A stretch of DNA of 64,000 bases from Dactylorhiza incarnata (lineage: Eukaryota > Streptophyta > Magnoliopsida > Asparagales > Orchidaceae). The position numbers were made by a program, and so were the translations under genes. Below are positions 1 through 64,000 of the stretch, piece after piece. Position 1 is the stretch's first letter; the number at the start of each line of letters is the position of its first letter. The notes under the pieces were generated by a model. The model did no database searches. It was not told the origin of the DNA and saw only the letters and a program-made list of their open reading frames with translations. The stretch spans positions 10,124,001-10,188,000 of the forward strand of contig JAWHQI010000009.1 of NCBI GenBank assembly GCA_033032865.1, in the 5' to 3' direction.

Positions 1-479
1 CTCTCAAATGTTTGATTTTAGAAATAACAAAAACCTATGTAAGGGGTTACTTGATTATCATTAATTTTTTAAGTTTTGAAATTTTTAAATATTTTTTTTG
101 TAATTTTTTTAAAATTTTTTTAAATATTAGGAAATATACCCCCATACTTAAAATTCAACATTGTCCCCAATATTGAAAACTAAGTAGGAAAAAAAAGAAA
201 AAAAAGGGAAAATAAATTTTTTTTTGATATGTTTTAATTAGTCTTGGACTTCCCAAGGTCAACCCGGTAAATGGCTCGCAAGGTACTAGAGGATGTGATG
301 GGAATTTAAGCCCAAAGCGTCCTTTCCAAGAATTTAATTATAGCATACTTTTTTTTCATTTTTACATTTTTTTTTATTTTTTTTTTAAAAAAATAAAAAG
401 AAAAGGAAAGATAAAATTAATAGCGTTTCCCCTTTTCGAAATATCCACAAAAAATTCCCCAACAACGACGCCAAAAACT
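1..479 (-). repeat. Internal region of a tandem non-autonomous Athila-like unit, cut by window edge
   Basis: This stretch is AT-rich and non-coding and closely matches 3051-3546. Shared landmarks are the tacccccatacttaaaattc box (about 137-156), the leader box starting cttggacttccc (about 243), and a tRNA-Asp-type primer site next to the LTR at 480. It is therefore the 5' leader side of another LTR-internal unit in tandem with the one at 2142-3546. The remainder lies left of the window. No coding potential was seen. Confidence 0.75.
456..473 (-). other. Primer-binding site, tRNA-Asp type (degenerate)
   Basis: Read on the minus strand this is TGGCGTCGTTGTTGGGGA. The 3' end of plant tRNA-Asp(GTC) is complementary to TGGCGCCGTTGCCGGGG, so there are three mismatches. 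It lies 6 nt from the LTR edge at 480, the same spacing as in the other tRNA-Asp elements in the window. Confidence 0.8.
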
Positions 480-1407
480 TGATAGAGAAAATCGTGTTCT
501 CCAATCTATACTCGATTAAGACAAGTGTACCTATCGAAATATAGCACAGGATATAAAGAATATCAAGGTCGTATTAGACTCGGGGCTGTCGAGTACTTTT
601 ATTTCGGGAAAACAAAACTATTATTTTATCGAATAATATTTTATTAGTGATAATTTATAATTAAAATTAAAATAAAGAAATAAAGAAAAAAGAAACAAAT
701 CTTGATCAAAGCGCACTCGGAATGAAAATCAAGAGAGATAAATTCTACTTCTAATCCAATCCTTGACCGTGGAGATTCCCAAATTATGGACGTGCCTTGG
801 TCGAGGACTGCGCCCAACTAAGATTAGGTTGATCGACCGAACTCTCGTTCTATAATCTAAACCCCTAAACTTGCTTTAACGAGGTGAATCCCACTATAGG
901 ACTTGACCCCTATTCAGAAGATTTACGTCATCCTCTCCCGAGGGTTGGGTGCAACTCTTTTTATTCCTGAGCGATCGATTCGTACTCACGAGTTGGTTCG
1001 GCTAACTAGAATACGAAAACAGATTTGAAGTCATACTTAGACATGAAATCAAGATAAATCAAGAATAAATCGAAGGAGGAAAATAGATAAAAACGAATAA
1101 GAAATTATTTCATCCAAGACTTGCAAATTTCAAGATCTAAAAAAATAATCAAAATGACATGAAAATAAAAAGGGAAATTATTGGAAAAGACATTTTTATT
1201 AAAAGGAAATTGAATTACATAAGGATTGAAAGCTTTGCATGGAATGAAAACTAAGACTACATTGTATAAATTGAAATTACATAAAATTAAAATCAAAACT
1301 AATACAGGAATTGAAAAGAACAATTCTGCCCCAAAAGGGGGCAGAATGGAAGAAATTTTGACCCAAGAAGGGTGGAAAAAGGGATGTCTTGAGATCTGGA
1401 AGAGCTG

Positions 1408-1419
1408 CCTTTTTATAGG
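1408..1419 (-). promoter_or_regulatory. LTR TATA box
   Basis: The minus strand reads CCTATAAAAAGG. It lies just downstream, in minus orientation, of the palindrome array at 1433-1976, the usual place for a U3 promoter. The same box is in LTR copy 2 at 4480-4491. Confidence 0.6.
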
Positions 1420-1432
1420 CAAAAGTTGGGGT

Positions 1433-1976
1433 TACACGCCCTTGGTCACGCCCGTGACCAAGGGCATGTAATGGGCGTGATCGAAGCTGGAGCGGGAGAG
1501 GTGCATTCTGGAGTTACTGCAGGCGTTACAAGTGCGTCACGCCCTTGGTCACGCCTGTGACCAAGGGCGTGTAATCTTAAAACAGACGCTGGCACGGGAA
1601 ATCTTTGGCGTGAAGGGCGTGACTCTGGCGACAAAGGAGTTACACGCCCGTGTCATTGGAGCTACACGGGTGTGACATTGGCGAAGCATCCTTGGGGCGT
1701 GATCTGCTGGCAAGGAGGTTACACAGGCGTGACATTGGAAGTCATGGGCGTGCACTTGGTGAAATCACGTCATGGCTTCAGGACACGGCCGACTGAACTG
1801 GAGGCCAGTTTCACGGGCATGACAATGGAAAGTCACGGGCATGACTTGGAAAGTCACGGGCATGTACTTGGAATTCTTCTCAGAATGAGTCCAGGTTGGT
1901 GGCAGCAGGTCTGGAAATAGTTTTATGTTGACACGCCCTTGGTCACGGGTGTGACTGAGGGCGTGTACTTGCATTT
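1433..1976. repeat. U3 palindrome array, motif CACGCCC..GGGCGTG
   Basis: Repeated inverted motifs such as cgcccttggtcacgcccg followed by gtgaccaagggcgtg, separated by short spacers carrying gtgac or gggcgtgac half-sites. The counterpart in LTR copy 2 is 4505-5040. ORFs called across this array are by-products of the repeats. Confidence 0.75.
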
Positions 1977-2141
1977 TTGGGCAAAAACTCCAGAAATCCT
2001 GAAAAACATAAAGCAAACTTAAGTTAGTGAACAATTATAAATAGAAATGATTATTTAGTTAAAATAGACATATTATTTATAAATTCAAATTATTATTAGC
2101 CTAAAAACTATAATAAAATTAGGCAAAAATACTACTAATCA

Positions 2142-2160
2142 AATACCCCCATACTTAAGC
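2142..2160 (-). other. Polypurine tract
   Basis: The minus strand reads through AAGTATGGGGGTATT directly against the LTR edge at 2141, the position expected for plus-strand DNA priming. The Athila-like element has the equivalent at 32597. Confidence 0.7.
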
Positions 2161-3524
2161 TTTTGCTATTCCAGAGCAAAAGTACGATAGATATTCATAA
2201 GACATTAATAATATTTCTAATTAAACTAAAATTTTCTTGAATCAAAAGAAAGCTTAAAATAAAATTTAGGGATTTAAGAGATAAGTCCTAAATTATGAAA
2301 ATAAGATAAAAAGAGAGAAATGTTTAGCCAAGAATTCTCAAATTTTTTAACTAGCAGACAAAATTAAGTAATTTGCGAATCAAAATTAGATTGGAATTAT
2401 AAAAACTCAAATTTTGAAGAGGCTTACGGAAAAATTCAAACTACTACTTATGCTCTCCCAATATTTTAATTTGAGTCTAAAATCAATTATATTGGCTAAA
2501 GGGGTTTGGGTAAACATGAAGCTAGCTTTGATTGGGGGTGATGAATTTTATCCTCTGACTCCATCTTTTTTTTTCTACTTGTACATGTTTAGGAAAATGA
2601 TGAATTTTATCCTATCATTTTCCATGACATATAATCTTTTCATAATAAACTTCATAAAAGGGAGGTGCATATGTTTAGGAAATAATGAATTTTTTCCTCT
2701 TATTTCCATGACATATGATCTTTTAATAACTCTTTTTTTTTCTTGGGTAGGGCTAAAATAAATTTTAGATTAAATTGAAATATTTTGAGAGCAACTATAG
2801 TAAATTGAAATTTCCCAAGGATCTAAAAGCATGAGGTAAAAATAATTAAAATCTAAAGTTGTTAAGCACAACTACTACAAAATTGAGACTAATTAAAATA
2901 AAAGAGAAAAAGTTCTAAATAAATTACTCTAATCAAATTAAGATCATAATAAATTCCTTAAAACTAAATTAACTAAAATTTAAATTTTTACTAACCATGA
3001 TAAAATAGAAGATTAGCCAATTAAAAATAGTTAAAAATGCTTATAAATAAACTCTCAAAAGTTTGATTTTAGAAATAACAAAAACCTATGTTAGGGGTTA
3101 CTTGATTATCATTAATTTTTTAAGTTTTGAAAATTTTATATATTTTTTTGTTTTTTTTTTGTAATTTTTTTAAAAAAAATTTAAATATTAGGAAATATAC
3201 CCCCATACTTAAAATTCAACATTGTCCCCAATGTTGAAAACTAAGTATGAAAAAGAAAATAAAAAAAAAGGGAAAATAAATTTTTTTTTTGATATATTTT
3301 ATTTAGTCTTGGACTTCCCAAGGTCAACCTAGTGAAGGGCTCGCAAGGTACTAGAGGCTGTGATGGGAATTCAAGCCCAAAGCGTCCTTTCCAAGAATTT
3401 AATTATAGCATAATTTTTTTTCATTTTTACAAATTTTTTGATTTTTTTTTAAAAATAAAATAAAAAGAAAAGGAACGATAAAATTAATAGCGTTTCCCCT
3501 TTTCGAAATATCAACAAAAAATTC
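2161..3524 (-). repeat. Non-coding internal region of the Athila-like derivative
   Basis: AT-rich, without a credible ORF. The block 2520-2730 repeats the motif tgtttaggaaataatgaatt followed by a tttccatgacatatgatctt segment. The same repeats occur at 33003-33260 in the Athila-like element. The block 3190-3400 joins the 3' box (cattgtccccaatgttg) directly to the 5' leader box (cttggacttccc), marking where gag-pol is absent. Confidence 0.7.
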
Positions 3525-3541
3525 TCCGGCAATGGTGCCAA
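3525..3541 (-). other. Primer-binding site, tRNA-Asp type (degenerate)
   Basis: The minus strand reads TGGCACCATTGCCGGAG, three mismatches from the tRNA-Asp complement. It sits 5-6 nt from LTR copy 2. Confidence 0.75.
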
Positions 3542-3546
3542 AAACT

Positions 3547-5213
3547 TGATAGAGAAAATCGTGTTCTCCAAAATATACTCGATTAAGGCAAGTGTACCTA
3601 TCGAAATATAGCATAGGATATAAAGAATATCAAGGTCGTATTAGACTCGGGGTTGTCGAGTACTTTTACTTTGGGAAAACAAAACTATTATTTTATCGAA
3701 TAATATTTTATTAGTGATAATTTATAATTAAAATTAAAATAAAGAAATAAAGAAAAAAGAAACAAATCTTGATCAAAGCGCACTCGGAATGAAAATCAAG
3801 AGAGATAAATTCTACTTATAATCCAATCCATGACCGTGGAGATTCCCGGATTATGGACATGCCTTGGTCGAGGACTGCGCCCAACTAAGATTAGGTTGAT
3901 CGATCGAACTCTCGTTCTATAATCGAAACCCCTAAACTTGCTTTAACGAGGTGAATCCCACTATATGATTTGACTCCTATTCAGAAGATTTACATCATCC
4001 TCTATCGAGGGTTGCGTGCAACTCTTTTTATTCCTGAGCGATCGATTCGTACTCACGAGCTGGTTCTGCTAACTAGAATATGAAAACAGATTTGAAGTCA
4101 TACATAGACATCTGAAATCAAGATAAATCAAGAATAAATCTAAGGAGGAAAAGAGATAAAAACGAATAAGAAATTATTTCATCCAAGACTTGTAAATTTC
4201 AAGATCTAAAAAAATTAATCAAAATGACATGAAAATAAAAAGAGGAAATGAATGGAAAAGACAATTTTTATTAAAAGGAAATTGAATTACATAAGGATTG
4301 AAAGCTTTGCAGGAAATGAAAACTAAGACTACATTGCTTAAATTGAAATTACATAAAATTAAAATCTAAACTAATACAGGAATTGAAAAGAACAATTCTG
4401 CCCCAAAAGGGGGCAGAAGGGAAGAAATTTTGACCCAAGAAGGGTGGAAAATGGGATGCCTTGAGATCTGGAAGAGCTGCCTTTTTATAGGCAAAAGTTG
4501 GGGTTACACGCCCTTGGTCACGCCCGTGACCAAGGGCGTGTAATGAGCGTGATCGAAGCTGGAGCGGGAGAGGTGCGTTCTAGAGTTACTACAGGCGTTA
4601 CAAGCACGTCACGCCCTTGGTCACTCCCATGACCAAGGGAATGTAATCTTAAAACAGACGCTGGCGCGGGAAATCTTTGGCGGGAAGTGCGTGACTCTGG
4701 CGGCAAAGGAGTTGCACGCCCGTGTCATTGGAGCTACACATGCGTGACATTGGCGAAGCATCCTTGGGGTGTGATCTGCTGGCAGGGAGGTTACACGGGC
4801 ATGTCATTGGAAGTCACATGCATGTACTTGGCAAAATCGCGCCATGGCTTCAGGACACGGCGGGCTGAGCTGGAGGGAGGGTTCACGGGCATGACAATGG
4901 AAAGTCACGAGCGTGACTTGGAAGGTCATGGGCGTGTACTTGGAATTCTTCTCAGAATGAGTCCAGGTTGGCGGCATCAGGTCTGGAAATAGTTTTATGT
5001 TGACACGCCCTTGGTCACGGGCGTGACTGAGGGCGTGTACTTGCATTTTTTGGCAAAAACTCCAGAAATCCTGAAAAACATAATGCAAACTTAAGTTAGT
5101 GAACAATTATAAATAGAAATGATTATTTAGTTAAAAAAGACATATTATTTATAAATTCAAATTATTATTAGCCTAAAAACTATAATAAAATTAGGCAAAA
5201 ATACTACTCATCA
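3547..5213 (-). repeat. LTR copy 2 of the non-coding Athila-like element
   Basis: Ends are TGATAGAG and TACTCATCA. It is the 5' LTR of the minus-strand unit, with the primer site on its left. It contains the palindrome array (about 4505-5040) and a TATA box at 4480-4491 (minus). Its right flank is unrelated DNA, not a polypurine tract, so it is the outer end of the tandem. Confidence 0.85.
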
Positions 5214-5691
5214 GAGTCACCGGGGGAGGGGTGGGGGATTGGCTTAGTCTTTTGACTAACGGTCGGAGGACCTTATCATTTTAGGGGACCGAGGAGATGC
5301 TGCAGCACCATAGGCCGATGCAGATGGAGGCGGGGCTGTCTAGCATGGGAGCACCGATGACAGGATCCGTGAGTGTCTTATTAGTTTTAGTAGATTATGC
5401 TTCCACGAGTGAAATTGTAGTGAGGAATTGATGTATCGGGCAGGAGCCCTTCTATTACTATCTCTTATTCAGTTATTTCATGTGGACATCTTTTATTCTG
5501 AGATATTATATTCATGTGTTATGTACTTGATTTCTAGTTAATCAGATGTATACTTTTCTTCTATTATGATCGATATGGCCGGCATAATCGGCGCTTTGTA
5601 GTGGCGACCTTCCCGAGTGATGGTGCCACAGTAAAGCGTCAGTTCTGGGCATAAGACCCGTGCTTTCAAAAAGAAAAAAAGGGGTCTTACA
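5214..5691. repeat. Fragment of a different LTR, with terminal hairpin
   Basis: No coding potential. The right end has the inverted pair aagaccc (about 5653) and ggggtcttaca (5681-5691). The same arrangement, gtaagaccc..ggggtcttaca, ends the solo LTR at 48204. This suggests the terminus of a related LTR, possibly interrupted on its left by the element at 480-5213. The rest of the sequence (5214-5650) I could not identify. Confidence 0.45.
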
Positions 5692-5974
5692 TTTCACGCC
5701 CACGTAACATTGGTCACAGACGTGTACTTGGGTGGCTTCATTTAATGCAGCGTGGGCTTGATTGCGGCGCAAAGGTGAGAAAGGATCACACTAGAAAGTC
5801 ATGGCCGTGACATTTGGGTCATGGGCGTGACTTCTGTTGACTTCTCGACGGCATCTCCGCTTCTCGACAGCAGCTCCGCTGGCAGGATCCTATATTTACA
5901 CACCCCAGGTCACGAGCGTGACCTTTGGGGCAAGGGCGTGACTGAGGGCGTGACTTGTTGTGGATGAGCTCAAA
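5692..5974 (-). repeat. Part of the Athila-like 3' LTR, left of the copia insertion
   Basis: Aligns with 41031-41305 of the intact LTR; for example the segment acttgggtggcttcatttaa is shared. The first about 1.16 kb of the LTR is missing here, either deleted or displaced beyond the left edge by the elements at 480-5691. The LTR continues at 32318 after the copia element. Confidence 0.75.
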
Positions 5975-7232
5975 TGTAGTCTTAATGACCTAGAGGGGGG
6001 GGGGGGGGGTGAATAGGTCTCTTTTGTTTTAAGCTTTAGCCTAACTATTTTCTGAGTAATGCTAGTAATAAATCAAGCACACAGAAAACACACAAACATT
6101 TATTGAGGTTCCTCAAGACAAGGTGTCTTGAGTAGTCCTCTTCCCCCCTCACCTTTCTAACAATGAGTTAGATAAGGCCAACTCCTCCAATCTCAGCTCC
6201 AAGAGCTTACAACACAGATCACCCAGGATCACTCAGGTTTTCACAAACCCTACCTTAGGCTCAACAGCCCTACCTCAGGCTCAACAACCCTACTAGCTCA
6301 GAACTATCAAGAAGTCCTACCTCAGATCTCCACTGTGATCCTACACTTAAGCTGAACTCTCAGCTCTACACTCAGGCCCAACAACCCTACTCCCTCAGGA
6401 AAAATGCCCTATAAACTCAGAACAATAGTGTTCCTAAAGATGTTATAAAAGAAGCTTACATCGGAAGATGAAATAAATAGATCTTTCAGCCATTGGTCTT
6501 CTGTTGCAGATTAACTACAGTAGCAGTCTTGTAATAGGGAGAAGTTCAGTGCTTCAATCCAGCCCCTTTATGATCCTTCTCTTCAGTAGATGAATGAGGA
6601 TCAAGTTACTCTTCTTGAATCACTCAGGTAGAGCAAACTTTCTCTTCTTGTAGCTTCAAGAAGCAGGAAGAGAAAATTCTTGACAGCCGTCAATGAAACA
6701 GTAGAGTTGTGTTCTTTTTGCAAAAGGCTTTCTTCTTAAAAGCCCTAAGTTTTTCTTTTATACTCCCCCAGTCCTCAACGGCTATCAGATGGCCTCTGAC
6801 AAAGTATGGAGGTGATTGGAACACCTTATCTTACTTTTCTGCAACTTGTTCCAAAAGCAAAACCCGCCAGCACATTTGAATCTATCTCAGTGGTTGGGCT
6901 GAGATAGCTTCCAGTCTCAGCGGCTACTTTAGTCCCGACTCAGCGGATCCGCTGAGACAGATAGTTGTCTCAGCGGTTTTCCTCTATCTGTAGCTCAGCT
7001 GGCCCAGACTCCTTCTCAGCAGCTCCTGGCCTTCTCTCAGTGGTTCAGCTGAGACTGGGAGCTCGTCTCAGCGGTTTTTAGCAGTAAGCCACGTAACTTA
7101 TTCCATACCTTGGAATAACCTAACCCTGCATAGTTATGAGGTAAAATAGGGTTTATCAAATACAACTTGTACTTAGCATTGAGTGTGATGCTTCTTCAAA
7201 TCAAGGGAACGTTGAGGGTAATATTCTCAACA
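5975..7232 (-). repeat. Copia 3' LTR (left copy)
   Basis: Aligns with 31052-32317 throughout. The inner end is attctcaaca, followed by the purine tract. The outer end begins tgtagtctta and lacks the first about 16 bp seen in the right LTR. It contains a G15 run at 5995-6009, a TATA box at 6755-6762 (minus) and a palindrome array at about 6883-7076. Confidence 0.85.
6883..7076. repeat. Copia U3 palindrome array, motif CCGCTGAGAC/GTCTCAGCGG
   Basis: Multiple inverted copies of GTCTCAGCGG and CCGCTGAGAC, including the near-perfect palindrome around ctcagcggatccgctgag. In minus orientation it lies about 120-320 bp upstream of the TATA box at 6755-6762. The counterpart in the other LTR is 31966-32165, and a third array lies internally at 24971-25105. 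Confidence 0.8.
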
Positions 7233-7252
7233 ATCTTCCCCTATTTGAAGAA
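7233..7252 (-). other. Copia polypurine tract
   Basis: The minus strand reads through AAATAGGGGAAGAT against the LTR start TGTTGAGAA. This is the expected primer for plus-strand synthesis. Confidence 0.6.
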
Positions 7253-7619
7253 GACAGAACACCCCCAATACTAAGGTACATAAAAAATAAACACTTATCA
7301 CGTAACTTCACCACATGGCATTCATCATAACATAATCATGTTAACATTAATATTGCATTTCAGATAATGTCATAACAGATAATCTTCATTGCAAGCATAA
7401 TACCACATAGTTTATCAACCCAATAATGTGATTAAGTAATTATGTCAATGCATCACAGATTATCTCCAGCAATAACACAGAAAAATATTAAGCTATGACT
7501 AAGATTAGCTTACAACATAAAGTAATAGATTCAACAAATCATTCATTTTCATTTCAGATAAAGTGTTGAAACATTGTTCAAATTACATTTAAATATTCAT
7601 AAAACTTAGATACATTCAT
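7253..7619 (-). other. Copia 3' untranslated region
   Basis: AT-rich non-coding stretch between the stop of the extra ORF (7620) and the purine tract. No structure of note. Confidence 0.5.
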
Positions 7620-7957
7620 TTAAGTTTTTCTCTTCTTAGAAGATGTTGAGCTTTCAGCAGTGTCTGCAACAGCTTCTTTCCCTTTGGTTGAGGCCTCATT
7701 ATGTGCATTTTCTGCTTCTATTTCAGCTATCTTCTTCCCATTTTCCTGCCTTTTGAAGTACATGAATGGCTTTGGAATGTACTTTGATGGCATCCTTCTT
7801 GGATTCTCCTTTCTTACCAGATTTCCTTGAATATTTTCTCTCTTTGTTTTTTGTCCAAGTATTTTATCCACACTTCAGAGGGATAGATCTTATCAATATC
7901 TTTGTAGATTTGTCCATGGCTTAGCCAGGCATTTAGAATGATGCTCTCGGAGTCTTC
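7620..7957 (-). pseudogene. C-terminal end of the copia accessory ORF (ORF3)
   Basis: This is the terminal exon portion of the ORF that begins at 24750. It is separated from its upstream part by the insertion at 7958-22462, and the split falls exactly at the tcttc target duplication. The last about 83 residues are lysine-rich and end SSTSSKKRKT, a short basic tail that could be a nuclear localisation signal. A frame change near 7860 is likely, because the upstream residues (a YPSEVWIKYL-type segment) read in a neighbouring frame. No signal peptide or membrane segment is seen, which argues against an envelope protein. Confidence 0.6.
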
Positions 7958-8245
7958 TGATGAGTCCCATTTATATACACATTTATGGACTCATCTGGGC
8001 CGTATTTCTAGTCGATGCACTACACTTTAGGCATGTTTTTGATCATATTTTTTATTCCTTGCTAGGTGCACTCTTAGGCCTGTTTCGGTGTGCATTTGCG
8101 CTCCTTGTTATTGGGGGTAAGCACATGGTGCTCCCATCCCTTTCTCTATGTTTATCTAGTGTTGGAGGTGTTTTCCCAGCTGTTTTATCTTGTATACAGG
8201 TGGTCGGATCATCTAGTTTCCCCCCAGAATTCATGATTGTGTGCA

Positions 8246-8562
8246 ACGCACGGTCGTGCGTTTCCTTGACGCATGGACGGTTGTGTTCATGCATTCTCAT
8301 CTGGGCAGAAAATGGGAGATCTGAGTTTGGTCGTGCGTTTTGACGCACGAGCGGAATTGCCCGTGCATGAGTAAAATGCACGGTCGCCTGTTTCTTCCTG
8401 TTTTTAGCTTTTCTGAATTTACCCGTGCGTTTTGACGCACGGGCGGATTTGCCCGTGCGTGAGTAAATCGCACGGGCGGCGTAGCTTCGTCTTCACGCCA
8501 GTTTTTATCATTAATTATCGCACGGGCAGCGCACGATCGTGCGTTCGCCCGTGCGTGACCAA
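8246..8562. repeat. U3 palindrome array, motif CGTGCGT..ACGCACG
   Basis: Repeated inverted units such as cgtgcgttttgacgcacg, gggcggatttgcccgtgcgt and cgcacgatcgtgcg, ending about 17 bp before the TATA-like box. The copy in the 3' LTR is at 21246-21556. Confidence 0.8.
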
Positions 8563-8578
8563 AACTCTGCCTGTTTAG

Positions 8579-8587
8579 TATTTAAAG
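8579..8587 (+). promoter_or_regulatory. TATA-like box of the outer element LTR
   Basis: TATTTAAAG immediately downstream of the palindrome array; the same is found at 21578-21586 in the 3' LTR. The inner family member uses CTATTTAAAC at the matching place. Confidence 0.5.
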
Positions 8588-9468
8588 TAGGAAATGCTGC
8601 TACCAAAGAAGGCCCCTGATTCCCCTCCCTGGAAAAGCCAGGAATCCCGCCATTTTCGCCCTTTCCACTGGAGGAGACAAGAGGAGACCATTTCCAGCGA
8701 TCTCCTTAGCCATTCCTCCATCCAGGTGCATTTGCAAGGATTCTCCGCCACTAGTTCAAGCATTCTTCGCCGAGGAGACCATAGAAGCGCTGAAGATCGT
8801 TGGAGCGGTGACAACCTCCTTTGAGTCCACACACCATCTGAGGGCCGTGCCCGGAGAGAGCCCGACAACCTCTCACTCCGGCCGAGAACCCAAGACGCGG
8901 TGACATCTTCTATGTGGTCCTTTCTAAACTTTGATGCTTGTGCTTTCTCTTTGTGTTGTTGTACGAACGCTTGTTAGGTTAATGTTATGGATCATTGCTT
9001 GTGTTCATGTGCAATGATGATGTGGTGGTGAGAATAGCTTTCGTTGTTGTTGTGATAGCCTAGGTTGTTTGTGTGTGAAGCCATCTAGCAATTGCTAGTG
9101 GTGATGTTGGCGAAGAGGTGAATACGACCCTCACAAAACCTCGCACTGTGGCCACTCCATCCGCTTACCGAAGCGCGGCATCGTGACCGCTGCACTCACC
9201 CACACCTTGCGAAGCGGTGCTTTTCGACCCGCATTTCTCTTATTTCTGCAATAGCTTAGGAATCCAATCACAACCCTCTTTATTATTACTTAGTAATCTT
9301 TTTAACTAATTTCTGGGTAGAGCGAATCATACTACCCAACTTGCGGTCCTTTGAGATCGACATTCGGGGAGTTCCTCCCTAATTTGTTACTTGAGCGACC
9401 GATGCACTACCATCGTATCACATTTCATGCTTGCTAATTAGCGGTGCTGAAATCGCGCATCAAGTTTT

Positions 9469-9486
9469 TGGCGTCGTTGCCGGGGA
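9469..9486 (+). other. Primer-binding site, tRNA-Asp
   Basis: TGGCGTCGTTGCCGGGGA, one mismatch from the complement of the plant tRNA-Asp 3' end, 6 nt after the 5' LTR. Confidence 0.9.
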
Positions 9487-9565
9487 CTGCAAGCGTGTAT
9501 GATTTGTTTTTCTTTGGAAATTTGTTTTAAGGTCTTTTTTTTATTTTCTTCTTTTGTGTTGAAGA

Positions 9566-10612
9566 GTGTGTATGCATAGAAGAGATCCCGATGAGTGTGC
9601 AGCATTTGACCCTGAAATAGAGCATACCCTGCGGGCGTGTCTCCGTGCTGCTGCCACCATGGATGTTAATGGAAATCAGGTTGATCCCGGAGTGGGAAAT
9701 GCACCGGTCGTGGGTCAGGTAGCTGACGAGAATGAAGTGGCTAGGCCACGACCCAGGACCATGAGAGATTACACTACACCCACTATTGGGAGTGTGTACC
9801 CTGGATTTGGCCCGGCTATCACCAACAACATCTTTGAGATAAAGCCGGCCATCCTGAACATGATCCGCAACCAGGCCCAAATCTCTGGGTTAGCCAGTGA
9901 AGACCCCCATCTTCACTTGGTTGAATTCACAAAAATTTGCAGGACATTTCGGTATGCAGGGATGGATGACGAGACGGTGAAGCTCAGGATGTTCCCTTTC
10001 TCTCTACGTGACAAGGCAAAGGCGTGGCTCCACACGATACCACCTAGCACAGCTACCACTTGGGACGCTCTGCAAGAAAAATTTATGGCGAAGTTCCATC
10101 CTGTCGACAAGGTTGTAAACTTGCGGAGGGAAATTGCAACCTTCCAACAACACGATCAGGAGGCTCTCTCAGAAGCTTGGGAGAGGTTCATGAACCTTCT
10201 CCGGAAATGTCCCCAGCATGAGCTGCAACCATGGACTATAGTAGAAAATTTTTACTTTGCTATTGAGCCTAACTACAGGGACATGATTGATGCTGCTGCA
10301 GGTGGAACTCTGATGAACCACACCCTGGAAGACGCATTATGGATCGTCCAAGACACTGCCATTCATAGCTCCTTTTGGACTGCTGGAAGAAACGCTCCAA
10401 GGAATGCTCGAGGACTCTTTGAGGTGAACATGTCTGGTGCACCCGCTGAAAGTACCATGCTACTAAAGAGGCCTACCCTCCCTTCTGCCCCAGTGATGAT
10501 GATCTCATGTCAAGGTTGTGGAAGCCCGGGGCATCATGCATATGAGTGCCCCACAGGTGAGCAACCTACCGAAGTTTCTTTTGATGAAAGCGTCAATTAT
10601 ATTAATGATTAA
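9566..10612 (+). pseudogene. gag: Gag polyprotein, N-terminal and capsid part (outer copy)
   Basis: Encodes the structural protein that packages element RNA. The 348-residue reading contains a PFDPEIE-like N-terminus, a retrotransposon gag core (about residues 100-250, with FPFSLRDKAKAWL and KFHPVDK) and one CCHC zinc knuckle, CQGCGSPGHHAYEC. It ends at a TAA where the inner copy has a glutamine codon (CAA). The gag reading resumes in the same frame after 10613, so this is a premature stop. The closest relative in the window is the inner copy at 18318-19592. Confidence 0.88.
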
Positions 10613-11187
10613 AATCATGGAGCACCGTTTACTAATGCCTCTAACTCGGGCGTGAGGAGTCATCCAAACTTCTCTTGGAAACAAAACGTTCCAGGCCAAC
10701 GATGGCAAGGAGGCTCACATCAATTCGATGCTCAAGCATCTGGTAGCCAACCGCGGCCGCCTTAACCGAGTTATAATCAAGGTGCCCCGACTCCTAAGAA
10801 AAGCAACCTCGAAGAAATGATGGAGAGGTTTATGCAGGCCGCAAACTCGAATATAGTTAACCAAACAGCGTCCATGCGAAGCTTGGAGGCACAATTGGGC
10901 CAATTGGCTCAATTGTTAACCGAGCGTTCGCAAGGGACCCTTCCCAGCAACACAGAAAAAAATCCTATCAATAAGGGAAGAGTCTTACCGACACGGAAGT
11001 GGTTAACCCAAGTGAATTAGTAATCACTTGTTCTATTAATAATGTCAAAACTGCTGCCTTATGCGACTCCGGTTCATCCCGCAACATCCTTGCATTGCAA
11101 GACGTTGCTAAATTGCAACTCGAAATGAATACGTACGATCGGAAGTCTTTGGTGCTTGCTAATGGGACCATTATTCAGTCGAAGTGA
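10613..11187 (+). pseudogene. Gag C-terminus and start of retropepsin domain (outer copy)
   Basis: In the gag frame the reading continues with a GVRSHPNFSW-type linker, a second TAA near 10764, then a KSNLEEMMERFMQAANSN helix and LGQLAQLLTERSQG. A 1-base frameshift near 10978 moves the reading to the frame of 10999-11187. That frame holds the protease active-site motif CDSGSSRNILAL (about 11068-11103), equivalent to DLGAS in other Athila-like proteases. A TGA at 11185-11187 separates it from the next block. Confidence 0.75.
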
Positions 11188-11190
11188 GAA

Positions 11191-11904
11191 GTGAAAAATG
11201 TTGAAGTCATGGTCGAGGGGACGGTGGTGGTCGCTGACTTTCAAGTATTGGGACCCCAAGAGAATAAATCTGTCCCCACCTTGGGAGTGCCGTTCTTGAA
11301 AGAGAGCGGTGCCACTTTGGATTTCTCTGCAGGGAGTTTTATCATCCCTACTTGCCCCAAGATTGTGACTGAAACATTGTCTCTCTCTCCCCAAATTATT
11401 TCTGATGAATCTCTTAGTAATGCAAGAATCAGGGCTGAAATAGAATCGTTGGAGGAAGAAAAGGATGAGAAGCAGTCATGCGAAAAAGAAGAAGAAGTAG
11501 ACTTACGAAAGGAATGTGACCCGGAGAGGAAGGAGAGCCTCGTTTCTGAAACCGCCAAGCAGAACTTAACTCGGGACAATGTCCCATTTTTATTTAGCAA
11601 GAAATCGTGTAATGAACCTCTTAAACAGTCTGTCTCTTGGGCTGACCCAGTTGCCACGACGGCAACGGAAGTGATTCCACCCACCACCAAGGTGGGAAAA
11701 TCTGACGACTATCAACGCTGGCGCCTTCCAACCGTGGAGAAGTTGAAACAAGAAAGACGATTGCGTGGTGCACGCTCCACTACTTCCAGTGGCAAGATGG
11801 CAGAGGCTAGGGAAAAATTTGGTGACACCAATTTTGGCCCTAAAGCTTTCACCTCCAGCCTACAAGCCACTGGAGACGTGCACTACAAAAGCGCGTATAG
11901 CTGA
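11191..11904 (+). pseudogene. Retropepsin C-terminal lobe plus acidic tail (outer copy)
   Basis: Continues the protease fold with VVADFQVLG and LGVPFLKESGATLDF, then a Glu/Lys-rich tail to residue 237 with a conserved SWADPV segment and a basic KLKQERRLR segment. The inner copy has the same order at 17265-17900, so the tail is a family trait. No reverse transcriptase follows. The tail function is unknown. Confidence 0.7.
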
Positions 11905-13640
11905 TGTTCTTTTTCCTATGCTGTGATCTGTGTGTGTGAAACTTTTCTCTAAATTTTCTGCTTTATGAACAATGCTTAATACAGGTATTTGGTACACCTT
12001 TAAGGACGTTAAACAAAAGGGCTTCTTGGTAGACAACCCATGGGAACCACCCAGTTCCATTTGCCTTTTATTTTCTTTTATGTTTTGTTATTTCCTTCTT
12101 GCTAACGTCGTAGGTTGAAGCTCTCGCTTGGTGGATGCGGAAGGAGAAAAATTTAAAGAAGGAACTACCACACTTCTGGCATGCTCTTTTATGAGCATAG
12201 GTCCTCTCTATCCCTATTTTCCCTATTCCTAAATTGTCTATTTTATTTTGTTTTGATCAAGTCTGGGGGAGAGAGCGAGTTGTGCACGTGCTCACACTTT
12301 GCATGGCATGTTAGAATGTGATGAGTTAGGATTTATCATTTTGTTGCACACATTGCATAAACTTGCACCTAGTTCACGCGCACTTGATCATGCGCGCTTA
12401 TTGGATATTACTGCGAGGTTCCCCGCTCGTAAGAATTGGATTGTTAGTGTAGGAGTGAGGAGTAGAGAAAAATGTTAACTCGAGTAGTGCTCTAGTCAAA
12501 TGTTCCCGTCACGCTTAGAAATTCAATTAGAGTAGAATAAAATTCAAAGTTATAATTTAATTACTTCTATTATAGTAGCTGCAATTTATTTTACTTTAGT
12601 GGTGAATTCAACGGTAGCATAAGGTCAAGTGTAGCTGGACTAGTAGTAGCTTATTACTAGGGTCGGAAGGAAGGACAACCTTTCTCGGTGGCTAGAACTT
12701 GCACTAGGCTACTCTTGAAACGATTGCGTTGAAGTACTCAATATAAAATGTGATATAGGCCATTTCTTGATCCGTTTGTGCTTTTGAAATCCTTACCAAC
12801 GTAATCACCTTTGCAAGCCCACTTGAGCCTACCTTTCCTCCTTGTTTAGCTCCACTAAAATTTCACCAAAGCCATACGGCCAAACCTATTTTCGCACCAA
12901 CTTTTGAGCTGAAAGAAATTTATTTATCGATCGCATTTGGTGTTTTCTCTGTGGTGTATGACAACTTTGAATTAGCTAAAGGAGCCGTTTTTATTGTGCC
13001 TACAAAAGTTATTCTGTCGAGAAAAGAAAAGAAAAGAAGAAAAAAAGGGGTTGTTCAAAATGAATACTCTCTCGACAAATTCAAATTATATTTGGCTTAG
13101 CACGCACCTAGTGTTCAGTTGAAGTCTGGGGGTGTTGTGTAATTCTTGAAAATGTTGTATTGGTGATTGTAATTCTCTTGAGTGCTCAGTTTATGTTGAA
13201 TGCGATTCCCATCGTCCTTCTACTTATCTAGCCTAAACTCAACCTAAGCCCAATCCTAACCCATAAGTCCTATTGATTTTAGATACGAGTCGTCTCATGC
13301 AGTAGAGAGAGTGCGAACGTGCAAGCCTATGGACACCGACTTTGATGGATTTGTTAGGAGTTTATCCCGAGCTTTGATTCGAGTAAAACTCTACTCATTA
13401 GTCACGCTATTTTCTCTTTTGCGCGACCGAAAGATTCACCGGGATTCACCATCCAAGTAAAGTAAATTTCAAATTACTGTTCTAGAAATAGATAGATATA
13501 ATCTTGAGTTTAATTCTGTTCTAATGTATTTCTATGCACGTGTGCATGCGACTTCGCATAGGTCTCTACCGCTCAAACTCACTCTAACATCATATTGTTC
13601 CGACAGGAGAGCTGAGTAGTTTGCCCGAGATGTGCAAATG
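11905..13640 (+). other. Non-coding 3' region of the outer element
   Basis: No ORF with family resemblance. It carries two extra copies of the polypurine-type motif AAGTCTGGGGG, at about 12259 and 13122, besides the true tract at 13641-13656. A purine-rich patch lies near 13019-13050. Equivalent spacing of three motifs is seen in the inner copy. Confidence 0.6.
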
Positions 13641-13656
13641 GTTAAGTCTGGGGGTG
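13641..13656 (+). other. Polypurine tract of the outer element
   Basis: GTTAAGTCTGGGGGTG directly before the LTR start TGATGAGTCCC. Confidence 0.8.
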
Positions 13657-13946
13657 TGATGAGTCCCATTTATATACACATTTATGGACTCATCTGGGCC
13701 GTATTTCTAGTCGATGAACTACAATTTAGGCATGTTTTTGATCATATTTGTTATTCCTTGCTAGGTGCACTCTTAGGCCCATTTCGGTGTGCATTTGCGC
13801 TCCTTGTTATTGGGGGTAAGCACATGGTGCTCCTCATCCCTTTCTCTATGTTTATCTAGTGCTGGAGGTGTTTTCCCAGCTGTTTTATCTGGTATACAGG
13901 TGGTCGGATCATCCAGTTTTCCCCCAGAATTCATGATTGTGTGCAA
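13657..13946 (+). repeat. 3' LTR of the outer element, first piece
   Basis: Matches 7958-8246 nearly base for base. It stops at the tgcaa duplication (13942-13946), where the inner element begins. Confidence 0.92.
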
Positions 13947-14814
13947 TGTTGCGATGATTCGGCAAGTGCACCGGTCGCTGTCAAGTAATAATTGTGGAGA
14001 ATAAATTCCCCGGATGTCGGTCTCTTGAGGAATGCAGGATGGGTGAACGAATCGCGCAGTGATTATTGTTACACAAGCGTTTCACAAACACAAAGAGGGG
14101 TTTTTGGTTGGTTTTCCTAATTTTAACAACAACAACAGAGATGCGGGTCGAGAACACCGCTTCGCAAAGTGAGGTGGATGCAACGGCTGCGATGCCGTGC
14201 TTCGTGAGGCGGATGAAGTGAACTCAAGTGCGAAAGGGTGAGGGTCGCAAACACCTCTTCACAACCGTCGTTAGCTCTTGCTAACACGGAGCAAACACCT
14301 TGCGTGCGTGTGCGAGTGAGTGAGTGAGAACGGAATGAATCATGAGCAAACCATGGAGAAAAACAAAGAAATATTCATTTTCATCAAAGTAAATATCACA
14401 ATATTCATCTAGTACATGGTTCAAAGAGTGCAATGAAGGGAAAGAAGAAAGAAATAACCGGCGGTGAAGATTAGCGGCCGTTCACGGCCGGAATGGTAGG
14501 TTGTCGGGCTACCTCCGGACTCGGACGGACAATGCTTCCGGCGTAGAGAGCTGTCACAATCTCCCTACGTGCTCCATCGTCTTCGACTCAAGGTCTCTTC
14601 TTCTTCTCACCGGGCGGAAAGCGAAAATGGTTGCTTGGAGGCTTGCGGACGATGGAGAACACTCACGGACGATGGAGGAAGGCTTGGAATGGATGGAGGA
14701 GGCTTCCCCTTGCGTGGAAGATGAAGTAGGGGCGTTCCAGGGCGGTGGTCGGCGGCGTACGGAACAGGAACCTCGCTCCCGGAATGATCGATCCGCCCTA
14801 AAATCGCAACAGGC

Positions 14815-14824
14815 GTTTAAATAG
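14815..14824 (-). promoter_or_regulatory. TATA-like box of the inner element 3' LTR
   Basis: The minus strand reads CTATTTAAAC; the array of GGTCGTGCGCAC palindromes lies just upstream. The matching box in the 5' LTR is at 20574-20583. Confidence 0.5.
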
Positions 14825-14844
14825 GCGCTGGATTGAATACTGCG

Positions 14845-15230
14845 CACGATCATTGGCGCACGACCAGTGGTCGTGCGCACTGGAATTCTGCGATCGTGCG
14901 CACTGCCTGGACAGAACCTGCAAGAGACGAAATTATAAAATACAATGTTCGCACGACCAGTGGCGCACGACCAGTGGCGCACGACCAGTGGCGCACGACC
15001 GGTGGTCGTGCGCACTGGAGTTGATGGTCGTGCGCACTACAGCAAACAGAACTCAGAAATTTAATGGTCAATGCGCACGAGCAGTGGCGCACGACCGATG
15101 GTCGTGCGCACTGGAGTCGATGGTCGTGCGCACTGCACCAGACAGAACTCGTGAAAAAGGGTTAAGTGCGCACGATTAGTGGCGCACGACCGGTGGTCGT
15201 GCGCACTAGAACAAGTGATCGTGCGCAGTG
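14845..15230. repeat. U3 palindrome array, motif GTGCGCACGACC/GGTCGTGCGCAC
   Basis: Several inverted pairs of GCGCACGACC and GGTCGTGCGC around short centres such as agt, ggt or gat. The copy in the 5' LTR is at 20604-20985. The two arrays differ in unit number: a deletion of two units near 20712 and an extra aacaagtgatcgtgcgcact unit near 20940 in the right copy. Confidence 0.85.
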
Positions 15231-15487
15231 TTCCTGTGCAGAATTGCACCGGAAACACTTGCACGCCTCCTATTCCAGCACAAACACAGATCTAGCCACT
15301 GAAAGTGGCACTTAACAACATATGAATACTACTAAAGATAATACACACGAAAACACACCAAAGTGGGCCTAAATGTGCACCTAGCATGGGTTATCAAATA
15401 TAGACTATAATAAGGCTAAAGTGTGGTGAATTTACTGAATAATGGCCCGGATGAGTCCATAAATGTGTATATGATCAGGACTCATCA

Positions 15488-15503
15488 CACCCCCAGACTT
15501 AAC
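15488..15503 (-). other. Polypurine tract of the inner element
   Basis: The minus strand reads GTTAAGTCTGGGGGTG against the 3' LTR start TGATGAGTCC; identical to the outer copy's tract. Confidence 0.85.
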
Positions 15504-17264
15504 TGTTTGCGCGTCCCGAGCAAACGAATCCGGTGGAATGTGAAAACGATAGCTAACATAGAGAATTACACAAGGGAGTACGGTGCGAAGTAACGTACGC
15601 ATGCGAGTAGAAATTCTAGTAGAAGAAGATTCTAACTATGCTAACTAATTTACGTAAGTATTAAAGTGTAATTAAAGATTTAGTTATACTCAGTTGGTGA
15701 ATTATGATGAATTTGGCGATCATGCCCGGTATGAAAGCGACGAGACACTGAGGCGGGTGTTGCACAAGATCGGGGCTTAGGAATAACTCCGCTGAAATCC
15801 ATCAACGTCGTGAACCATACGCTTGCCCGGTCACACTCTCTCCACGGCGCTAGCAAACTCGCAAATCAAATCAGTAGGACTTATAGGATTAAAACGAGGC
15901 TTAGGTTACGGTATGATATTCAAAGTTAAACACGATGGCTGCGCAACCCAAGTGAGCTATCGGAACGCTGCACCCCACAAAACCACAAACTACGCTCGTG
16001 TGACACACCCCCAGACTTATCATGAAAACCAGGTGTGCGCACGGCCTACTTCACAAACACCAACAGATTTTCTGTTTTTAGCTCGGGAGGACTTTTTTTT
16101 TTTTTTTCAAACTACTTTTTTTTTTCTTTTACATATTTTTTTCTTTTATGTATCCTCCGGTTGGTTCAACATCAGCGGATAAACTTTATTTTCCCTTCAT
16201 AACACAATGGTTCCAAACACCACACAAGTTGAAAATTATGAGCGCAGTTAAAACATTTTTGGTTGCGGGTGTAGGATAGGCTTGAGGCTTTGGTGGATGA
16301 AGAGGAGCTGAAAATAGGAATGGTAGGCACAACATGGGCTTGCAAAGGTGAATGAAATGGACATGGCATAACAAAGCTCAAACTAGCCAAAGGGTGGCCT
16401 ACATCATGTTTGACTCAACGAGTAGCTCTCACCCATGCTTCGAGAGTCGCTTGGGGCAAGTTCTTAGCCCACGAGAAAGATAAACCTTCCTCCCGACTCG
16501 AGCAACACACGACTAGCAATCGTACACACACAATACCGGGTTATCGTCAATTTCATACAAATTCACCATTTGAGTATACTAAATCTAAATTTACGCAGAA
16601 ATACTAAATATAAATTAGATGCATAAAGAAAATCTAGTTCTACTCAAATTCTACCATAACATGCGACGTGACTAGTACACTACATGAGTCGACATCGCGC
16701 TCCAAATAATAATTCCTATGTTAACAAACTATTTCACATTCCAACCAAACTAATTTAAACGGAAAAACACAAAAAGACAAGCACGCACTCAAGTGGGTGA
16801 AGTGGTGTGTAAGGAATGCAACAATGATAATGATAATGAAAAATAAAAAGCAACCTTCTAGTATGCAATGCAGCTCGTGCACAGTGGATAATAACAACCG
16901 CTCCCCCAGACTTAAGCTAAACACGATATCTAGAAATTTGAAGCTGAAAGAGGGGAGGAAGTGTTACCCAATGCTCAGAAATGAGCATACCAGACGATTG
17001 GCGTTTACGATCAAGAATAGTCCACAGCATCCGCCATCGAACACGAACCTGCAAGCACAAACTCAAGGCAACAAAAGCAAATACAAAAGCTGAACTAAAA
17101 AAAAGAAATACGAAAACGGAAATCTGGGTTGTCTCCCAGTAGCGCTTTCATTTAACGTCCTTAAGCTGGACCAAATACCTGTATTAACAGTGTTTATAAA
17201 GAGTGCAGGAATTAAAAAGAAATACTCAAAAATAGTTCATCACAGCAAATAAAACACACATCAA
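15504..17264 (-). other. Non-coding 3' region of the inner element
   Basis: No convincing ORF. Two further AAGTCTGGGGG motifs (minus) lie at about 16006-16018 and 16902-16914, echoing the outer copy. A T-rich run lies at 16091-16150. Confidence 0.6.
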
Positions 17265-18317
17265 CTAAAAGGCGCTCTTATGGTGCGCTTCTCCCGTAGC
17301 ACGTAGGCGGGAGGTGAAGGCTTTAGGGCCAGCACTGGTATTACCCAATGCTCCCCTAACCTCCGCCACCTTGCCACGGAGAGCAGCAGCACGAGCGTCA
17401 CGCAGAAGTTTTTCCTTTTTAAGTTTGGTGACAGTTGGAGACTGCCACCGCTGAGAGTTCTCAGATTTTTCTGCCTTCGAATCAGGTGGCGTCACTTCCG
17501 GCATCGTGGTGACTACCGGATCGGCCCACGAGATGGAGCGCTTACATAGTTTATTACATGATTCATCACACGGAGATAAATAAATATCATCCCTAACTAT
17601 ATTCAAGTCAACGTTTCCCGAACTGTCGTCTTCCTCCATCTCGGAGTCGAACTCTTTCCGGAAGTCGACCTCTTCTTCCTCATCCGATTGGAACTCTTCC
17701 ATTCCTCCTTCACCTGTTTCTTGAACATGTATCTTTCCTGCACCGCTTAGAAATTCATCAGAAATAACGAGAGGGGGCGGAGTGAATATTTCAGTTGTGG
17801 CTTCAGGGCAAGTAGGTTGCTGCACCACATTGGTTAGGGAAATGCACCCCGTAGCAAAATCAAGGGTAGCACCGCTCTCTTTCAAGAACGGCACCCCCAA
17901 GATAGGAATGGACTGGTTTTCTTGCGGGCCTAGAACCTGAAAATCAGCTACTACAGTTGTCCCCTAAACCGTTACCTCCACATTCTTTACTTCCCCCTCA
18001 GATTGGATAATCGTGCCATTAGCGAGAATCAGCGATTTCCTTTCCTCCGTGTTCATCTCCAGCTGTAACTTCGCAACATCTTGCAGTGCAATAACGTTGC
18101 GGGAGGAACCGGAATCGCATAAAGCCTTGGTTTCAACCTTATTGATGGAGCACGAGATTACCAGCTCACTCGGTTTGGCATCTACCGCATCTCCCAGACT
18201 TTTCCCTTGATCAATAGGGTTCTTTTCCGTGTTGCTGGGAAGGGTTCCCTGCGAACGCTCGGTTAGCGCTTAAGCTAATTGGCCCAATTGCGTCTCCAAG
18301 TTTCGCATAGATGCGGT
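17265..18317 (-). pseudogene. Gag C-terminus, retropepsin domain and acidic tail (inner copy)
   Basis: Read leftward from the gag stop: LGQLA, a stop, ALTERSQG; then ALCDSGSSRNVIALQD (protease active site, near 18080-18125); a stop near 17967 (GAG in the outer copy, TAG here); then an intact reading from 17900 to 17265 with LGVPFLKESGATLDF, a strongly acidic stretch, SWADPV and a basic end. Two of the three stops are CAA to TAA relative to the outer copy. Gag and protease were probably one ORF. Confidence 0.75.
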
Positions 18318-19592
18318 TTAATTTACCATGTTTGAATTAGCTGCAAGCAGGAATTTCTCCATCATCTCTTCTAAATTACTTTTCTTTTGGGTGGGGGGTG
18401 CTTGGTTATAATCCGGGTGCGGCGGCCTCGGTTGGCTCCCGGAGGCGTAAGCATCATTTTGATGCTGCCCCGGTGACCATCGTTGGCCGGGCGTGTTGGG
18501 ATTCCAAGAGAAGTTTGGATGACTTCTCGCTCCCGGATTATAGGCGTTATTGTAAGGCGCCCCCTTGGGTTGATTTCCTACATAGTTCACAGATTCATTT
18601 AAGGTCAAGTGTGCGAAATCACCTGCCATGTGGTTCCCCGAACATTCATAAGCATGATGGCCTCCGCCTCCACATCCTTCACAAGTAATGATAGCAGCAG
18701 GCGCAGATGGAGTGGGGAGTGAGTCGACCATGAAAAGACATCGGCCGCTTCTCGGGGCATTTCTCCCTGCAGTCCAGAACGTACTGTGGGAGGCAGTGTC
18801 ACGCAAAATCCGAAGGGCTTCGTCCGGAGTGTGGTTCATCAGGGTACCACCCGCTGCGGCATCGATCATTGCCCTGTAGTGGGGCTCGATTGCAAAGTAG
18901 AATAACTCGACCACATTCCATAGCTGGAGCTCATGTCCAGGACAACGGCGAAGGAGCTCGTTAAGGCGCACCCATGCTTCAGAAAGGGTCTCTTGGTCCA
19001 GTTGATGAAATGTGGCGATCTCCCGCCGCAAGCTCACGATCTTGTCCACAGGATGGAATTTAGCGAGGAACTTGGATGCAAGGGCATCCCAAGTTGCAGC
19101 AGTCCCGGGCGGAATGGAGTGAAGCCACACTTTTGCCTTGTCCCGGAGAGAGAAGGGGAACAGTCTCAGCTTGACTGTGCCATCAGCAATCCCGGCATAG
19201 CGGAAGGTTCCGCAGATATCAGAAAATTTTGCCAGATGCAGATGCGGGTCTTCGCTAGCCAGCCCTGAAAACTGAGCATTGTTGCGGATAATGTTTAAGA
19301 TCGCTGGCTTGATCTCAAACTGATTATTCATGATGTTGGGCCCAAACCCCGGGTACACACTCCCAGCAGTGGGGGTGGTGTAGTCTCTCATCGTGCGGGG
19401 TCGAGGCCTCGCCGCCTCCTGCTCGTCGCCAGGCAGATGTTGCCCCTCGTTGGGCACTCTCGCATCATCATCGTTCGGGTTTACTTGATCACCCATGGCC
19501 GCTTGTACGGCTGCAGCGCGCCTTCGCGCGCGAGCAGTCCGTTCGATTTCTGGGTCAAAAGGTGCGAGTTCACCGGCGGTCTGTCTCTGCAT
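18318..19592 (-). pseudogene. gag: Gag polyprotein (inner copy), nearly complete
   Basis: A 424-residue reading starting MQRQTAGELAPFDPEIE. The core region matches the outer gag, with FPFSLRDKAKVWL and KFHPVDK, and there is one CCHC knuckle, CEGCGGGGHHAYEC. It ends at a TAA where the outer copy has CAA, inside the SNLEEMMEKF helix region, so it is truncated relative to the family. The start is chosen as the first Met after the primer site and a roughly 90-nt leader. Probable role: virus-like particle formation. Confidence 0.85.
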
Positions 19593-19681
19593 ACACTGTC
19601 AGAAACAGAAGAAAACAAGGAAGTTCAAAGACAACAGCTCGTATAACGAAAATCACTACACAAGACGATACACGTCTGCAT

Positions 19682-19699
19682 TCCCCGGCAACGGCGCCA
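19682..19699 (-). other. Primer-binding site, tRNA-Asp (perfect)
   Basis: The minus strand reads TGGCGCCGTTGCCGGGGA, exactly complementary to the plant tRNA-Asp(GTC) 3' end including CCA, 6 nt from the 5' LTR. Confidence 0.95.
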
Positions 19700-19705
19700 A
19701 AAACT

Positions 19706-21240
19706 TGTTGCGATGATTCGACAAGTGCACCGGTCGCTGTCAAGTAATAATTGTGGAGAATAAATTCCCCGGATGTCGGTCTCTTGAGGAATGCAGGATG
19801 GGTGAACGAATCGCGCAGTGATTATTGTTACACAAGCGTTTCACAAACACAAAGAGGGGTTTTTGGTTGGTTTTCCTAATTTTAACAACAACAACAGAGA
19901 TGCGGGTCGAGAACACCGCTTCGCAAAGTGAGGTGGATGCAACGGCTGCGATGCCGTGCTTCGTGAGGCGGATGAAGTGAACTCAAGTGCGAAAGGGTGA
20001 GGGTCGCAAACACCTCTCCACAACCGTCGTTAGCTCTTGCTAACACGGAGCAAACACCTTGCGTGCGTGTGCGAGTGAGTGAGTGAGAACGGAATGAATC
20101 ATGAGCAAACCATGGAGAAAAACAAAGAAATATTCATTTTCATCAAAGTAAATATCACAATATTCATCTAGTACATGGTTCAAAGAGTGCAATGAAGGGA
20201 AAGAAGAAAGAAATAACCGGTGGTGAAGATTAGCGGCCGTTCACGGCCGGAATGGTAGGTTGTCGGGCTACCTCCGGACTCGGACGGACAATGCTTCCGG
20301 CGTAGAGAGCTGTCACAATCTCCCTACGTGCTCCGTCGTCTTCGACTCAAGGTCTCTTCTTCTTCTCACCGGGCGGAAAGCGAAAATGGTTGCTTGGAGG
20401 CTTGCGGACGATGGAGAACACTCACGGACGATGGAGGAAGGCTTGGAATGGATGGAGGAGGCTTCCCCTTGCGTGGAAGATGAAGTAGGGGCGTTCCAGG
20501 GCGGTGGTCGGCGGCGTACAGAACAGGAACCTCGCTCCCGGAATGATTGATCCGCCCTAAAATCGCAACAGGCGTTTAAATAGGCGCTGGATTGAATACT
20601 GCGCACGATCATTGGCGCATGACCAGTGGTCGTGCGCACTGGAATTCTGCGATCGTGCGCACTGCCTGGACAGAACCTGCAAGAGACGAAATTATAAAAT
20701 ACAATGTTCGCACGACCAGTGGCGCACGACCGGTGGTCGTGCGCACTGGAGTTGATGGTCGTGCGCACTACAGCAAACAGAACTCAGAAATTTAATGGTC
20801 AATGCGCACGAGCAGTGGCGCACGACCGATGGTCGTGCGCACTGGAGTCGATGGTCGTGCGCACTGCACCAGACAGAACTCGTGAAAAAGGGTTAAGTGC
20901 GCACGATTAGTGGCGCACGACCGGTGGTCGTGCGCACTAGAACAAGTGATCGTGCGCACTAGAACAAGTGATCGTGCGCAGTGTTCCTGTGCAGAATTGC
21001 ACCGGAAACACTTGCACGCCTCCTATTCCAGCACAAACACAGATCTAGCCACTGAAAGTGGCACTTAACAACATATGAATACTACTAAAGATAATACACA
21101 CGAAAACACACCAAAGTGGGCCTAAATGTGCACCTAGCATGGGTTATCAAATATAGACTATAATAAGGCTAAAGTGCGGTGAATTTACTGAATAATGGCC
21201 CAGATGAGTCCATAAATGTGTATATGATCAGGACTCATCA
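19706..21240 (-). repeat. 5' LTR of the inner element
   Basis: 1535 bp, ends TGTTGCGATG and GACTCATCA; 99% or better identity to 13947-15487 by eye outside repeat-number changes. TATA-like box at 20574-20583 and palindrome array at 20604-20985. Confidence 0.95.
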
Positions 21241-21245
21241 TGCAA

Positions 21246-22462
21246 CACACGGTCGTGCATTTCCTTGATGCACGGACGGTTGTGGTCATGTATTCTCATC
21301 TGGGCAGAAAATGGGAGATCTGAGTTTGGTCGTGCGTTTTGACGCACGAGCGGAATTGCCCGTGCGTGAGTAAAACGCACGGTCACCTGTTTCTTCCTGT
21401 TTTTAGCTTTTCTAAATTTACCTGTGCGTTTTGACGCACGGGCGGATTTGCCCGTGCGTGAGTAAATCGCATGGCTGGCGCAGCTTCACCTTCACGCCAG
21501 TTTTTATCATTAATTATCGCACGGGCAGCGCACGATTGTGCGTTCGCCCGTGCGTGACCAAAACTCTGCCTGTTTAGTATTTAAAGTAGGAAATGCTGCT
21601 ACCAAAGAAGGCCCCCGATTCCCCTCGTGGGAAAAGCCAGGAATCCCTCCATTTTTGCCCTTTCCACTGGAGGAGACAAGAGGAGACCCTTTCCAGCGAT
21701 CTCCTTTGCCATTCCTCCATCCGGGAGCATTTGCAAGCATTCTCTGCCACTAGTTCAAGCATTCTTCGCCGAGGAGACCATAGAAGCGCTGAAGATCGTT
21801 GGAGCGGTGACAGCCTCCTTCGAGTCCGCACACCATCTGAGGGCCGAGCCCGGAGAGAGGCCGACAACCTCTCACTCCGGCTGAGAACCCAAGACGCGGT
21901 GACATCTTCTATGTGGTCCTTTCTAAACTTTGATGCTTGTGCTTTATCTTTCTGTTGTTGTACGAACGCTTGTTAGGTTAATGTTATGGATCCTTGCTTG
22001 TGTTCATGTGCAATGATGATGTGGTGGTGAGAATAGCTTTCGTTTTTGTTGTGAAAGCCTAGGTTGTTTGTGTGTGAAGCCATCTAGCAATTGCTAGTGG
22101 TGATGTTGGCGAAGAGGTGAATACGACCCTCACGAAACCTTGCACTATGGCCACTCCATCCGCTTAACGAAGCGCGGCATCGCAGCCCCTGCACTCACCC
22201 ACACCTTGCGAAGCGGTGCTTTTTGACCCTCATTTCTCTTATTTTCGCAATAGCTTAGGAATCCAATCACACCCCCCCTTTGTTATTACTTAGTAATCCT
22301 TTTAACTAATTTCTGGGCAGAGCGAATCATACTACCCAACTTGTGGTCCTTTGAGATCGACATTCGGGGAGTTCCTCCCTATTTTATTACTTGAGCGACT
22401 GGTGCACTGCCGTCGTATCGCATTTCGTGCTTGCTAATTAGCGGTGCTGAAATTGCGCATCA
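21246..22462 (+). repeat. 3' LTR of the outer element, second piece
   Basis: Continues from the tgcaa duplication (21241-21245). It matches 8247-9462 and ends GCGCATCA at 22462, followed by the tcttc duplication. It holds the second copy of the CGTGCGT palindrome array and the TATA-like box at 21578-21586. Confidence 0.92.
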
Positions 22463-24750
22463 TCTTCCCTCCAGTATTCAAAGTCTGGATCTTTGGTCTG
22501 TTCATCCCTTTACTTGGCCATAAACTCTTCAGCAAGCATTGTGAGTTATCTTTCTCTTTTCTTTGCCAGTCTTGCATTCTGGGCTATTTCTTCCTGTTAA
22601 GAAAAATTCCAATCCTCTGCTCTTTGCCTATCCAGGAAAGGAAGGTTTAAGGCAAGCCTTGTTCCTTGCAAAACCTTGAGGGCTAGCTCAGAATTGGTTA
22701 CAACATTGTTATACTCCCCATTTCTGGCTTCTTCAAATATCTTCTAATTTATGTCCTGCTGAGCAGCAATTATAGAGCCAGAAATTGTTTGCAATTTTTT
22801 TTAATATAATCCTTTAGCTCATCCTTGTTCCTGTCAGCCTCACCATTCAGCTGCATAGCAGTGGAGTACATATATTCTTGTATATTGGTTGAGGCTTTTT
22901 CTATTACCTCATCTATTTGGCTGACATAGTTCTTGACATATCTCATATCCTGCTCAGACAGTTGAAGGTGTTTGTCCATTGATCTTAGAAATGTGTTATG
23001 AGCAACCACTGTCTTCTCTGCCAGATCAAACCACTTTATCATTTGTCTATTAAGGATTGTAGTGCCTTCCTTGATTTCCTTGACCTCAGCCATCACTACA
23101 GATTTCATATTGAGGATAGACTGATCTATATATTCTTTTACTGAAGAAGCTGACATTTCTACATAATCTTTCATAGATGTTAGATGAGTATCTAACATGA
23201 TCTGAATAGCATTGAGAATGCTCTCATTGGACTATGATGAGGTGGAGGTTGAAGCTTGCTGTTCAATGATTAGGGGTTGCTTATCTTGAATGTCAACTGC
23301 TGGAAGCTCCCCCTCAGCATGATGATCCTTTCCTTCAATAGATTTTGATGTAAGATCAGTGTTGTCAGGAGCTACATCATCATCATTATCAGCAACATCA
23401 ATATTATTATCATCCTCATCCACATTATCAGCATCATCCTCATTGTTTGGAAATGATGAGTCCAAGAATTTTAGAACATCATCAGGTTGTCTGTGACCTG
23501 GTGAATCCCAGAGAGCAGGTTCATTATCAGGATTAAGCTGAATTCTTCTTTCAAGATTTAAGATGATTGTGTCAATCTTACTTTGCATGTCCTCAGGAGA
23601 AGGTACATTATCCTCATCAATCCTGTGAGAGACAACTTCACTATCATTATTGACATGAGAAACATCCATGGAAGATGGTTCTTGTTGTTGCTCCCCCTCA
23701 GATAGGGCTTCCATCTGGCCTTGAGGATCTGAATTTCACATTATTGATGAGTCATTGGTGATTACCTAATAGATTGGTTAAGATTAGATAACATTATTAG
23801 TAATATGGAGTTTAAGAATTAATTACCAGGTGTGCTATCTATTTCTAAGTCATGTGGATGAACAGGGTCAGCAGGCATGTCATCCAGATGAGCATCCTTA
23901 TCAGGACTACTGTGAGATCCAAGATCAGCACCAACATTTTCATTCTTATCTGAGTGGTCTGACTCAGAACTTGACACAATCATTCTTGGCTTCATTACTG
24001 CTTTGGATTTCTTTTTCCCCTTCTCCTTTGCCACAGAGGGATGGCTCATGGTGAGCACCATGGTGAACCTATCTAGGGTCTTTATATCCATCCTCTTCAG
24101 GTAATTGATATTTGATCCTTTTAACCCTTTATACTTCTCATGATAGGTTTGGATTAGATAGAGGGATATAATTCTACCCATATTAGGTGCTTGCAGACAT
24201 TCCTTAAGTCTTTGAAATATAACTTCTCCCCATGAAGTTTTCTTTGTCAGAATGATCCTTGTCATAATGTCAAATATATATTGTGAGATTGTGTCATGAT
24301 ACCCAGGCATGCAGAGAATTGCTTTCCCCACTATGTCTGATAGAAGTTTGCCTCTTTGATTGAAGATTTCCTTTTCAATGATCCAACCTTGGTATCACTA
24401 TATTCAGCCCACTTCAGAGCCTTCTTCTTATCCTTGTCAGAAATTTCTTCCTCCTCAAACTGACTGCATGAGGGAATTTGGAAAGCTTTCTCAATTTTTG
24501 CTGAGGAGATTTTCTCTCTTTCTCCTCCTATTTTTGACTTTAAAGAGGACTTGGAAGAGGACAATTTTGCATTGCTGAACCATTCCAGAACTTCAGTTCT
24601 GAGAATGACAGTTGGTTCAGAGAGAATATACTCCAGACCTTGGGCTTCCAGGAGTTGAATCACTCCATTTATCTCCTTTGGAGCATGGGAAAATCCATTC
24701 CTTACAATTTCACAGCCCTCTAGAAGATCCTTTGAACTCTTTGGCACCAT
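22463..24750 (-). pseudogene. Copia accessory ORF (ORF3), main part; resembles plant-transposon family PF20167
   Basis: Lies downstream of RNase H in element sense. It starts MVPKSSKDLLEGCE at 24750, reads to about 24340, shifts frame (+1 type) near 24345, and continues to 23827 with SDIVGKAILCMPGYHDTI and WGEVIFQRLKECL. From memory these resemble the 'putative plant transposon protein' family (PF20167). A GT-AG intron (23729-23826) joins in phase to an acidic Asp/Glu/Asn-rich segment, then a coiled-coil-like helix (22770-23198). There is one in-frame TAG at 23232 and at least one more frame break before 22463, where the insertion cuts it; it resumes at 7957. No membrane segment or signal peptide is visible. 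Function unknown. Confidence 0.65.
23729..23826 (-). other. Predicted 98-bp intron in the copia accessory ORF
   Basis: Donor GTAATT and acceptor AATTCAG on the minus strand, AT-rich interior. The exon before it ends after the first base of a codon and the exon after it begins with the remaining two, giving an uninterrupted reading (..DST P D PQGQMEAL..). Without splicing the reading ends at TAA two codons on. Introns are unusual inside genomic-length retroelement coding regions. Confidence 0.6.
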
Positions 24751-24848
24751 TTTTAGTGCAGAAGAAGACGCTAGGACGGAAGAGAATACGATTCGTCTCG
24801 GCAGCTAGGAAGGAAGGGTTGTGTATCTTTCATTACTTAACAATTGTC

Positions 24849-24858
24849 TATTTATATA
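24849..24858 (-). promoter_or_regulatory. TATA box preceding the copia accessory ORF
   Basis: The minus strand reads TATATAAATA, about 100 nt upstream of the ATG at 24750 and about 115 bp downstream of a palindrome array that matches the LTR array. This is the same arrangement as the LTR promoter (TATAAAAG at 31838-31845). Confidence 0.6.
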
Positions 24859-24970
24859 GCCTTGATTTATGTTTTGATTAGCCCTAGTAATTAAAGTTTA
24901 GTGAACTTAGTATTGTAATGAAATTTAGGTCATTTGGGGTTGCATTTAGACAAACTATAATAGGACCAGC

Positions 24971-25105
24971 CCGTCTCAGCAGAACTGCTGAGACGGCGAC
25001 CTAAACCGCTGGGACAGAGCACTGTCAACCGCTGGGACAATTTGGCTGTCTCAGCGGTTCAGCTGAGATTTTTCCCAGCTGTCTCAGTGGCTCAACTGAA
25101 ACAAA
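24971..25105. repeat. Internal copy of the copia LTR palindrome motif
   Basis: Contains cgtctcagcagaactgctgagacgg, aaaccgctgggacag, tgtctcagcggttcagctgagat and related half-sites: the same GTCTCAGCGG/CCGCTGAGAC family found in both LTRs, but located between RNase H and the accessory ORF. The surrounding sequence is not evidently LTR-derived. Confidence 0.75.
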
Positions 25106-25260
25106 CTCTTCTGTTTTAGCTGACCTTACTATCTAATCAGTAATCTATTTGAGATTTGATTATTTTATGATCTAACCATGTCACTAAGAGTATTGATGCG
25201 ATAACATTTAAATCATAACATAACATGCATAATATCATAGATAACTAAAAAAAATTGTCA

Positions 25261-26772
25261 CTATTCAATATTTAACATACCAAGTTCAATCTTGAAAGCA
25301 TTAAATTTGGCTTCATCTAATGACTTTGTAAAGATATCAGCAACTTGATTGTAAGTGGGGACAAATTCAAGGCAAACATCTTTACATTCAACATGTTCTC
25401 TTATAAAATGATATCTTATCTCTATGTGCTTAGTCCTGCTATGAGAGACAGGATTCTTAGCAATAGATATAGCACTTGATGAGTCACAATATAGAGGAGA
25501 CTCACTTACCTTGAGGTTATAGTCCTTTAATTGATGTTATATCCACAAAGGTTGTGCACAACAACTACCTGCAGCAATATATTCAGACTCAGCAGTGGAT
25601 ATGTTCACACTTGTCTACTTCTTGCTGCTCCATGATATCAACCACCTTTCTTGGAACTGACAAGTACCACTTGTGCTTTTCCTGTCTTCTTTGCATCCTG
25701 CAAAATATGCATCTAAAATCTAGTTAGTTCAAAATCATTGTTCTTAGGGTACCAAAGGCCAAGATCTAGGCTGCCTTTAAGGTATCTCAAAATCCTCTTT
25801 GCAGCTGAGTAGTGAGATTCCTTAGGTCATGCCTGGTACCTAGCACAAACACATGTAGCATACATAATGTCTGGTCTACTAACAGTTAGATATAATAGGG
25901 ATCCAATAATGCACCTGTACATGGATTCATCAAATGCGTTGCCCTTCTCATCCTTGTCCAGGGAAATGTTGGACCCCATGGGAGTTTTCATGGTGGAAGC
26001 TGATTCCATCCCAAACTTCTTGATAAGCTCCCTAGTGTGCTTAGTCTGAGAGATGAATATCCCCTCATCTGACTGTTTCACTTGGAGTCCTAAAAAGTAC
26101 TTGAGCTCTCCCATACTGCTCATCTCAAACTCCCCTGCATATGTTTGGCAAACCTTTTGCAGAGGTTATCATCAGTAGAATAAAATATTATGTCATCAAC
26201 ATATATTTGGACTAGAAGACACTTGCCTTTTGTTTCCCTAAGAAATAATGTGCTACCTATCTTTCCCCTCAAGAACTTGTTCTTGATGAGAAAGCTAGAC
26301 AAGGTCTCATACCAAGCACCAGGGGCTTGCTTTAGACCATAAAGATCTTTCGTAAGCAAATACACATGAGAAGAGAGGTTTGGATGCACAAAACCTGATG
26401 GTTGTTCAACATATACCTCTTCCTTAAAGTCACAATTGAGGAAGGCTGATTTGACATCCATCTGGTATAATTTGAACCCCTTGTGGGCAGCGTAGGTAAG
26501 GAATAGCCTAATTTCTTCTAACCTTGCAACTAGGGCAAAGGTTTGATCAAAGTCTATATCCTCTTCTTGTCTATATCCCTTGGCTACTAATCTAGCCTTG
26601 TTTTTGATGATGATTCCATTTTCATCCAACTTGTTTCAATATATCCATTTGGTGCCAATGATGTTGTGTCCTTGAGGTTTTGGCACCAACTTCCATACCT
26701 TGCATCTTTTGAATTGAAGAAGTTCTTCTTGCATGGCTTGAATCCAGAATGTATCTTGGTTGGCTTCTTCAA
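25261..26772 (-). pseudogene. pol: Copia reverse transcriptase and RNase H
   Basis: Copies element RNA into DNA and removes the RNA strand. Visible in order: the RT N-terminal part near 26600-26772 (broken frames), [21 protein letters not shown], the catalytic YVDDII (about 26170-26187), [13 protein letters not shown], then MGELKYFLGLQV, SLLYLTVSRPDI and the RNase H end ADIFTKSLDEAKF (about 25304-25342), with a stop at 25261-25263. Frame breaks occur near 26120, between 25827 and 25345, and near 26630. QAPGAWY and YVDD are kept, but the polyprotein is not intact. Confidence 0.88.
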
Positions 26773-26934
26773 ACTTCTTGGGCTCTATTTGTGATAGGAA
26801 GCTCAGGAATAGGGCTTCATTGTGAGCCTGCTTCTGGTTAGTACACCTTGGTTCTGATCTCCAATGATTTGTTCTCTTGGATGATCCCTTAAGGGTCTTG
26901 TTGCTACAGGCAATCTGCCCTCTACTTGCTGTAT

Positions 26935-28188
26935 TTATTCTACTGCTTCAGCAGTATCTTCAGCAGCATGCACCTCTTCATCTTCAGGAATTGCAGCATC
27001 TGTATAGGCTTTGCTACTATTGGGTATGTCTTGCACATACATCTTTTCCATTGCCTTTTCACTTCCTGTCAAAACAGAAGAACTAGGCCAGCCCTTATAG
27101 ATTAGACTGGTCTCATCAAACACCACATGCATAGAATCTTCTACAACATGAGTCTTCTTGTTATAAACTCTATAAGCTCTGCTATGTGAGCTATAGCCAA
27201 CAAGAACCCCCACATTGGATTTCTCTACAAACTTTGTTAATTAAGATTTCCCATTATTTAAAATGCTGCATTTTGAACCAAAGATTCTAAAGTATGAAAT
27301 TATTGGTTGTTTGCCTTTCAAAATCTCACAGGGGGTAATTCCATGAACCTTATTGATGGAAACTCTATTGAGAACATGACAAGCTGTATTGACTGCCTCA
27401 GCCCAAAAATATTCTGGGAGCGAGGAGTCACTAAGTAATGTTCTCCCAGCATCAATCAAGGTCCTATTCCTCCTCTCAGCCACACCATTTTGTTGTGGAG
27501 TTGTTGGTGAGGAGAACTCTTGGGTAATACCAAATTCTTGACAAAACATTATCATGGCTTCAGATTGAAATTCTGTGCCATGGTCTGTCCTAGTCCTGAC
27601 CACAGTGCATTGTAAGTTATTCTGAATTGCCTTGACATGGTTTATAATGATATTTAAAGTATTAGACTTCTTCTTAAGGAAGAATACCCATGTATATTTT
27701 GAGTGATCATCAACAATCACCAAAGTATACAACTTCCCACCTAGGCTCTGAATTGGGAAAGGACCAAACAAGTCCATGTGCAGTAGATATAGACATCTTC
27801 CAGTGTCTTTGGAGCCAATACATTTAAAGGTGTCCCTTGTTTGCTTACCCATTTGGCAAGCATGACAAGGACCACTTTTAATACATTTCAAGTTTGGACT
27901 ATTCCTAACAAGGTTTTTAGAGAATAGTCTATACATTGTCTTGTAGTTAATGTGGGCAAGTCTCTTGTGCCATTGAACACAAAGAGACTCATTTTCATTA
28001 GCTACAAGATATACAGATGATAGAGAATTATTGCATATATAATCTAAGCAATAAACATTCCCACTCCTATTGCTTGAGAGAATGGTCTCTAAGTCATTAG
28101 ACTTTTTGATCAAGCACTTGTCATTGTGGAATTCAATGACATAGCCTAAGTCACATAGTTGACTTATGCTTATAAGGTTATATTGCAA
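26935..28188 (-). pseudogene. Copia integrase
   Basis: Inserts the DNA copy into the host genome. It shows a GAG-pre-integrase segment, the HHCC zinc finger (WHKRLAH..CHACQMGK), and the catalytic core with Asp in HMDLFGPF, Asp in RTDHGTEF and Glu in NGVAERRNR 35 residues later. It is followed by a C-terminal GVLVGYSSHSRAYRVYN segment after a frame break near 27230. All three catalytic residues are present in the 315-residue block 27241-28188. Confidence 0.9.
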
Positions 28189-28406
28189 CCCTTAACATAA
28201 GCTACCCTTGTGATTGAAACTATGCCATTGGAGATCATACCATATCCTTTGGTGATTCCCTTTTCAGATCCACCAAAGATGACTTTAGGTCCATTCTTCA
28301 CAACTGTGTAGTCCTGTAGAAGATTTCTGGTTCCTGTCATGTGCCTTGAGCACCCACTGTCCAAGTACCATATTTGTTTAAGATTGGTACTTGAACTAAC
28401 CTGCAA
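28170..28406 (-). pseudogene. Copia protease
   Basis: An aspartic protease that cuts the polyprotein. WYLDSGCSRHMTG holds the active-site Asp-Ser-Gly. It overlaps the start of the integrase block by 19 bases in another frame, so a frameshift separates them. Confidence 0.85.
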
Positions 28407-28414
28407 GAAGTAAT

Positions 28415-29299
28415 TTAGTTACCCTTAGGAGCCGAATTAATTTTGGGTCCTAGGTTCCTGTTAGCATGATAAGATGAAGTCACACCAGCTGCACCCTTTG
28501 CAGGAAGGCATTTCTTTGCACTTGGCACATTGGGATTGTGCCAACAATCTATGGAAAAGTGTCCCACCTTACCACAATACCAACATTCATGAATGTTGTA
28601 TCTCCTCTTCTGAACATATCTTGAGGAAGGAGCATTAATATGCTTGTGTTCAGGAGGGGAGAAAGCAGCATTTTTCATGTTCTTTTCAGCAATGATTTGG
28701 CTGAATGTCAATCAGTGGACAGTTTTAGCAGCCACTGTCTTAATGGAATCAGTTTGCTTTGGCTTGGGATCTAGGAAAGATTGGATGGCTAGGCAAGGCT
28801 TGTCTACAAGTTTGACAATAGTCATATTCTTTGCTGGAATGAACTTGGAAGAGTTAGCTTCCTTACTCTTGGATGATGAAACTGAAGTACCAAACACAAA
28901 TGGTCAAGGTTGGCCCATTTGAATTTCTTCATGGGGAGCCTTCATGGCACTCATTCCCATGCCCTTTCTTCCATTATGGGAAGGAGAGATTTCCTTCCCA
29001 TAGGATCTTCCATTCTTCTAGTGACCATACATACTGTCATGGTCATACCTGTTAGAGGGAAATAATACCTTTTGAAAGGTGGTATGAGGCTTCGCTTTAT
29101 TCTTGCTCTTTTCTCCACTCCCTTCTCCTACTTCCATTTTATTGAATCCTAATCCTCTTCTATTGGGTTGAGAGGAAAAAGTGTCAATAATGGGAAGCAC
29201 AGATTTGGGCTTGGAGAATTGAGCCACTAGGCTCTTTTCTTTGAGAAGCTTCTCCTCAAGGTCCATGATGACCTTGTTCTTTTGGAATATGGTGCTCAA
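28415..29299 (-). pseudogene. Copia gag, C-terminal part with zinc knuckle
   Basis: Contains an intact CCHC knuckle, CWYCGKVGHFSIDC, near 28549-28590, preceded by a helical DLEEKLLKEKSLVAQF region (29200-29270). Reading frames break near 28710 and 29018. The long gag with a second distal knuckle fits Sirevirus gag organisation. Confidence 0.75.
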
Positions 29300-29332
29300 T
29301 TGAACAATTGTTATCCCCTTTAGATGGCTTAT

Positions 29333-30924
29333 TTATCTACACATATGAGCCACCATGGTAGGTGACTCAGTGCACTCTTTCTCAGCCAACTTAAGAGAAG
29401 CAATTTCTTGGGCTTGCCTCTTGGCCAGCTTCTTGCTCTTTTTCAGAGCATCCAAGAGAGCACCATACCTGTCAATCAATTGATTGACATCTTCCTCAGA
29501 TTCTGAATCACTTTCACCATATGATGAGGGTGCTTCAGATTCTGGGCTTGTCTCATAATTAGAAGAAAAGATGGAATGAATCAGTACCCATTCACTTTTA
29601 GAATTGTTCTGACTTTCTTCCTCATCAGTGATGGCCATAAGGACTAGCTTATCTTTGTCCTCTTCATCCTCCTCAATGTCATTGTCTAAATGTGATAGAG
29701 GGACCCCGATTCCAATCTTGGCAGCAGGAAAATATTCATCCTCTACTGCTGCATACAACCCAATGTAGGCTTCCTCTTCTTCATCTAAATCTGAAGTTGA
29801 GGATTCATATTCACTCCAGCTTTTCCCTTTCTTTGCCAGGAAGGATTTTTCATATTTCCTTTCCTTTTGGTGATAATGTTTCTTATCACCCTTCCCCTTC
29901 CTCTTGACTGGATAGCTAGCAATGACATGTCCAAGCTTGCTGTAACAATAATATATGATATTATTTGAAACATGTTTACCAGGTTTAAATTCATACCTGT
30001 CACCCTTGGTGTGCTGTCTTTCAGATCTACTGTGATCCCTTTTGGAATGTGAGGATGAGGAGGGCTTGTTCTTCCACTGCTTCCTCCTCATCATCTTCTT
30101 GAACTACCTTAAGAAGGAAGCAAACTCCTTATCAGATGAAGAGCTGTCTGAGGTGTTGTTCTCAGACTTCTCAAATTCAATAATCTTTCTTGGAGGAGAC
30201 ACCATCCTAGCTTTGCTCTTCTTGGAGCTGTCATCTTTGAGAGCAACAACTCTCTCCCTTGCATGAGTCCTGGTGGAGGTCTCCTCTTCCTTCCTTGCAG
30301 ATAACTACATCTCATAAGAGAGCAGCTTCCCAAACAAAGTATGGGTAGGAGTTTTACCCAGCTTGGCCACTTCCCTGATGGCACATAGCATAGTGTCCCA
30401 GTCTCTAGATAGAGAACTTAGGAACTTGTCATTTAGCTCATAGTCACTGAATACCCTTTTATAGGTTCTTAGTTCATTAACTATCCTAAAGAACCTTTCA
30501 TAATAGAGAGAAATGCTTTCCTGGCTTAGCTTCCTGAAGGCTTCATATTCTTGATTGAGGAGTGATTTTATATCATCCCTCACCTCAGTTGTCCCTTCCA
30601 TAAACACCACAAGTGTATCCCACATCTCCTTGACTGTTGTGCAGTGCACCAAGTTCTAAAGGTGGAGTCATCAAATGCATTAACAATGATATTTTGGGCT
30701 CTTTTGTCCATTGTGAATAATGCAAGTTCATCCTTGGTTAAGTCATTAAAATCCTTGGCCACTCTCCTAGTTGGATCTATGGTGGAGGCTGTTTGAAAGG
30801 TGAAAGGGCCTTGCTTCATAGTGATGTAGATCCTTGGGTCTAATGCTTCCATAAACAACCTTACCCTTTGCTTCCATATGCCAAAGTTTTCTTTGTTGCA
30901 TATGGGAAACTTCATAGACCCCAT
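29333..30924 (-). pseudogene. gag: Copia gag, N-terminal and capsid part
   Basis: Starts MGSMKFPICNKENFGIWKQR at 30924, a typical copia gag opening. It continues with MVHCTTVKEMWDTL and YYERFFRIVNELRTYK, a capsid of UBN2 type. A proximal zinc knuckle (near 29925-29965) is degenerate: the first and last Cys are replaced by Tyr. An acidic Ser/Glu-rich and then coiled-coil region follows (DALKKSKKLAKRQAQEI). Frame breaks lie near 30655, 30300 and 30100. Confidence 0.8.
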
Positions 30925-31020
30925 CTCCTTCTACAATCACCAGTGGAGGCCATTGGATTCAGATATGACTACTCCTTTTGTAGGATCTGGTCAAATAGTT
31001 ATGTCTTTTTTGACCAACCT

Positions 31021-31033
31021 AACTCTGATACCA
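31021..31033 (-). other. Primer-binding site, initiator tRNA-Met
   Basis: The minus strand reads TGGTATCAGAGTT, matching the usual TGGTATCAGAGC apart from its end, 2 nt from the 5' LTR. Confidence 0.85.
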
Positions 31034-31035
31034 CT

Positions 31036-32317
31036 TGATAGTTTATTAGGATATAGTCTTAATCACCTAGAGGGGGGGGGGGGAGGGGGTGAATAGGTCT
31101 CTTTTATTTTAAGCTTTAGCCTAACTATTTTCTGAGTTAATGTTAGTAATAAATCAAGCACACAGAAAACACACAAGAATTTATAGAGGTTCCTCAAGAT
31201 AGGGTGTCTTGAATAGTCCTCATTCCCCCTTCACCTTTTTAACAATGAGTTAGACAAGGCTAACTCCTCCAATCTCAGCTCCAAGAGCTTACAACACAGA
31301 TCCCTCAGGATCTCTCAAGTTTTCCCAAACCCTACCTCAGGCTCAACAACCCTACCTCAGGCTCAACAACACTACCAGCTCAGACCTATCAAGAAGTCTT
31401 ACCTCAGATCTCCACTGAGATCCTACACTCAAGCTGAACTCTCAACTCTACAGTCAGGCCCAACAACCCAACTCCCTCAGGCAAAATGCCCTACAAACTC
31501 AGAACAATAGTGTTCCTACAGATGTAATAAAAGAAGCATACAACAGAAGATGAAATAAATAGATCTTTCAGCCTTTGGTCTTCTGTTGCAGATTAATTGC
31601 AGTAGCAGTCTTGTAATAGGGAGTAGTTCGGTGCTTCAATCCATCCCCTTTCTAATCCTTTTCTTCAGTATATGAATGAGGATCAACTTGCTCTTCTTGA
31701 ATCACTCAGGTAGAGCAAACTTTCTCTTCTTGTAGCTTCATGAAGCAGGAAGAGAAATATTCTTGACAGCCGTCAATGAAATAGTAGAGTTGTGTTCTTT
31801 TTGCAAAAGGCTTTCTTCTTAAAAGCCCTAATTTGTTCTTTTATACTCCTCCAGTCTTCAACGACTATCATATGGCCTTTGATAAAGTATGGAGGTGATT
31901 GGAACACATTATCTTGCTTTTCTGCAACTTGCGCCAAAAGCAAAACCCAGACCGGCACATTTGAATCTGTCTCAGCGGTTGGGCTGAGACAACTTCCAGT
32001 CTTAGTGACTACTTCAGTCTCGGCTTAGCGGATCCACTGAGACAGACAGTTGTCTCAGCGATTTTCCTCTATCTACAGCTCAGCTGGCCCAGACTCCTTC
32101 TCAGCGGCTCCTGGCCTTGTCTCAGCAGTTCAACTGAGACTGAGAGCTCGTCTTAGCAGTTTTTAGCAGTAAGCCACTTAACTTATTCCAAACATTGGAA
32201 TAACCTAACCCTACATAGTTATGAGGTAAAATAGGGTTTATCAAATACAACTTGTACATAGCATTGAGTGTGACATTTTTTCAAATCAAGGGAACATTGA
32301 GGGTAATATTCCCAACA
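31036..32317 (-). repeat. Copia 5' LTR (right copy)
   Basis: 1282 bp from tgatagttta to attcccaaca. TATA box TATAAAAG at 31838-31845 (minus), palindrome array at about 31966-32165, and a G12 run at 31072-31083. Divergence from the left LTR is moderate, with many scattered substitutions, so this insertion is clearly older than the inner gag-protease copy. Confidence 0.88.
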
Positions 32318-32374
32318 ACATCAATTCTGGACTAATATTCAGGTTACACACCCCTGGTCACGGGCGTGACTGGG

Positions 32375-32418
<44 letters not shown>

Positions 32419-32596
32419 CGTGTAATACAAATTTTCCCAAATTTTCCCAAAATTCTGAAAAAATAAACATAAGTTAAATTACAATTAAATTTTATTGAAG
32501 AACTATTTATAACCTAAAATTGGCATGAAAAAGAAAAATTTATATTAAATAATTGCTAAAATTTCTACTAAAAAGTTATACAAAAACTACTTATCA
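32318..32596 (-). repeat. Part of the Athila-like 3' LTR, right of the copia insertion
   Basis: Aligns with 41313-41553 of the intact LTR and ends in ttatca against the polypurine tract. It contains a 43-base G run (32376-32418) where the other LTR has only six G. Confidence 0.8.
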
Positions 32597-32612
32597 AATA
32601 CCCCTATACTTG
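32597..32612 (-). other. Polypurine tract of the Athila-like element
   Basis: The minus strand reads CAAGTATAGGGGTATT at the inner edge of the 3' LTR; it is the counterpart of 2142-2160. Confidence 0.7.
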
Positions 32613-34298
32613 AGGTTTTGCTATTCCAGAGCAAAAGCATGAGACATAATTTATAAGACATCCATAAAATTTTTAATTTTAACTAAAATTTCATTTAAAT
32701 CTAAAGTTAAGTTAAGAATAAATTCTAGGAGGAGTTAAGTCCTAAATTATGATGATGATTTGAAAAGAGGGAAGAGTGTTTAAGCATGGACTTCTCAAGA
32801 TAATTAATTAGCTAACAAAATTGTAGAAATTATAAAACTAGATTAGATTAAAATTATAAGAACTCTAACTTAAAAGAAACTTAAGGAAAAGTAACATACT
32901 AAATATTACTCTCTCCATAACTTAAATTAAATCTTGGCTAAGTCGGTGGGGGGGGGGGGGGGGGGGGGGGGTCAAAGCTTGGCATAAGAAGAGATCTCAG
33001 AAAGGAGGTGATGAATTTTATCCTCTCACCTCTATATTTTTTTTCTTTTTTTTATATGTTTAGGAGTAATGAATTTTATCCTCTTACTCCATGCCATATA
33101 ATCTTTTAAATTCTCTTCAAATAAAAACCCAAAATGTATATGTTTAGGAGTAATGAATTATATACTCTTACTCCATGCCATATAATCTTTTAAATGATTT
33201 TGGGTGCATATGTTTAGGGAATAATTAATTTTATCCTCTTATTCCCATGACATATGATCTTTTATATTTTTTTTTAAATGCCAACAAAGGGGTAGGGAAG
33301 GAAAAAATTTTCTAGCTTATAATTTAAATTATATTGAGAGCAAATTTTAGTAAATTTAAATTTCCCAAGATCTAAAAAGCTAGAAGAAAATATAATTGAA
33401 ATCTAAAGAGGTTTAGCAAATTTACTACAAAATGAAGCTATTTAAAAATAAAAAGAGAAGTCATGCTAAATAATTTCTCTAATCAAGTTAAAATCATAAG
33501 ATGATTCTTAAAACAAGATTACCTAAAATTTAAAATTAACAAACTATGATAAACAAAATTTTAGCCAATTAAAAACCTTAAAATGCTTAAAAGCATTCTC
33601 AACTAGATTTCTAAGAAATCACAAAAACAACATGTAGGAGGGGTATAATTTTTTTTTGTTTTTTGTTCTAAGTTTTTCATATTTTTTGGAATTTTTGATA
33701 TTATCCTTTTTAGAATTTTTGATAATAAAAGATAAGAAACTAGCTTTAAACCTAAATTTTTTTGTTAACTCTTGGACTTCCCGAGGTATATCCCATGAAG
33801 CTTTCTCAACGGTACTAGGAGATGAGATGGGATGATAGCCTAAACGTCCCTTTCCAAGATTTAAATTTTCAATTTACTAATTTTTTTTTTGAATTTTTGG
33901 TTTCTACAAGTGCTTAAATAAAAGAAAATAACTTTTTTTTGAAGATTTTCTCAATTAAGAACTACAATTTTAAGAGCTATTTACACCCTCATACTTAAAG
34001 TTAAACATTGTCCCCAATGTTTAAAACTAAGTATGAAGTTAAAAAGAAAAAGAAAAAGTAAATATTGTTCAAGACAAAACAAAATGAAATGCAAGATAAA
34101 AGAGAGCGAAGAAAAAAAAAAGAGCGAGGAAGAAGGAGAAAGGGATTCCCTGATTTTGAAGATGCGGGGGGAAGTGGCGGTTACCTACAAAACATGCTAA
34201 AGAAGAAACAAAAACAAGAGAAAACAATAAAAGGATAACTTCGGGGTGCCTCCCAAAAGCACTTTGTTTAAGGTCGCGTAGCTTGACCCAATTGGCGC
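32613..34298 (-). repeat. Non-coding 3' region of the Athila-like element, with internal repeats
   Basis: No ORF. Three imperfect repeats of tgtttaggagtaatgaattt plus a ccatgccatataatctttt tail lie at 33003-33260. A G24 run is at 32948-32971. A box at 33773-33865 (ttggacttcccgaggta through tccctttccaagattta) recurs in the 5' leader at 39634-39732. Much of this region is shared with the non-coding element at 2161-3260. Confidence 0.7.
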
Positions 34299-35304
34299 TC
34301 ACGATATTGGTGGAAGAATAGTAGAATCACTCTTTTCATTCGAAAGATCTCCAGGATGATATAACTTAAGGTGGTGCCCGTTTACTTTGAAGGAACCTTT
34401 TTCAGGGTTGGAAATTAGAATTGTCCCATAGGACCAAACCTCTTTAACAATAATGGGTCCGGACCACCGAGATTTAGCTTTCCCGGAAAAAGGCAAAGAC
34501 GAGAATTATAAAGGAGGATGAGATCGCCCGGTGAAAAAGTTTTAGGAAATTTTATATGCTTATCGTGATAAAACTTTGTTCGCTCTTTATATAATTTGTT
34601 ACTTTCGTACGCATTCGCGTGCCACACGTCTAATTCATTCATTTGGAATTTTCTTTGCTCGAATGCTAACGTAGAATCGAGGTTTAAAAATTAAAGCGCC
34701 CAAAATGCTTTGTGTTCTATTTCGACCGGAAGGTGGCAAGCCTTGCCATAATCCATTCAATACGGTGTACAACTGATAGCGGTCTTGTACGCAATTCGAT
34801 AGGCCCATAGCGCGTCATCGAGCTTAAGCGCCAAATCCTTCCGATTAATAGAAACAATTTTTTCTAAAATCCACATTAATTCTCGATTTATGACTTCGAC
34901 TTGGTCACTCGTTTGTGGGTGATAAGCAGTGGATAGTTTGTGCATAACACCCTATTTTGCTAATATTTTTGTGAATTGGCTTTTGCAAAAATGGGTGCCC
35001 CCATCACTAACTATGGCGCGCGGCGTACCAATTTGAGAAAATAACATTTTAAAGAAGCTAACGATGACTCACGCATCGTTGGTGGGGAGAGCTTGCGCTT
35101 CCGCCCACCTTGACACGTAGTCAACCGCAACTAGAATATACTTGTTTGAAAAAGAGGGAGGGAGAGGGCCAACGAAATCAATACCCCAAAGATCAAAAAT
35201 TTTGCATTCTAAGAAAATATTTTGGGGCATCTCATCCCGGCGGGAGATGTTCCCCGACCGCTGGCATCTGTCACAAGTACACACTAGGGTGTGAGCATCT
35301 TTAA
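34299..35304 (-). pseudogene. Integrase of the Athila-like element
   Basis: Pieces in order: [17 protein letters not shown] (zinc-finger end), [14 protein letters not shown] with the first catalytic Asp, [31 protein letters not shown] with the catalytic Glu (about 34757-34930), and the C-terminal KSRWSGPIIVKEVW..FKVNGHHLKLYHPGD. Frame breaks or stops occur near 35060, 34750, 34690 and 34500. The second Asp region (near 34980-35040) reads only with frame correction. Confidence 0.82.
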
Positions 35305-35533
35305 AGAGTGTGGGCTAATAAAAGCCCATCTCTAGCGCCTTCATCGCGGTTCGGTTCGCTTGATAATGACCACCGGTTGGTCCTTCGTGACAATGCCATA
35401 AAATTATTAGACCTTCCTCACTCGAGACACATCTTCTCACTACCTGGTCTGCACAAACACAGAATAAAAAGGGATCCTCCCAAAAATAATTCTTTAAATT
35501 AGAAAAGAATTTCTTCTTTTACTGACTCGTGAA

Positions 35534-36160
35534 TTATTTTGGTAGGACCTGGGCTACAAGATAGTTAGACAAATCCGCAAACCAGGGGGTGGAAGATGAA
35601 TTTATATTTTCGAGAGAAAGGAGGTGCTCTTCAGGGAATTTATCATTAATGTCGGCTTCTATTAATGCTTCCGAAGAGGGATTTTCTAATCGGTAAAGAT
35701 GATCGACCGCCAAGTTTTTGGCTCCCCTTTTGTCCCGGATCTCTAAATCAAACTCCTGCAAGAGGAAGATCCATGGCAAAAGATGAGGCTTGGCATCCGA
35801 TTTACTTAAAAGATACCTAAGAGCGGAGTGATCTGTGAAGACGATAACTTTCGAGAGAGTGATTCACGACCTAAGCTTATCAAAAGCAAAAACGATGTCT
35901 AGAAGCTCCTTCTCATTAGTGGTGTAGTTCGCTTGTGCCGACGTGAGTTTCTTGCTTGCACAATAAATTGGGTGGAAATACATACTCACCCGTTGACCTA
36001 ATACGGCGGCTACAACAATATCACTCGCGTCACACATAATTTTGAAGGGTAGCGACCAATCTGGCGCAACTAGAATCGGAGGATTTATAAGCTTTTCTTT
36101 GATAAGTTTAAAGGCCAAGTGGCATTCGTCATTAAAAAGGAAAGAAGATTATTTCTCAAG
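35534..36160 (-). pseudogene. RNase H of the Athila-like element
   Basis: INPPILVAPDWSLPFKIMCDASD and YTTNEKELLDIVFAFDKLRS mark the RNase H fold. A stop near 35862 and a missing stretch follow; then [22 protein letters not shown] continues to 35534. The linker to integrase (35305-35533) is non-reading. Confidence 0.8.
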
Positions 36161-37100
36161 AAGATAGGTTAACGACTTCGTGAATTTTGTATAGAGCATC
36201 GATAAAACCCCGCATGTCATAGGAAACTTCTAATAGCTTTTACATTCGTTGGAGGGGGGAGTTTTTTGATTACTTCGATCTTGGCCCTATCGACCTCGAT
36301 CCCTTTGCACGATATTTTATGGCCAAGGACTAATCCTTCTTTGACCATAAAATGACATTTCTCCTAATTAAGAGCAAAATTTGCTTCCTCACAACGTTAT
36401 AGCACGCGCTCGAGATTTTTTAAACAATTTTGAAAAGAATTTCCGAAAACGGAAAAGTCGTCCATGAAAACTTCCATCACATCCTCTACTAACTCGTCGA
36501 ATATCACAAGCATACATCTTTGGAATGTAGCCAGCGCGTTATAAAGACCAAATGGCATCCTTTGATAAGCGAAGGTGCCAAAGGGACAAGTGAATGTTGT
36601 TTTCTCTTGGTCGTCGTGCGAAATAGGGATTTTAAAATATCCCGACAAACCATCGAGAAAACAATAGTTGGAGTGACCTGAAAGGCGCTCTAAAATTTGA
36701 TCGATAAAAGGTAATGGGAAGTGATCCTTATGGGTGGCATCATTTAGTTGTTGATAATCGATGCACATCCCCCAACCAATAACGGTATGGGTTGGGATCA
36801 ATTCGTTATTTTCATTTGCTACTACCGTTACGCCGCCTTTCTTCGGCACGACTTGTACTGGGCTAACCTAAATACTACCCGATATCAGGTAGATGATTCC
36901 CATGTCTAGAAGTTTGATAACTTCAGCCTTAACGACTTCTTTCATATTCGGGTTTAGTCATCGTTAAGGCTGGACCGCGTTGTGGGAATTATCTGATATT
37001 TGCCAAATTGTGTGACGGTGCTTGCATAAGACTATAGTCAATTCAGAAAGTTCTAAATCGCTAAGTTCGGATGAAACGATAACGGGTAGCTTATAATTCT
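36161..37100 (-). pseudogene. Reverse transcriptase of the Athila-like element
   Basis: The best-preserved block is 36397-36849: CIDYQQLNDATHKDHFPLPF, FLDGLSGYFKIPI, FGTFAYQRMPFGLYNA and the catalytic VFMDDFSVFG. Upstream and downstream parts (to 37100 and 36161) are recognisable only through frame changes. Distribution of stops shows long inactivity. Confidence 0.85.
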
Positions 37101-37431
37101 TTTTCTAAAAATAGATATTTTAGGTGAGGAGGGAGTTATTTCAATTCTAAAATGGGTGGCTCTTCATAAGAAGTTTTGATTTTTAATTTTTCTAAAAATA
37201 ATGGTTCGGGTGGTGTGGAGCGAGAGACTTCTTCTTCTAAACAAAAGATCCCGGCGAGCTCAGAATCGTGACTCGATATGGAGACTAACTCGGGAAGTGA
37301 ATAAATTTTGTTCTCAAAACTATCTTCTAGATAGAAGCATGAATCGTCATTCTCTAAGGTGTTTTACATTGAGGTATTTATACTAAAAGTAACTTCATCA
37401 TCTCCAACCCGTAGGAGGAGCTTTCTGTTAC

Positions 37432-37971
37432 TTACGTCGATAATTGCGTGGGAGGTGGCAAGGAAGTGTGGCCGAGTATGAGGGGTACTTTGGCATCCTC
37501 TTCAATGTCAAGAATGACAAAGTCCACCAGGAAGATGAACTTGTCAACCTTAACGAGCACATCCTCCATTATCCCTACCAGATATTTTAATGAACGATCC
37601 GCTAATTGAATACTAATTCGAGTGGGGCTAGGATTTCCTAGGCCTAACTTTTTGAATAAAGAAAAAGGCATGAGATTGATGCTTGCTCCAAGATCCGCTA
37701 AGGCGTATTTTACTAACGAATTGCCAAATAGACACGGGATGGAGAACCGTCCTGAGTCATTTGCTTTTTGAGTCAATTTGTTGAGTACAACCGCGGAGCA
37801 TTCTGCGTTTAAGGAAATATGCAAAATATCTTCTAATTTCTTCTTATTGGAGAGCAACTCCTTAAGATATTTGGCATACATTGGAATTTGAGAGATAGCC
37901 TCGGAGAAGGGTACATTAATATGAATTTGTTTTAAAATTTCTAATTTTTTTTGTATTTTTTCTCGGCGCAC
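37432..37971 (-). pseudogene. Protease domain of the Athila-like element
   Basis: A 179-residue reading with ALADLGASINLMPFSLFKKL (active site DLGAS in place of DTGA) and VPLILGHTSL, the second lobe. The preceding helix (ILKQIHINVPFSEAISQIP) is the conserved gag-protease linker of Athila elements. Confidence 0.85.
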
Positions 37972-38185
37972 TTGCTCCTAAGCTTATATGGATATGGAAT
38001 ATTTGAACTATAACCGTGCGGACCTAGCGTAGTGGCAAATTTGATGATAAAATAGGAGGAGGAGAGTAAGTTACCTTGGGTTCGTCCTGTTTTGAAACCA
38101 CCTCCTTCCCGCTTCAGAGAGTAATCACGTTCACGCTTTCTCTTGGATTTTGCTCCATATTCCCCGATAGAGTTCCTTGCTGGCA

Positions 38186-39515
38186 CTCGGAGAACATTTT
38201 TGTTAGCTGCCCCACTTGATTCTCTAAATTTTTGATCGATCAGGTGAGGTTCCGGATGTTCGTTTCATTTGTAGCAACATATTTTGTAAAGACCTCTTCA
38301 AGCGGAGAGGGCTTTTGCTGCTGCGGTGGAAAACCGGGGAGATTAAAATTTGGAGGGGGAGTCAAGTTAAGAAGTTGATTAGGAGGTTGATTCATATTTA
38401 AAGGACGCTAAGCATTTCCTTGGTTGCTCCACAAGAAATTCGGATGGTTCCTATAACCCGCATTGTAAGTGTTATTGTACGGAGCAAAGTTCGGGTTATA
38501 GGAATGCCGAGGCGGATTTCCCATGTAGTCAACCTGCTCTTCATTTAAAGCATTATTAGCCCAAGGAGGAGTGACGGAGGAAGATGACATCTCCACAACT
38601 TGCTTTGTTAAGCGCTCAACTTGTAAAGCCAAAATAGAAGTAGCGTCTATTTCAAAATTCCGACTGGCTTATTAGGCCGCGCTCGGGGCAAATTCCATTG
38701 ATAAGCATTCAGGGCAATTTCCTCAAAAAGCTCTTGAGCGGCCTCTGGGGTTTTCCTATTTAATGTACCCCCGACGGTCGCATCAATCATTTGCCTAGTT
38801 TGGAAATTCAAGCAATTATAAAAGATTTGCACTTGTTGCCAAGCGGGAAGTGCGTGGTGAGGGCATCTACGCAAAAGCTCCTAGAAGCGCTACCATGTAT
38901 CTTAGAGAGTCTCTGAGTCATTTTGCATAAATGACGTAATATCTGTTCGCATTTTGGCGGTCTTTGCAGGCGGGAAATATTTAGTGAGAAATATTTTCGC
39001 CATATCGGCCCACGTAGTGATGAACTCCCTAGGAAGTAAGCACAACCACTGCTTGGCCTTAGACCGCAAAGAAAATGGGAAAAGACGTAATCAAATGGCA
39101 TCATCGGTGATGCCATTGACTTTAAACATGTCGCAAATTTCGAGAAAATTAGAAATATGACAGTTTGGATCTTCGTCCGGCTGACCATCGAGGGCACTGG
39201 TTGCTGCAACATTTGTATGATGCTGGACTTGATCTCAAAGTTATTGTTTTCCACCACGGGGCGAACAATACTTGACTGTGCGCCTTCCAGATTCGGCGGC
39301 GCATAATAGTTCATGGTTCATTGTGCGGCCTCATTAGGATTGGGCGCGTTAGGATTAGGAAGATTAAGATTAGGATCCATATTTGCTGCTTTAGTATCCC
39401 CGATCGACACTTCGATTAATAATTGTATTTCCTGATCACGAGAACGGCAGCACCGCGAAAGGGTTTGCTCGATCTCTGGATCAAAAGGAATATTCGAAGC
39501 ACTACCTCGGGTCAT
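38186..39515 (-). pseudogene. gag: Gag of the Athila-like element
   Basis: Starts MTRGSASNIPFDPEIEQTL at 39515. A TGA at 39315-39317 (probably from CGA) interrupts it in frame before TMNYYAPPNLEG; a frameshift follows near 39100. The C-terminal parts RRCPHHALPAWQQVQIFYN (38647-38874) and WSNQGN (38408-38632) are recognisable. There is no zinc knuckle where the gag-protease family has one, as far as I can read. Confidence 0.8.
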
Positions 39516-39633
39516 ACACTATAATGGAAAAGGGGAAAGAAGAAAAAAGAAAAAAAAGAGAATAATTAAACTAAAAATAAAGAAAGAGGAAAACTTGATT
39601 ATTATAAATATTTTTTTTCTTTTAGGAGGATTA

Positions 39634-39732
39634 AGTTAGTCTTGGATTTCCCGAGGTATACCCTGTGAAGGATTCTCACCGGTACTAGGAGATAAGATGG
39701 GATGATAACCCAAATGTCCCTTTCTAAGATTT
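39634..39732. repeat. Leader box duplicated in the 3' region
   Basis: The segment from cttggatttcccgaggta to tccctttctaagatttag closely matches 33773-33865. The related box in the non-coding element occurs once (about 3308-3400). Confidence 0.65.
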
Positions 39733-39838
39733 AGATTACACCTTTACGATTTTTTTGAAACTAGAAAAAGTAAAATAAAGCAAAAAGAAAAATGATAAAA
39801 TTAATAGCTACCCTCTTTTCAAAATATCTACGCAAAGT

Positions 39839-39855
39839 CCCCGGCAACGGTGCCA
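39839..39855 (-). other. Primer-binding site, tRNA-Asp
   Basis: The minus strand reads TGGCACCGTTGCCGGGG, one mismatch from the tRNA-Asp complement, 6 nt from the LTR. Confidence 0.88.
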
Positions 39856-39861
39856 AAATTT

Positions 39862-41553
39862 TGATATAGAGAATTTCGGATTTATGTTAAGCGAAGGGTT
39901 AAAGATGTTTTCCAAACTATATTCGATGGAGGCAAGTGTACCTTATCATCTATAGTATATGATATTTTAGAAATACCAAGTTTGTATTCCTCGGGGTGCG
40001 TTGATTGCTTCTACTTCGAGGGGCGCGTTGATTATTTCTACTTTGAGATAATCACTATTATCTTATCGATTAATTTTTGAGGTTTTGTTTACTTAGCTAA
40101 TAAGAGACAATTTGCAAGCTAAAAGAAAGGTTTGATGGTAAAAAGATTAGTGCTCAATCTAAAATCACCTTGGAGTGAGAATAATCAAGTGAAGGAAAAA
40201 TAAATCTAATTCCGTTTAAATAATCAAGTGCTCAATCCAAGATGGGATGATCGCGGAGGTTCCCGAAGCTTGAACATGTCTCTCTCGAGGTTAATGCCCA
40301 ACTAAGTTTAGGAAAAATCAACCAAACTCTCGTCCTATAATTGATTACCTACAACTTGCTTTACGCTTGAGTGATCGATTCATACTTTGAGCCTCTCGGC
40401 TAGCTAAGTATGAAAACTTAAGCGAAAACCATATATCAAAAATATGGTCTCACTAATTAAAAATCAAGGGTAATTCAAGTGTTTACAAAAAACGGAAAAA
40501 GATAGCTAGAAAATCATAACTTGATTATCTCATCCTCGAATCATTTCGATTGAGCACTAATGAGTATTAGTTAATCATAGCGGAGGGGGAAAAGAGAATA
40601 AGATGACATTGCATGAAGAAAAGCTAATTAAAAGAGAAAGAGAAGTGAAGAAAACAAAACTAATTTTTATTGAAATTAAAAACTATTACAAGCCTTAAAC
40701 AAGATTACAATGCTAGAAATGCAAAGATTACAAGCTTAAAAAACTATTGCATTAAAAGAAAACTAGAACATTGTATGAAAGGGAAAGAGAGAGAACATGA
40801 AATGGAAATACATGAACAAAAGCATGTAAAAGATCACTAACAGCTCTAGCAGCACCTCCTCCTCTCCAAAATTCTGAACCCTGGACTCAAGGAGAACCTC
40901 TGAATTTATAGATTTTTTTAAGTTACACGCCCTCGGTCACGGGCGTGACCAAGGGCATGCAACCACTGTTCAGCTCTGATCCGACAGTGGCGTGGGTCTT
41001 GCGTGATAGCGTGGTGGAAAAGGAGTTTACACGCCAGTGTAACATTAGTCACGGGCGTGTACTTGGGTGGCTTCATTTAATGCATTGTGGGTTTGATTGC
41101 GGCGCGGAGGCGAGCAAGGATCACGCTGGAAAGTTACGGCCGTGACATTTGGGTCATGGGCGTGACTTGGGTTGACTTCTCGATGGCATCTCACCTTCTT
41201 GACGGCAGCTCCGCTGGCAGGATCCTAAGTTTACACGCACCAGATCATGGGCGTGACCTTTGGGTCAGGGCGTGAATGGGGGCGTAACTTGTTGTGGACA
41301 AGCTCAAACTTTGCGACATCAATACTGTACTGGTATTCAAGTTATACGCCCCTGGTCACGGGCGGGACTGGGGGGCGCGTAATACAAATTTTCCCAATTT
41401 TGTCCCAAAATTCTGCAAAAATAAACATAAGTAAATTACAATAAAATTTTATAAAAGAACTATTTATAACCTACAATTGGCATGAAAAAGAAAAATTCAT
41501 ATTAAATAATTACTAAAATTTCTACTAAAAAGTTATACAAAAATTACTTATCG
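39862..41553 (-). repeat. 5' LTR of the Athila-like element
   Basis: 1692 bp from TGATATAGAG to about TTACTTATCG (the last base is probably a mutated A). TATA box TCTATAAATT on the minus strand at 40903-40912 and a palindrome array upstream at about 40925-41380 (tcacgggcgtgacc type). Confidence 0.85.
40925..41380. repeat. U3 palindrome array of the Athila-like LTR
   Basis: Inverted pairs such as cgccctcggtcacgggcgtgaccaagggc and many gggcgtgac half-sites. The motif class is the same as in the LTRs at 480-5213, supporting their family link. Confidence 0.7.
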
Positions 41554-41583
41554 GTCATCATTACAAAATTATCCCTTAACTTC

Positions 41584-41591
41584 TATAAATA
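41584..41591 (+). promoter_or_regulatory. TATA box preceding the accessory pseudogene
   Basis: TATAAATA, about 80 nt before the ATG at 41663. DNA further upstream is cut off by the Athila LTR boundary at 41553, so a palindrome array cannot be looked for here. Confidence 0.5.
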
Positions 41592-41662
41592 GCGGGACTT
41601 AGAATTCTTCTTTCACGCTTTAGCGAATTCACTATAAGCAGCGGTGTCAGTGATCATTCAAA

Positions 41663-43336
41663 ATGGTGTCCGCACGAGCTGTCGTTGCTGAGACCTTTGT
41701 AAATGTCGATCACTAGCTGTGTAGGCTTTCCCAAGATGAATATGTGTCCTTTTTGGAGAAGCACATGATTCAAAACTAGTTTATTGTGTGGCTGCCATAA
41801 GAGAATGAAGGCTTGAACTTTGGTGTTGAAAATAAACTCATCATCAGAATCGATAACTTTGATTGTGGACTAATGCTTGCTTTTCCCTGGGAATTTTTTG
41901 TAGTGATGGAGTACAATGGAGTTGTGTTCGGACAGCTTCCATCAAACTCAACCAGTCTCATGTCAGTCTTCATAAGCTACTTGAGATCTGCGAAGATCAA
42001 GTTCACAATCGATCTATTCCGCACCATCTTCATGATGAAAGCGCTGAAAGAATGGAGAAAGAAAGAGTATTTTAAAGGGCTGATGTATTTTTCTTGCAAA
42101 GGCATCAAGGTTCTAAATCTCCCAAACAAGATCCCTTCCTTGATAGAAAGGTTCATGGTATTTGAGGGCGACTTCGGCGGTCTCAACACTTTGCTGTCTC
42201 GCCGGGGAGAAGGGGTTTTTAGAAAACCCAAAACGATCACAGAAGATGAGCTTGACATCTTGGCCTTCCTGGACGACAAGCGCCTCGATCGCCTTCACTA
42301 CATGGTGATTTGGCCTGAGGTCACTATCATTTTCCTTTGCTCATTTTCTAATAGTTTTATTTCCATTTAGTGACCTTGGTGATCCCAACTAGCGATCACG
42401 TGGCGCCGGCTAAGGAAGTCCTCACTCAAAGGGAGATGAGGTAGAAGTGAGACCGTGACAGGATGGCGAATGAGACTACTCAAGAATAAGAGTCCGCCAC
42501 CGAGTCCTTTCCTTTGATAGGATTCTGCGGGAAAATGAAAGATACCAAGGGCAAGCCCCTTCTAAAATGGGATAAGAAAGGAAAATTTTGGAAGGTGTCT
42601 ACTGCCCCTCCTGTTTGGGGCGGGAAGCTGACGCACCATGCCAACGCGGTCACTTCCGTGCTGTTTGGCGAATTCAATGCCAAAGAAGCTTATTCCATTG
42701 ATGCTGAAATGCTTCCTGATATGGCCATGCAAGCGTCGGTCAGAAGTGTGGTCTTGAACCACCATCTAGGGCGGTCTCCCAGCATGGCCCTGAAAGATAT
42801 CGATACCTTACAAGATAGGTTAAGGGTAAGTACATTTTACCTATAGTCTTCAATTCCTTTCCATTTAGACCGTGTGATCTAATATACTTCCTTTTACAGA
42901 GATCAATTAAAAGGCCTATCATTTTGATAATTCTGCCTTCCAGAAAGTGATGATGAAGCACTTGAGAGGCGCACCCAACATGACAATTTTGAGGCTTCGC
43001 GAACATGGTTGTCTCTCTTTTGAATTTGAAGGAGTAGCATTCGCCGATCTGTTTCCAAAAATGGCGCAAATGATTGACGATGCGTTGGTCACTATTTCTG
43101 AGTCTAGTGAAGAAGGTGAAGAGGAAGAGACTGCCACATGTGCAAATAGGGAGAGCGAGCACACTCCTTTGAGCGGAAGCCAATATATTCCTGGTGATGA
43201 GTTGAGCTCGGTGGCGGCCTCAAGTTCTGGATCAAGAGTTATTCATAGAAGCTCAGCAAATTCTTTAGAGGAGACCGCTTCTTCGTCATCAGAAGAGCGA
43301 TCTCCGAAAAGATCGAAGAGCAACCCAGAGGAATGA
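41663..43336 (+). pseudogene. Accessory gene remnant, PF04195-like (putative gypsy-type transposon protein)
   Basis: Reads from ATG 41663 with three in-frame stops before 41813 (probably C-to-T changes), then a long stretch with LMLAFPWEFFVVMEYNGVVF, LMSVFISYL, IDLFRTIFMM and YFKGLMYFSC. This layout resembles the PF04195 domain known from accessory ORFs of Tat-lineage elements. A second block (42514-42825) and a third (42944-43336, acidic, Ser-rich, ending in a basic SPKRSKSNPEE) are joined by a GTAAGT-AG intron at 42826-42943 that keeps phase. A further short intron near 42320-42370 is possible, but the phases do not agree. Not a host gene by context. Confidence 0.65.
42826..42943 (+). other. 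Predicted 118-bp intron in the accessory pseudogene
   Basis: Donor GTAAGT directly after the DRLR codons, acceptor CCTTCCAG before KVMMKHLRG. Both sides lie on codon boundaries (phase 0), although the flanking blocks are in different genomic frames. Confidence 0.6.
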
Positions 43337-44040
43337 AGATCATTTTTAGCTGCCTTTTCTTTATTTGCTCAAAAATGTAACTGCCGGCTTTGAGACCGCG
43401 TGATCCCTGTAATTTACAAAGAATGAAATGAAAAAAATATTTTATGTACCTTTATTTGTCTTATGTGAATAAATCCATTTCATATGTTGATCTTTATACT
43501 TGTTCATTTATGGCTGCATTATAACCTCCAAAGAAGAAGAATCGGTCTCAATAAGAATCGATCACATTATAATTCCCAATCAATAAGAATCAGTCTCAAT
43601 TAATATCAATCATCCACTGAACTTATAATAAGAGAACTACTTTCTTCATGCGAGCAATCTCGCATTCCAAAGAAATAACATTTTCATTCGATCTCACGTT
43701 TTAAATGTTGTTGAGCTAGAATCAGTCAGTTGTATAAGAGAAATTGATAATATACTACAAATCATTTTTAACTTGGACAATAACTGACAACCAAGAATGG
43801 CGATTTCTTCAATGCAAGACCGCCTCTCTTTGAAATACTGGTGATTCCATCAATAATTCTGATGTTGCTTGTAAATGGCGATCTCCAGTACTTGAGAACT
43901 TTTGTAAAAAAGTTCAAATTATTGTAGCTATAGACAAAAACCCTTAGATGCTTTAATGTGCTTAGCAGAATACTAAGAATAAGAAAAGCAAGTGATGATC
44001 TTATATATTCCAGACCTTTAGCGGATTATATAACTAAATA
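43337..44040. other. Non-coding spacer of the Tat-like remnant
   Basis: AT-rich, with several short copies of an aatcggtctcaataagaatc-type phrase near 43550-43615. No gene seen. Confidence 0.5.
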
Positions 44041-44044
44041 CCTT

Positions 44045-44575
44045 TGATAGATTTATCCCAGAGATAAAATGGCGGCCTTAACTTCCCCAGACCGCTCCTT
44101 AATCAAAAGAACAGAAGAAAAACCCCGGGAACGGTCTCAACTATTCTAGGCTACTCCTTAATAGAAAAAAAGATAAGAAAACATTAGACGGTGGTCTCAA
44201 ATTCCCAAACCGTCAATTATAAGAATAGATAATAGATAAATCCTTAGGTGATGGCCTCAAATTCCCCAGACCATTTCTTATCAGAGAAGTTTACAGAGAA
44301 AACCCAGGCGGTGGTCTTTAATGATCCAGACCGCCCTTAGTTGTATAGATAATAAAGAAACATAGGCGCCAGTCATAAATGCTCCAGACCGCCCCTTATC
44401 AGAATAGATAATAATGAATCCCAGACAGCGGTCCTAAGTGCTCCATACCGCCCCTTAATTGAAATAGATAGAAAGAAAACCTGGCGGCGGTCTTAAGTAC
44501 TCCAGACCGCCCCTTATAGAGAAATCCCAAACTAGCAGTTTTAAATATTTTAGACCGTGCCCTTATTAGAAAGGT
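44045..44575. repeat. 60-bp minisatellite with a palindromic core (ggcggtct..agaccgcc)
   Basis: About nine imperfect units of about 60 bp. Each has a core of the type ggcggtcttaagtgctccag followed by accgcccctta and an aatagataataaagaaa spacer. Unit length and core position stay constant while the sequence drifts. Confidence 0.75.
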
Positions 44576-44594
44576 TGGAGAGAATGGAGATGAT

Positions 44595-45030
44595 GACCTT
44601 GATGGTTAAGAGGAGAAGAGGTATACAATCCAAAATGATCAAAAGGGCAGGTGTGGTCTTATTAAAGAGCTACTGGCATTTCTTTCCTCAAGAGATCATT
44701 AAGATTATAATACCTTAGGAAGAGAAAGGGACCTTGATGGTCAGAAGAGAAGAAGTGTACAAACCAAAATGATCAAAAGGGCAGGTGTGGTTTGATGAAG
44801 AGATACCGACATTGCTTTCCTCAAGAGATCAATGAGATTGTAGCACCCTATCCACTCTAGGTCTCATGCAATAATCATAAATGCTCCTGACCATTCCTCT
44901 TGGCTGTCCTCAAACAAATGAGCATTCAAGGGTACAAAGCAAAATGATCAAAAGGGCAGGTGCGGTTTGCTGCAGAGCTCCCGATATTGCTTTCCTCAAG
45001 AGATCATTAAGACTGTAATGATGTCCTGTA
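44595..45030. repeat. Second tandem repeat, three diverged units of about 135-175 bp
   Basis: Shared landmarks are caaaatgatcaaaagggcag at about 44631, 44765 and 44940, each followed by a gctttcctcaagagatca segment. The third unit is longer. Confidence 0.65.
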
Positions 45031-45322
45031 ATGCATGACAGAGATGGACATTCACCTAGACCTCCCTTGATGCAGGGTGTGTCAGATGTCAGCAAGGACC
45101 TGATATACTAAAGTTCCTCCGCACGAGCTTGGTGAGCTACAACTACACAGAAGCGAAATCTCCCCGCTATTTGTGGTCATGATAGATTTACATCTCAAGC
45201 TTCAAGTCGAGGGGGCTGCAAGTAGGATCCATTGATGTCTCGCTTGGTTAGGTTTTGCCTTGCCAATAATTTGTCCCGATGATTCCCTTTTTTTAATATA
45301 TAGAGAGGTTACAAGAGGTTAC
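45031..45322. other. Remaining flank of the Tat-like remnant
   Basis: No ORF. A TATA-like run (aatatatag near 45292-45301) lies just before the probable copia LTR. It may belong to the Tat-like element, but the evidence is weak. Confidence 0.3.
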
Positions 45323-45451
45323 TGTTGGTTTTTCTTTAAGAGTAGACACATCAAGATGTGCGCAGCTGAATATGCAAGAACAACCTAAAAGAAAGCATAT
45401 AGGATCTTGCGATAACAATGGATCAAGAAATCAAAGCAATAAGATAGAGTA

Positions 45452-48204
45452 TGTAACATACCCCAAACAACTAGACCCTTAAGATGGTTTTGTCATGACA
45501 AGGTCATGACAAAACCATAAGAAGTACTAAAGACCATGTGAACTTAGGCAAGAAGGAGGAAAACCACAGTGGTATGCAAAATAGCAATTAATAGTTAACA
45601 AGCCTAGGGTTGGACTTTAGGGCCTCACCCTGATCCTTTGACCCCACCATAGCATCCCTAACCCATTAGGGGTCCCTTTGGAGCACCAAGAACCCATTGG
45701 GGTCAACCAAAGAGGCCAATTTGACCAAAATCAACACTAACCATAAATTGGTCAAAGTAGCCTAATTAGGGTCAATTGGCCTCTGCCATGCCAAATTGAC
45801 CATTTGGGTTGACCCAATGGACCAAAAAGCCCCATCATGGGGCCTCAAATTTGGCTAATATGACCAAAGTCAACCCTAGCCCTATTTTGGTCAAAAGTGG
45901 CCAATTATGGATAAATTGACCCTCACCTTGTCAAATTGACCCTACCTAGACCTTCTTAACCCTTAAGGGACGCCATTGGATGTCTAGACACCCATTGGCG
46001 TCAACCCAAATGCTCAATTTGACCAAAGTCAAGTCCACCCTAATTTTAGGTCAAAATTCCATACCTTGCCCAAATCAAGCCCAATCCACTTGGGCTAAGC
46101 CTAATTGGAGTAGCGCATTAGCTTAGGAGGCTGATAATTACTAGGAGTTGCCACTCAATTTCTGTAAAAGATGACTAGGAGAGAGAAACCCCATTTCCCC
46201 CCAAAATGGTGGAGAGAGAGAAAGAAGAGTAATGGCATTCATTGCCAAGGGTGGAAAATTAAGCTCCCAATTGATGGGGATTCCTCTCCCCTGGCAGTTA
46301 CAAGAAGATTGGGGGGTTTTCCAACCCACAAGGGGCTGAATTTAGGGAGATTTAGAGGTGGCCAAAATTCACCATTAATGGTGTTAATGGCAATTGATGC
46401 CATGGCTCACCCTCTCCTTCAATTGGAGTCTTTAACACCTTCAGAGGAGTGAGAGGAGTGAGAGGAGTGAAACACCCTTCTTCTAGAAGAAATCGAGCTC
46501 CCAAGTGCAAAAGAGGCATGGCACCAAAAGCTCAAGCTCTGGCCATGGAAACCTGCCAGAATACGCGACATCAAGCCACCACATAGGTCTGATCCTCCCT
46601 TCCTCCCCTAGTGCTAGATCCCTATCTGATTTGGGGCTTGATTCGAGCCAAATTAAGCTCGAACCAAGCTCCCAAAAGGGATCATTTACGAGCCTATTTT
46701 CCCCGCTAGAACACCCTGTTCCGGCCACCTTCGGCCGGCCAACCACCCCTAATCGCCGACCACCACCTCAATGGAGGTGGAGGTGGCATTGGTCGGCCGG
46801 GGCGGCACTCAGGTGGCCGAGAAAATGAGGTTGAAGGTAGCCCAGGATGGGGCTATCCTAGCCATCGGCTGGAGGAAGAAGATGAGTCGTGGCCACTCAT
46901 CTTGCTTCAAGATCTGTGCAAGATCTTATATATTAAATGAAATGTTTTATATCATTCTGTCACATATCATGCAGTGCTTTGTTTTAATTATAGAAAATAC
47001 TTAGGCCCTTTTGATGGAAACATGTTCAACACTAAAGTTGTAGGCCATGAGGTCTACTTTAATTTAAAATTTGTTTCATCAAGTTTGGACCATTATGTTG
47101 ACCACAACACCCAAAATGGTGCAACATGTCCGAAGGGTTGACCAGACCTTGATCTGGGTTCCCACACTAAACATCCCATCCAAATAGCCTAAACTTTTTA
47201 GCATAGTCTAATTTTACCCACCCCCTAATCATATCCAAAAAGGGGAATTTTTGGATAAACTTTTTCTAAGGTTTTTGTAAAAATTTAATAATTTATATAT
47301 AAATTAATTGTATGGTCTAATGACATCCAAACCCCTCCAAATTTTGGTGGGTGGTCTTAGGGGGAATGATATGACTCTGGTAAAAATTTCATCCCATTTG
47401 GGATTGAATTGGTTGGGTAATTAGATAGTCCAAGTTTGGTCAAACTAGGTCAAATTAGGTCAAAAGTGCACTTGTTGGGGTTATGTGGTCAAATATCATC
47501 AAAATGATGTAAACCTTTGGTCACTGGTTTAGCATCACATAAAGCACACCCATGAGTGGTTTGAGGTGATTTGGGGTGGATATGCCCTAAGATCCTAGTT
47601 CAAACCCTAGGGTTGCAATTTGGGCTTTATGAAGGACATAGGGTTATATGTCCTTGGATGATCATGGAATTTGGTAGATAAGTTCATAGGGTGTAAATAT
47701 GCCCTAGGTAATTTTATGAGAACTTTAGGAACACTTAGCCCCTCTAAATTTGGTTATAACAAATTAGGGCACCTCCTTATAAGAGGAATTTACATGTTCA
47801 ATTTATCTTGGATATTGATGAAAGTTTGGTAGTGCTCATATAATCATGATATAAACCTCTGGTAATTGTAGTGTAATTTTTGAATTGATTTCATTAGTAC
47901 TTCATTCACATGTCAACTATTTTGCCTTAAGATTATGATAAATAAATGGGGGCCAAATATTCTTTAGAAAATTGTGAAACTTGGGGATAGAACATTTTAG
48001 GGTATTAGAAAGCTCTGTGAATTTTTGTATAATTTTTGGAATCATTTATCAGTAGGTTAGTTCACAATGTTCCATAGTTTGGATTTACTTGAAATATTTA
48101 TTTGTGTGACTTGATGGTTTTTGTAAATTATGAAACTCTGTCAGTAAACTTTTCTGATACCAATTTGTAAGACCCGGTTTTGTAGCATAAAAAGGGGTCT
48201 TACA
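45452..48204. repeat. Solo LTR, 2753 bp, with 5-bp target duplication
   Basis: Plus-strand ends are TGTAACATACCCC and GGGGTCTTACA. The duplication gagta is at 45447-45451 and 48205-48209. No internal region or second LTR is present, so it is a recombination remnant. Its terminal 39 bp form the hairpin TGTAAGACCC..GGGGTCTTACA. Around 45640-46080 there are many ttgaccaaagtcaac and ggtcaa/ttgacc inverted words. Lineage uncertain; a chromovirus is possible. An ORF near 46141-46830 inside it has no recognisable family. Confidence 0.85.
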
Positions 48205-48659
48205 GAGTACCTGTGATGAATCGAATAGAAATCGATCAAAGTGCTCTAGCTATAAGCTTCCTGGAATCGGATTCACAATCTGAGTCTTCTTCCTTGTTCT
48301 GTACCTCTGTCAAGATTGGCAACTACGTCTGAGGGAGCTAACGTAGAAGCAGATCTGAGCCTTTATAGAAGTCCACACAAGTGCCGGAGAACTGTAAGAT
48401 CTTGTCGAACAAGATCTAGGCCAGAGAAGGAATGCCCTCTATGTCTCCACGAATTATTAGATTCGTCTAAGGAGAGGCGGCGACAATGACGATGGTCGAA
48501 CTAGTTTTCTGGAACTAGCGGCGAGATCTCAGGAACTCTTTCATGTTGATCTAAAAAGGGGTCAAAAATAACCTAATCGCCTGGCTATTTATACCCAGGG
48601 GTATAAAGCAGTCAAATTCTTCCGCTATCCACAGACCCAAACTAAATCAGATTATAATG

Positions 48660-48960
48660 AATGTCGTCGAGATGACCTATATCATTGAGACAATCTCCAT
48701 GATATCACGCAGCATCTCGACGATCTCTATCATCATGATGATTGAAGAGACAATCTCGACGATATCAGCATGACAGTCTATGTCGTCGAGACAGTCTCGA
48801 CGACATTAATCTATCATCGAGAAAGTCTTGTTGATATCACGCAGCAACTCGATGATCCATACCGTCGTGATGACTGCAATATCTTCGAGACACTCTCGAC
48901 GATATCGGTATGACAGTCTATGTCATCAAGACAGTCTCGATGACATTGATCATAAGTCCA
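48660..48960. repeat. Palindrome array, motif tcgtcgaga..tctcgacga
   Basis: Repeated inverted words such as gtcgtcgagacagtctcgacgac and atcttcgagacactctcgacgat, arranged as roughly 120-bp tandem blocks, upstream (minus sense) of the TATA box at 48586-48593. Confidence 0.7.
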
Positions 48961-50007
48961 TATTCATAATATCGTCTTGTGATCCCAATGAAAGACTATC
49001 TATCACGACGACATTCACAATGTCATCTTGAAGTTTTACGATATTGATAATATCATCTTGAAGTCTTTTCGACATGCACCATATAATATTCACAATATCT
49101 AAGGAGCATTTTCCCAAACCAACTCAACTCAAAAGAGTCATAGGATTGGGACATTCACTCATATACAATATAGTCAAGGCCAACACAATCCTTTCTCCAA
49201 TTTATCCAAACGCTCTTATGTGCCACCCTATAGGTTCATATATCATTGGCAGTGAGACTAACAACTTGCCTACTTATGGATCACCTTAGAAACTCCAGTA
49301 GTCTCTCACTTGATCTAGAACGTATCAACAAAAGTCTCACAAGCAATGAGCGGCATCTAGCAATGCATCATTGCTACCAAAGCAATAAAAGTTCATAACT
49401 CAAACAAGCCTGTCCGTGACCAATGTATCAGTGATGTTATGCTCCTTTTCCCTTACATCTAGATTGAACTCGAGGCATGGACCGTGTCACCCTCTTAATA
49501 ATTCAACCTAAGTTCTTGATATAGAATGGACTTACAAAAATTGATGAGCTCAATATCATATATTGACTCAACCATGCATGGCCATGCATTTATCAGTCCC
49601 ATTCCATCAAGGCGCCCATGGATGTAACTCTTGTCATATAGGAGGACAAATTCCATTTTTTTCCACACACAAACACCTAAATGATTCCTAACATACCCAA
49701 TAACCACCTAATCATCAACCTTTCTCAAGGAAGACTTTAGATGGTATCAAAGTATGCACTTCCTCACTTGATGAATGCTGTGAATTTAGATCAAAGAACC
49801 ACAAACACCATTGTCACTTGAGATTTACTTGTGACACGTTCATATAACAATCCACAAAGTAGTCTCACGGTGGGTCTGTCCAGTACAAATTATTCCTAAC
49901 AAGTACCTATGTGATGACTTGATATCCCATATCATGACCTGTGAGAATCGGTCATTAATCAACCCACATACCAATCTTGATGTATCTGTTGGGAACATTT
50001 CCCTACA

Positions 50008-50400
50008 ATGTTCCTAATTTGAAGAAGTACTCAGGTCAATGATAAAGCACTATGTATTTTATGGCAAGTCTTACTTATGACTGCAGAGTATAGACAGTAT
50101 GTCCAGTACTTCTCTAATATCTCTAAGTCCAAAATCATTGAGAAGGAGTGGACATATAACTCCCTCCTTGTTACATAGAATATAACAGTAGGTCCGACCG
50201 GGACCGTACACCATATTAAATGAATAGTAAAGAGAGTTACATAATTAATTTTTAAATTGTTCATAACCAGACCATCTCAGCTGAATCAGAATAGACAATA
50301 GAAGCATTTTATTTATTTAAAGTAAAACCAGATTTACATGTCCACTTATCCACTATGAACGAATATAGAACAAGAGTTCTTTAATTCAATGTTCTCAAAA
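50008..50400. other. Unassigned spacer
   Basis: AT-rich with no gene or clear element end. It may be the purine-tract side of the copia-type LTR remnant or the end of the chromovirus LTR. Confidence 0.3.
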
Positions 50401-51782
50401 ACATATGGTTCACGAACATTGGCACGCAGGCTAGCAACACATGAAAACTAGTAAACAATTAGGCCTTCAAGGGCCAGCATAATACATCAACTGGGTTTAT
50501 AATCCGCTATGTTCCGCTCGGCTCGCCACCACCTATATAAGCACATTCCACTAAAACGTGGCAAATAAGTAACCGATCAGAATTAATTGACCAAGGCTTA
50601 CAATGACCCCACCTTACTCTCGGGATGGCGGTGCTCCTTCCCAGCAAGCAAGCATCATCATCATATATCTCAAGAGTGCATCAAAGCACTGCAATCAACA
50701 TTAACGTAGGCACTCACGACCACATGTTTCGTGCACTCATGGCAATCTTTCGATGTACTCCACGAGTTACAACACCATCCTAAACAATGCTTATTTTAGA
50801 TGGCTATGAGCTTTACCGTCAAGGTCATCATGGCTTTCGGTTCCTTTACCAAAATTCCTTTAGTGCACCGAGGGGCGACCTTTTCACTGACCAGCTATGG
50901 GATGAGTTCAGTTCACCTTTGCCCGTGCTCATATAGTCGGGATCAACTCTGCTCGACGTGGGTATGGCTTCCCCTAGTTCCCGCTGTTGGCACACCAGGC
51001 CAATGAAGCTAGGCTCACTGGCCCTTCCTCTTCACAATCTGCTCCCCGGGAGCTACCGACAGTAGTAACACTATCGCTTGGTGCTATCAGCAGTACACAC
51101 ATCTTCCCTCAGCTATGTTCTGCAACTGCAGGCTTATAGCTTCCTGGTACTAAACACTCATTCCCTAGGACCTAGGCTTCATACCCACCACAAATGGCTA
51201 GCTAGTTTCGACCAGGAGCTACCGCCAGCAGTAGCACTACAGCTGGGAGGTAACAGACAGAGTAACAAATTTGTCCCCTTTTCCGGTATTTTTTGGAGAT
51301 CACCTCCAAAACTCCCTGCAGCACGTCACACTACTCAGAACCCGAAAACATAGCATATATACTTGGAGTCTTTTTTGGTTCGCAATGAACATCACCAATC
51401 CAGACCAACCTATCCAGATGGGCTTCAAAAACATGCTTATGTCCGTACTTCGATTTGGACTATATATGCAATTTCTATAGGGGATATTCCATATCGACCC
51501 ATCGGAAGAATCCTCTCCACTAACTGGTGATTGTTTTCCTACTATGATGCCAATCAAAGGACTAGCATATCCAGATATTCAAGAGGAGAGTCGTTACCCT
51601 AGAAGCTCGCTTCAGTACCATCTTAATCTAGTTGAATAAAATGGAAGCATTCAGATCATCTTCCTCTCTGCGAATCTAGCGTTGGCACAAGCTTTCAAGA
51701 ACTCTCACGAATCCAAAGGCCGAGTCCTCCTAAAACTTCTTGCTTTACTTAGCCTTTTCCCTTTCTCTTTTGCCTTTAGCTT

Positions 51783-51816
<34 letters not shown>

Positions 51817-52386
51817 AATGAGAAATGACTTCTCACAAAAAGCTTCTCATCCTTTAAGGATTTTGGGCCCAATCTCAGCCACAGGATCTCCAATCCAAAT
51901 CAAATGGAAGGCCCTGATTTAATTCCATAAATCTGATCCCGGCTGCTACCGCCCGCCGGTAGCACTACCGCTCCGCGGTAGTGACTTAGGCTATGGAACT
52001 TATCCATTCACCGCTTAATCCTTCTCGGTGATAAAATCCATCTCGACAATATGACTATCCCATCAATATTGCTACCGACAACATTAGCTCTAACACGTGG
52101 TGCTAGCGTCCTGTCGAAAAAACACTTCACATCGATAAAATGCATCATGTCGATACAGAGATCGTCTGGACATCCATCGATATAGCTACCGCCCGCGGTA
52201 AGAGCTACCGCCTGGCATTACCTTGATAATCATGGAGACCTTCCGACGACAGCAGGACCTTTACGTCGACAAGGTAAAGTCATTGCGTTGACATCCCTAC
52301 CGCATGAGGTAGTAATATTGCCTAGAGGTAGGTCCTGCTACCTGTTTGCTTTGCTTTCTTCAGTTTGGGAAAACTGGGGTGTTACA
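50400..52386 (-). repeat. 3' LTR of the chromovirus (left edge approximate)
   Basis: The minus-strand start TGTAACACCCCAG at 52386 directly follows a purine tract, the normal start of a Tekay/Del-like 3' LTR. The left limit cannot be fixed without a second LTR. It contains a (GA)n run at 51785-51814 and GCTACCG..CGGTAGC palindromes at about 51940-52330. The portion 51245-51560 resembles 63680-63960 in inverted orientation. Confidence 0.6.
51785..51814. repeat. (GA)n microsatellite
   Basis: Fifteen AG dinucleotides inside the chromovirus LTR. Confidence 0.9.
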
Positions 52387-52400
52387 AACCACCTCCCCTT
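52387..52400 (-). other. Polypurine tract of the chromovirus
   Basis: The minus strand reads AAGGGGAGGTGGTT immediately before the LTR start. Confidence 0.75.
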
Positions 52401-52479
52401 ACAGAAATTTTGTCCCAAAATTCTAGAATTATGAAAGCATGAAAAGATACAAAATCATAACTTGTACGTTAATGGAACA

Positions 52480-55142
52480 ACTCAGGGAACTCCTCTAGCA
52501 TGGTTTGCTCTCACTCCCATATAAGCTCCTCACGATCGCAATTGTTCCAGCCGACCTTGACCATTCAGATCAATTTATTCCGCAATTGCCTGACATCAGT
52601 GTCTTTGATGCAAATAGGCCTGACCTTCATCTTTAACTCATCATCGACCGACACTTGATTCGCCACAAGCACTTGATTAGGCTCTTGCACAACCTTCTTT
52701 AGCATAGATATATGAAACACATTGTGCAAGCCGCTCATCTCTGTCGAAAGAGTGAGCCGATAGGTAGCTTCACCAACACGCTCCACTATCTCAAATGGTC
52801 CATGGTACCTCGGCCTCAACTTTTCAAGCGTTGAATCCTTGATACGCCCTTGAATGGTTTGATTTTGAGATAAACCCAGTCGCCCACGGCGAACTCGACA
52901 TTTCTGTGCTAGGTGTTGTAGTACTTTGCTTGCTTATCCTACACAATTATCAACAACTCTCAGATTGTTCGAATAGTCGAACTAGCATCTTCGACTTCCT
53001 TTCATTTAAACAGCTTAGTCTCGACTATCACTGCCCAAGCTAAGGGAGTACGACACTCTCTACCATAAAGGGCCTCAAAGGCCGCCATTTTAATACTTGC
53101 CTGGTAGCTATTGTTGTAAGCGAATTCAATCATAAAGAGAAGATCTTCCCACTTTTTATCGAAATCCAAGGCGCACATGCATAGCATATCCTCCATTGTC
53201 CTATTGGTTTGTTCAGTCTGCCCATCTATTTGAGGATGAAAGGCAGTGCTAAACTTTAGTTTGGTACCCAATAGTTGGTGGATTAGCCTCCAATCTTTTG
53301 ATGTGAAGCGCCCATCTCAGTCACTAACGATGTTACGGGGCACACTGTGCAATCATACTATACTATCAACGTATAGCTTTGCCAATTTCTCCACTGAATT
53401 GTCCCTCCAGTTTGGTATAAAGTGTGATACCATTATTAAATTGTCCACGATCACCCAAGCGACATCGTTCCCGTGATGCAATCTCGGCAAACCATGCACA
53501 AAATCCATAGAAATATCATCAAACCTCCACTCCGGAATATGTAACGATTTCAGGAACCCATCAGGTTTCTGACATTCCGCCTTCACTAGCACGCAAGTCT
53601 TGCATTTTGCCACGTGAAGGGCTATGTCCTCTTCAAACATGGCCACCGAAATAGCTTTTTCATGTCCTGGTACATTTTTGTGCTCCCTGGGTGGATTGAG
53701 TACCTTGTGAAGTGTGCTTCGTACATCAACTCCTCCCTCAGTTTGCCAACATTCGGGATGCACAACTGAATGTTTTTCCACAAAAGACCATCGTCAAACA
53801 CAAACTCGACAGTAGACCCATCCACAGTCTCCACCACATAGCGCTTCATGCTTGAATCAATCTCCAAGGCCTGTCTTATTTTGTTCATGAGATCATACTA
53901 CACCTCCGTCAAGTTCAAGCATGCATTCGCGCTAGAGTTCCTATCCACACAGGAAATGTCCAAGACCTCCAAGTCACTGATTAGACGCACATCATGCATC
54001 CGAATCCATCTAGCTTGCACAGAAGCCCTCTGACTTAAAGCATCTGCGACTACATTTCCCTTCCCAGGAGTGTAATGTATGATGAAGGTGTAGTACCCAA
54101 GGAACTCCATCCACCTCCTTTATCACATATTTAAGTCCTTCTGGTCTAACTGGTACTTCAAGCTTTTATGGTCCGTAAAGATATTGATCTTCACGCCATA
54201 TAAGTAATGCTGCCACAATTTGAGGGAGAATACCACGAACGCTAACTCCAAGTCATGGACCGGATAGTTCCTCTCACTTTTGGCTGGCGAGAGCCATAAG
54301 CAATCACTTGACCGTTCTGAAGAAGAACACAACCTGAGCCGCTACCTGAAGCATCACTGTAAATCTCATAGCCTTTCGTAGCACATGACAGACATAAGAT
54401 TGGTTTCATGGTCAGACGACTCTTTAACTCCTCAAAATCTCATGCACACGCTGGTCACCAAACGATCCTTTTATCCTTCCTTGTCAAAGTTGTGAGAGGA
54501 AGAGCTATCCGCAAAAAGTTCTCCACAAAGCACCTATTGTAGCCGTCAAGTCCAAGGAAACTCCTGACATCCGCTACTGTCATCAAAACAGGCCACTCCT
54601 GGATTGCAACTATCTTCGCCAAATCCACTACAATACCCTTTCCACTAACTACATGACCAAGGAATGCCACTGAGGTTAGCCAAAACTCACACTTTGAGAA
54701 TTTGGCATACAGATGACTCCTTCTCAAGGTTTACAGAATTATGCGCAAATGAATCGCATGTTCTTCTTCAGATTGAGAATACACCAGTATATTATCAATA
54801 AAGACGATCACAAACTGGTCAAGACACTCTGAATGTTCTATTCATCAGGACCATGAATACCGATGGTGCATTCATCAAGCCAAACGACAACACTGTGAAC
54901 TCATAGTGCCCACAGCGGGTACTAAACGCCGTCTTGGGAATGTCGTATTCCTGAATTCTCAACTGGTAATACCCAGACTTCAAATTCTAATTTTGAATAC
55001 ACAGTTGATCCAACCAGCTGATCGAATGGGTCATCGATTCTCAGAATCGGATACTTATTCTTTTCCGTCAGCTTGTTCAGTTCATGGTAGTTTATACAAA
55101 GATGCAAGTTTCCATCCTTCTGCTCCACAAAGAGAACCGGTG
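52480..55142 (-). pseudogene. pol: Chromovirus pol (Tekay/Del-like): reverse transcriptase to chromodomain
   Basis: In order: RT start [16 protein letters not shown] at about 55135; FGLMNAP near 54870; a catalytic site read as FIDNILVYS, the second Asp changed to Asn; [19 protein letters not shown]; RNase H (YHYTPGK-like HYTPGKGNVVADALSQR, 54020-54075); integrase CKTC zinc end, ISMDFVHGLP and FHPQIDGQTEQTNRTMEDML; GPFEIVERVGEATYRL; and a chromodomain (VKVGWNNCDREELIWE, near 52510-52560) interrupted by stops. Many frame breaks. The N-terminal part of RT, protease and gag are missing here because another element begins at 55143. Confidence 0.85.
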
Positions 55143-55435
55143 TGTAAGGCCCCAGTTCTCAGGTGCAACAAGTTCACAGCGATCTAAGATGAGGAGCTAG
55201 CACTAGGGCTAGCGCCGACGGTAGCTTATATCGTCGAATTGGGTGAGTTTCGACGAAAGGACTTGTGTGTATCATCAAAAGCATCAAGACAAATCCTCGA
55301 GTGCTAGCGCCGGTAGTTGCGCTAGCTCTCTCGACGACTTTGTGTCCCAATGAATGTATCCCGATGAATCATCTTGAGTGCTCATGAATTCGGCTCGTCA
55401 AGAGCTAGCGCAGGCTGTAGCGCTAGCGATAGCGT
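55143..55435 (+). repeat. 5' LTR of a plus-strand element, first piece
   Basis: Begins TGTAAGGCCCCAG exactly where chromovirus RT coding stops. It contains inverted gctagcgc/gcgctagc words (about 55195-55435). It ends at the agcgt duplication (55431-55435) of the Tat-like insertion and resumes at 63343. The expected target duplication of this element itself is cggtg (55138-55142), to be found beyond the window. Confidence 0.7.
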
Positions 55436-55555
55436 TGTACAACCCTCATATTTTCCTAGCCGACGTGGCCAAGCGTGGATAGAGGGCGCAGCGGACCGAA
55501 CCATCGGAGGTCGTCAAGACCAGAAAGAGAAGGCTGGGGGGGGGGGTAGACCTCC

Positions 55556-55925
55556 TTGGATGAGTGGACCTTGGGTCCAATCGCCCAAGGCCCCGGGCGA
55601 GTGGACCCTTGTACCACTCGCTCAAGGACCCGGGCGAGTGGACCATTGGTCCACTCGCTCGAGTGGGGGGGGGGGGGGGGGCGACAAGTGGACCCTGGGT
55701 CCACTTGCCCAAGGGTAAGGGCGAGTGGACCTATGGTCCACTTGCCCCGCACAGCTGGGCAAGTGGACCGAAGGTCCACTCGCCCGGTGGGTTGAGTGGA
55801 CTGTAAGGTCCACTCGCCCAGTAAAGGTGGTGGACCTCGGTCCACTCGCCCAGTAAGGGCGGTGGACCTCAGTCCACTCGTTCGACCCTCGGAAAGGGGG
55901 GGAGTGGACGTCTCGTCCTTCACTC
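55556..55925. repeat. U3 palindrome array, motif GGGCGAGTGGACC/GGTCCACTCGCCC
   Basis: About nine units, each a gagtggacc..ggtccactcgccc palindrome with a 3-6 bp centre and short spacer, including a G17 run at 55665-55681. The copy in the 3' LTR is at about 62535-62885. An internal third array is at 60826-60955. Proline/arginine-rich ORFs through this stretch are by-products. Confidence 0.88.
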
Positions 55926-56011
55926 GCCCCCTCTTGTTTTGACCGTCTAGGTTCGTGGTTGAGCTGTGGATAGCAGAATTTTGGCTATCAACAGCCCAAT
56001 TTTGGGAAGTC

Positions 56012-56019
56012 TATAAATA
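56012..56019 (+). promoter_or_regulatory. LTR TATA box of the Tat-like element
   Basis: TATAAATA about 85 bp after the palindrome array; identical at 62973-62980 in the 3' LTR. Confidence 0.65.
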
Positions 56020-56377
56020 GACCCCCATGGGCACCTTGGGAAGGGTTGGTCTCTACCCCCTCTCCCTCGCGTGAGTATTGTGAGCAAGCACTACCCCCGC
56101 TTTTGTCAGTGAAGGTGGACGGTGAGGTGATCCTTAGTGCCCTCCAAGGTGCCTAGGATCAGCATTGGCTTGGGATGGGAATTTCCTTGTGAGCTTTCGG
56201 GTGTGTGGTGGGACCTCCACGCTGCAGCTTAAGGGGTCCGTTTGCGGACTTAGGTGTTCTTCAAGGGCATGGTTCTTCGGTTCATAGTGACTGGTCAAGG
56301 GTTCTAGCTCGGGTCAAGTAAGGGTTAGCTGCATCTTCCTTTCGAACGTCGAGACGAGTTTTCTGGTTTCAACATTC

Positions 56378-56390
56378 TGGTGCGATGAGC
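56378..56390 (+). other. Primer-binding site, tRNA unassigned
   Basis: TGGTGCGATGAGC begins 3 nt after the 5' LTR, the right position and starting TGG. I could not match it confidently to a tRNA from memory. It fixes the element orientation as plus. Confidence 0.55.
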
Positions 56391-56482
56391 GTGAAAGGAG
56401 CTAGTTCGGACAGCTCTGAGCAAGTCCCATGGATGGAAGCAAATAGCCAAGGAACTCACCTCCTCCAGACAGGTCGCGGTCA

Positions 56483-57090
56483 TTGACGGGGGAAGAGGAA
56501 GCAGAGAAGACAAATCAAGCACGTCGGGAAGGGAAGGAACTGACCTCAGAGGAAGGTTTGAGCCTCCAAGCGCGAGTGCTCTTCAACAACTCGCCCAGGA
56601 CCAGCTACCCAGGTGATGGGGTTGGGAGAGTGCCCCCATCTCACCAGGTAGGGTGGGGAAGTCCCTTTTGCGAGCTGATTATCTCAGCTCCCATTCCAGA
56701 CGGGTTCAGCGAGCCTGCCATGTCCTACTACGTAGGGAAGGACGACCCTCTCCAACATCTCCAGTGGTTCAATGACATGACCTCGATTAGGTAGATGTCG
56801 GACGCCTCCAAGTGCAGGCTCTTCGCCATCACTTTCAAGGGAGAGGCAAAAGACTGGTTCCACCAGCTCCCATCAGGTACCATCTACAACTTCAAGGATC
56901 TGTGGTGGAGCTTCTTGCTGAGATTCTCCACCTCGAAGAAGAGGTGGGAGGGAGCGGAGGCCCTATTCTTTATTCGACAGAAGCATGGGGAGACGCTGGG
57001 AAGCTATGCGGATTGATTTCAGGAACAAGTCCTCCACCTCCAGGTTGACAAGGGAAGCAGGAGGGACCGGGAGAAAGAGAAGGAATAAGA
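56483..57090 (+). pseudogene. gag: Gag fragment of the Tat-like element
   Basis: Reading with FCELIISAPIPDGFSEPAM, GKDDPLQHLQWFNDM, an in-frame TAG at 56792-56794, then SDASKCRLFAITFKGEAKDW and LWWSFLLRFS, and a second stop near 57015 followed by FQEQVLHLQV. This is the retrotransposon gag core (PF03732 type) in the form seen in Tat elements. Nothing resembling a zinc knuckle or protease follows. Confidence 0.8.
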
Positions 57091-57232
57091 AGACAAAGAA
57101 GACGGAGGAAGTAATGAAGGTGATGGTCATGGTGCATGTGACCAAGTAGGCCCAGAGAGGCGCATTGTAATGATCATGTAACTCCTCGATGATGAATGAA
57201 AAATGTTTCAGGTAACGCCTATGGTAACTAGA
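57091..57232 (+). other. Short spacer between gag fragment and tandem array
   Basis: Lys/Glu-rich out-of-frame tail then non-coding DNA. No independent feature seen. Confidence 0.4.
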
Positions 57233-58569
57233 TTGGGAAGGTGTTGAGTTCCTCTGCCTCCAGGTGAAAGTAAGCACCTTGGACGTGGATGGGTACTCCG
57301 CCCCCAGTTGGTAAGATCCCCAACTAGAGACCATTCTCCGGGCTCAGTCATGCCAGCAGATGGGAGACTGATCAGGTCGACTCGCTGCTTGACTAAGTGG
57401 CTTGGGAAGGTGTTGAGTTCCTCTACCTCCAGGTGAAGGTAAGCACCTAGGACGTGGATGGGTACTCCGCTCCTAGTTGGTAAGATCCCCGACTAGAGAC
57501 CATTCTCCGGGCTCAGTCATGCCGGCAGACGGGAGACTCATCGGGTCGACTCACTACTTGACTAAGTGGCTTGGGAAGGTGTTGAGTTCCTCTACCTCCA
57601 GGTGAAGGTAAGCACCTAGGACGTGGATGGGTACTCCGCCCCTAGTTGGTAAGATCCCCGACTAGAGACCATTCTCCGGGCTCAGTCATGCCAGCAGATG
57701 GGAGACTCATCAGGTCGACTCGCTGCTTGACTAAGTGGCTTAGGAAGGTGTTGAGTTCCTTTACCTCCAGGTGAAGGTAAGCACCTAGGACGTGGATGGG
57801 TACTCTGCCCCCAGTTGGTAAGATCCCCGACTAGAGACCATTGTCTGGGCTCAATCATGCCGGCAGATGGGAGACTCATCGGGTCGACTCGCTACTTGGC
57901 TAAGTGGCTTGGGAAGGTGTTGAGTTCCTCTACCTCCATGTGAAGGTAAACACCTAGGACGTGGATGGGTACTCTGCCCCCAGTTGGTAAGATCCCCGAC
58001 TAGAGACCATTCTTCGGGCTCAGTCATGCTGGCAGATGGGAGACTCATCGGGTCGACTCACTACTTGACTAAGTGGCTTGGGAAGGTGCTGAGTTCCTCT
58101 GCCTCCAGGTGAAGGTAAGCACCTAGGACGTGGATGGGTACTCCGCCCCCAGTTGGTATTTGGTAAGATTCCACACTAGTGACCATTCTCCGGGCTCAGT
58201 CATGCCGGCAGATGGGAGACTCATCGGGTCGACTCGCTACTTGACTAAGTGACTTGGAAAGATGATGAGCTCCTCCGCCTCCAGGTAAGATAGGCCCCTA
58301 GCACGTGGATGGGTATTCCACCCCCAGTTGGTTTGAAAAAGTGTTGAGTTCCTCTGCCTCCGGGTAAGCTAGGCCCCTAGGACGTGGACGGGTACTCCGC
58401 CCCCAATTGATTTGGGAAGGTGCTGGGTTCCTCCGCCTCCAGGCAAGCTAAGACCCTAGTACGTGGACGGGTACTCCGCCCCTAATTAGTTTGGAAAGGT
58501 GTTGAATTCCTCTGCCTCTAGGTAAGCTAAGCCCCTAGGACGTGGACTGATTCTCCTCTTCTGGTTGGT
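57233..58569. repeat. Satellite-like array: six 169-bp units then four 79-bp units
   Basis: Unit starts (ttgggaaggtg) fall at 57233, 57402, 57571, 57740, 57909 and 58078, all 169 bp apart. The sixth unit is 176 bp owing to a 7-bp tandem duplication (ggtattt). After 58254 units of 79 bp follow (58254, 58333, 58412, 58491), which keep the first part of the 169-bp unit and lack the ccccgactagagacc..cgactaagt part. Units are highly similar, indicating recent amplification. ORFs within the array repeat the same peptide. Confidence 0.92.
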
Positions 58570-58813
58570 CTGACAAGTTGATCTAAGGTATGACAAGATA
58601 GTAAACTCTCTCCATCGCAGGAGGAGATCTCAAACCAAACAATTGTTCTACTTAAACAGCGAAGAGTTGAAGAAGCTAGAAGGTTCACTGAATGGTTGCA
58701 TGTCCAGGGATAACATAAATTACATAGGCAAGCGCTTTGCCCTTAATAGTTAGCACACAGATGAAAATACAAAGTAGTCGTTGCTTAAGAAAAATAAAAA
58801 AGAGAGAAGGTTC

Positions 58814-60692
58814 CTAGCAACTCTGGCATTCAGGGGAATAGCCGCCGCTGGAAGCGGACGAGCTGGGACATGCGGGGGTGGGGTAGAGCTCGAAAAGGAT
58901 AGCGCTAGCAGAGACCCCCCTCCAATCATCCCGAAGGGTGTCCTCCCTATGAAGGGAGACCACCAAGGCCTCGACCGTATTAATCACAATCTTCCTCCTG
59001 GAGCTCTCAGCCCTAGCAGGAGAAGGTGGGACGGGCGCCTCCATCCGCTAAGATCCACCTCTCTCCCCCTCCCGCAACTGCCTATGGGCTTCAGCAAGCT
59101 GAGCCATTAGGTCATGCACCTCTCGATCTGACTCCTTGCATCATCTCCTAAGCGAGTCAGTAGCCTCTGGTCCCTGCAGATGAAAAAGGTAAAGAGGTTA
59201 CAGCCGCTGAAGAAAGGAGAGGTGAAGAAGAAGGGAAGGCTCACCAAAGCAAGCACGAACCAGGCCGTCGGATGACTGCTCCAGGAGCCTCTCAGCGGTG
59301 ACTAGGCATGTGGTAAGGTCAGCAACCCTCTCTTCGGCAACCTGACTTGACGCATCAGCTTTCCTCAGCTTCTTTGAGAGACTAAGACCTCGGCGGGCAG
59401 TCATATGCGTGAGTTCGGCTGCGCGAAGCAGGGCTTGCGAGCTCATGCAGGCAAGGTCACGAATGGACTTTTTCTTGTAGGCGGCCGCATCCTTCCGTCC
59501 ATAGAGGCCAAAGGAGAGGTTATATGCGGCATCCCCGAGAGGTTCACTCTCTATCCAGGAGGGTTGCTGGGAGGTGATCGAGACCCAGTTCGTTACCTCA
59601 TCCTAGTGAAGGATATGGTCACCAAAGGAGTCGGTGGCGTTTCCCCCCATCTCGAAGTTGGGATGGTTGGCCAACGCATCAGGATCACTCGGTTCCCCCT
59701 TGTCCCTCGGCGCTACCCCTGAGTCCTCCCTGCAGACAGCCTTCCCCGCCGCATTGTTGGTCCTCTTGGCGGGGTAGAAGGCGTAGCCTCCTCCACCACC
59801 TGCTCCTTCTCTCTCGGTTGCCTCAGCATGGGGACCTTCGGGACGGAGGTGCGTGCAGCGGCAGCCTCCTTAACGAACCAGCGGGCGGATGAAGAGCTCC
59901 CCCTTGCGAAGGGAGGGTGCCGCAGAAAAGCGCGCTCACTTGTGCGAATCAAGGTACGGGTAAGTGTCCATAGGTGCGAGTGAAAAGAAAAAAAAGGAGA
60001 GTAAGAGACATCAGAAGGGGGAGGATACCTATCCCAGGCTCAACGTAGGTAAGCCGGTCGATGTTCCTCTGGAGGTGCTCAACCTCGAAGCTCGTACCCT
60101 CAAGGTAGCTATGAAATGCGGCTGCTTCCCCACCTAAGCGAGGGGCCTTGCAGGCCTTCTCAGACCTCTGGATGGGTGAGAGGGGGGTGTCACCAAGGTC
60201 ACCTTAGATGAACACAAAGGTGTTGCTCCAGTGATGGACCTTGTTGGAGGTCTCACACACCTTCACGTGCGTGCCGGTTAGGAAACATACCCCATCAGTG
60301 GTCGCTAGGAAGATGAACACTTTGCAAAACATGGTTAGGTCAAACTCAACCCGTTCCTCTTGCAGGTAGCAGGCATAGGCCGTTAAAATCGAGATCGCAT
60401 TCGAGTTGACCTGAGCAGGGACTATGCCGAAGTAGTTCAGGAACTCTTTCACCTCAGGCCATAAGGGAAGCCGTAGGCCAGCTTCGAAGTGGGCAAGCGG
60501 GAAGGCAAGCCAGTCCTCCTAGAAAGAGTTAATGGCCTCTCCTAGCAATGGACGTCGAGACGTCCACCCCTCGGGAAGGTGGGAGCTTTTGAATGCCTAG
60601 AACTCCTCTTTAGATACATTCCCTTAAGGGACAAAATTAGCCGCGCTTTGCTCCCGACCATTTCTAGCGACAGGAGGGTGGTTGGGAGCCAT
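58814..60692 (-). pseudogene. Antisense accessory ORF of the Tat-like element, PF04195-like with coiled coil
   Basis: Starts MAPNHPPVARNGRE at 60692. In shifted frames it gives LAFPLAHFEAGLRLPLWPEV then VKEFLNYFGIVPAQVNSNAI and FDLTMFCKVFIFLATT (60204-60480), the layout of the PF04195 domain. The stop at 60204 is followed in frame by more coding-like sequence to about 60030; further pieces are 59713-59938 (basic, Pro-rich), 59198-59446 (coiled-coil-like, SKKLRKADASSQVAEERVADL) and 58814-59044. At least three frame breaks or introns intervene. The product would be made from antisense transcription. Function unknown. Confidence 0.65.
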
Positions 60693-60799
60693 CTCGCAGG
60701 GTAAGGAAGAAAGAAGAGAGCCGACCTCAAGGAGAATGCAAAACAAGGGAAGGGGGCAGATGTGATGGTGAAGTGGAAGAAGAGAGGGGGGGGGGGGGG

Positions 60800-60807
60800 T
60801 ATTTATA
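60800..60807 (-). promoter_or_regulatory. TATA box of the antisense accessory ORF
   Basis: The minus strand reads TATAAATA, 108 nt upstream of the ATG at 60692, with the LTR-type palindrome array directly upstream. Confidence 0.65.
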
Positions 60808-60825
60808 GGGGGGATCAAAAGTGAT

Positions 60826-60955
60826 TGAGTGGACCATGAGGTCCACTCGCCCGGTGCATGGGAGTGGTCCTCGTGGACCATTCGCCCGGCAGAGGTGTGC
60901 GAACCCTATTGTCCGCTCGCTTGGTTCAGGGGTGAGGACCTCGAGGTCCATTTGC
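60826..60955. repeat. Internal copy of the Tat-like LTR palindrome motif
   Basis: Contains gagtggaccatgaggtccactcgccc, gtggtcctcgtggaccattcgccc and gaggacctcgaggtccatttgccc: the same GAGTGGACC/GGTCCACTCGCCC family as both LTRs, about 20 bp upstream (minus sense) of the accessory TATA box. Confidence 0.85.
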
Positions 60956-61932
60956 CCATGCTTCCCCCTAACCCCACTCCTCTACCTCATCTAGAGGACA
61001 ACCATCTAAGGCCTTTGCCCCTCGTCCTCTGATATACTACCCCGGCATCATGTCGCTTACCCTGGCATTTAATTATCAAACACATGACGACCTGCGAAGC
61101 ACGAATGTACGAAAGCAACGAAGCATTATAGCAGAAGCAGAGCAAGGTAAAAGCATCCGGTCGCAAGGTGGACTGAACCACCATGCAAGCCTAATCCCTG
61201 TTATTACATAGCAAGTAGAAAATCACAAATAAAAGCTGATCAGCGCGACATCCACTTCCAGAAACCTTGATCCTAGGTGCACGATGCCACCCCATGCATA
61301 GAACCGATACATTCCTTCGCTGCAGCAACCTCCTCGCTCATGGTGCGAACGGTAGCCTCCACCAGGCGTATGTGGTCTGCGAGTGGCGCAGTTATGCCTC
61401 CAAACACAAGCCAGACCCCCCCTTAGCAGATTGAGCTCATTTTCTAACCACTCCATCCGCCGCTCCAGCGCGTAGACGCGAGCGAGAGGGTCAGGTTCGG
61501 TAGACCATCTTCCCTCTCGCAGCTCGTGAAGAAAGGCCTCCTACATCCGCACCATATCACCCAGATGTTCCAGACGCTCGATGACGTTGGGTTGGTCCTC
61601 AGCAGGTTCCTCAACCATAGTTGGGGAGAAGAGTGGTGGGGAGACCTCCCGCCAGCTCGACTGACCCGTCGAGGTCTAGTTCCCTCCTGCAAAAGTATAC
61701 CTTTAGATGCCGAAGCACTCAACCCAATAGAGGCTCTCGCAGCAGCGTTACCTTGCAAATCCTCAATCCCTTAGCTTTTCGAGAAAGGGTTGTCGTGGGC
61801 AGTTGAGAGGGCAGCAGGATCCTAAACAAGAATGGCAGGGCTTGCTCGAACGCCCGCGCCCGACGTTTCCATCACACTCCGGGTCCCCTCGGGGTGGTTC
61901 GAAATAAGCTGTTAGCATTCAAGAAGCATGTC
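60956..61932. other. Internal 3' part of the Tat-like element, little coding evidence
   Basis: Antisense readings such as 61444-61758 exist but have no recognisable family. No repeats of note. It probably contains leader or untranslated sequence of the antisense genes. Confidence 0.35.
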
Positions 61933-62214
61933 TCAGTTAGCGCGGTACAACCGCGAAAAGGAAATCAAAGATGAGGAATGAGGCGATACCGCGCCTAGCT
62001 CTAGATCCCGGACAATGTCGGTCACCCCGTGGGAGGATGACGACGCCACCTCTTTCACCAGGTCGGGTCGGAGTTTCTTCCATGGTGATCGCACCGCCGA
62101 CTGAGTAAGGGAGGGCAGAAGACCGCTAACCATGGCCCCGAGCTCTGCCAGGTCATTCTGGTCCCTCCCAGCAAGGGCTTTGAAACGTGCTCTAAAGTCC
62201 CGAGGAGGGTCCAT
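61933..62214 (-). CDS. Small antisense ORF, hypothetical (93 residues)
   Basis: ATG at 62214, starting MDPPRDFRARFKALAGRDQN and ending at TAA 61933; hydrophilic, no membrane segment, no family recognised. A TATA-like box (TATAAAAA, minus, 62285-62292) lies about 70 nt upstream. It is the only uninterrupted antisense reading with a plausible promoter nearby, but short length makes chance possible. Confidence 0.3.
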   Translation of the reverse strand: MDPPRDFRARFKALAGRDQNDLAELGAMVSGLLPSLTQSAVRSPWKKLRPDLVKEVASSSSHGVTDIVRDLELGAVSPHSSSLISFSRLYRAN

Positions 62215-62284
62215 CCGACTTGAAGGAAGGGGGGAAGGGAGAGCCCTCAGGGAGGGTGCTCTCCTCACCTCCCCCTTTGGAGGG

Positions 62285-62292
62285 TTTTTATA
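62285..62292 (-). promoter_or_regulatory. Possible second antisense TATA box
   Basis: The minus strand reads TATAAAAA upstream of the small antisense ORF. The palindromes of the 3' LTR (62535-62885) are the nearest array upstream in minus sense. Confidence 0.35.
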
Positions 62293-62404
62293 GCTGCCCT
62301 GCGGGGCCCTCAGTAGATTCCCCAAAGACCCCACTTGACTCGTCAAATAGGTGGGTTGGACTTTCTTTCCGAGCTTAAAATAAGCTCGAAAAGAGCAAGA
62401 ATTG

Positions 62405-63342
62405 TGTACAACCCTCATATTTGCCGAGCCGACGTGGCCTAGCGCAGATAGGGGGCGCACCAGACCGAACCGTCGGAGGTTGTCAAGACAAGAAATAGAA
62501 GGCCCGGGGTGGGGGGGGGGGGGGTAGACCTCGTTGGACGATTGGACCTTGGGTCCACTCGCCCAAGGCCCCAGGCGAGTGGACCCTTAGTCCACTCTCC
62601 CAAGGACCCAGGCGAGTGGACCATTGGTCCACTCGCCCGAGTGGGGGTGGGGGGGGGGGGGGGGGGGGGGGCGAGTGGACCATGGGTCCACTCGCCCAAG
62701 GGGAAGGGTGAGTGGACCTATGGTCCACTCTCCCCGTGGAGCTGGGCGAGTGGACCGAGGGACCACTCGCCCGGTGGGTTGAGTGGGCCGTAAGGTCCAC
62801 TCTCCCAGTAAGGGCGGTGGACCTCGGTCCACTCGTTCGACCCCCAGCAAAGGGGGGGGGGGGAGTGGACATCTCATCCTTCACTCGCCCCCTCTTGTTT
62901 TGACCGTCCAGGTTCGTGGTTAAGCTGTGGATAGCAATGTTTTGGCTATCCGCAACCCAATTTTGGGAAGTCTATAAATAGACCCCCAATGGGAACCTTG
63001 GGAAGGGTTGGTCTCTACCCCCTCTACCTCGCGTGAGTCTTGTGAGCAAGCACTACCCCCTCCTGCCCTTTTGTCAGTGAAGGTGGACGATGAGGTGATC
63101 CTTAGTGCCCTAAAAGGTGCCCAGGTTCAGCATTGGCTTGGGAGGGGAAGTTCCTTGTGAGCTTCCGGGTGTGTGGTGGGACCTCCACGCTGCAGCTTAA
63201 GGGGTCCATTTGTGAACTTAGGTGTTCTTCAAGGGCAAGGTTATTCGGTTCTTAGTGACTGGTCAAGGGTTCTAGCTCGGTTCAAGTAAGGGTTAGCTGC
63301 ATCTCCCTTTCGAACGTCGAGACTAGTTTTCTGGTTTCAACA
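62405..63342 (+). repeat. 3' LTR of the Tat-like element
   Basis: 938 bp, TGTACAACCCTC to GGTTTCAACA, followed by the agcgt duplication. It includes the palindrome array with G runs of 14 (62511-62524), 23 (62649-62671) and 12 (62862-62873), and a TATA box at 62973-62980. Confidence 0.92.
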
Positions 63343-64000
63343 AGCGTCTCGATAACTTCCTTATGTGGTTATGGATAAGTTCAGCTGTACCGCCTCTAGA
63401 CTAGCGCCAGGTGCTAGCGCAAGCCCCGACGATAGTTGTTTTATATATATAACCCTCAAAATCGAGGATTCTCCTCAAGTTCTTACTTAGACTCTCTCCA
63501 AGGCAAAGGCAGAGGTCAGGAAGAGGAAGGAGGTTTGTTTTGGCTAGAGCAAGTCCGAGTAGGAGATCTCTTGTGCGCTTGTGCCATCGTTGGATCTGTG
63601 GAGAGGAAATTTAACCCTATGGCACCAAAAAAAGCACCAAGGGTAACGATTCTCCTCCTTAATCTATGGACATGCTAGTCATTGGATTTGCATAGTAGCA
63701 GGAAGATTTCCACTAATTAGTGGATAGGTTTCTTCCGACGGGTCGATATGGATTATCCCCGTAGAAAATTCCATATAGAGTCTGGATCGCTGTACGTACA
63801 TTGGCATACTGTGTGAAGCCCATCTGGACATGTTGGTATGGATTGGTGATGTTGATATGCTATACTGCACTCCGGAGACGACTCCTAGTATGTATGATTT
63901 TTTTCGGGTTCTGGGTGCTGTTATGTGCTGCAGGGAGTTCTGGAGGTGATCTTCAGAAAACACCCGAAAGAGTTCACAGAACTGAGTTCTGTAGCTAGCA
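63343..64000 (+). repeat. 5' LTR of the plus-strand element, second piece, runs off window
   Basis: Continues 55143-55435 after the agcgt duplication. More gctagcgc-type inverted words (63396-63422), then a TATA box (TATATATATAA near 63442-63452) and the transcribed part of the LTR. 63680-63960 resembles 51245-51560 inverted, so this element and the chromovirus have related LTRs. The LTR end and internal region lie beyond 64000. Confidence 0.6.
63442..63452 (+). promoter_or_regulatory. LTR TATA box of the plus-strand element
   Basis: TATATATATAA downstream of the LTR's own palindrome array, in plus orientation. Confidence 0.55.

Follow-up and report, generated by a model that had tools for sequence, protein, structure and literature searches.

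The stretch of Dactylorhiza incarnata DNA analysed here, in the following called the window, is 64,000 nucleotides long and carries at 55436-63342 an LTR retrotransposon that we read as an old, non-autonomous and dead copy of the Tat/Retand type. The two LTRs (55436-56374 and 62405-63342) are 85% identical to each other, a 5-bp duplication, AGCGT, is found on both flanks, and the reading frames are broken. The parts of the element are as follows.

55436-56374, plus strand: 5' LTR, starting with TGTACAACC and ending with GGTTTCAACA; target site duplication AGCGT at 55431-55435
55562-55885: U3 palindrome array of the 5' LTR, GGCGAGTGGACC/GGTCCACTCGCC; sense TATAAATA at 56012-56019
56687-57013, plus strand: gag remnant with a stop inside; Retrotrans_gag PF03732, E 1.2e-8 on 56795-57013
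57225-58570, plus strand: tandem repeats, a 169-bp unit followed by units of about 80 bp
59110-60692, minus strand: antisense accessory gene aORF2, with a broken frame here and an approximate 3' end; 60207-60518 encode its TRP28/Transposase_28 domain
60800-60807, minus strand: TATAAATA, the TATA box of aORF2, which precedes the ATG (60692-60690) by about 108 bp; 15 of 20 copies picked by protein similarity have it at this position
60826-60955: palindrome array of the aORF2 promoter, motif as in U3; bigger in most aligned related copies
61226-62214, minus strand: second antisense gene aORF1 (MDPPRDFRARFKAL...), in several pieces, extent approximate; ATG 62214-62212
62285-62292, minus strand: TATAAAAA belonging to aORF1, with the 3' LTR about 110 bp away
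62405-63342, plus strand: 3' LTR; target site duplication AGCGT at 63343-63347; sense TATAAATA at 62973-62980
62540-62890: array of palindromes in U3 of the 3' LTR

Classification of the element

A second RNase H is a mark of the Tat clade. In a relative from another family (family B, see below) the domains RT_RNaseH, RVT_3, Integrase_H2C2 and rve were found on the strand opposite to the TRP28 gene and 3' of it, and the design described here is thus also present in pol-bearing elements. No pol domain was detected in the 17 internal pieces of the window element that were scanned (7 + 10, which do not include every open stretch). The TRP28 domain of aORF2 (60207-60518, minus strand) matches PF04195 with an E value of 3.4e-7 and 30.8 bits against a cut-off of 26.2. 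The gene lies antisense between the gag remnant and the 3' LTR, and the internal tandem repeats occupy 57225-58570. This resembles Retand/Tat elements of the Ty3 superfamily as described in the extracts of Vicient 2025 (PMC11963269) used here, with an antisense TRP28 gene between gag-pol and the 3' LTR, tandem repeats and non-autonomous members. In the same extracts antisense TRP28 ORFs are typical of Retand and occur in 97% of the published clusters, internal tandem repeats are found in about half of the elements, and DNA binding of TRP28 is predicted by hybridDBRpred. The statement of an initial annotation of this DNA that antisense accessory ORFs are known in Tat elements is borne out by that work. 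The same annotation called the element Tat-like, in keeping with the TRP28 gene and the tandem repeats. It has to be corrected in that this copy is non-autonomous and looks dead, with no pol domain in the pieces scanned, broken frames and LTRs that are 85% identical.

For aORF1 no Pfam family was found in the two pieces scanned, and tblastn identified relatives at 61-79% identity in five other loci (L013, L019, L024, L025 and L027). As about 110 bp separate TATAAAAA of aORF1 from the 3' LTR, the U3 array is also upstream of this gene. Within the 169-bp tandem units (57225-58286) we noted GGTCGACTC(G/A)C at six sites, with one or two mismatches to the U3 motif; the tandem units of L027 likewise hold three GGTCGACTC(G/A)C sites.

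The U3 motif at the aORF2 promoter

An antisense ORF at 60692 preceded by a TATA box (60800-60807) and by palindromes (60826-60955) had been annotated, and the ATG, TATAAATA and GAGTGGACCATGAGGTCCACTC were all located there. The array includes one palindrome with perfect arms, GAGTGGACCATGAGGTCCACTC at 60827-60848, and degenerate palindromes at 60862-60883 and 60935-60950, between which there is only one weak half-site (8.9 bits, at 60910). The further claim that the array carries the motif of the LTRs was confirmed by two counts. Exact GTGGACC/GGTCCAC occurs 29 times in the 64 kb (16 forward and 13 reverse), every time in either LTR or in 60780-60980. When a half-site matrix was built from the LTRs only, six sites of at least 8 bits were found in 60780-60980, as compared to a mean of 0.097 in dinucleotide shuffles, and none of 1000 shuffles reached six. 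The same matrix gave seven other internal sites, six in the tandem repeats and one at 59541, and lone sites scattered elsewhere in the window score up to 13.4 bits. Genome-wide (3.27 Gb) the motif pattern has 1732 + 1709 occurrences and the reversed control none. The array of the window is shrunken; in the related locus L018 there are about eight units, degenerate ones included, with a spacing of about 35-37 bp.

The number of generic palindromes in the 141-bp array stretch is not extreme, being equalled by 85 of 1918 random stretches, so the exceptional feature is the motif and not palindromy itself. Generic palindrome counting does not discriminate and was dropped. A count of arm compensation in loosely defined units (77 of 185 complementary, 60.8 expected, reached by 18 of 10000 shuffles) was also left unused, because its threshold is too loose.

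The window also holds a copia element with a different motif, GTCTCAGC, found at 14 sites:

6914-7065 and 31969-32119: copia LTR repeats with GTCTCAGC, nine of the 14 sites
24973-25048: three accessory-side GTCTCAGC sites, upstream of a minus-strand ORF starting at 24750

The remaining two sites are at 19163 and 41687. The motifs of the two elements had been said to differ completely, as GTCTCAGC and GTGGACC/GGTCCAC indeed do, and the copia element had been said to pair its LTR motif with a copy at an accessory gene, which agrees with this distribution. With GTCTCAGC in the LTR repeats and upstream of the accessory ORF the element fits the published Sirevirus design. Other repeats with palindromes of their own (GGTCACGCCCGTGACC; GCGCACGACCGGTGGTCGTGCGC) were seen at 1438-5030, 14856-15204, 20722-20935 and 40925-41380, the last with related GTCACG words recognised by eye.

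Copies of the same family

Twenty 10-kb loci were chosen from the genome matches of the motif, which makes this set a biased sample. Five of them contain close TRP28 genes (L018, L019, L024, L025 and L027), all with the palindrome upstream, and alignment to the window places the array directly upstream of the TATA box, except that L027 has no TATA box there. Four further loci (L013, L014, L021 and L028) are short relatives with an array or LTR spacing of about 4-5 kb and gag-like matches, in L028 over 22 residues only; they gave no TRP28 match at E 1e-4, and L013 retains aORF1.

An unbiased set of this family (family A) was therefore taken by protein similarity: 20 copies at roughly even steps through the best 150 of 34,715 candidates from the protein search, each with 901 bp of upstream DNA. 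The 150 scored matches are 80-100% identical to the query. The palindrome was found upstream in 17 of the 20 copies and at least three half-sites in 18; L044 and L046 have no half-site upstream, and L047 has three half-sites and no palindrome. In 15 of the 20, TATAAATA lies at -267 to -302. Exact half-sites are confined to one zone, as 106 of 107 start within -650 to -300 and the last one in the adjoining 50-bp bin, giving a density of 15 per kb at -650 to -300 vs. 0 at -1000 to -650.

The antisense TRP28 frame is constrained, because dN/dS is 0.11-0.32 in ten pairs of relatives; in the four pairs with L019 the value is inflated by unaligned terminal residues. In the protein database the relatives are five proteins in all, TRP28 proteins of the orchid Platanthera. 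A PDB sequence search with TRP28 returned one match that is not meaningful (E 0.77), and an AF2 model from six sequences was useless (pLDDT 37).

To view the LTR array in the same 20 copies we took 701 bp from 1.8-2.5 kb upstream. An array was seen in 14 of these segments, ten with GTGGACC, three with GTGGGAG (L060, L065 and L068) and one with GTGGGGG (L067). The six array-free segments (L050, L055, L058, L061, L064 and L066) were judged off-target or interrupted and were not counted as absences. L024, L025, L060, L065 and L068 make up a subfamily (C) in which U3 has GTGGGAG and the gene promoter GTGGACC, the common part being only GGCGAGTGG. The inner half of the motif can thus diverge between the two sites while GGCGAGTGG is still common, and exact sharing as a universal rule is ruled out. 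In L025 the LTR pieces (2605-3573 and 8888-9760) are 94-99% identical, and the array of the 3' LTR is a near-perfect tandem of a 30-bp palindrome, unlike the array at the gene promoter of the same locus.

Family B and a third TRP28 family of this genome

Family B was recognised from L026, which has a TRP28 gene 52% identical to that of the window element over 58 residues. Its LTR-like repeats contain AATACTCGCC-GGCGAGTATT palindromes, and identical words are found in its gene promoter. Ten copies were sampled from the best 150 of 38,985 candidates of the protein search, five of them at 76-80% identity. In all ten, the 700 bp before the ATG contain one or two copies of GCGAGTATT and the U3 segment contains at least one, the segment of L087 looking off target. 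The density of CGAGTAT per kb is 8.3 in U3, 8.4 in the promoter and 16.7 in the 5' UTR, as compared to 1.1 further upstream.

A more distant TRP28 homologue, representing a third family, lies in the window itself:

about 41664-42813, plus strand: third-family TRP28 homologue, 25.3 bits, just below the cut-off of 26.2

It has a TATA box of its own at 41584-41591, and a nested element has apparently cut away its upstream side. Beyond the gene, at about 44050-44560, there are repeats with GGCGGTCT...AGACCGCC (by eye). In its kin, for which the best 150 of 29,374 candidates from the protein search were scored, GCGGTCTC/GAGACCGC form palindromes such as CCAGACCGCGCGGTCTGG at a distance of about 2.7-3.3 kb upstream, and they recur upstream of the accessory TATA box. 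The distal array was taken as U3 since a sense TATA box comes next and homology between copies stops soon after, an assignment based on one LTR side. It was found in three of the four copies viewed at 5 kb, and in L092 it is beyond the segment or missing. In three copies the sites per kb are 13.9 in U3, 6.2 on the aORF1 side, 3.5 in the aORF1 body, 6.4 in the promoter, 8.5 in the 5' UTR and start, and 0 beyond the LTR. The motif of the third family is spread over the internal region examined, coding stretches included, and the promoter peak is weak. As its control stretch is about as rich as its promoter in the top-12 word sum given below, the claim for the promoter is weakened in this family, though not that for family-specificity.

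The palindrome arrays contain 22-30-bp inverted repeats whose arms are perfect and whose loops are short, as would be expected if the palindromes acted as RNA hairpins, for packaging or dimerisation or as a small-RNA source for silencing. We find this highly improbable, as many promoter copies in family B and the third family are single half-sites that form no hairpin, and the placement relative to the antisense TATA boxes points to DNA.

Comparison of the three families

The U3 motifs of the three TRP28 families in this one genome differ, that of B being GGCGAGTATT and that of the third GCGGTCTC. Words were ranked in U3 alone and then counted in the 260 bp upstream of the TATA box of each family. 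Five of the 20 family A copies were dropped for want of a recognised TATA box, as were two of the 14 third-family copies (10 + 4). From the top 12 U3 words of each family, we picked GGTCCAC, with 5.53 per promoter in A and 0 in B and the third, ATACTCG, with 1.6 in B and 0 in the other two, and AGACCGC, with 1.92 in the third family and 0 in A and B. Summed over the top 12, the promoters of A, B and third contain 39.0, 2.3 and 0 of the A words, 4.67, 10.1 and 0.08 of the B words, and 0.13, 0.1 and 4.33 of the third's words. The control stretches are not empty of their own top-12 words, with 1.9 in A (350 bp), 3.4 in B (260 bp) and 5.0 in the third (400 bp). Among TATA-bearing promoters, the own full motif was present in 15 of 15 for A, in 10 of 10 for B and in 11 of 12 for the third family, and the full motif of another family in none. 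A and B have GGCGAGT in common (4.67 and 2.2 per promoter, respectively), so these are not fully independent families, and since the copies within a family are kin, independence is counted by family (n = 3).

Family-specific sharing of a motif, as it had been proposed in the initial annotation, thus holds to the extent that each of the three families has its own motif and no foreign full motif, and fails as exact sharing in subfamily C. Our counts show that the putative module stays upstream of the predicted TATA box in families A and B. Taken together, a cis-module common to U3 and to the antisense accessory promoter very probably exists in these elements.

The number of array units differs widely among copies, and the near-perfect 30-bp tandem in the 3' LTR of L025 is a sign of homogenisation. 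Both would be explained if the palindromic units were a by-product, with recombination or strand transfer carrying them from LTR to internal region or back, slippage enlarging the arrays, and no common reader. Against this, the motif lies upstream of the TATA box in 15 of 15 TATA-bearing promoters of A and 10 of 10 of B, and the differing sites of subfamily C show that exchange is not continuous; we consider this explanation improbable.

Discussion

By their sequences, Tat/Retand elements as compared here carry a promoter module in which copies of a family-specific motif, often as palindromes, are clustered. The module is situated in U3, where it precedes the sense TATA box, and again at the TRP28 gene, where it lies upstream of the antisense TATA box. 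We propose that one family-specific DNA-binding factor would read both sites and so couple the output of the accessory gene to LTR activity. Since the motif differs across families and largely agrees between the two sites within one, one factor probably reads both, a step that we hold with reasonable although not high confidence. An extra antisense TATA box was seen just inside the 3' LTR, beside U3 motifs, in the window, in three family B copies inspected and in L090, so three promoters may use the module.

The likeliest single reader would be the element's own TRP28, acting as an autoregulated trans-activator or as an anti-silencing factor. It is the best candidate because its DNA binding has been predicted in print and its gene has the array; as the gene carries the array, TRP28 as the reader would form an autoregulatory loop. 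That the factor is encoded by the transposable element is quite possible, if somewhat short of what we would expect, and the explanation as a whole, with a shared module, one family-specific reader and TRP28 as its likeliest candidate, appears to us evenly poised.

A strong rival to TRP28 as reader is that host transcription factors, a different one for each family, drive both promoters while the accessory protein does other things. The motif of family A, GTGGACC(C), resembles a class II TCP site, GTGGNCCC, and the tie between a protein of the element and the motif is one that we infer. In favour of host factors, the Sirevirus boxes, in the parts of Bousios 2010 (PMC2829016) drawn on, match mainly stress-related host factor sites. 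On the other side, the core GGCGAGT of A and B and GCGGTCTC of the third family are not TCP-like when set against the TCP consensus, and the motif differs among three families in one nucleus, each of which has its own in U3 and at the accessory promoter alike. In addition, the product of the gene with the second array is predicted to bind DNA according to the extracts of Vicient 2025 (PMC11963269). On balance we regard control by host factors as a serious but rather doubtful alternative to a reader encoded by the element.

The closest known design is that of the Sireviruses. A 2016 paper reportedly describes palindromes in maize Sirevirus LTRs. In the available portion of Bousios 2010 (PMC2829016), element-specific palindromic boxes are upstream of the LTR TATA box and of the accessory gene, as here, where boxes are found upstream of the LTR TATA box and 5' of the accessory gene. 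In that work nine ENV-bearing elements have linker copies, 77 of 79 of them upstream of ENV, and four elements without ENV have none. Sireviruses belong to another superfamily (Ty1/copia), carry an ENV gene instead of an antisense TRP28 gene, and have a CGG-CCG core in 12 of 13 motifs (PMC2829016), unlike GGCGAGTGGACC here. With its PF03732 gag, its antisense TRP28 gene and GGCGAGTGGACC as motif, the Tat element of the window appears to work alike and is not a member of that group.

Maize Grande gene23 (Gomez-Orte 2013, as cited in PMC7264820 and PMC11963269) is likewise an accessory gene in antisense orientation; it has a promoter of its own, and its protein is nuclear. A shared array is not reported in the extracts of these two papers. 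In those of Vicient 2025 (PMC11963269) a motif common to U3 and the accessory promoter is not described, and palindromes appear only in a cited title. Nor did we find such a description for Retand or Tat in the open-licence literature, including the extracts of PMC11963269, PMC12477314, PMC7264820 and PMC11728184. Earlier work thus covers the Sirevirus design, the antisense TRP28 genes of Retand and the prediction that TRP28 binds DNA, whereas the shared motif in Retand is apparently undescribed. The annotators had known of no description of the shared array, which is correct for Retand as far as these sources go and not for Sireviruses, where it was published in 2010 (PMC2829016).

The parallel that had been drawn to the VANC proteins concerns a different class, as VANDALs are DNA transposons. 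In the three families here the family-specific arrays lie in non-coding regions, with three motifs of which those of A and B share GGCGAGT, and that of the third family also runs through coding stretches. VANDALs likewise have short family-specific motifs, non-coding arrays spread by tandem repeats and an accessory protein encoded by the element; VANC binding to such motifs was demonstrated by ChIP-seq and EMSA, according to the part of the article used (Nat Commun 2017, PMC5735166), as opposed to the present arrays, which are known from sequence alone. By analogy, TRP28 proteins might be family-specific, self-regulating trans-activators or anti-silencing factors whose sites change together with the protein, a counterpart of VANC with an origin separate from that in Sireviruses, although we put this forward tentatively and think it unlikely to hold in full.

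The arrays provide candidate target sites for three TRP28 proteins of a single genome, in which each family can serve as the swap control of the others. Taken with the example of the Sireviruses, they suggest that two superfamilies have independently linked an accessory gene to the LTR via one common motif.
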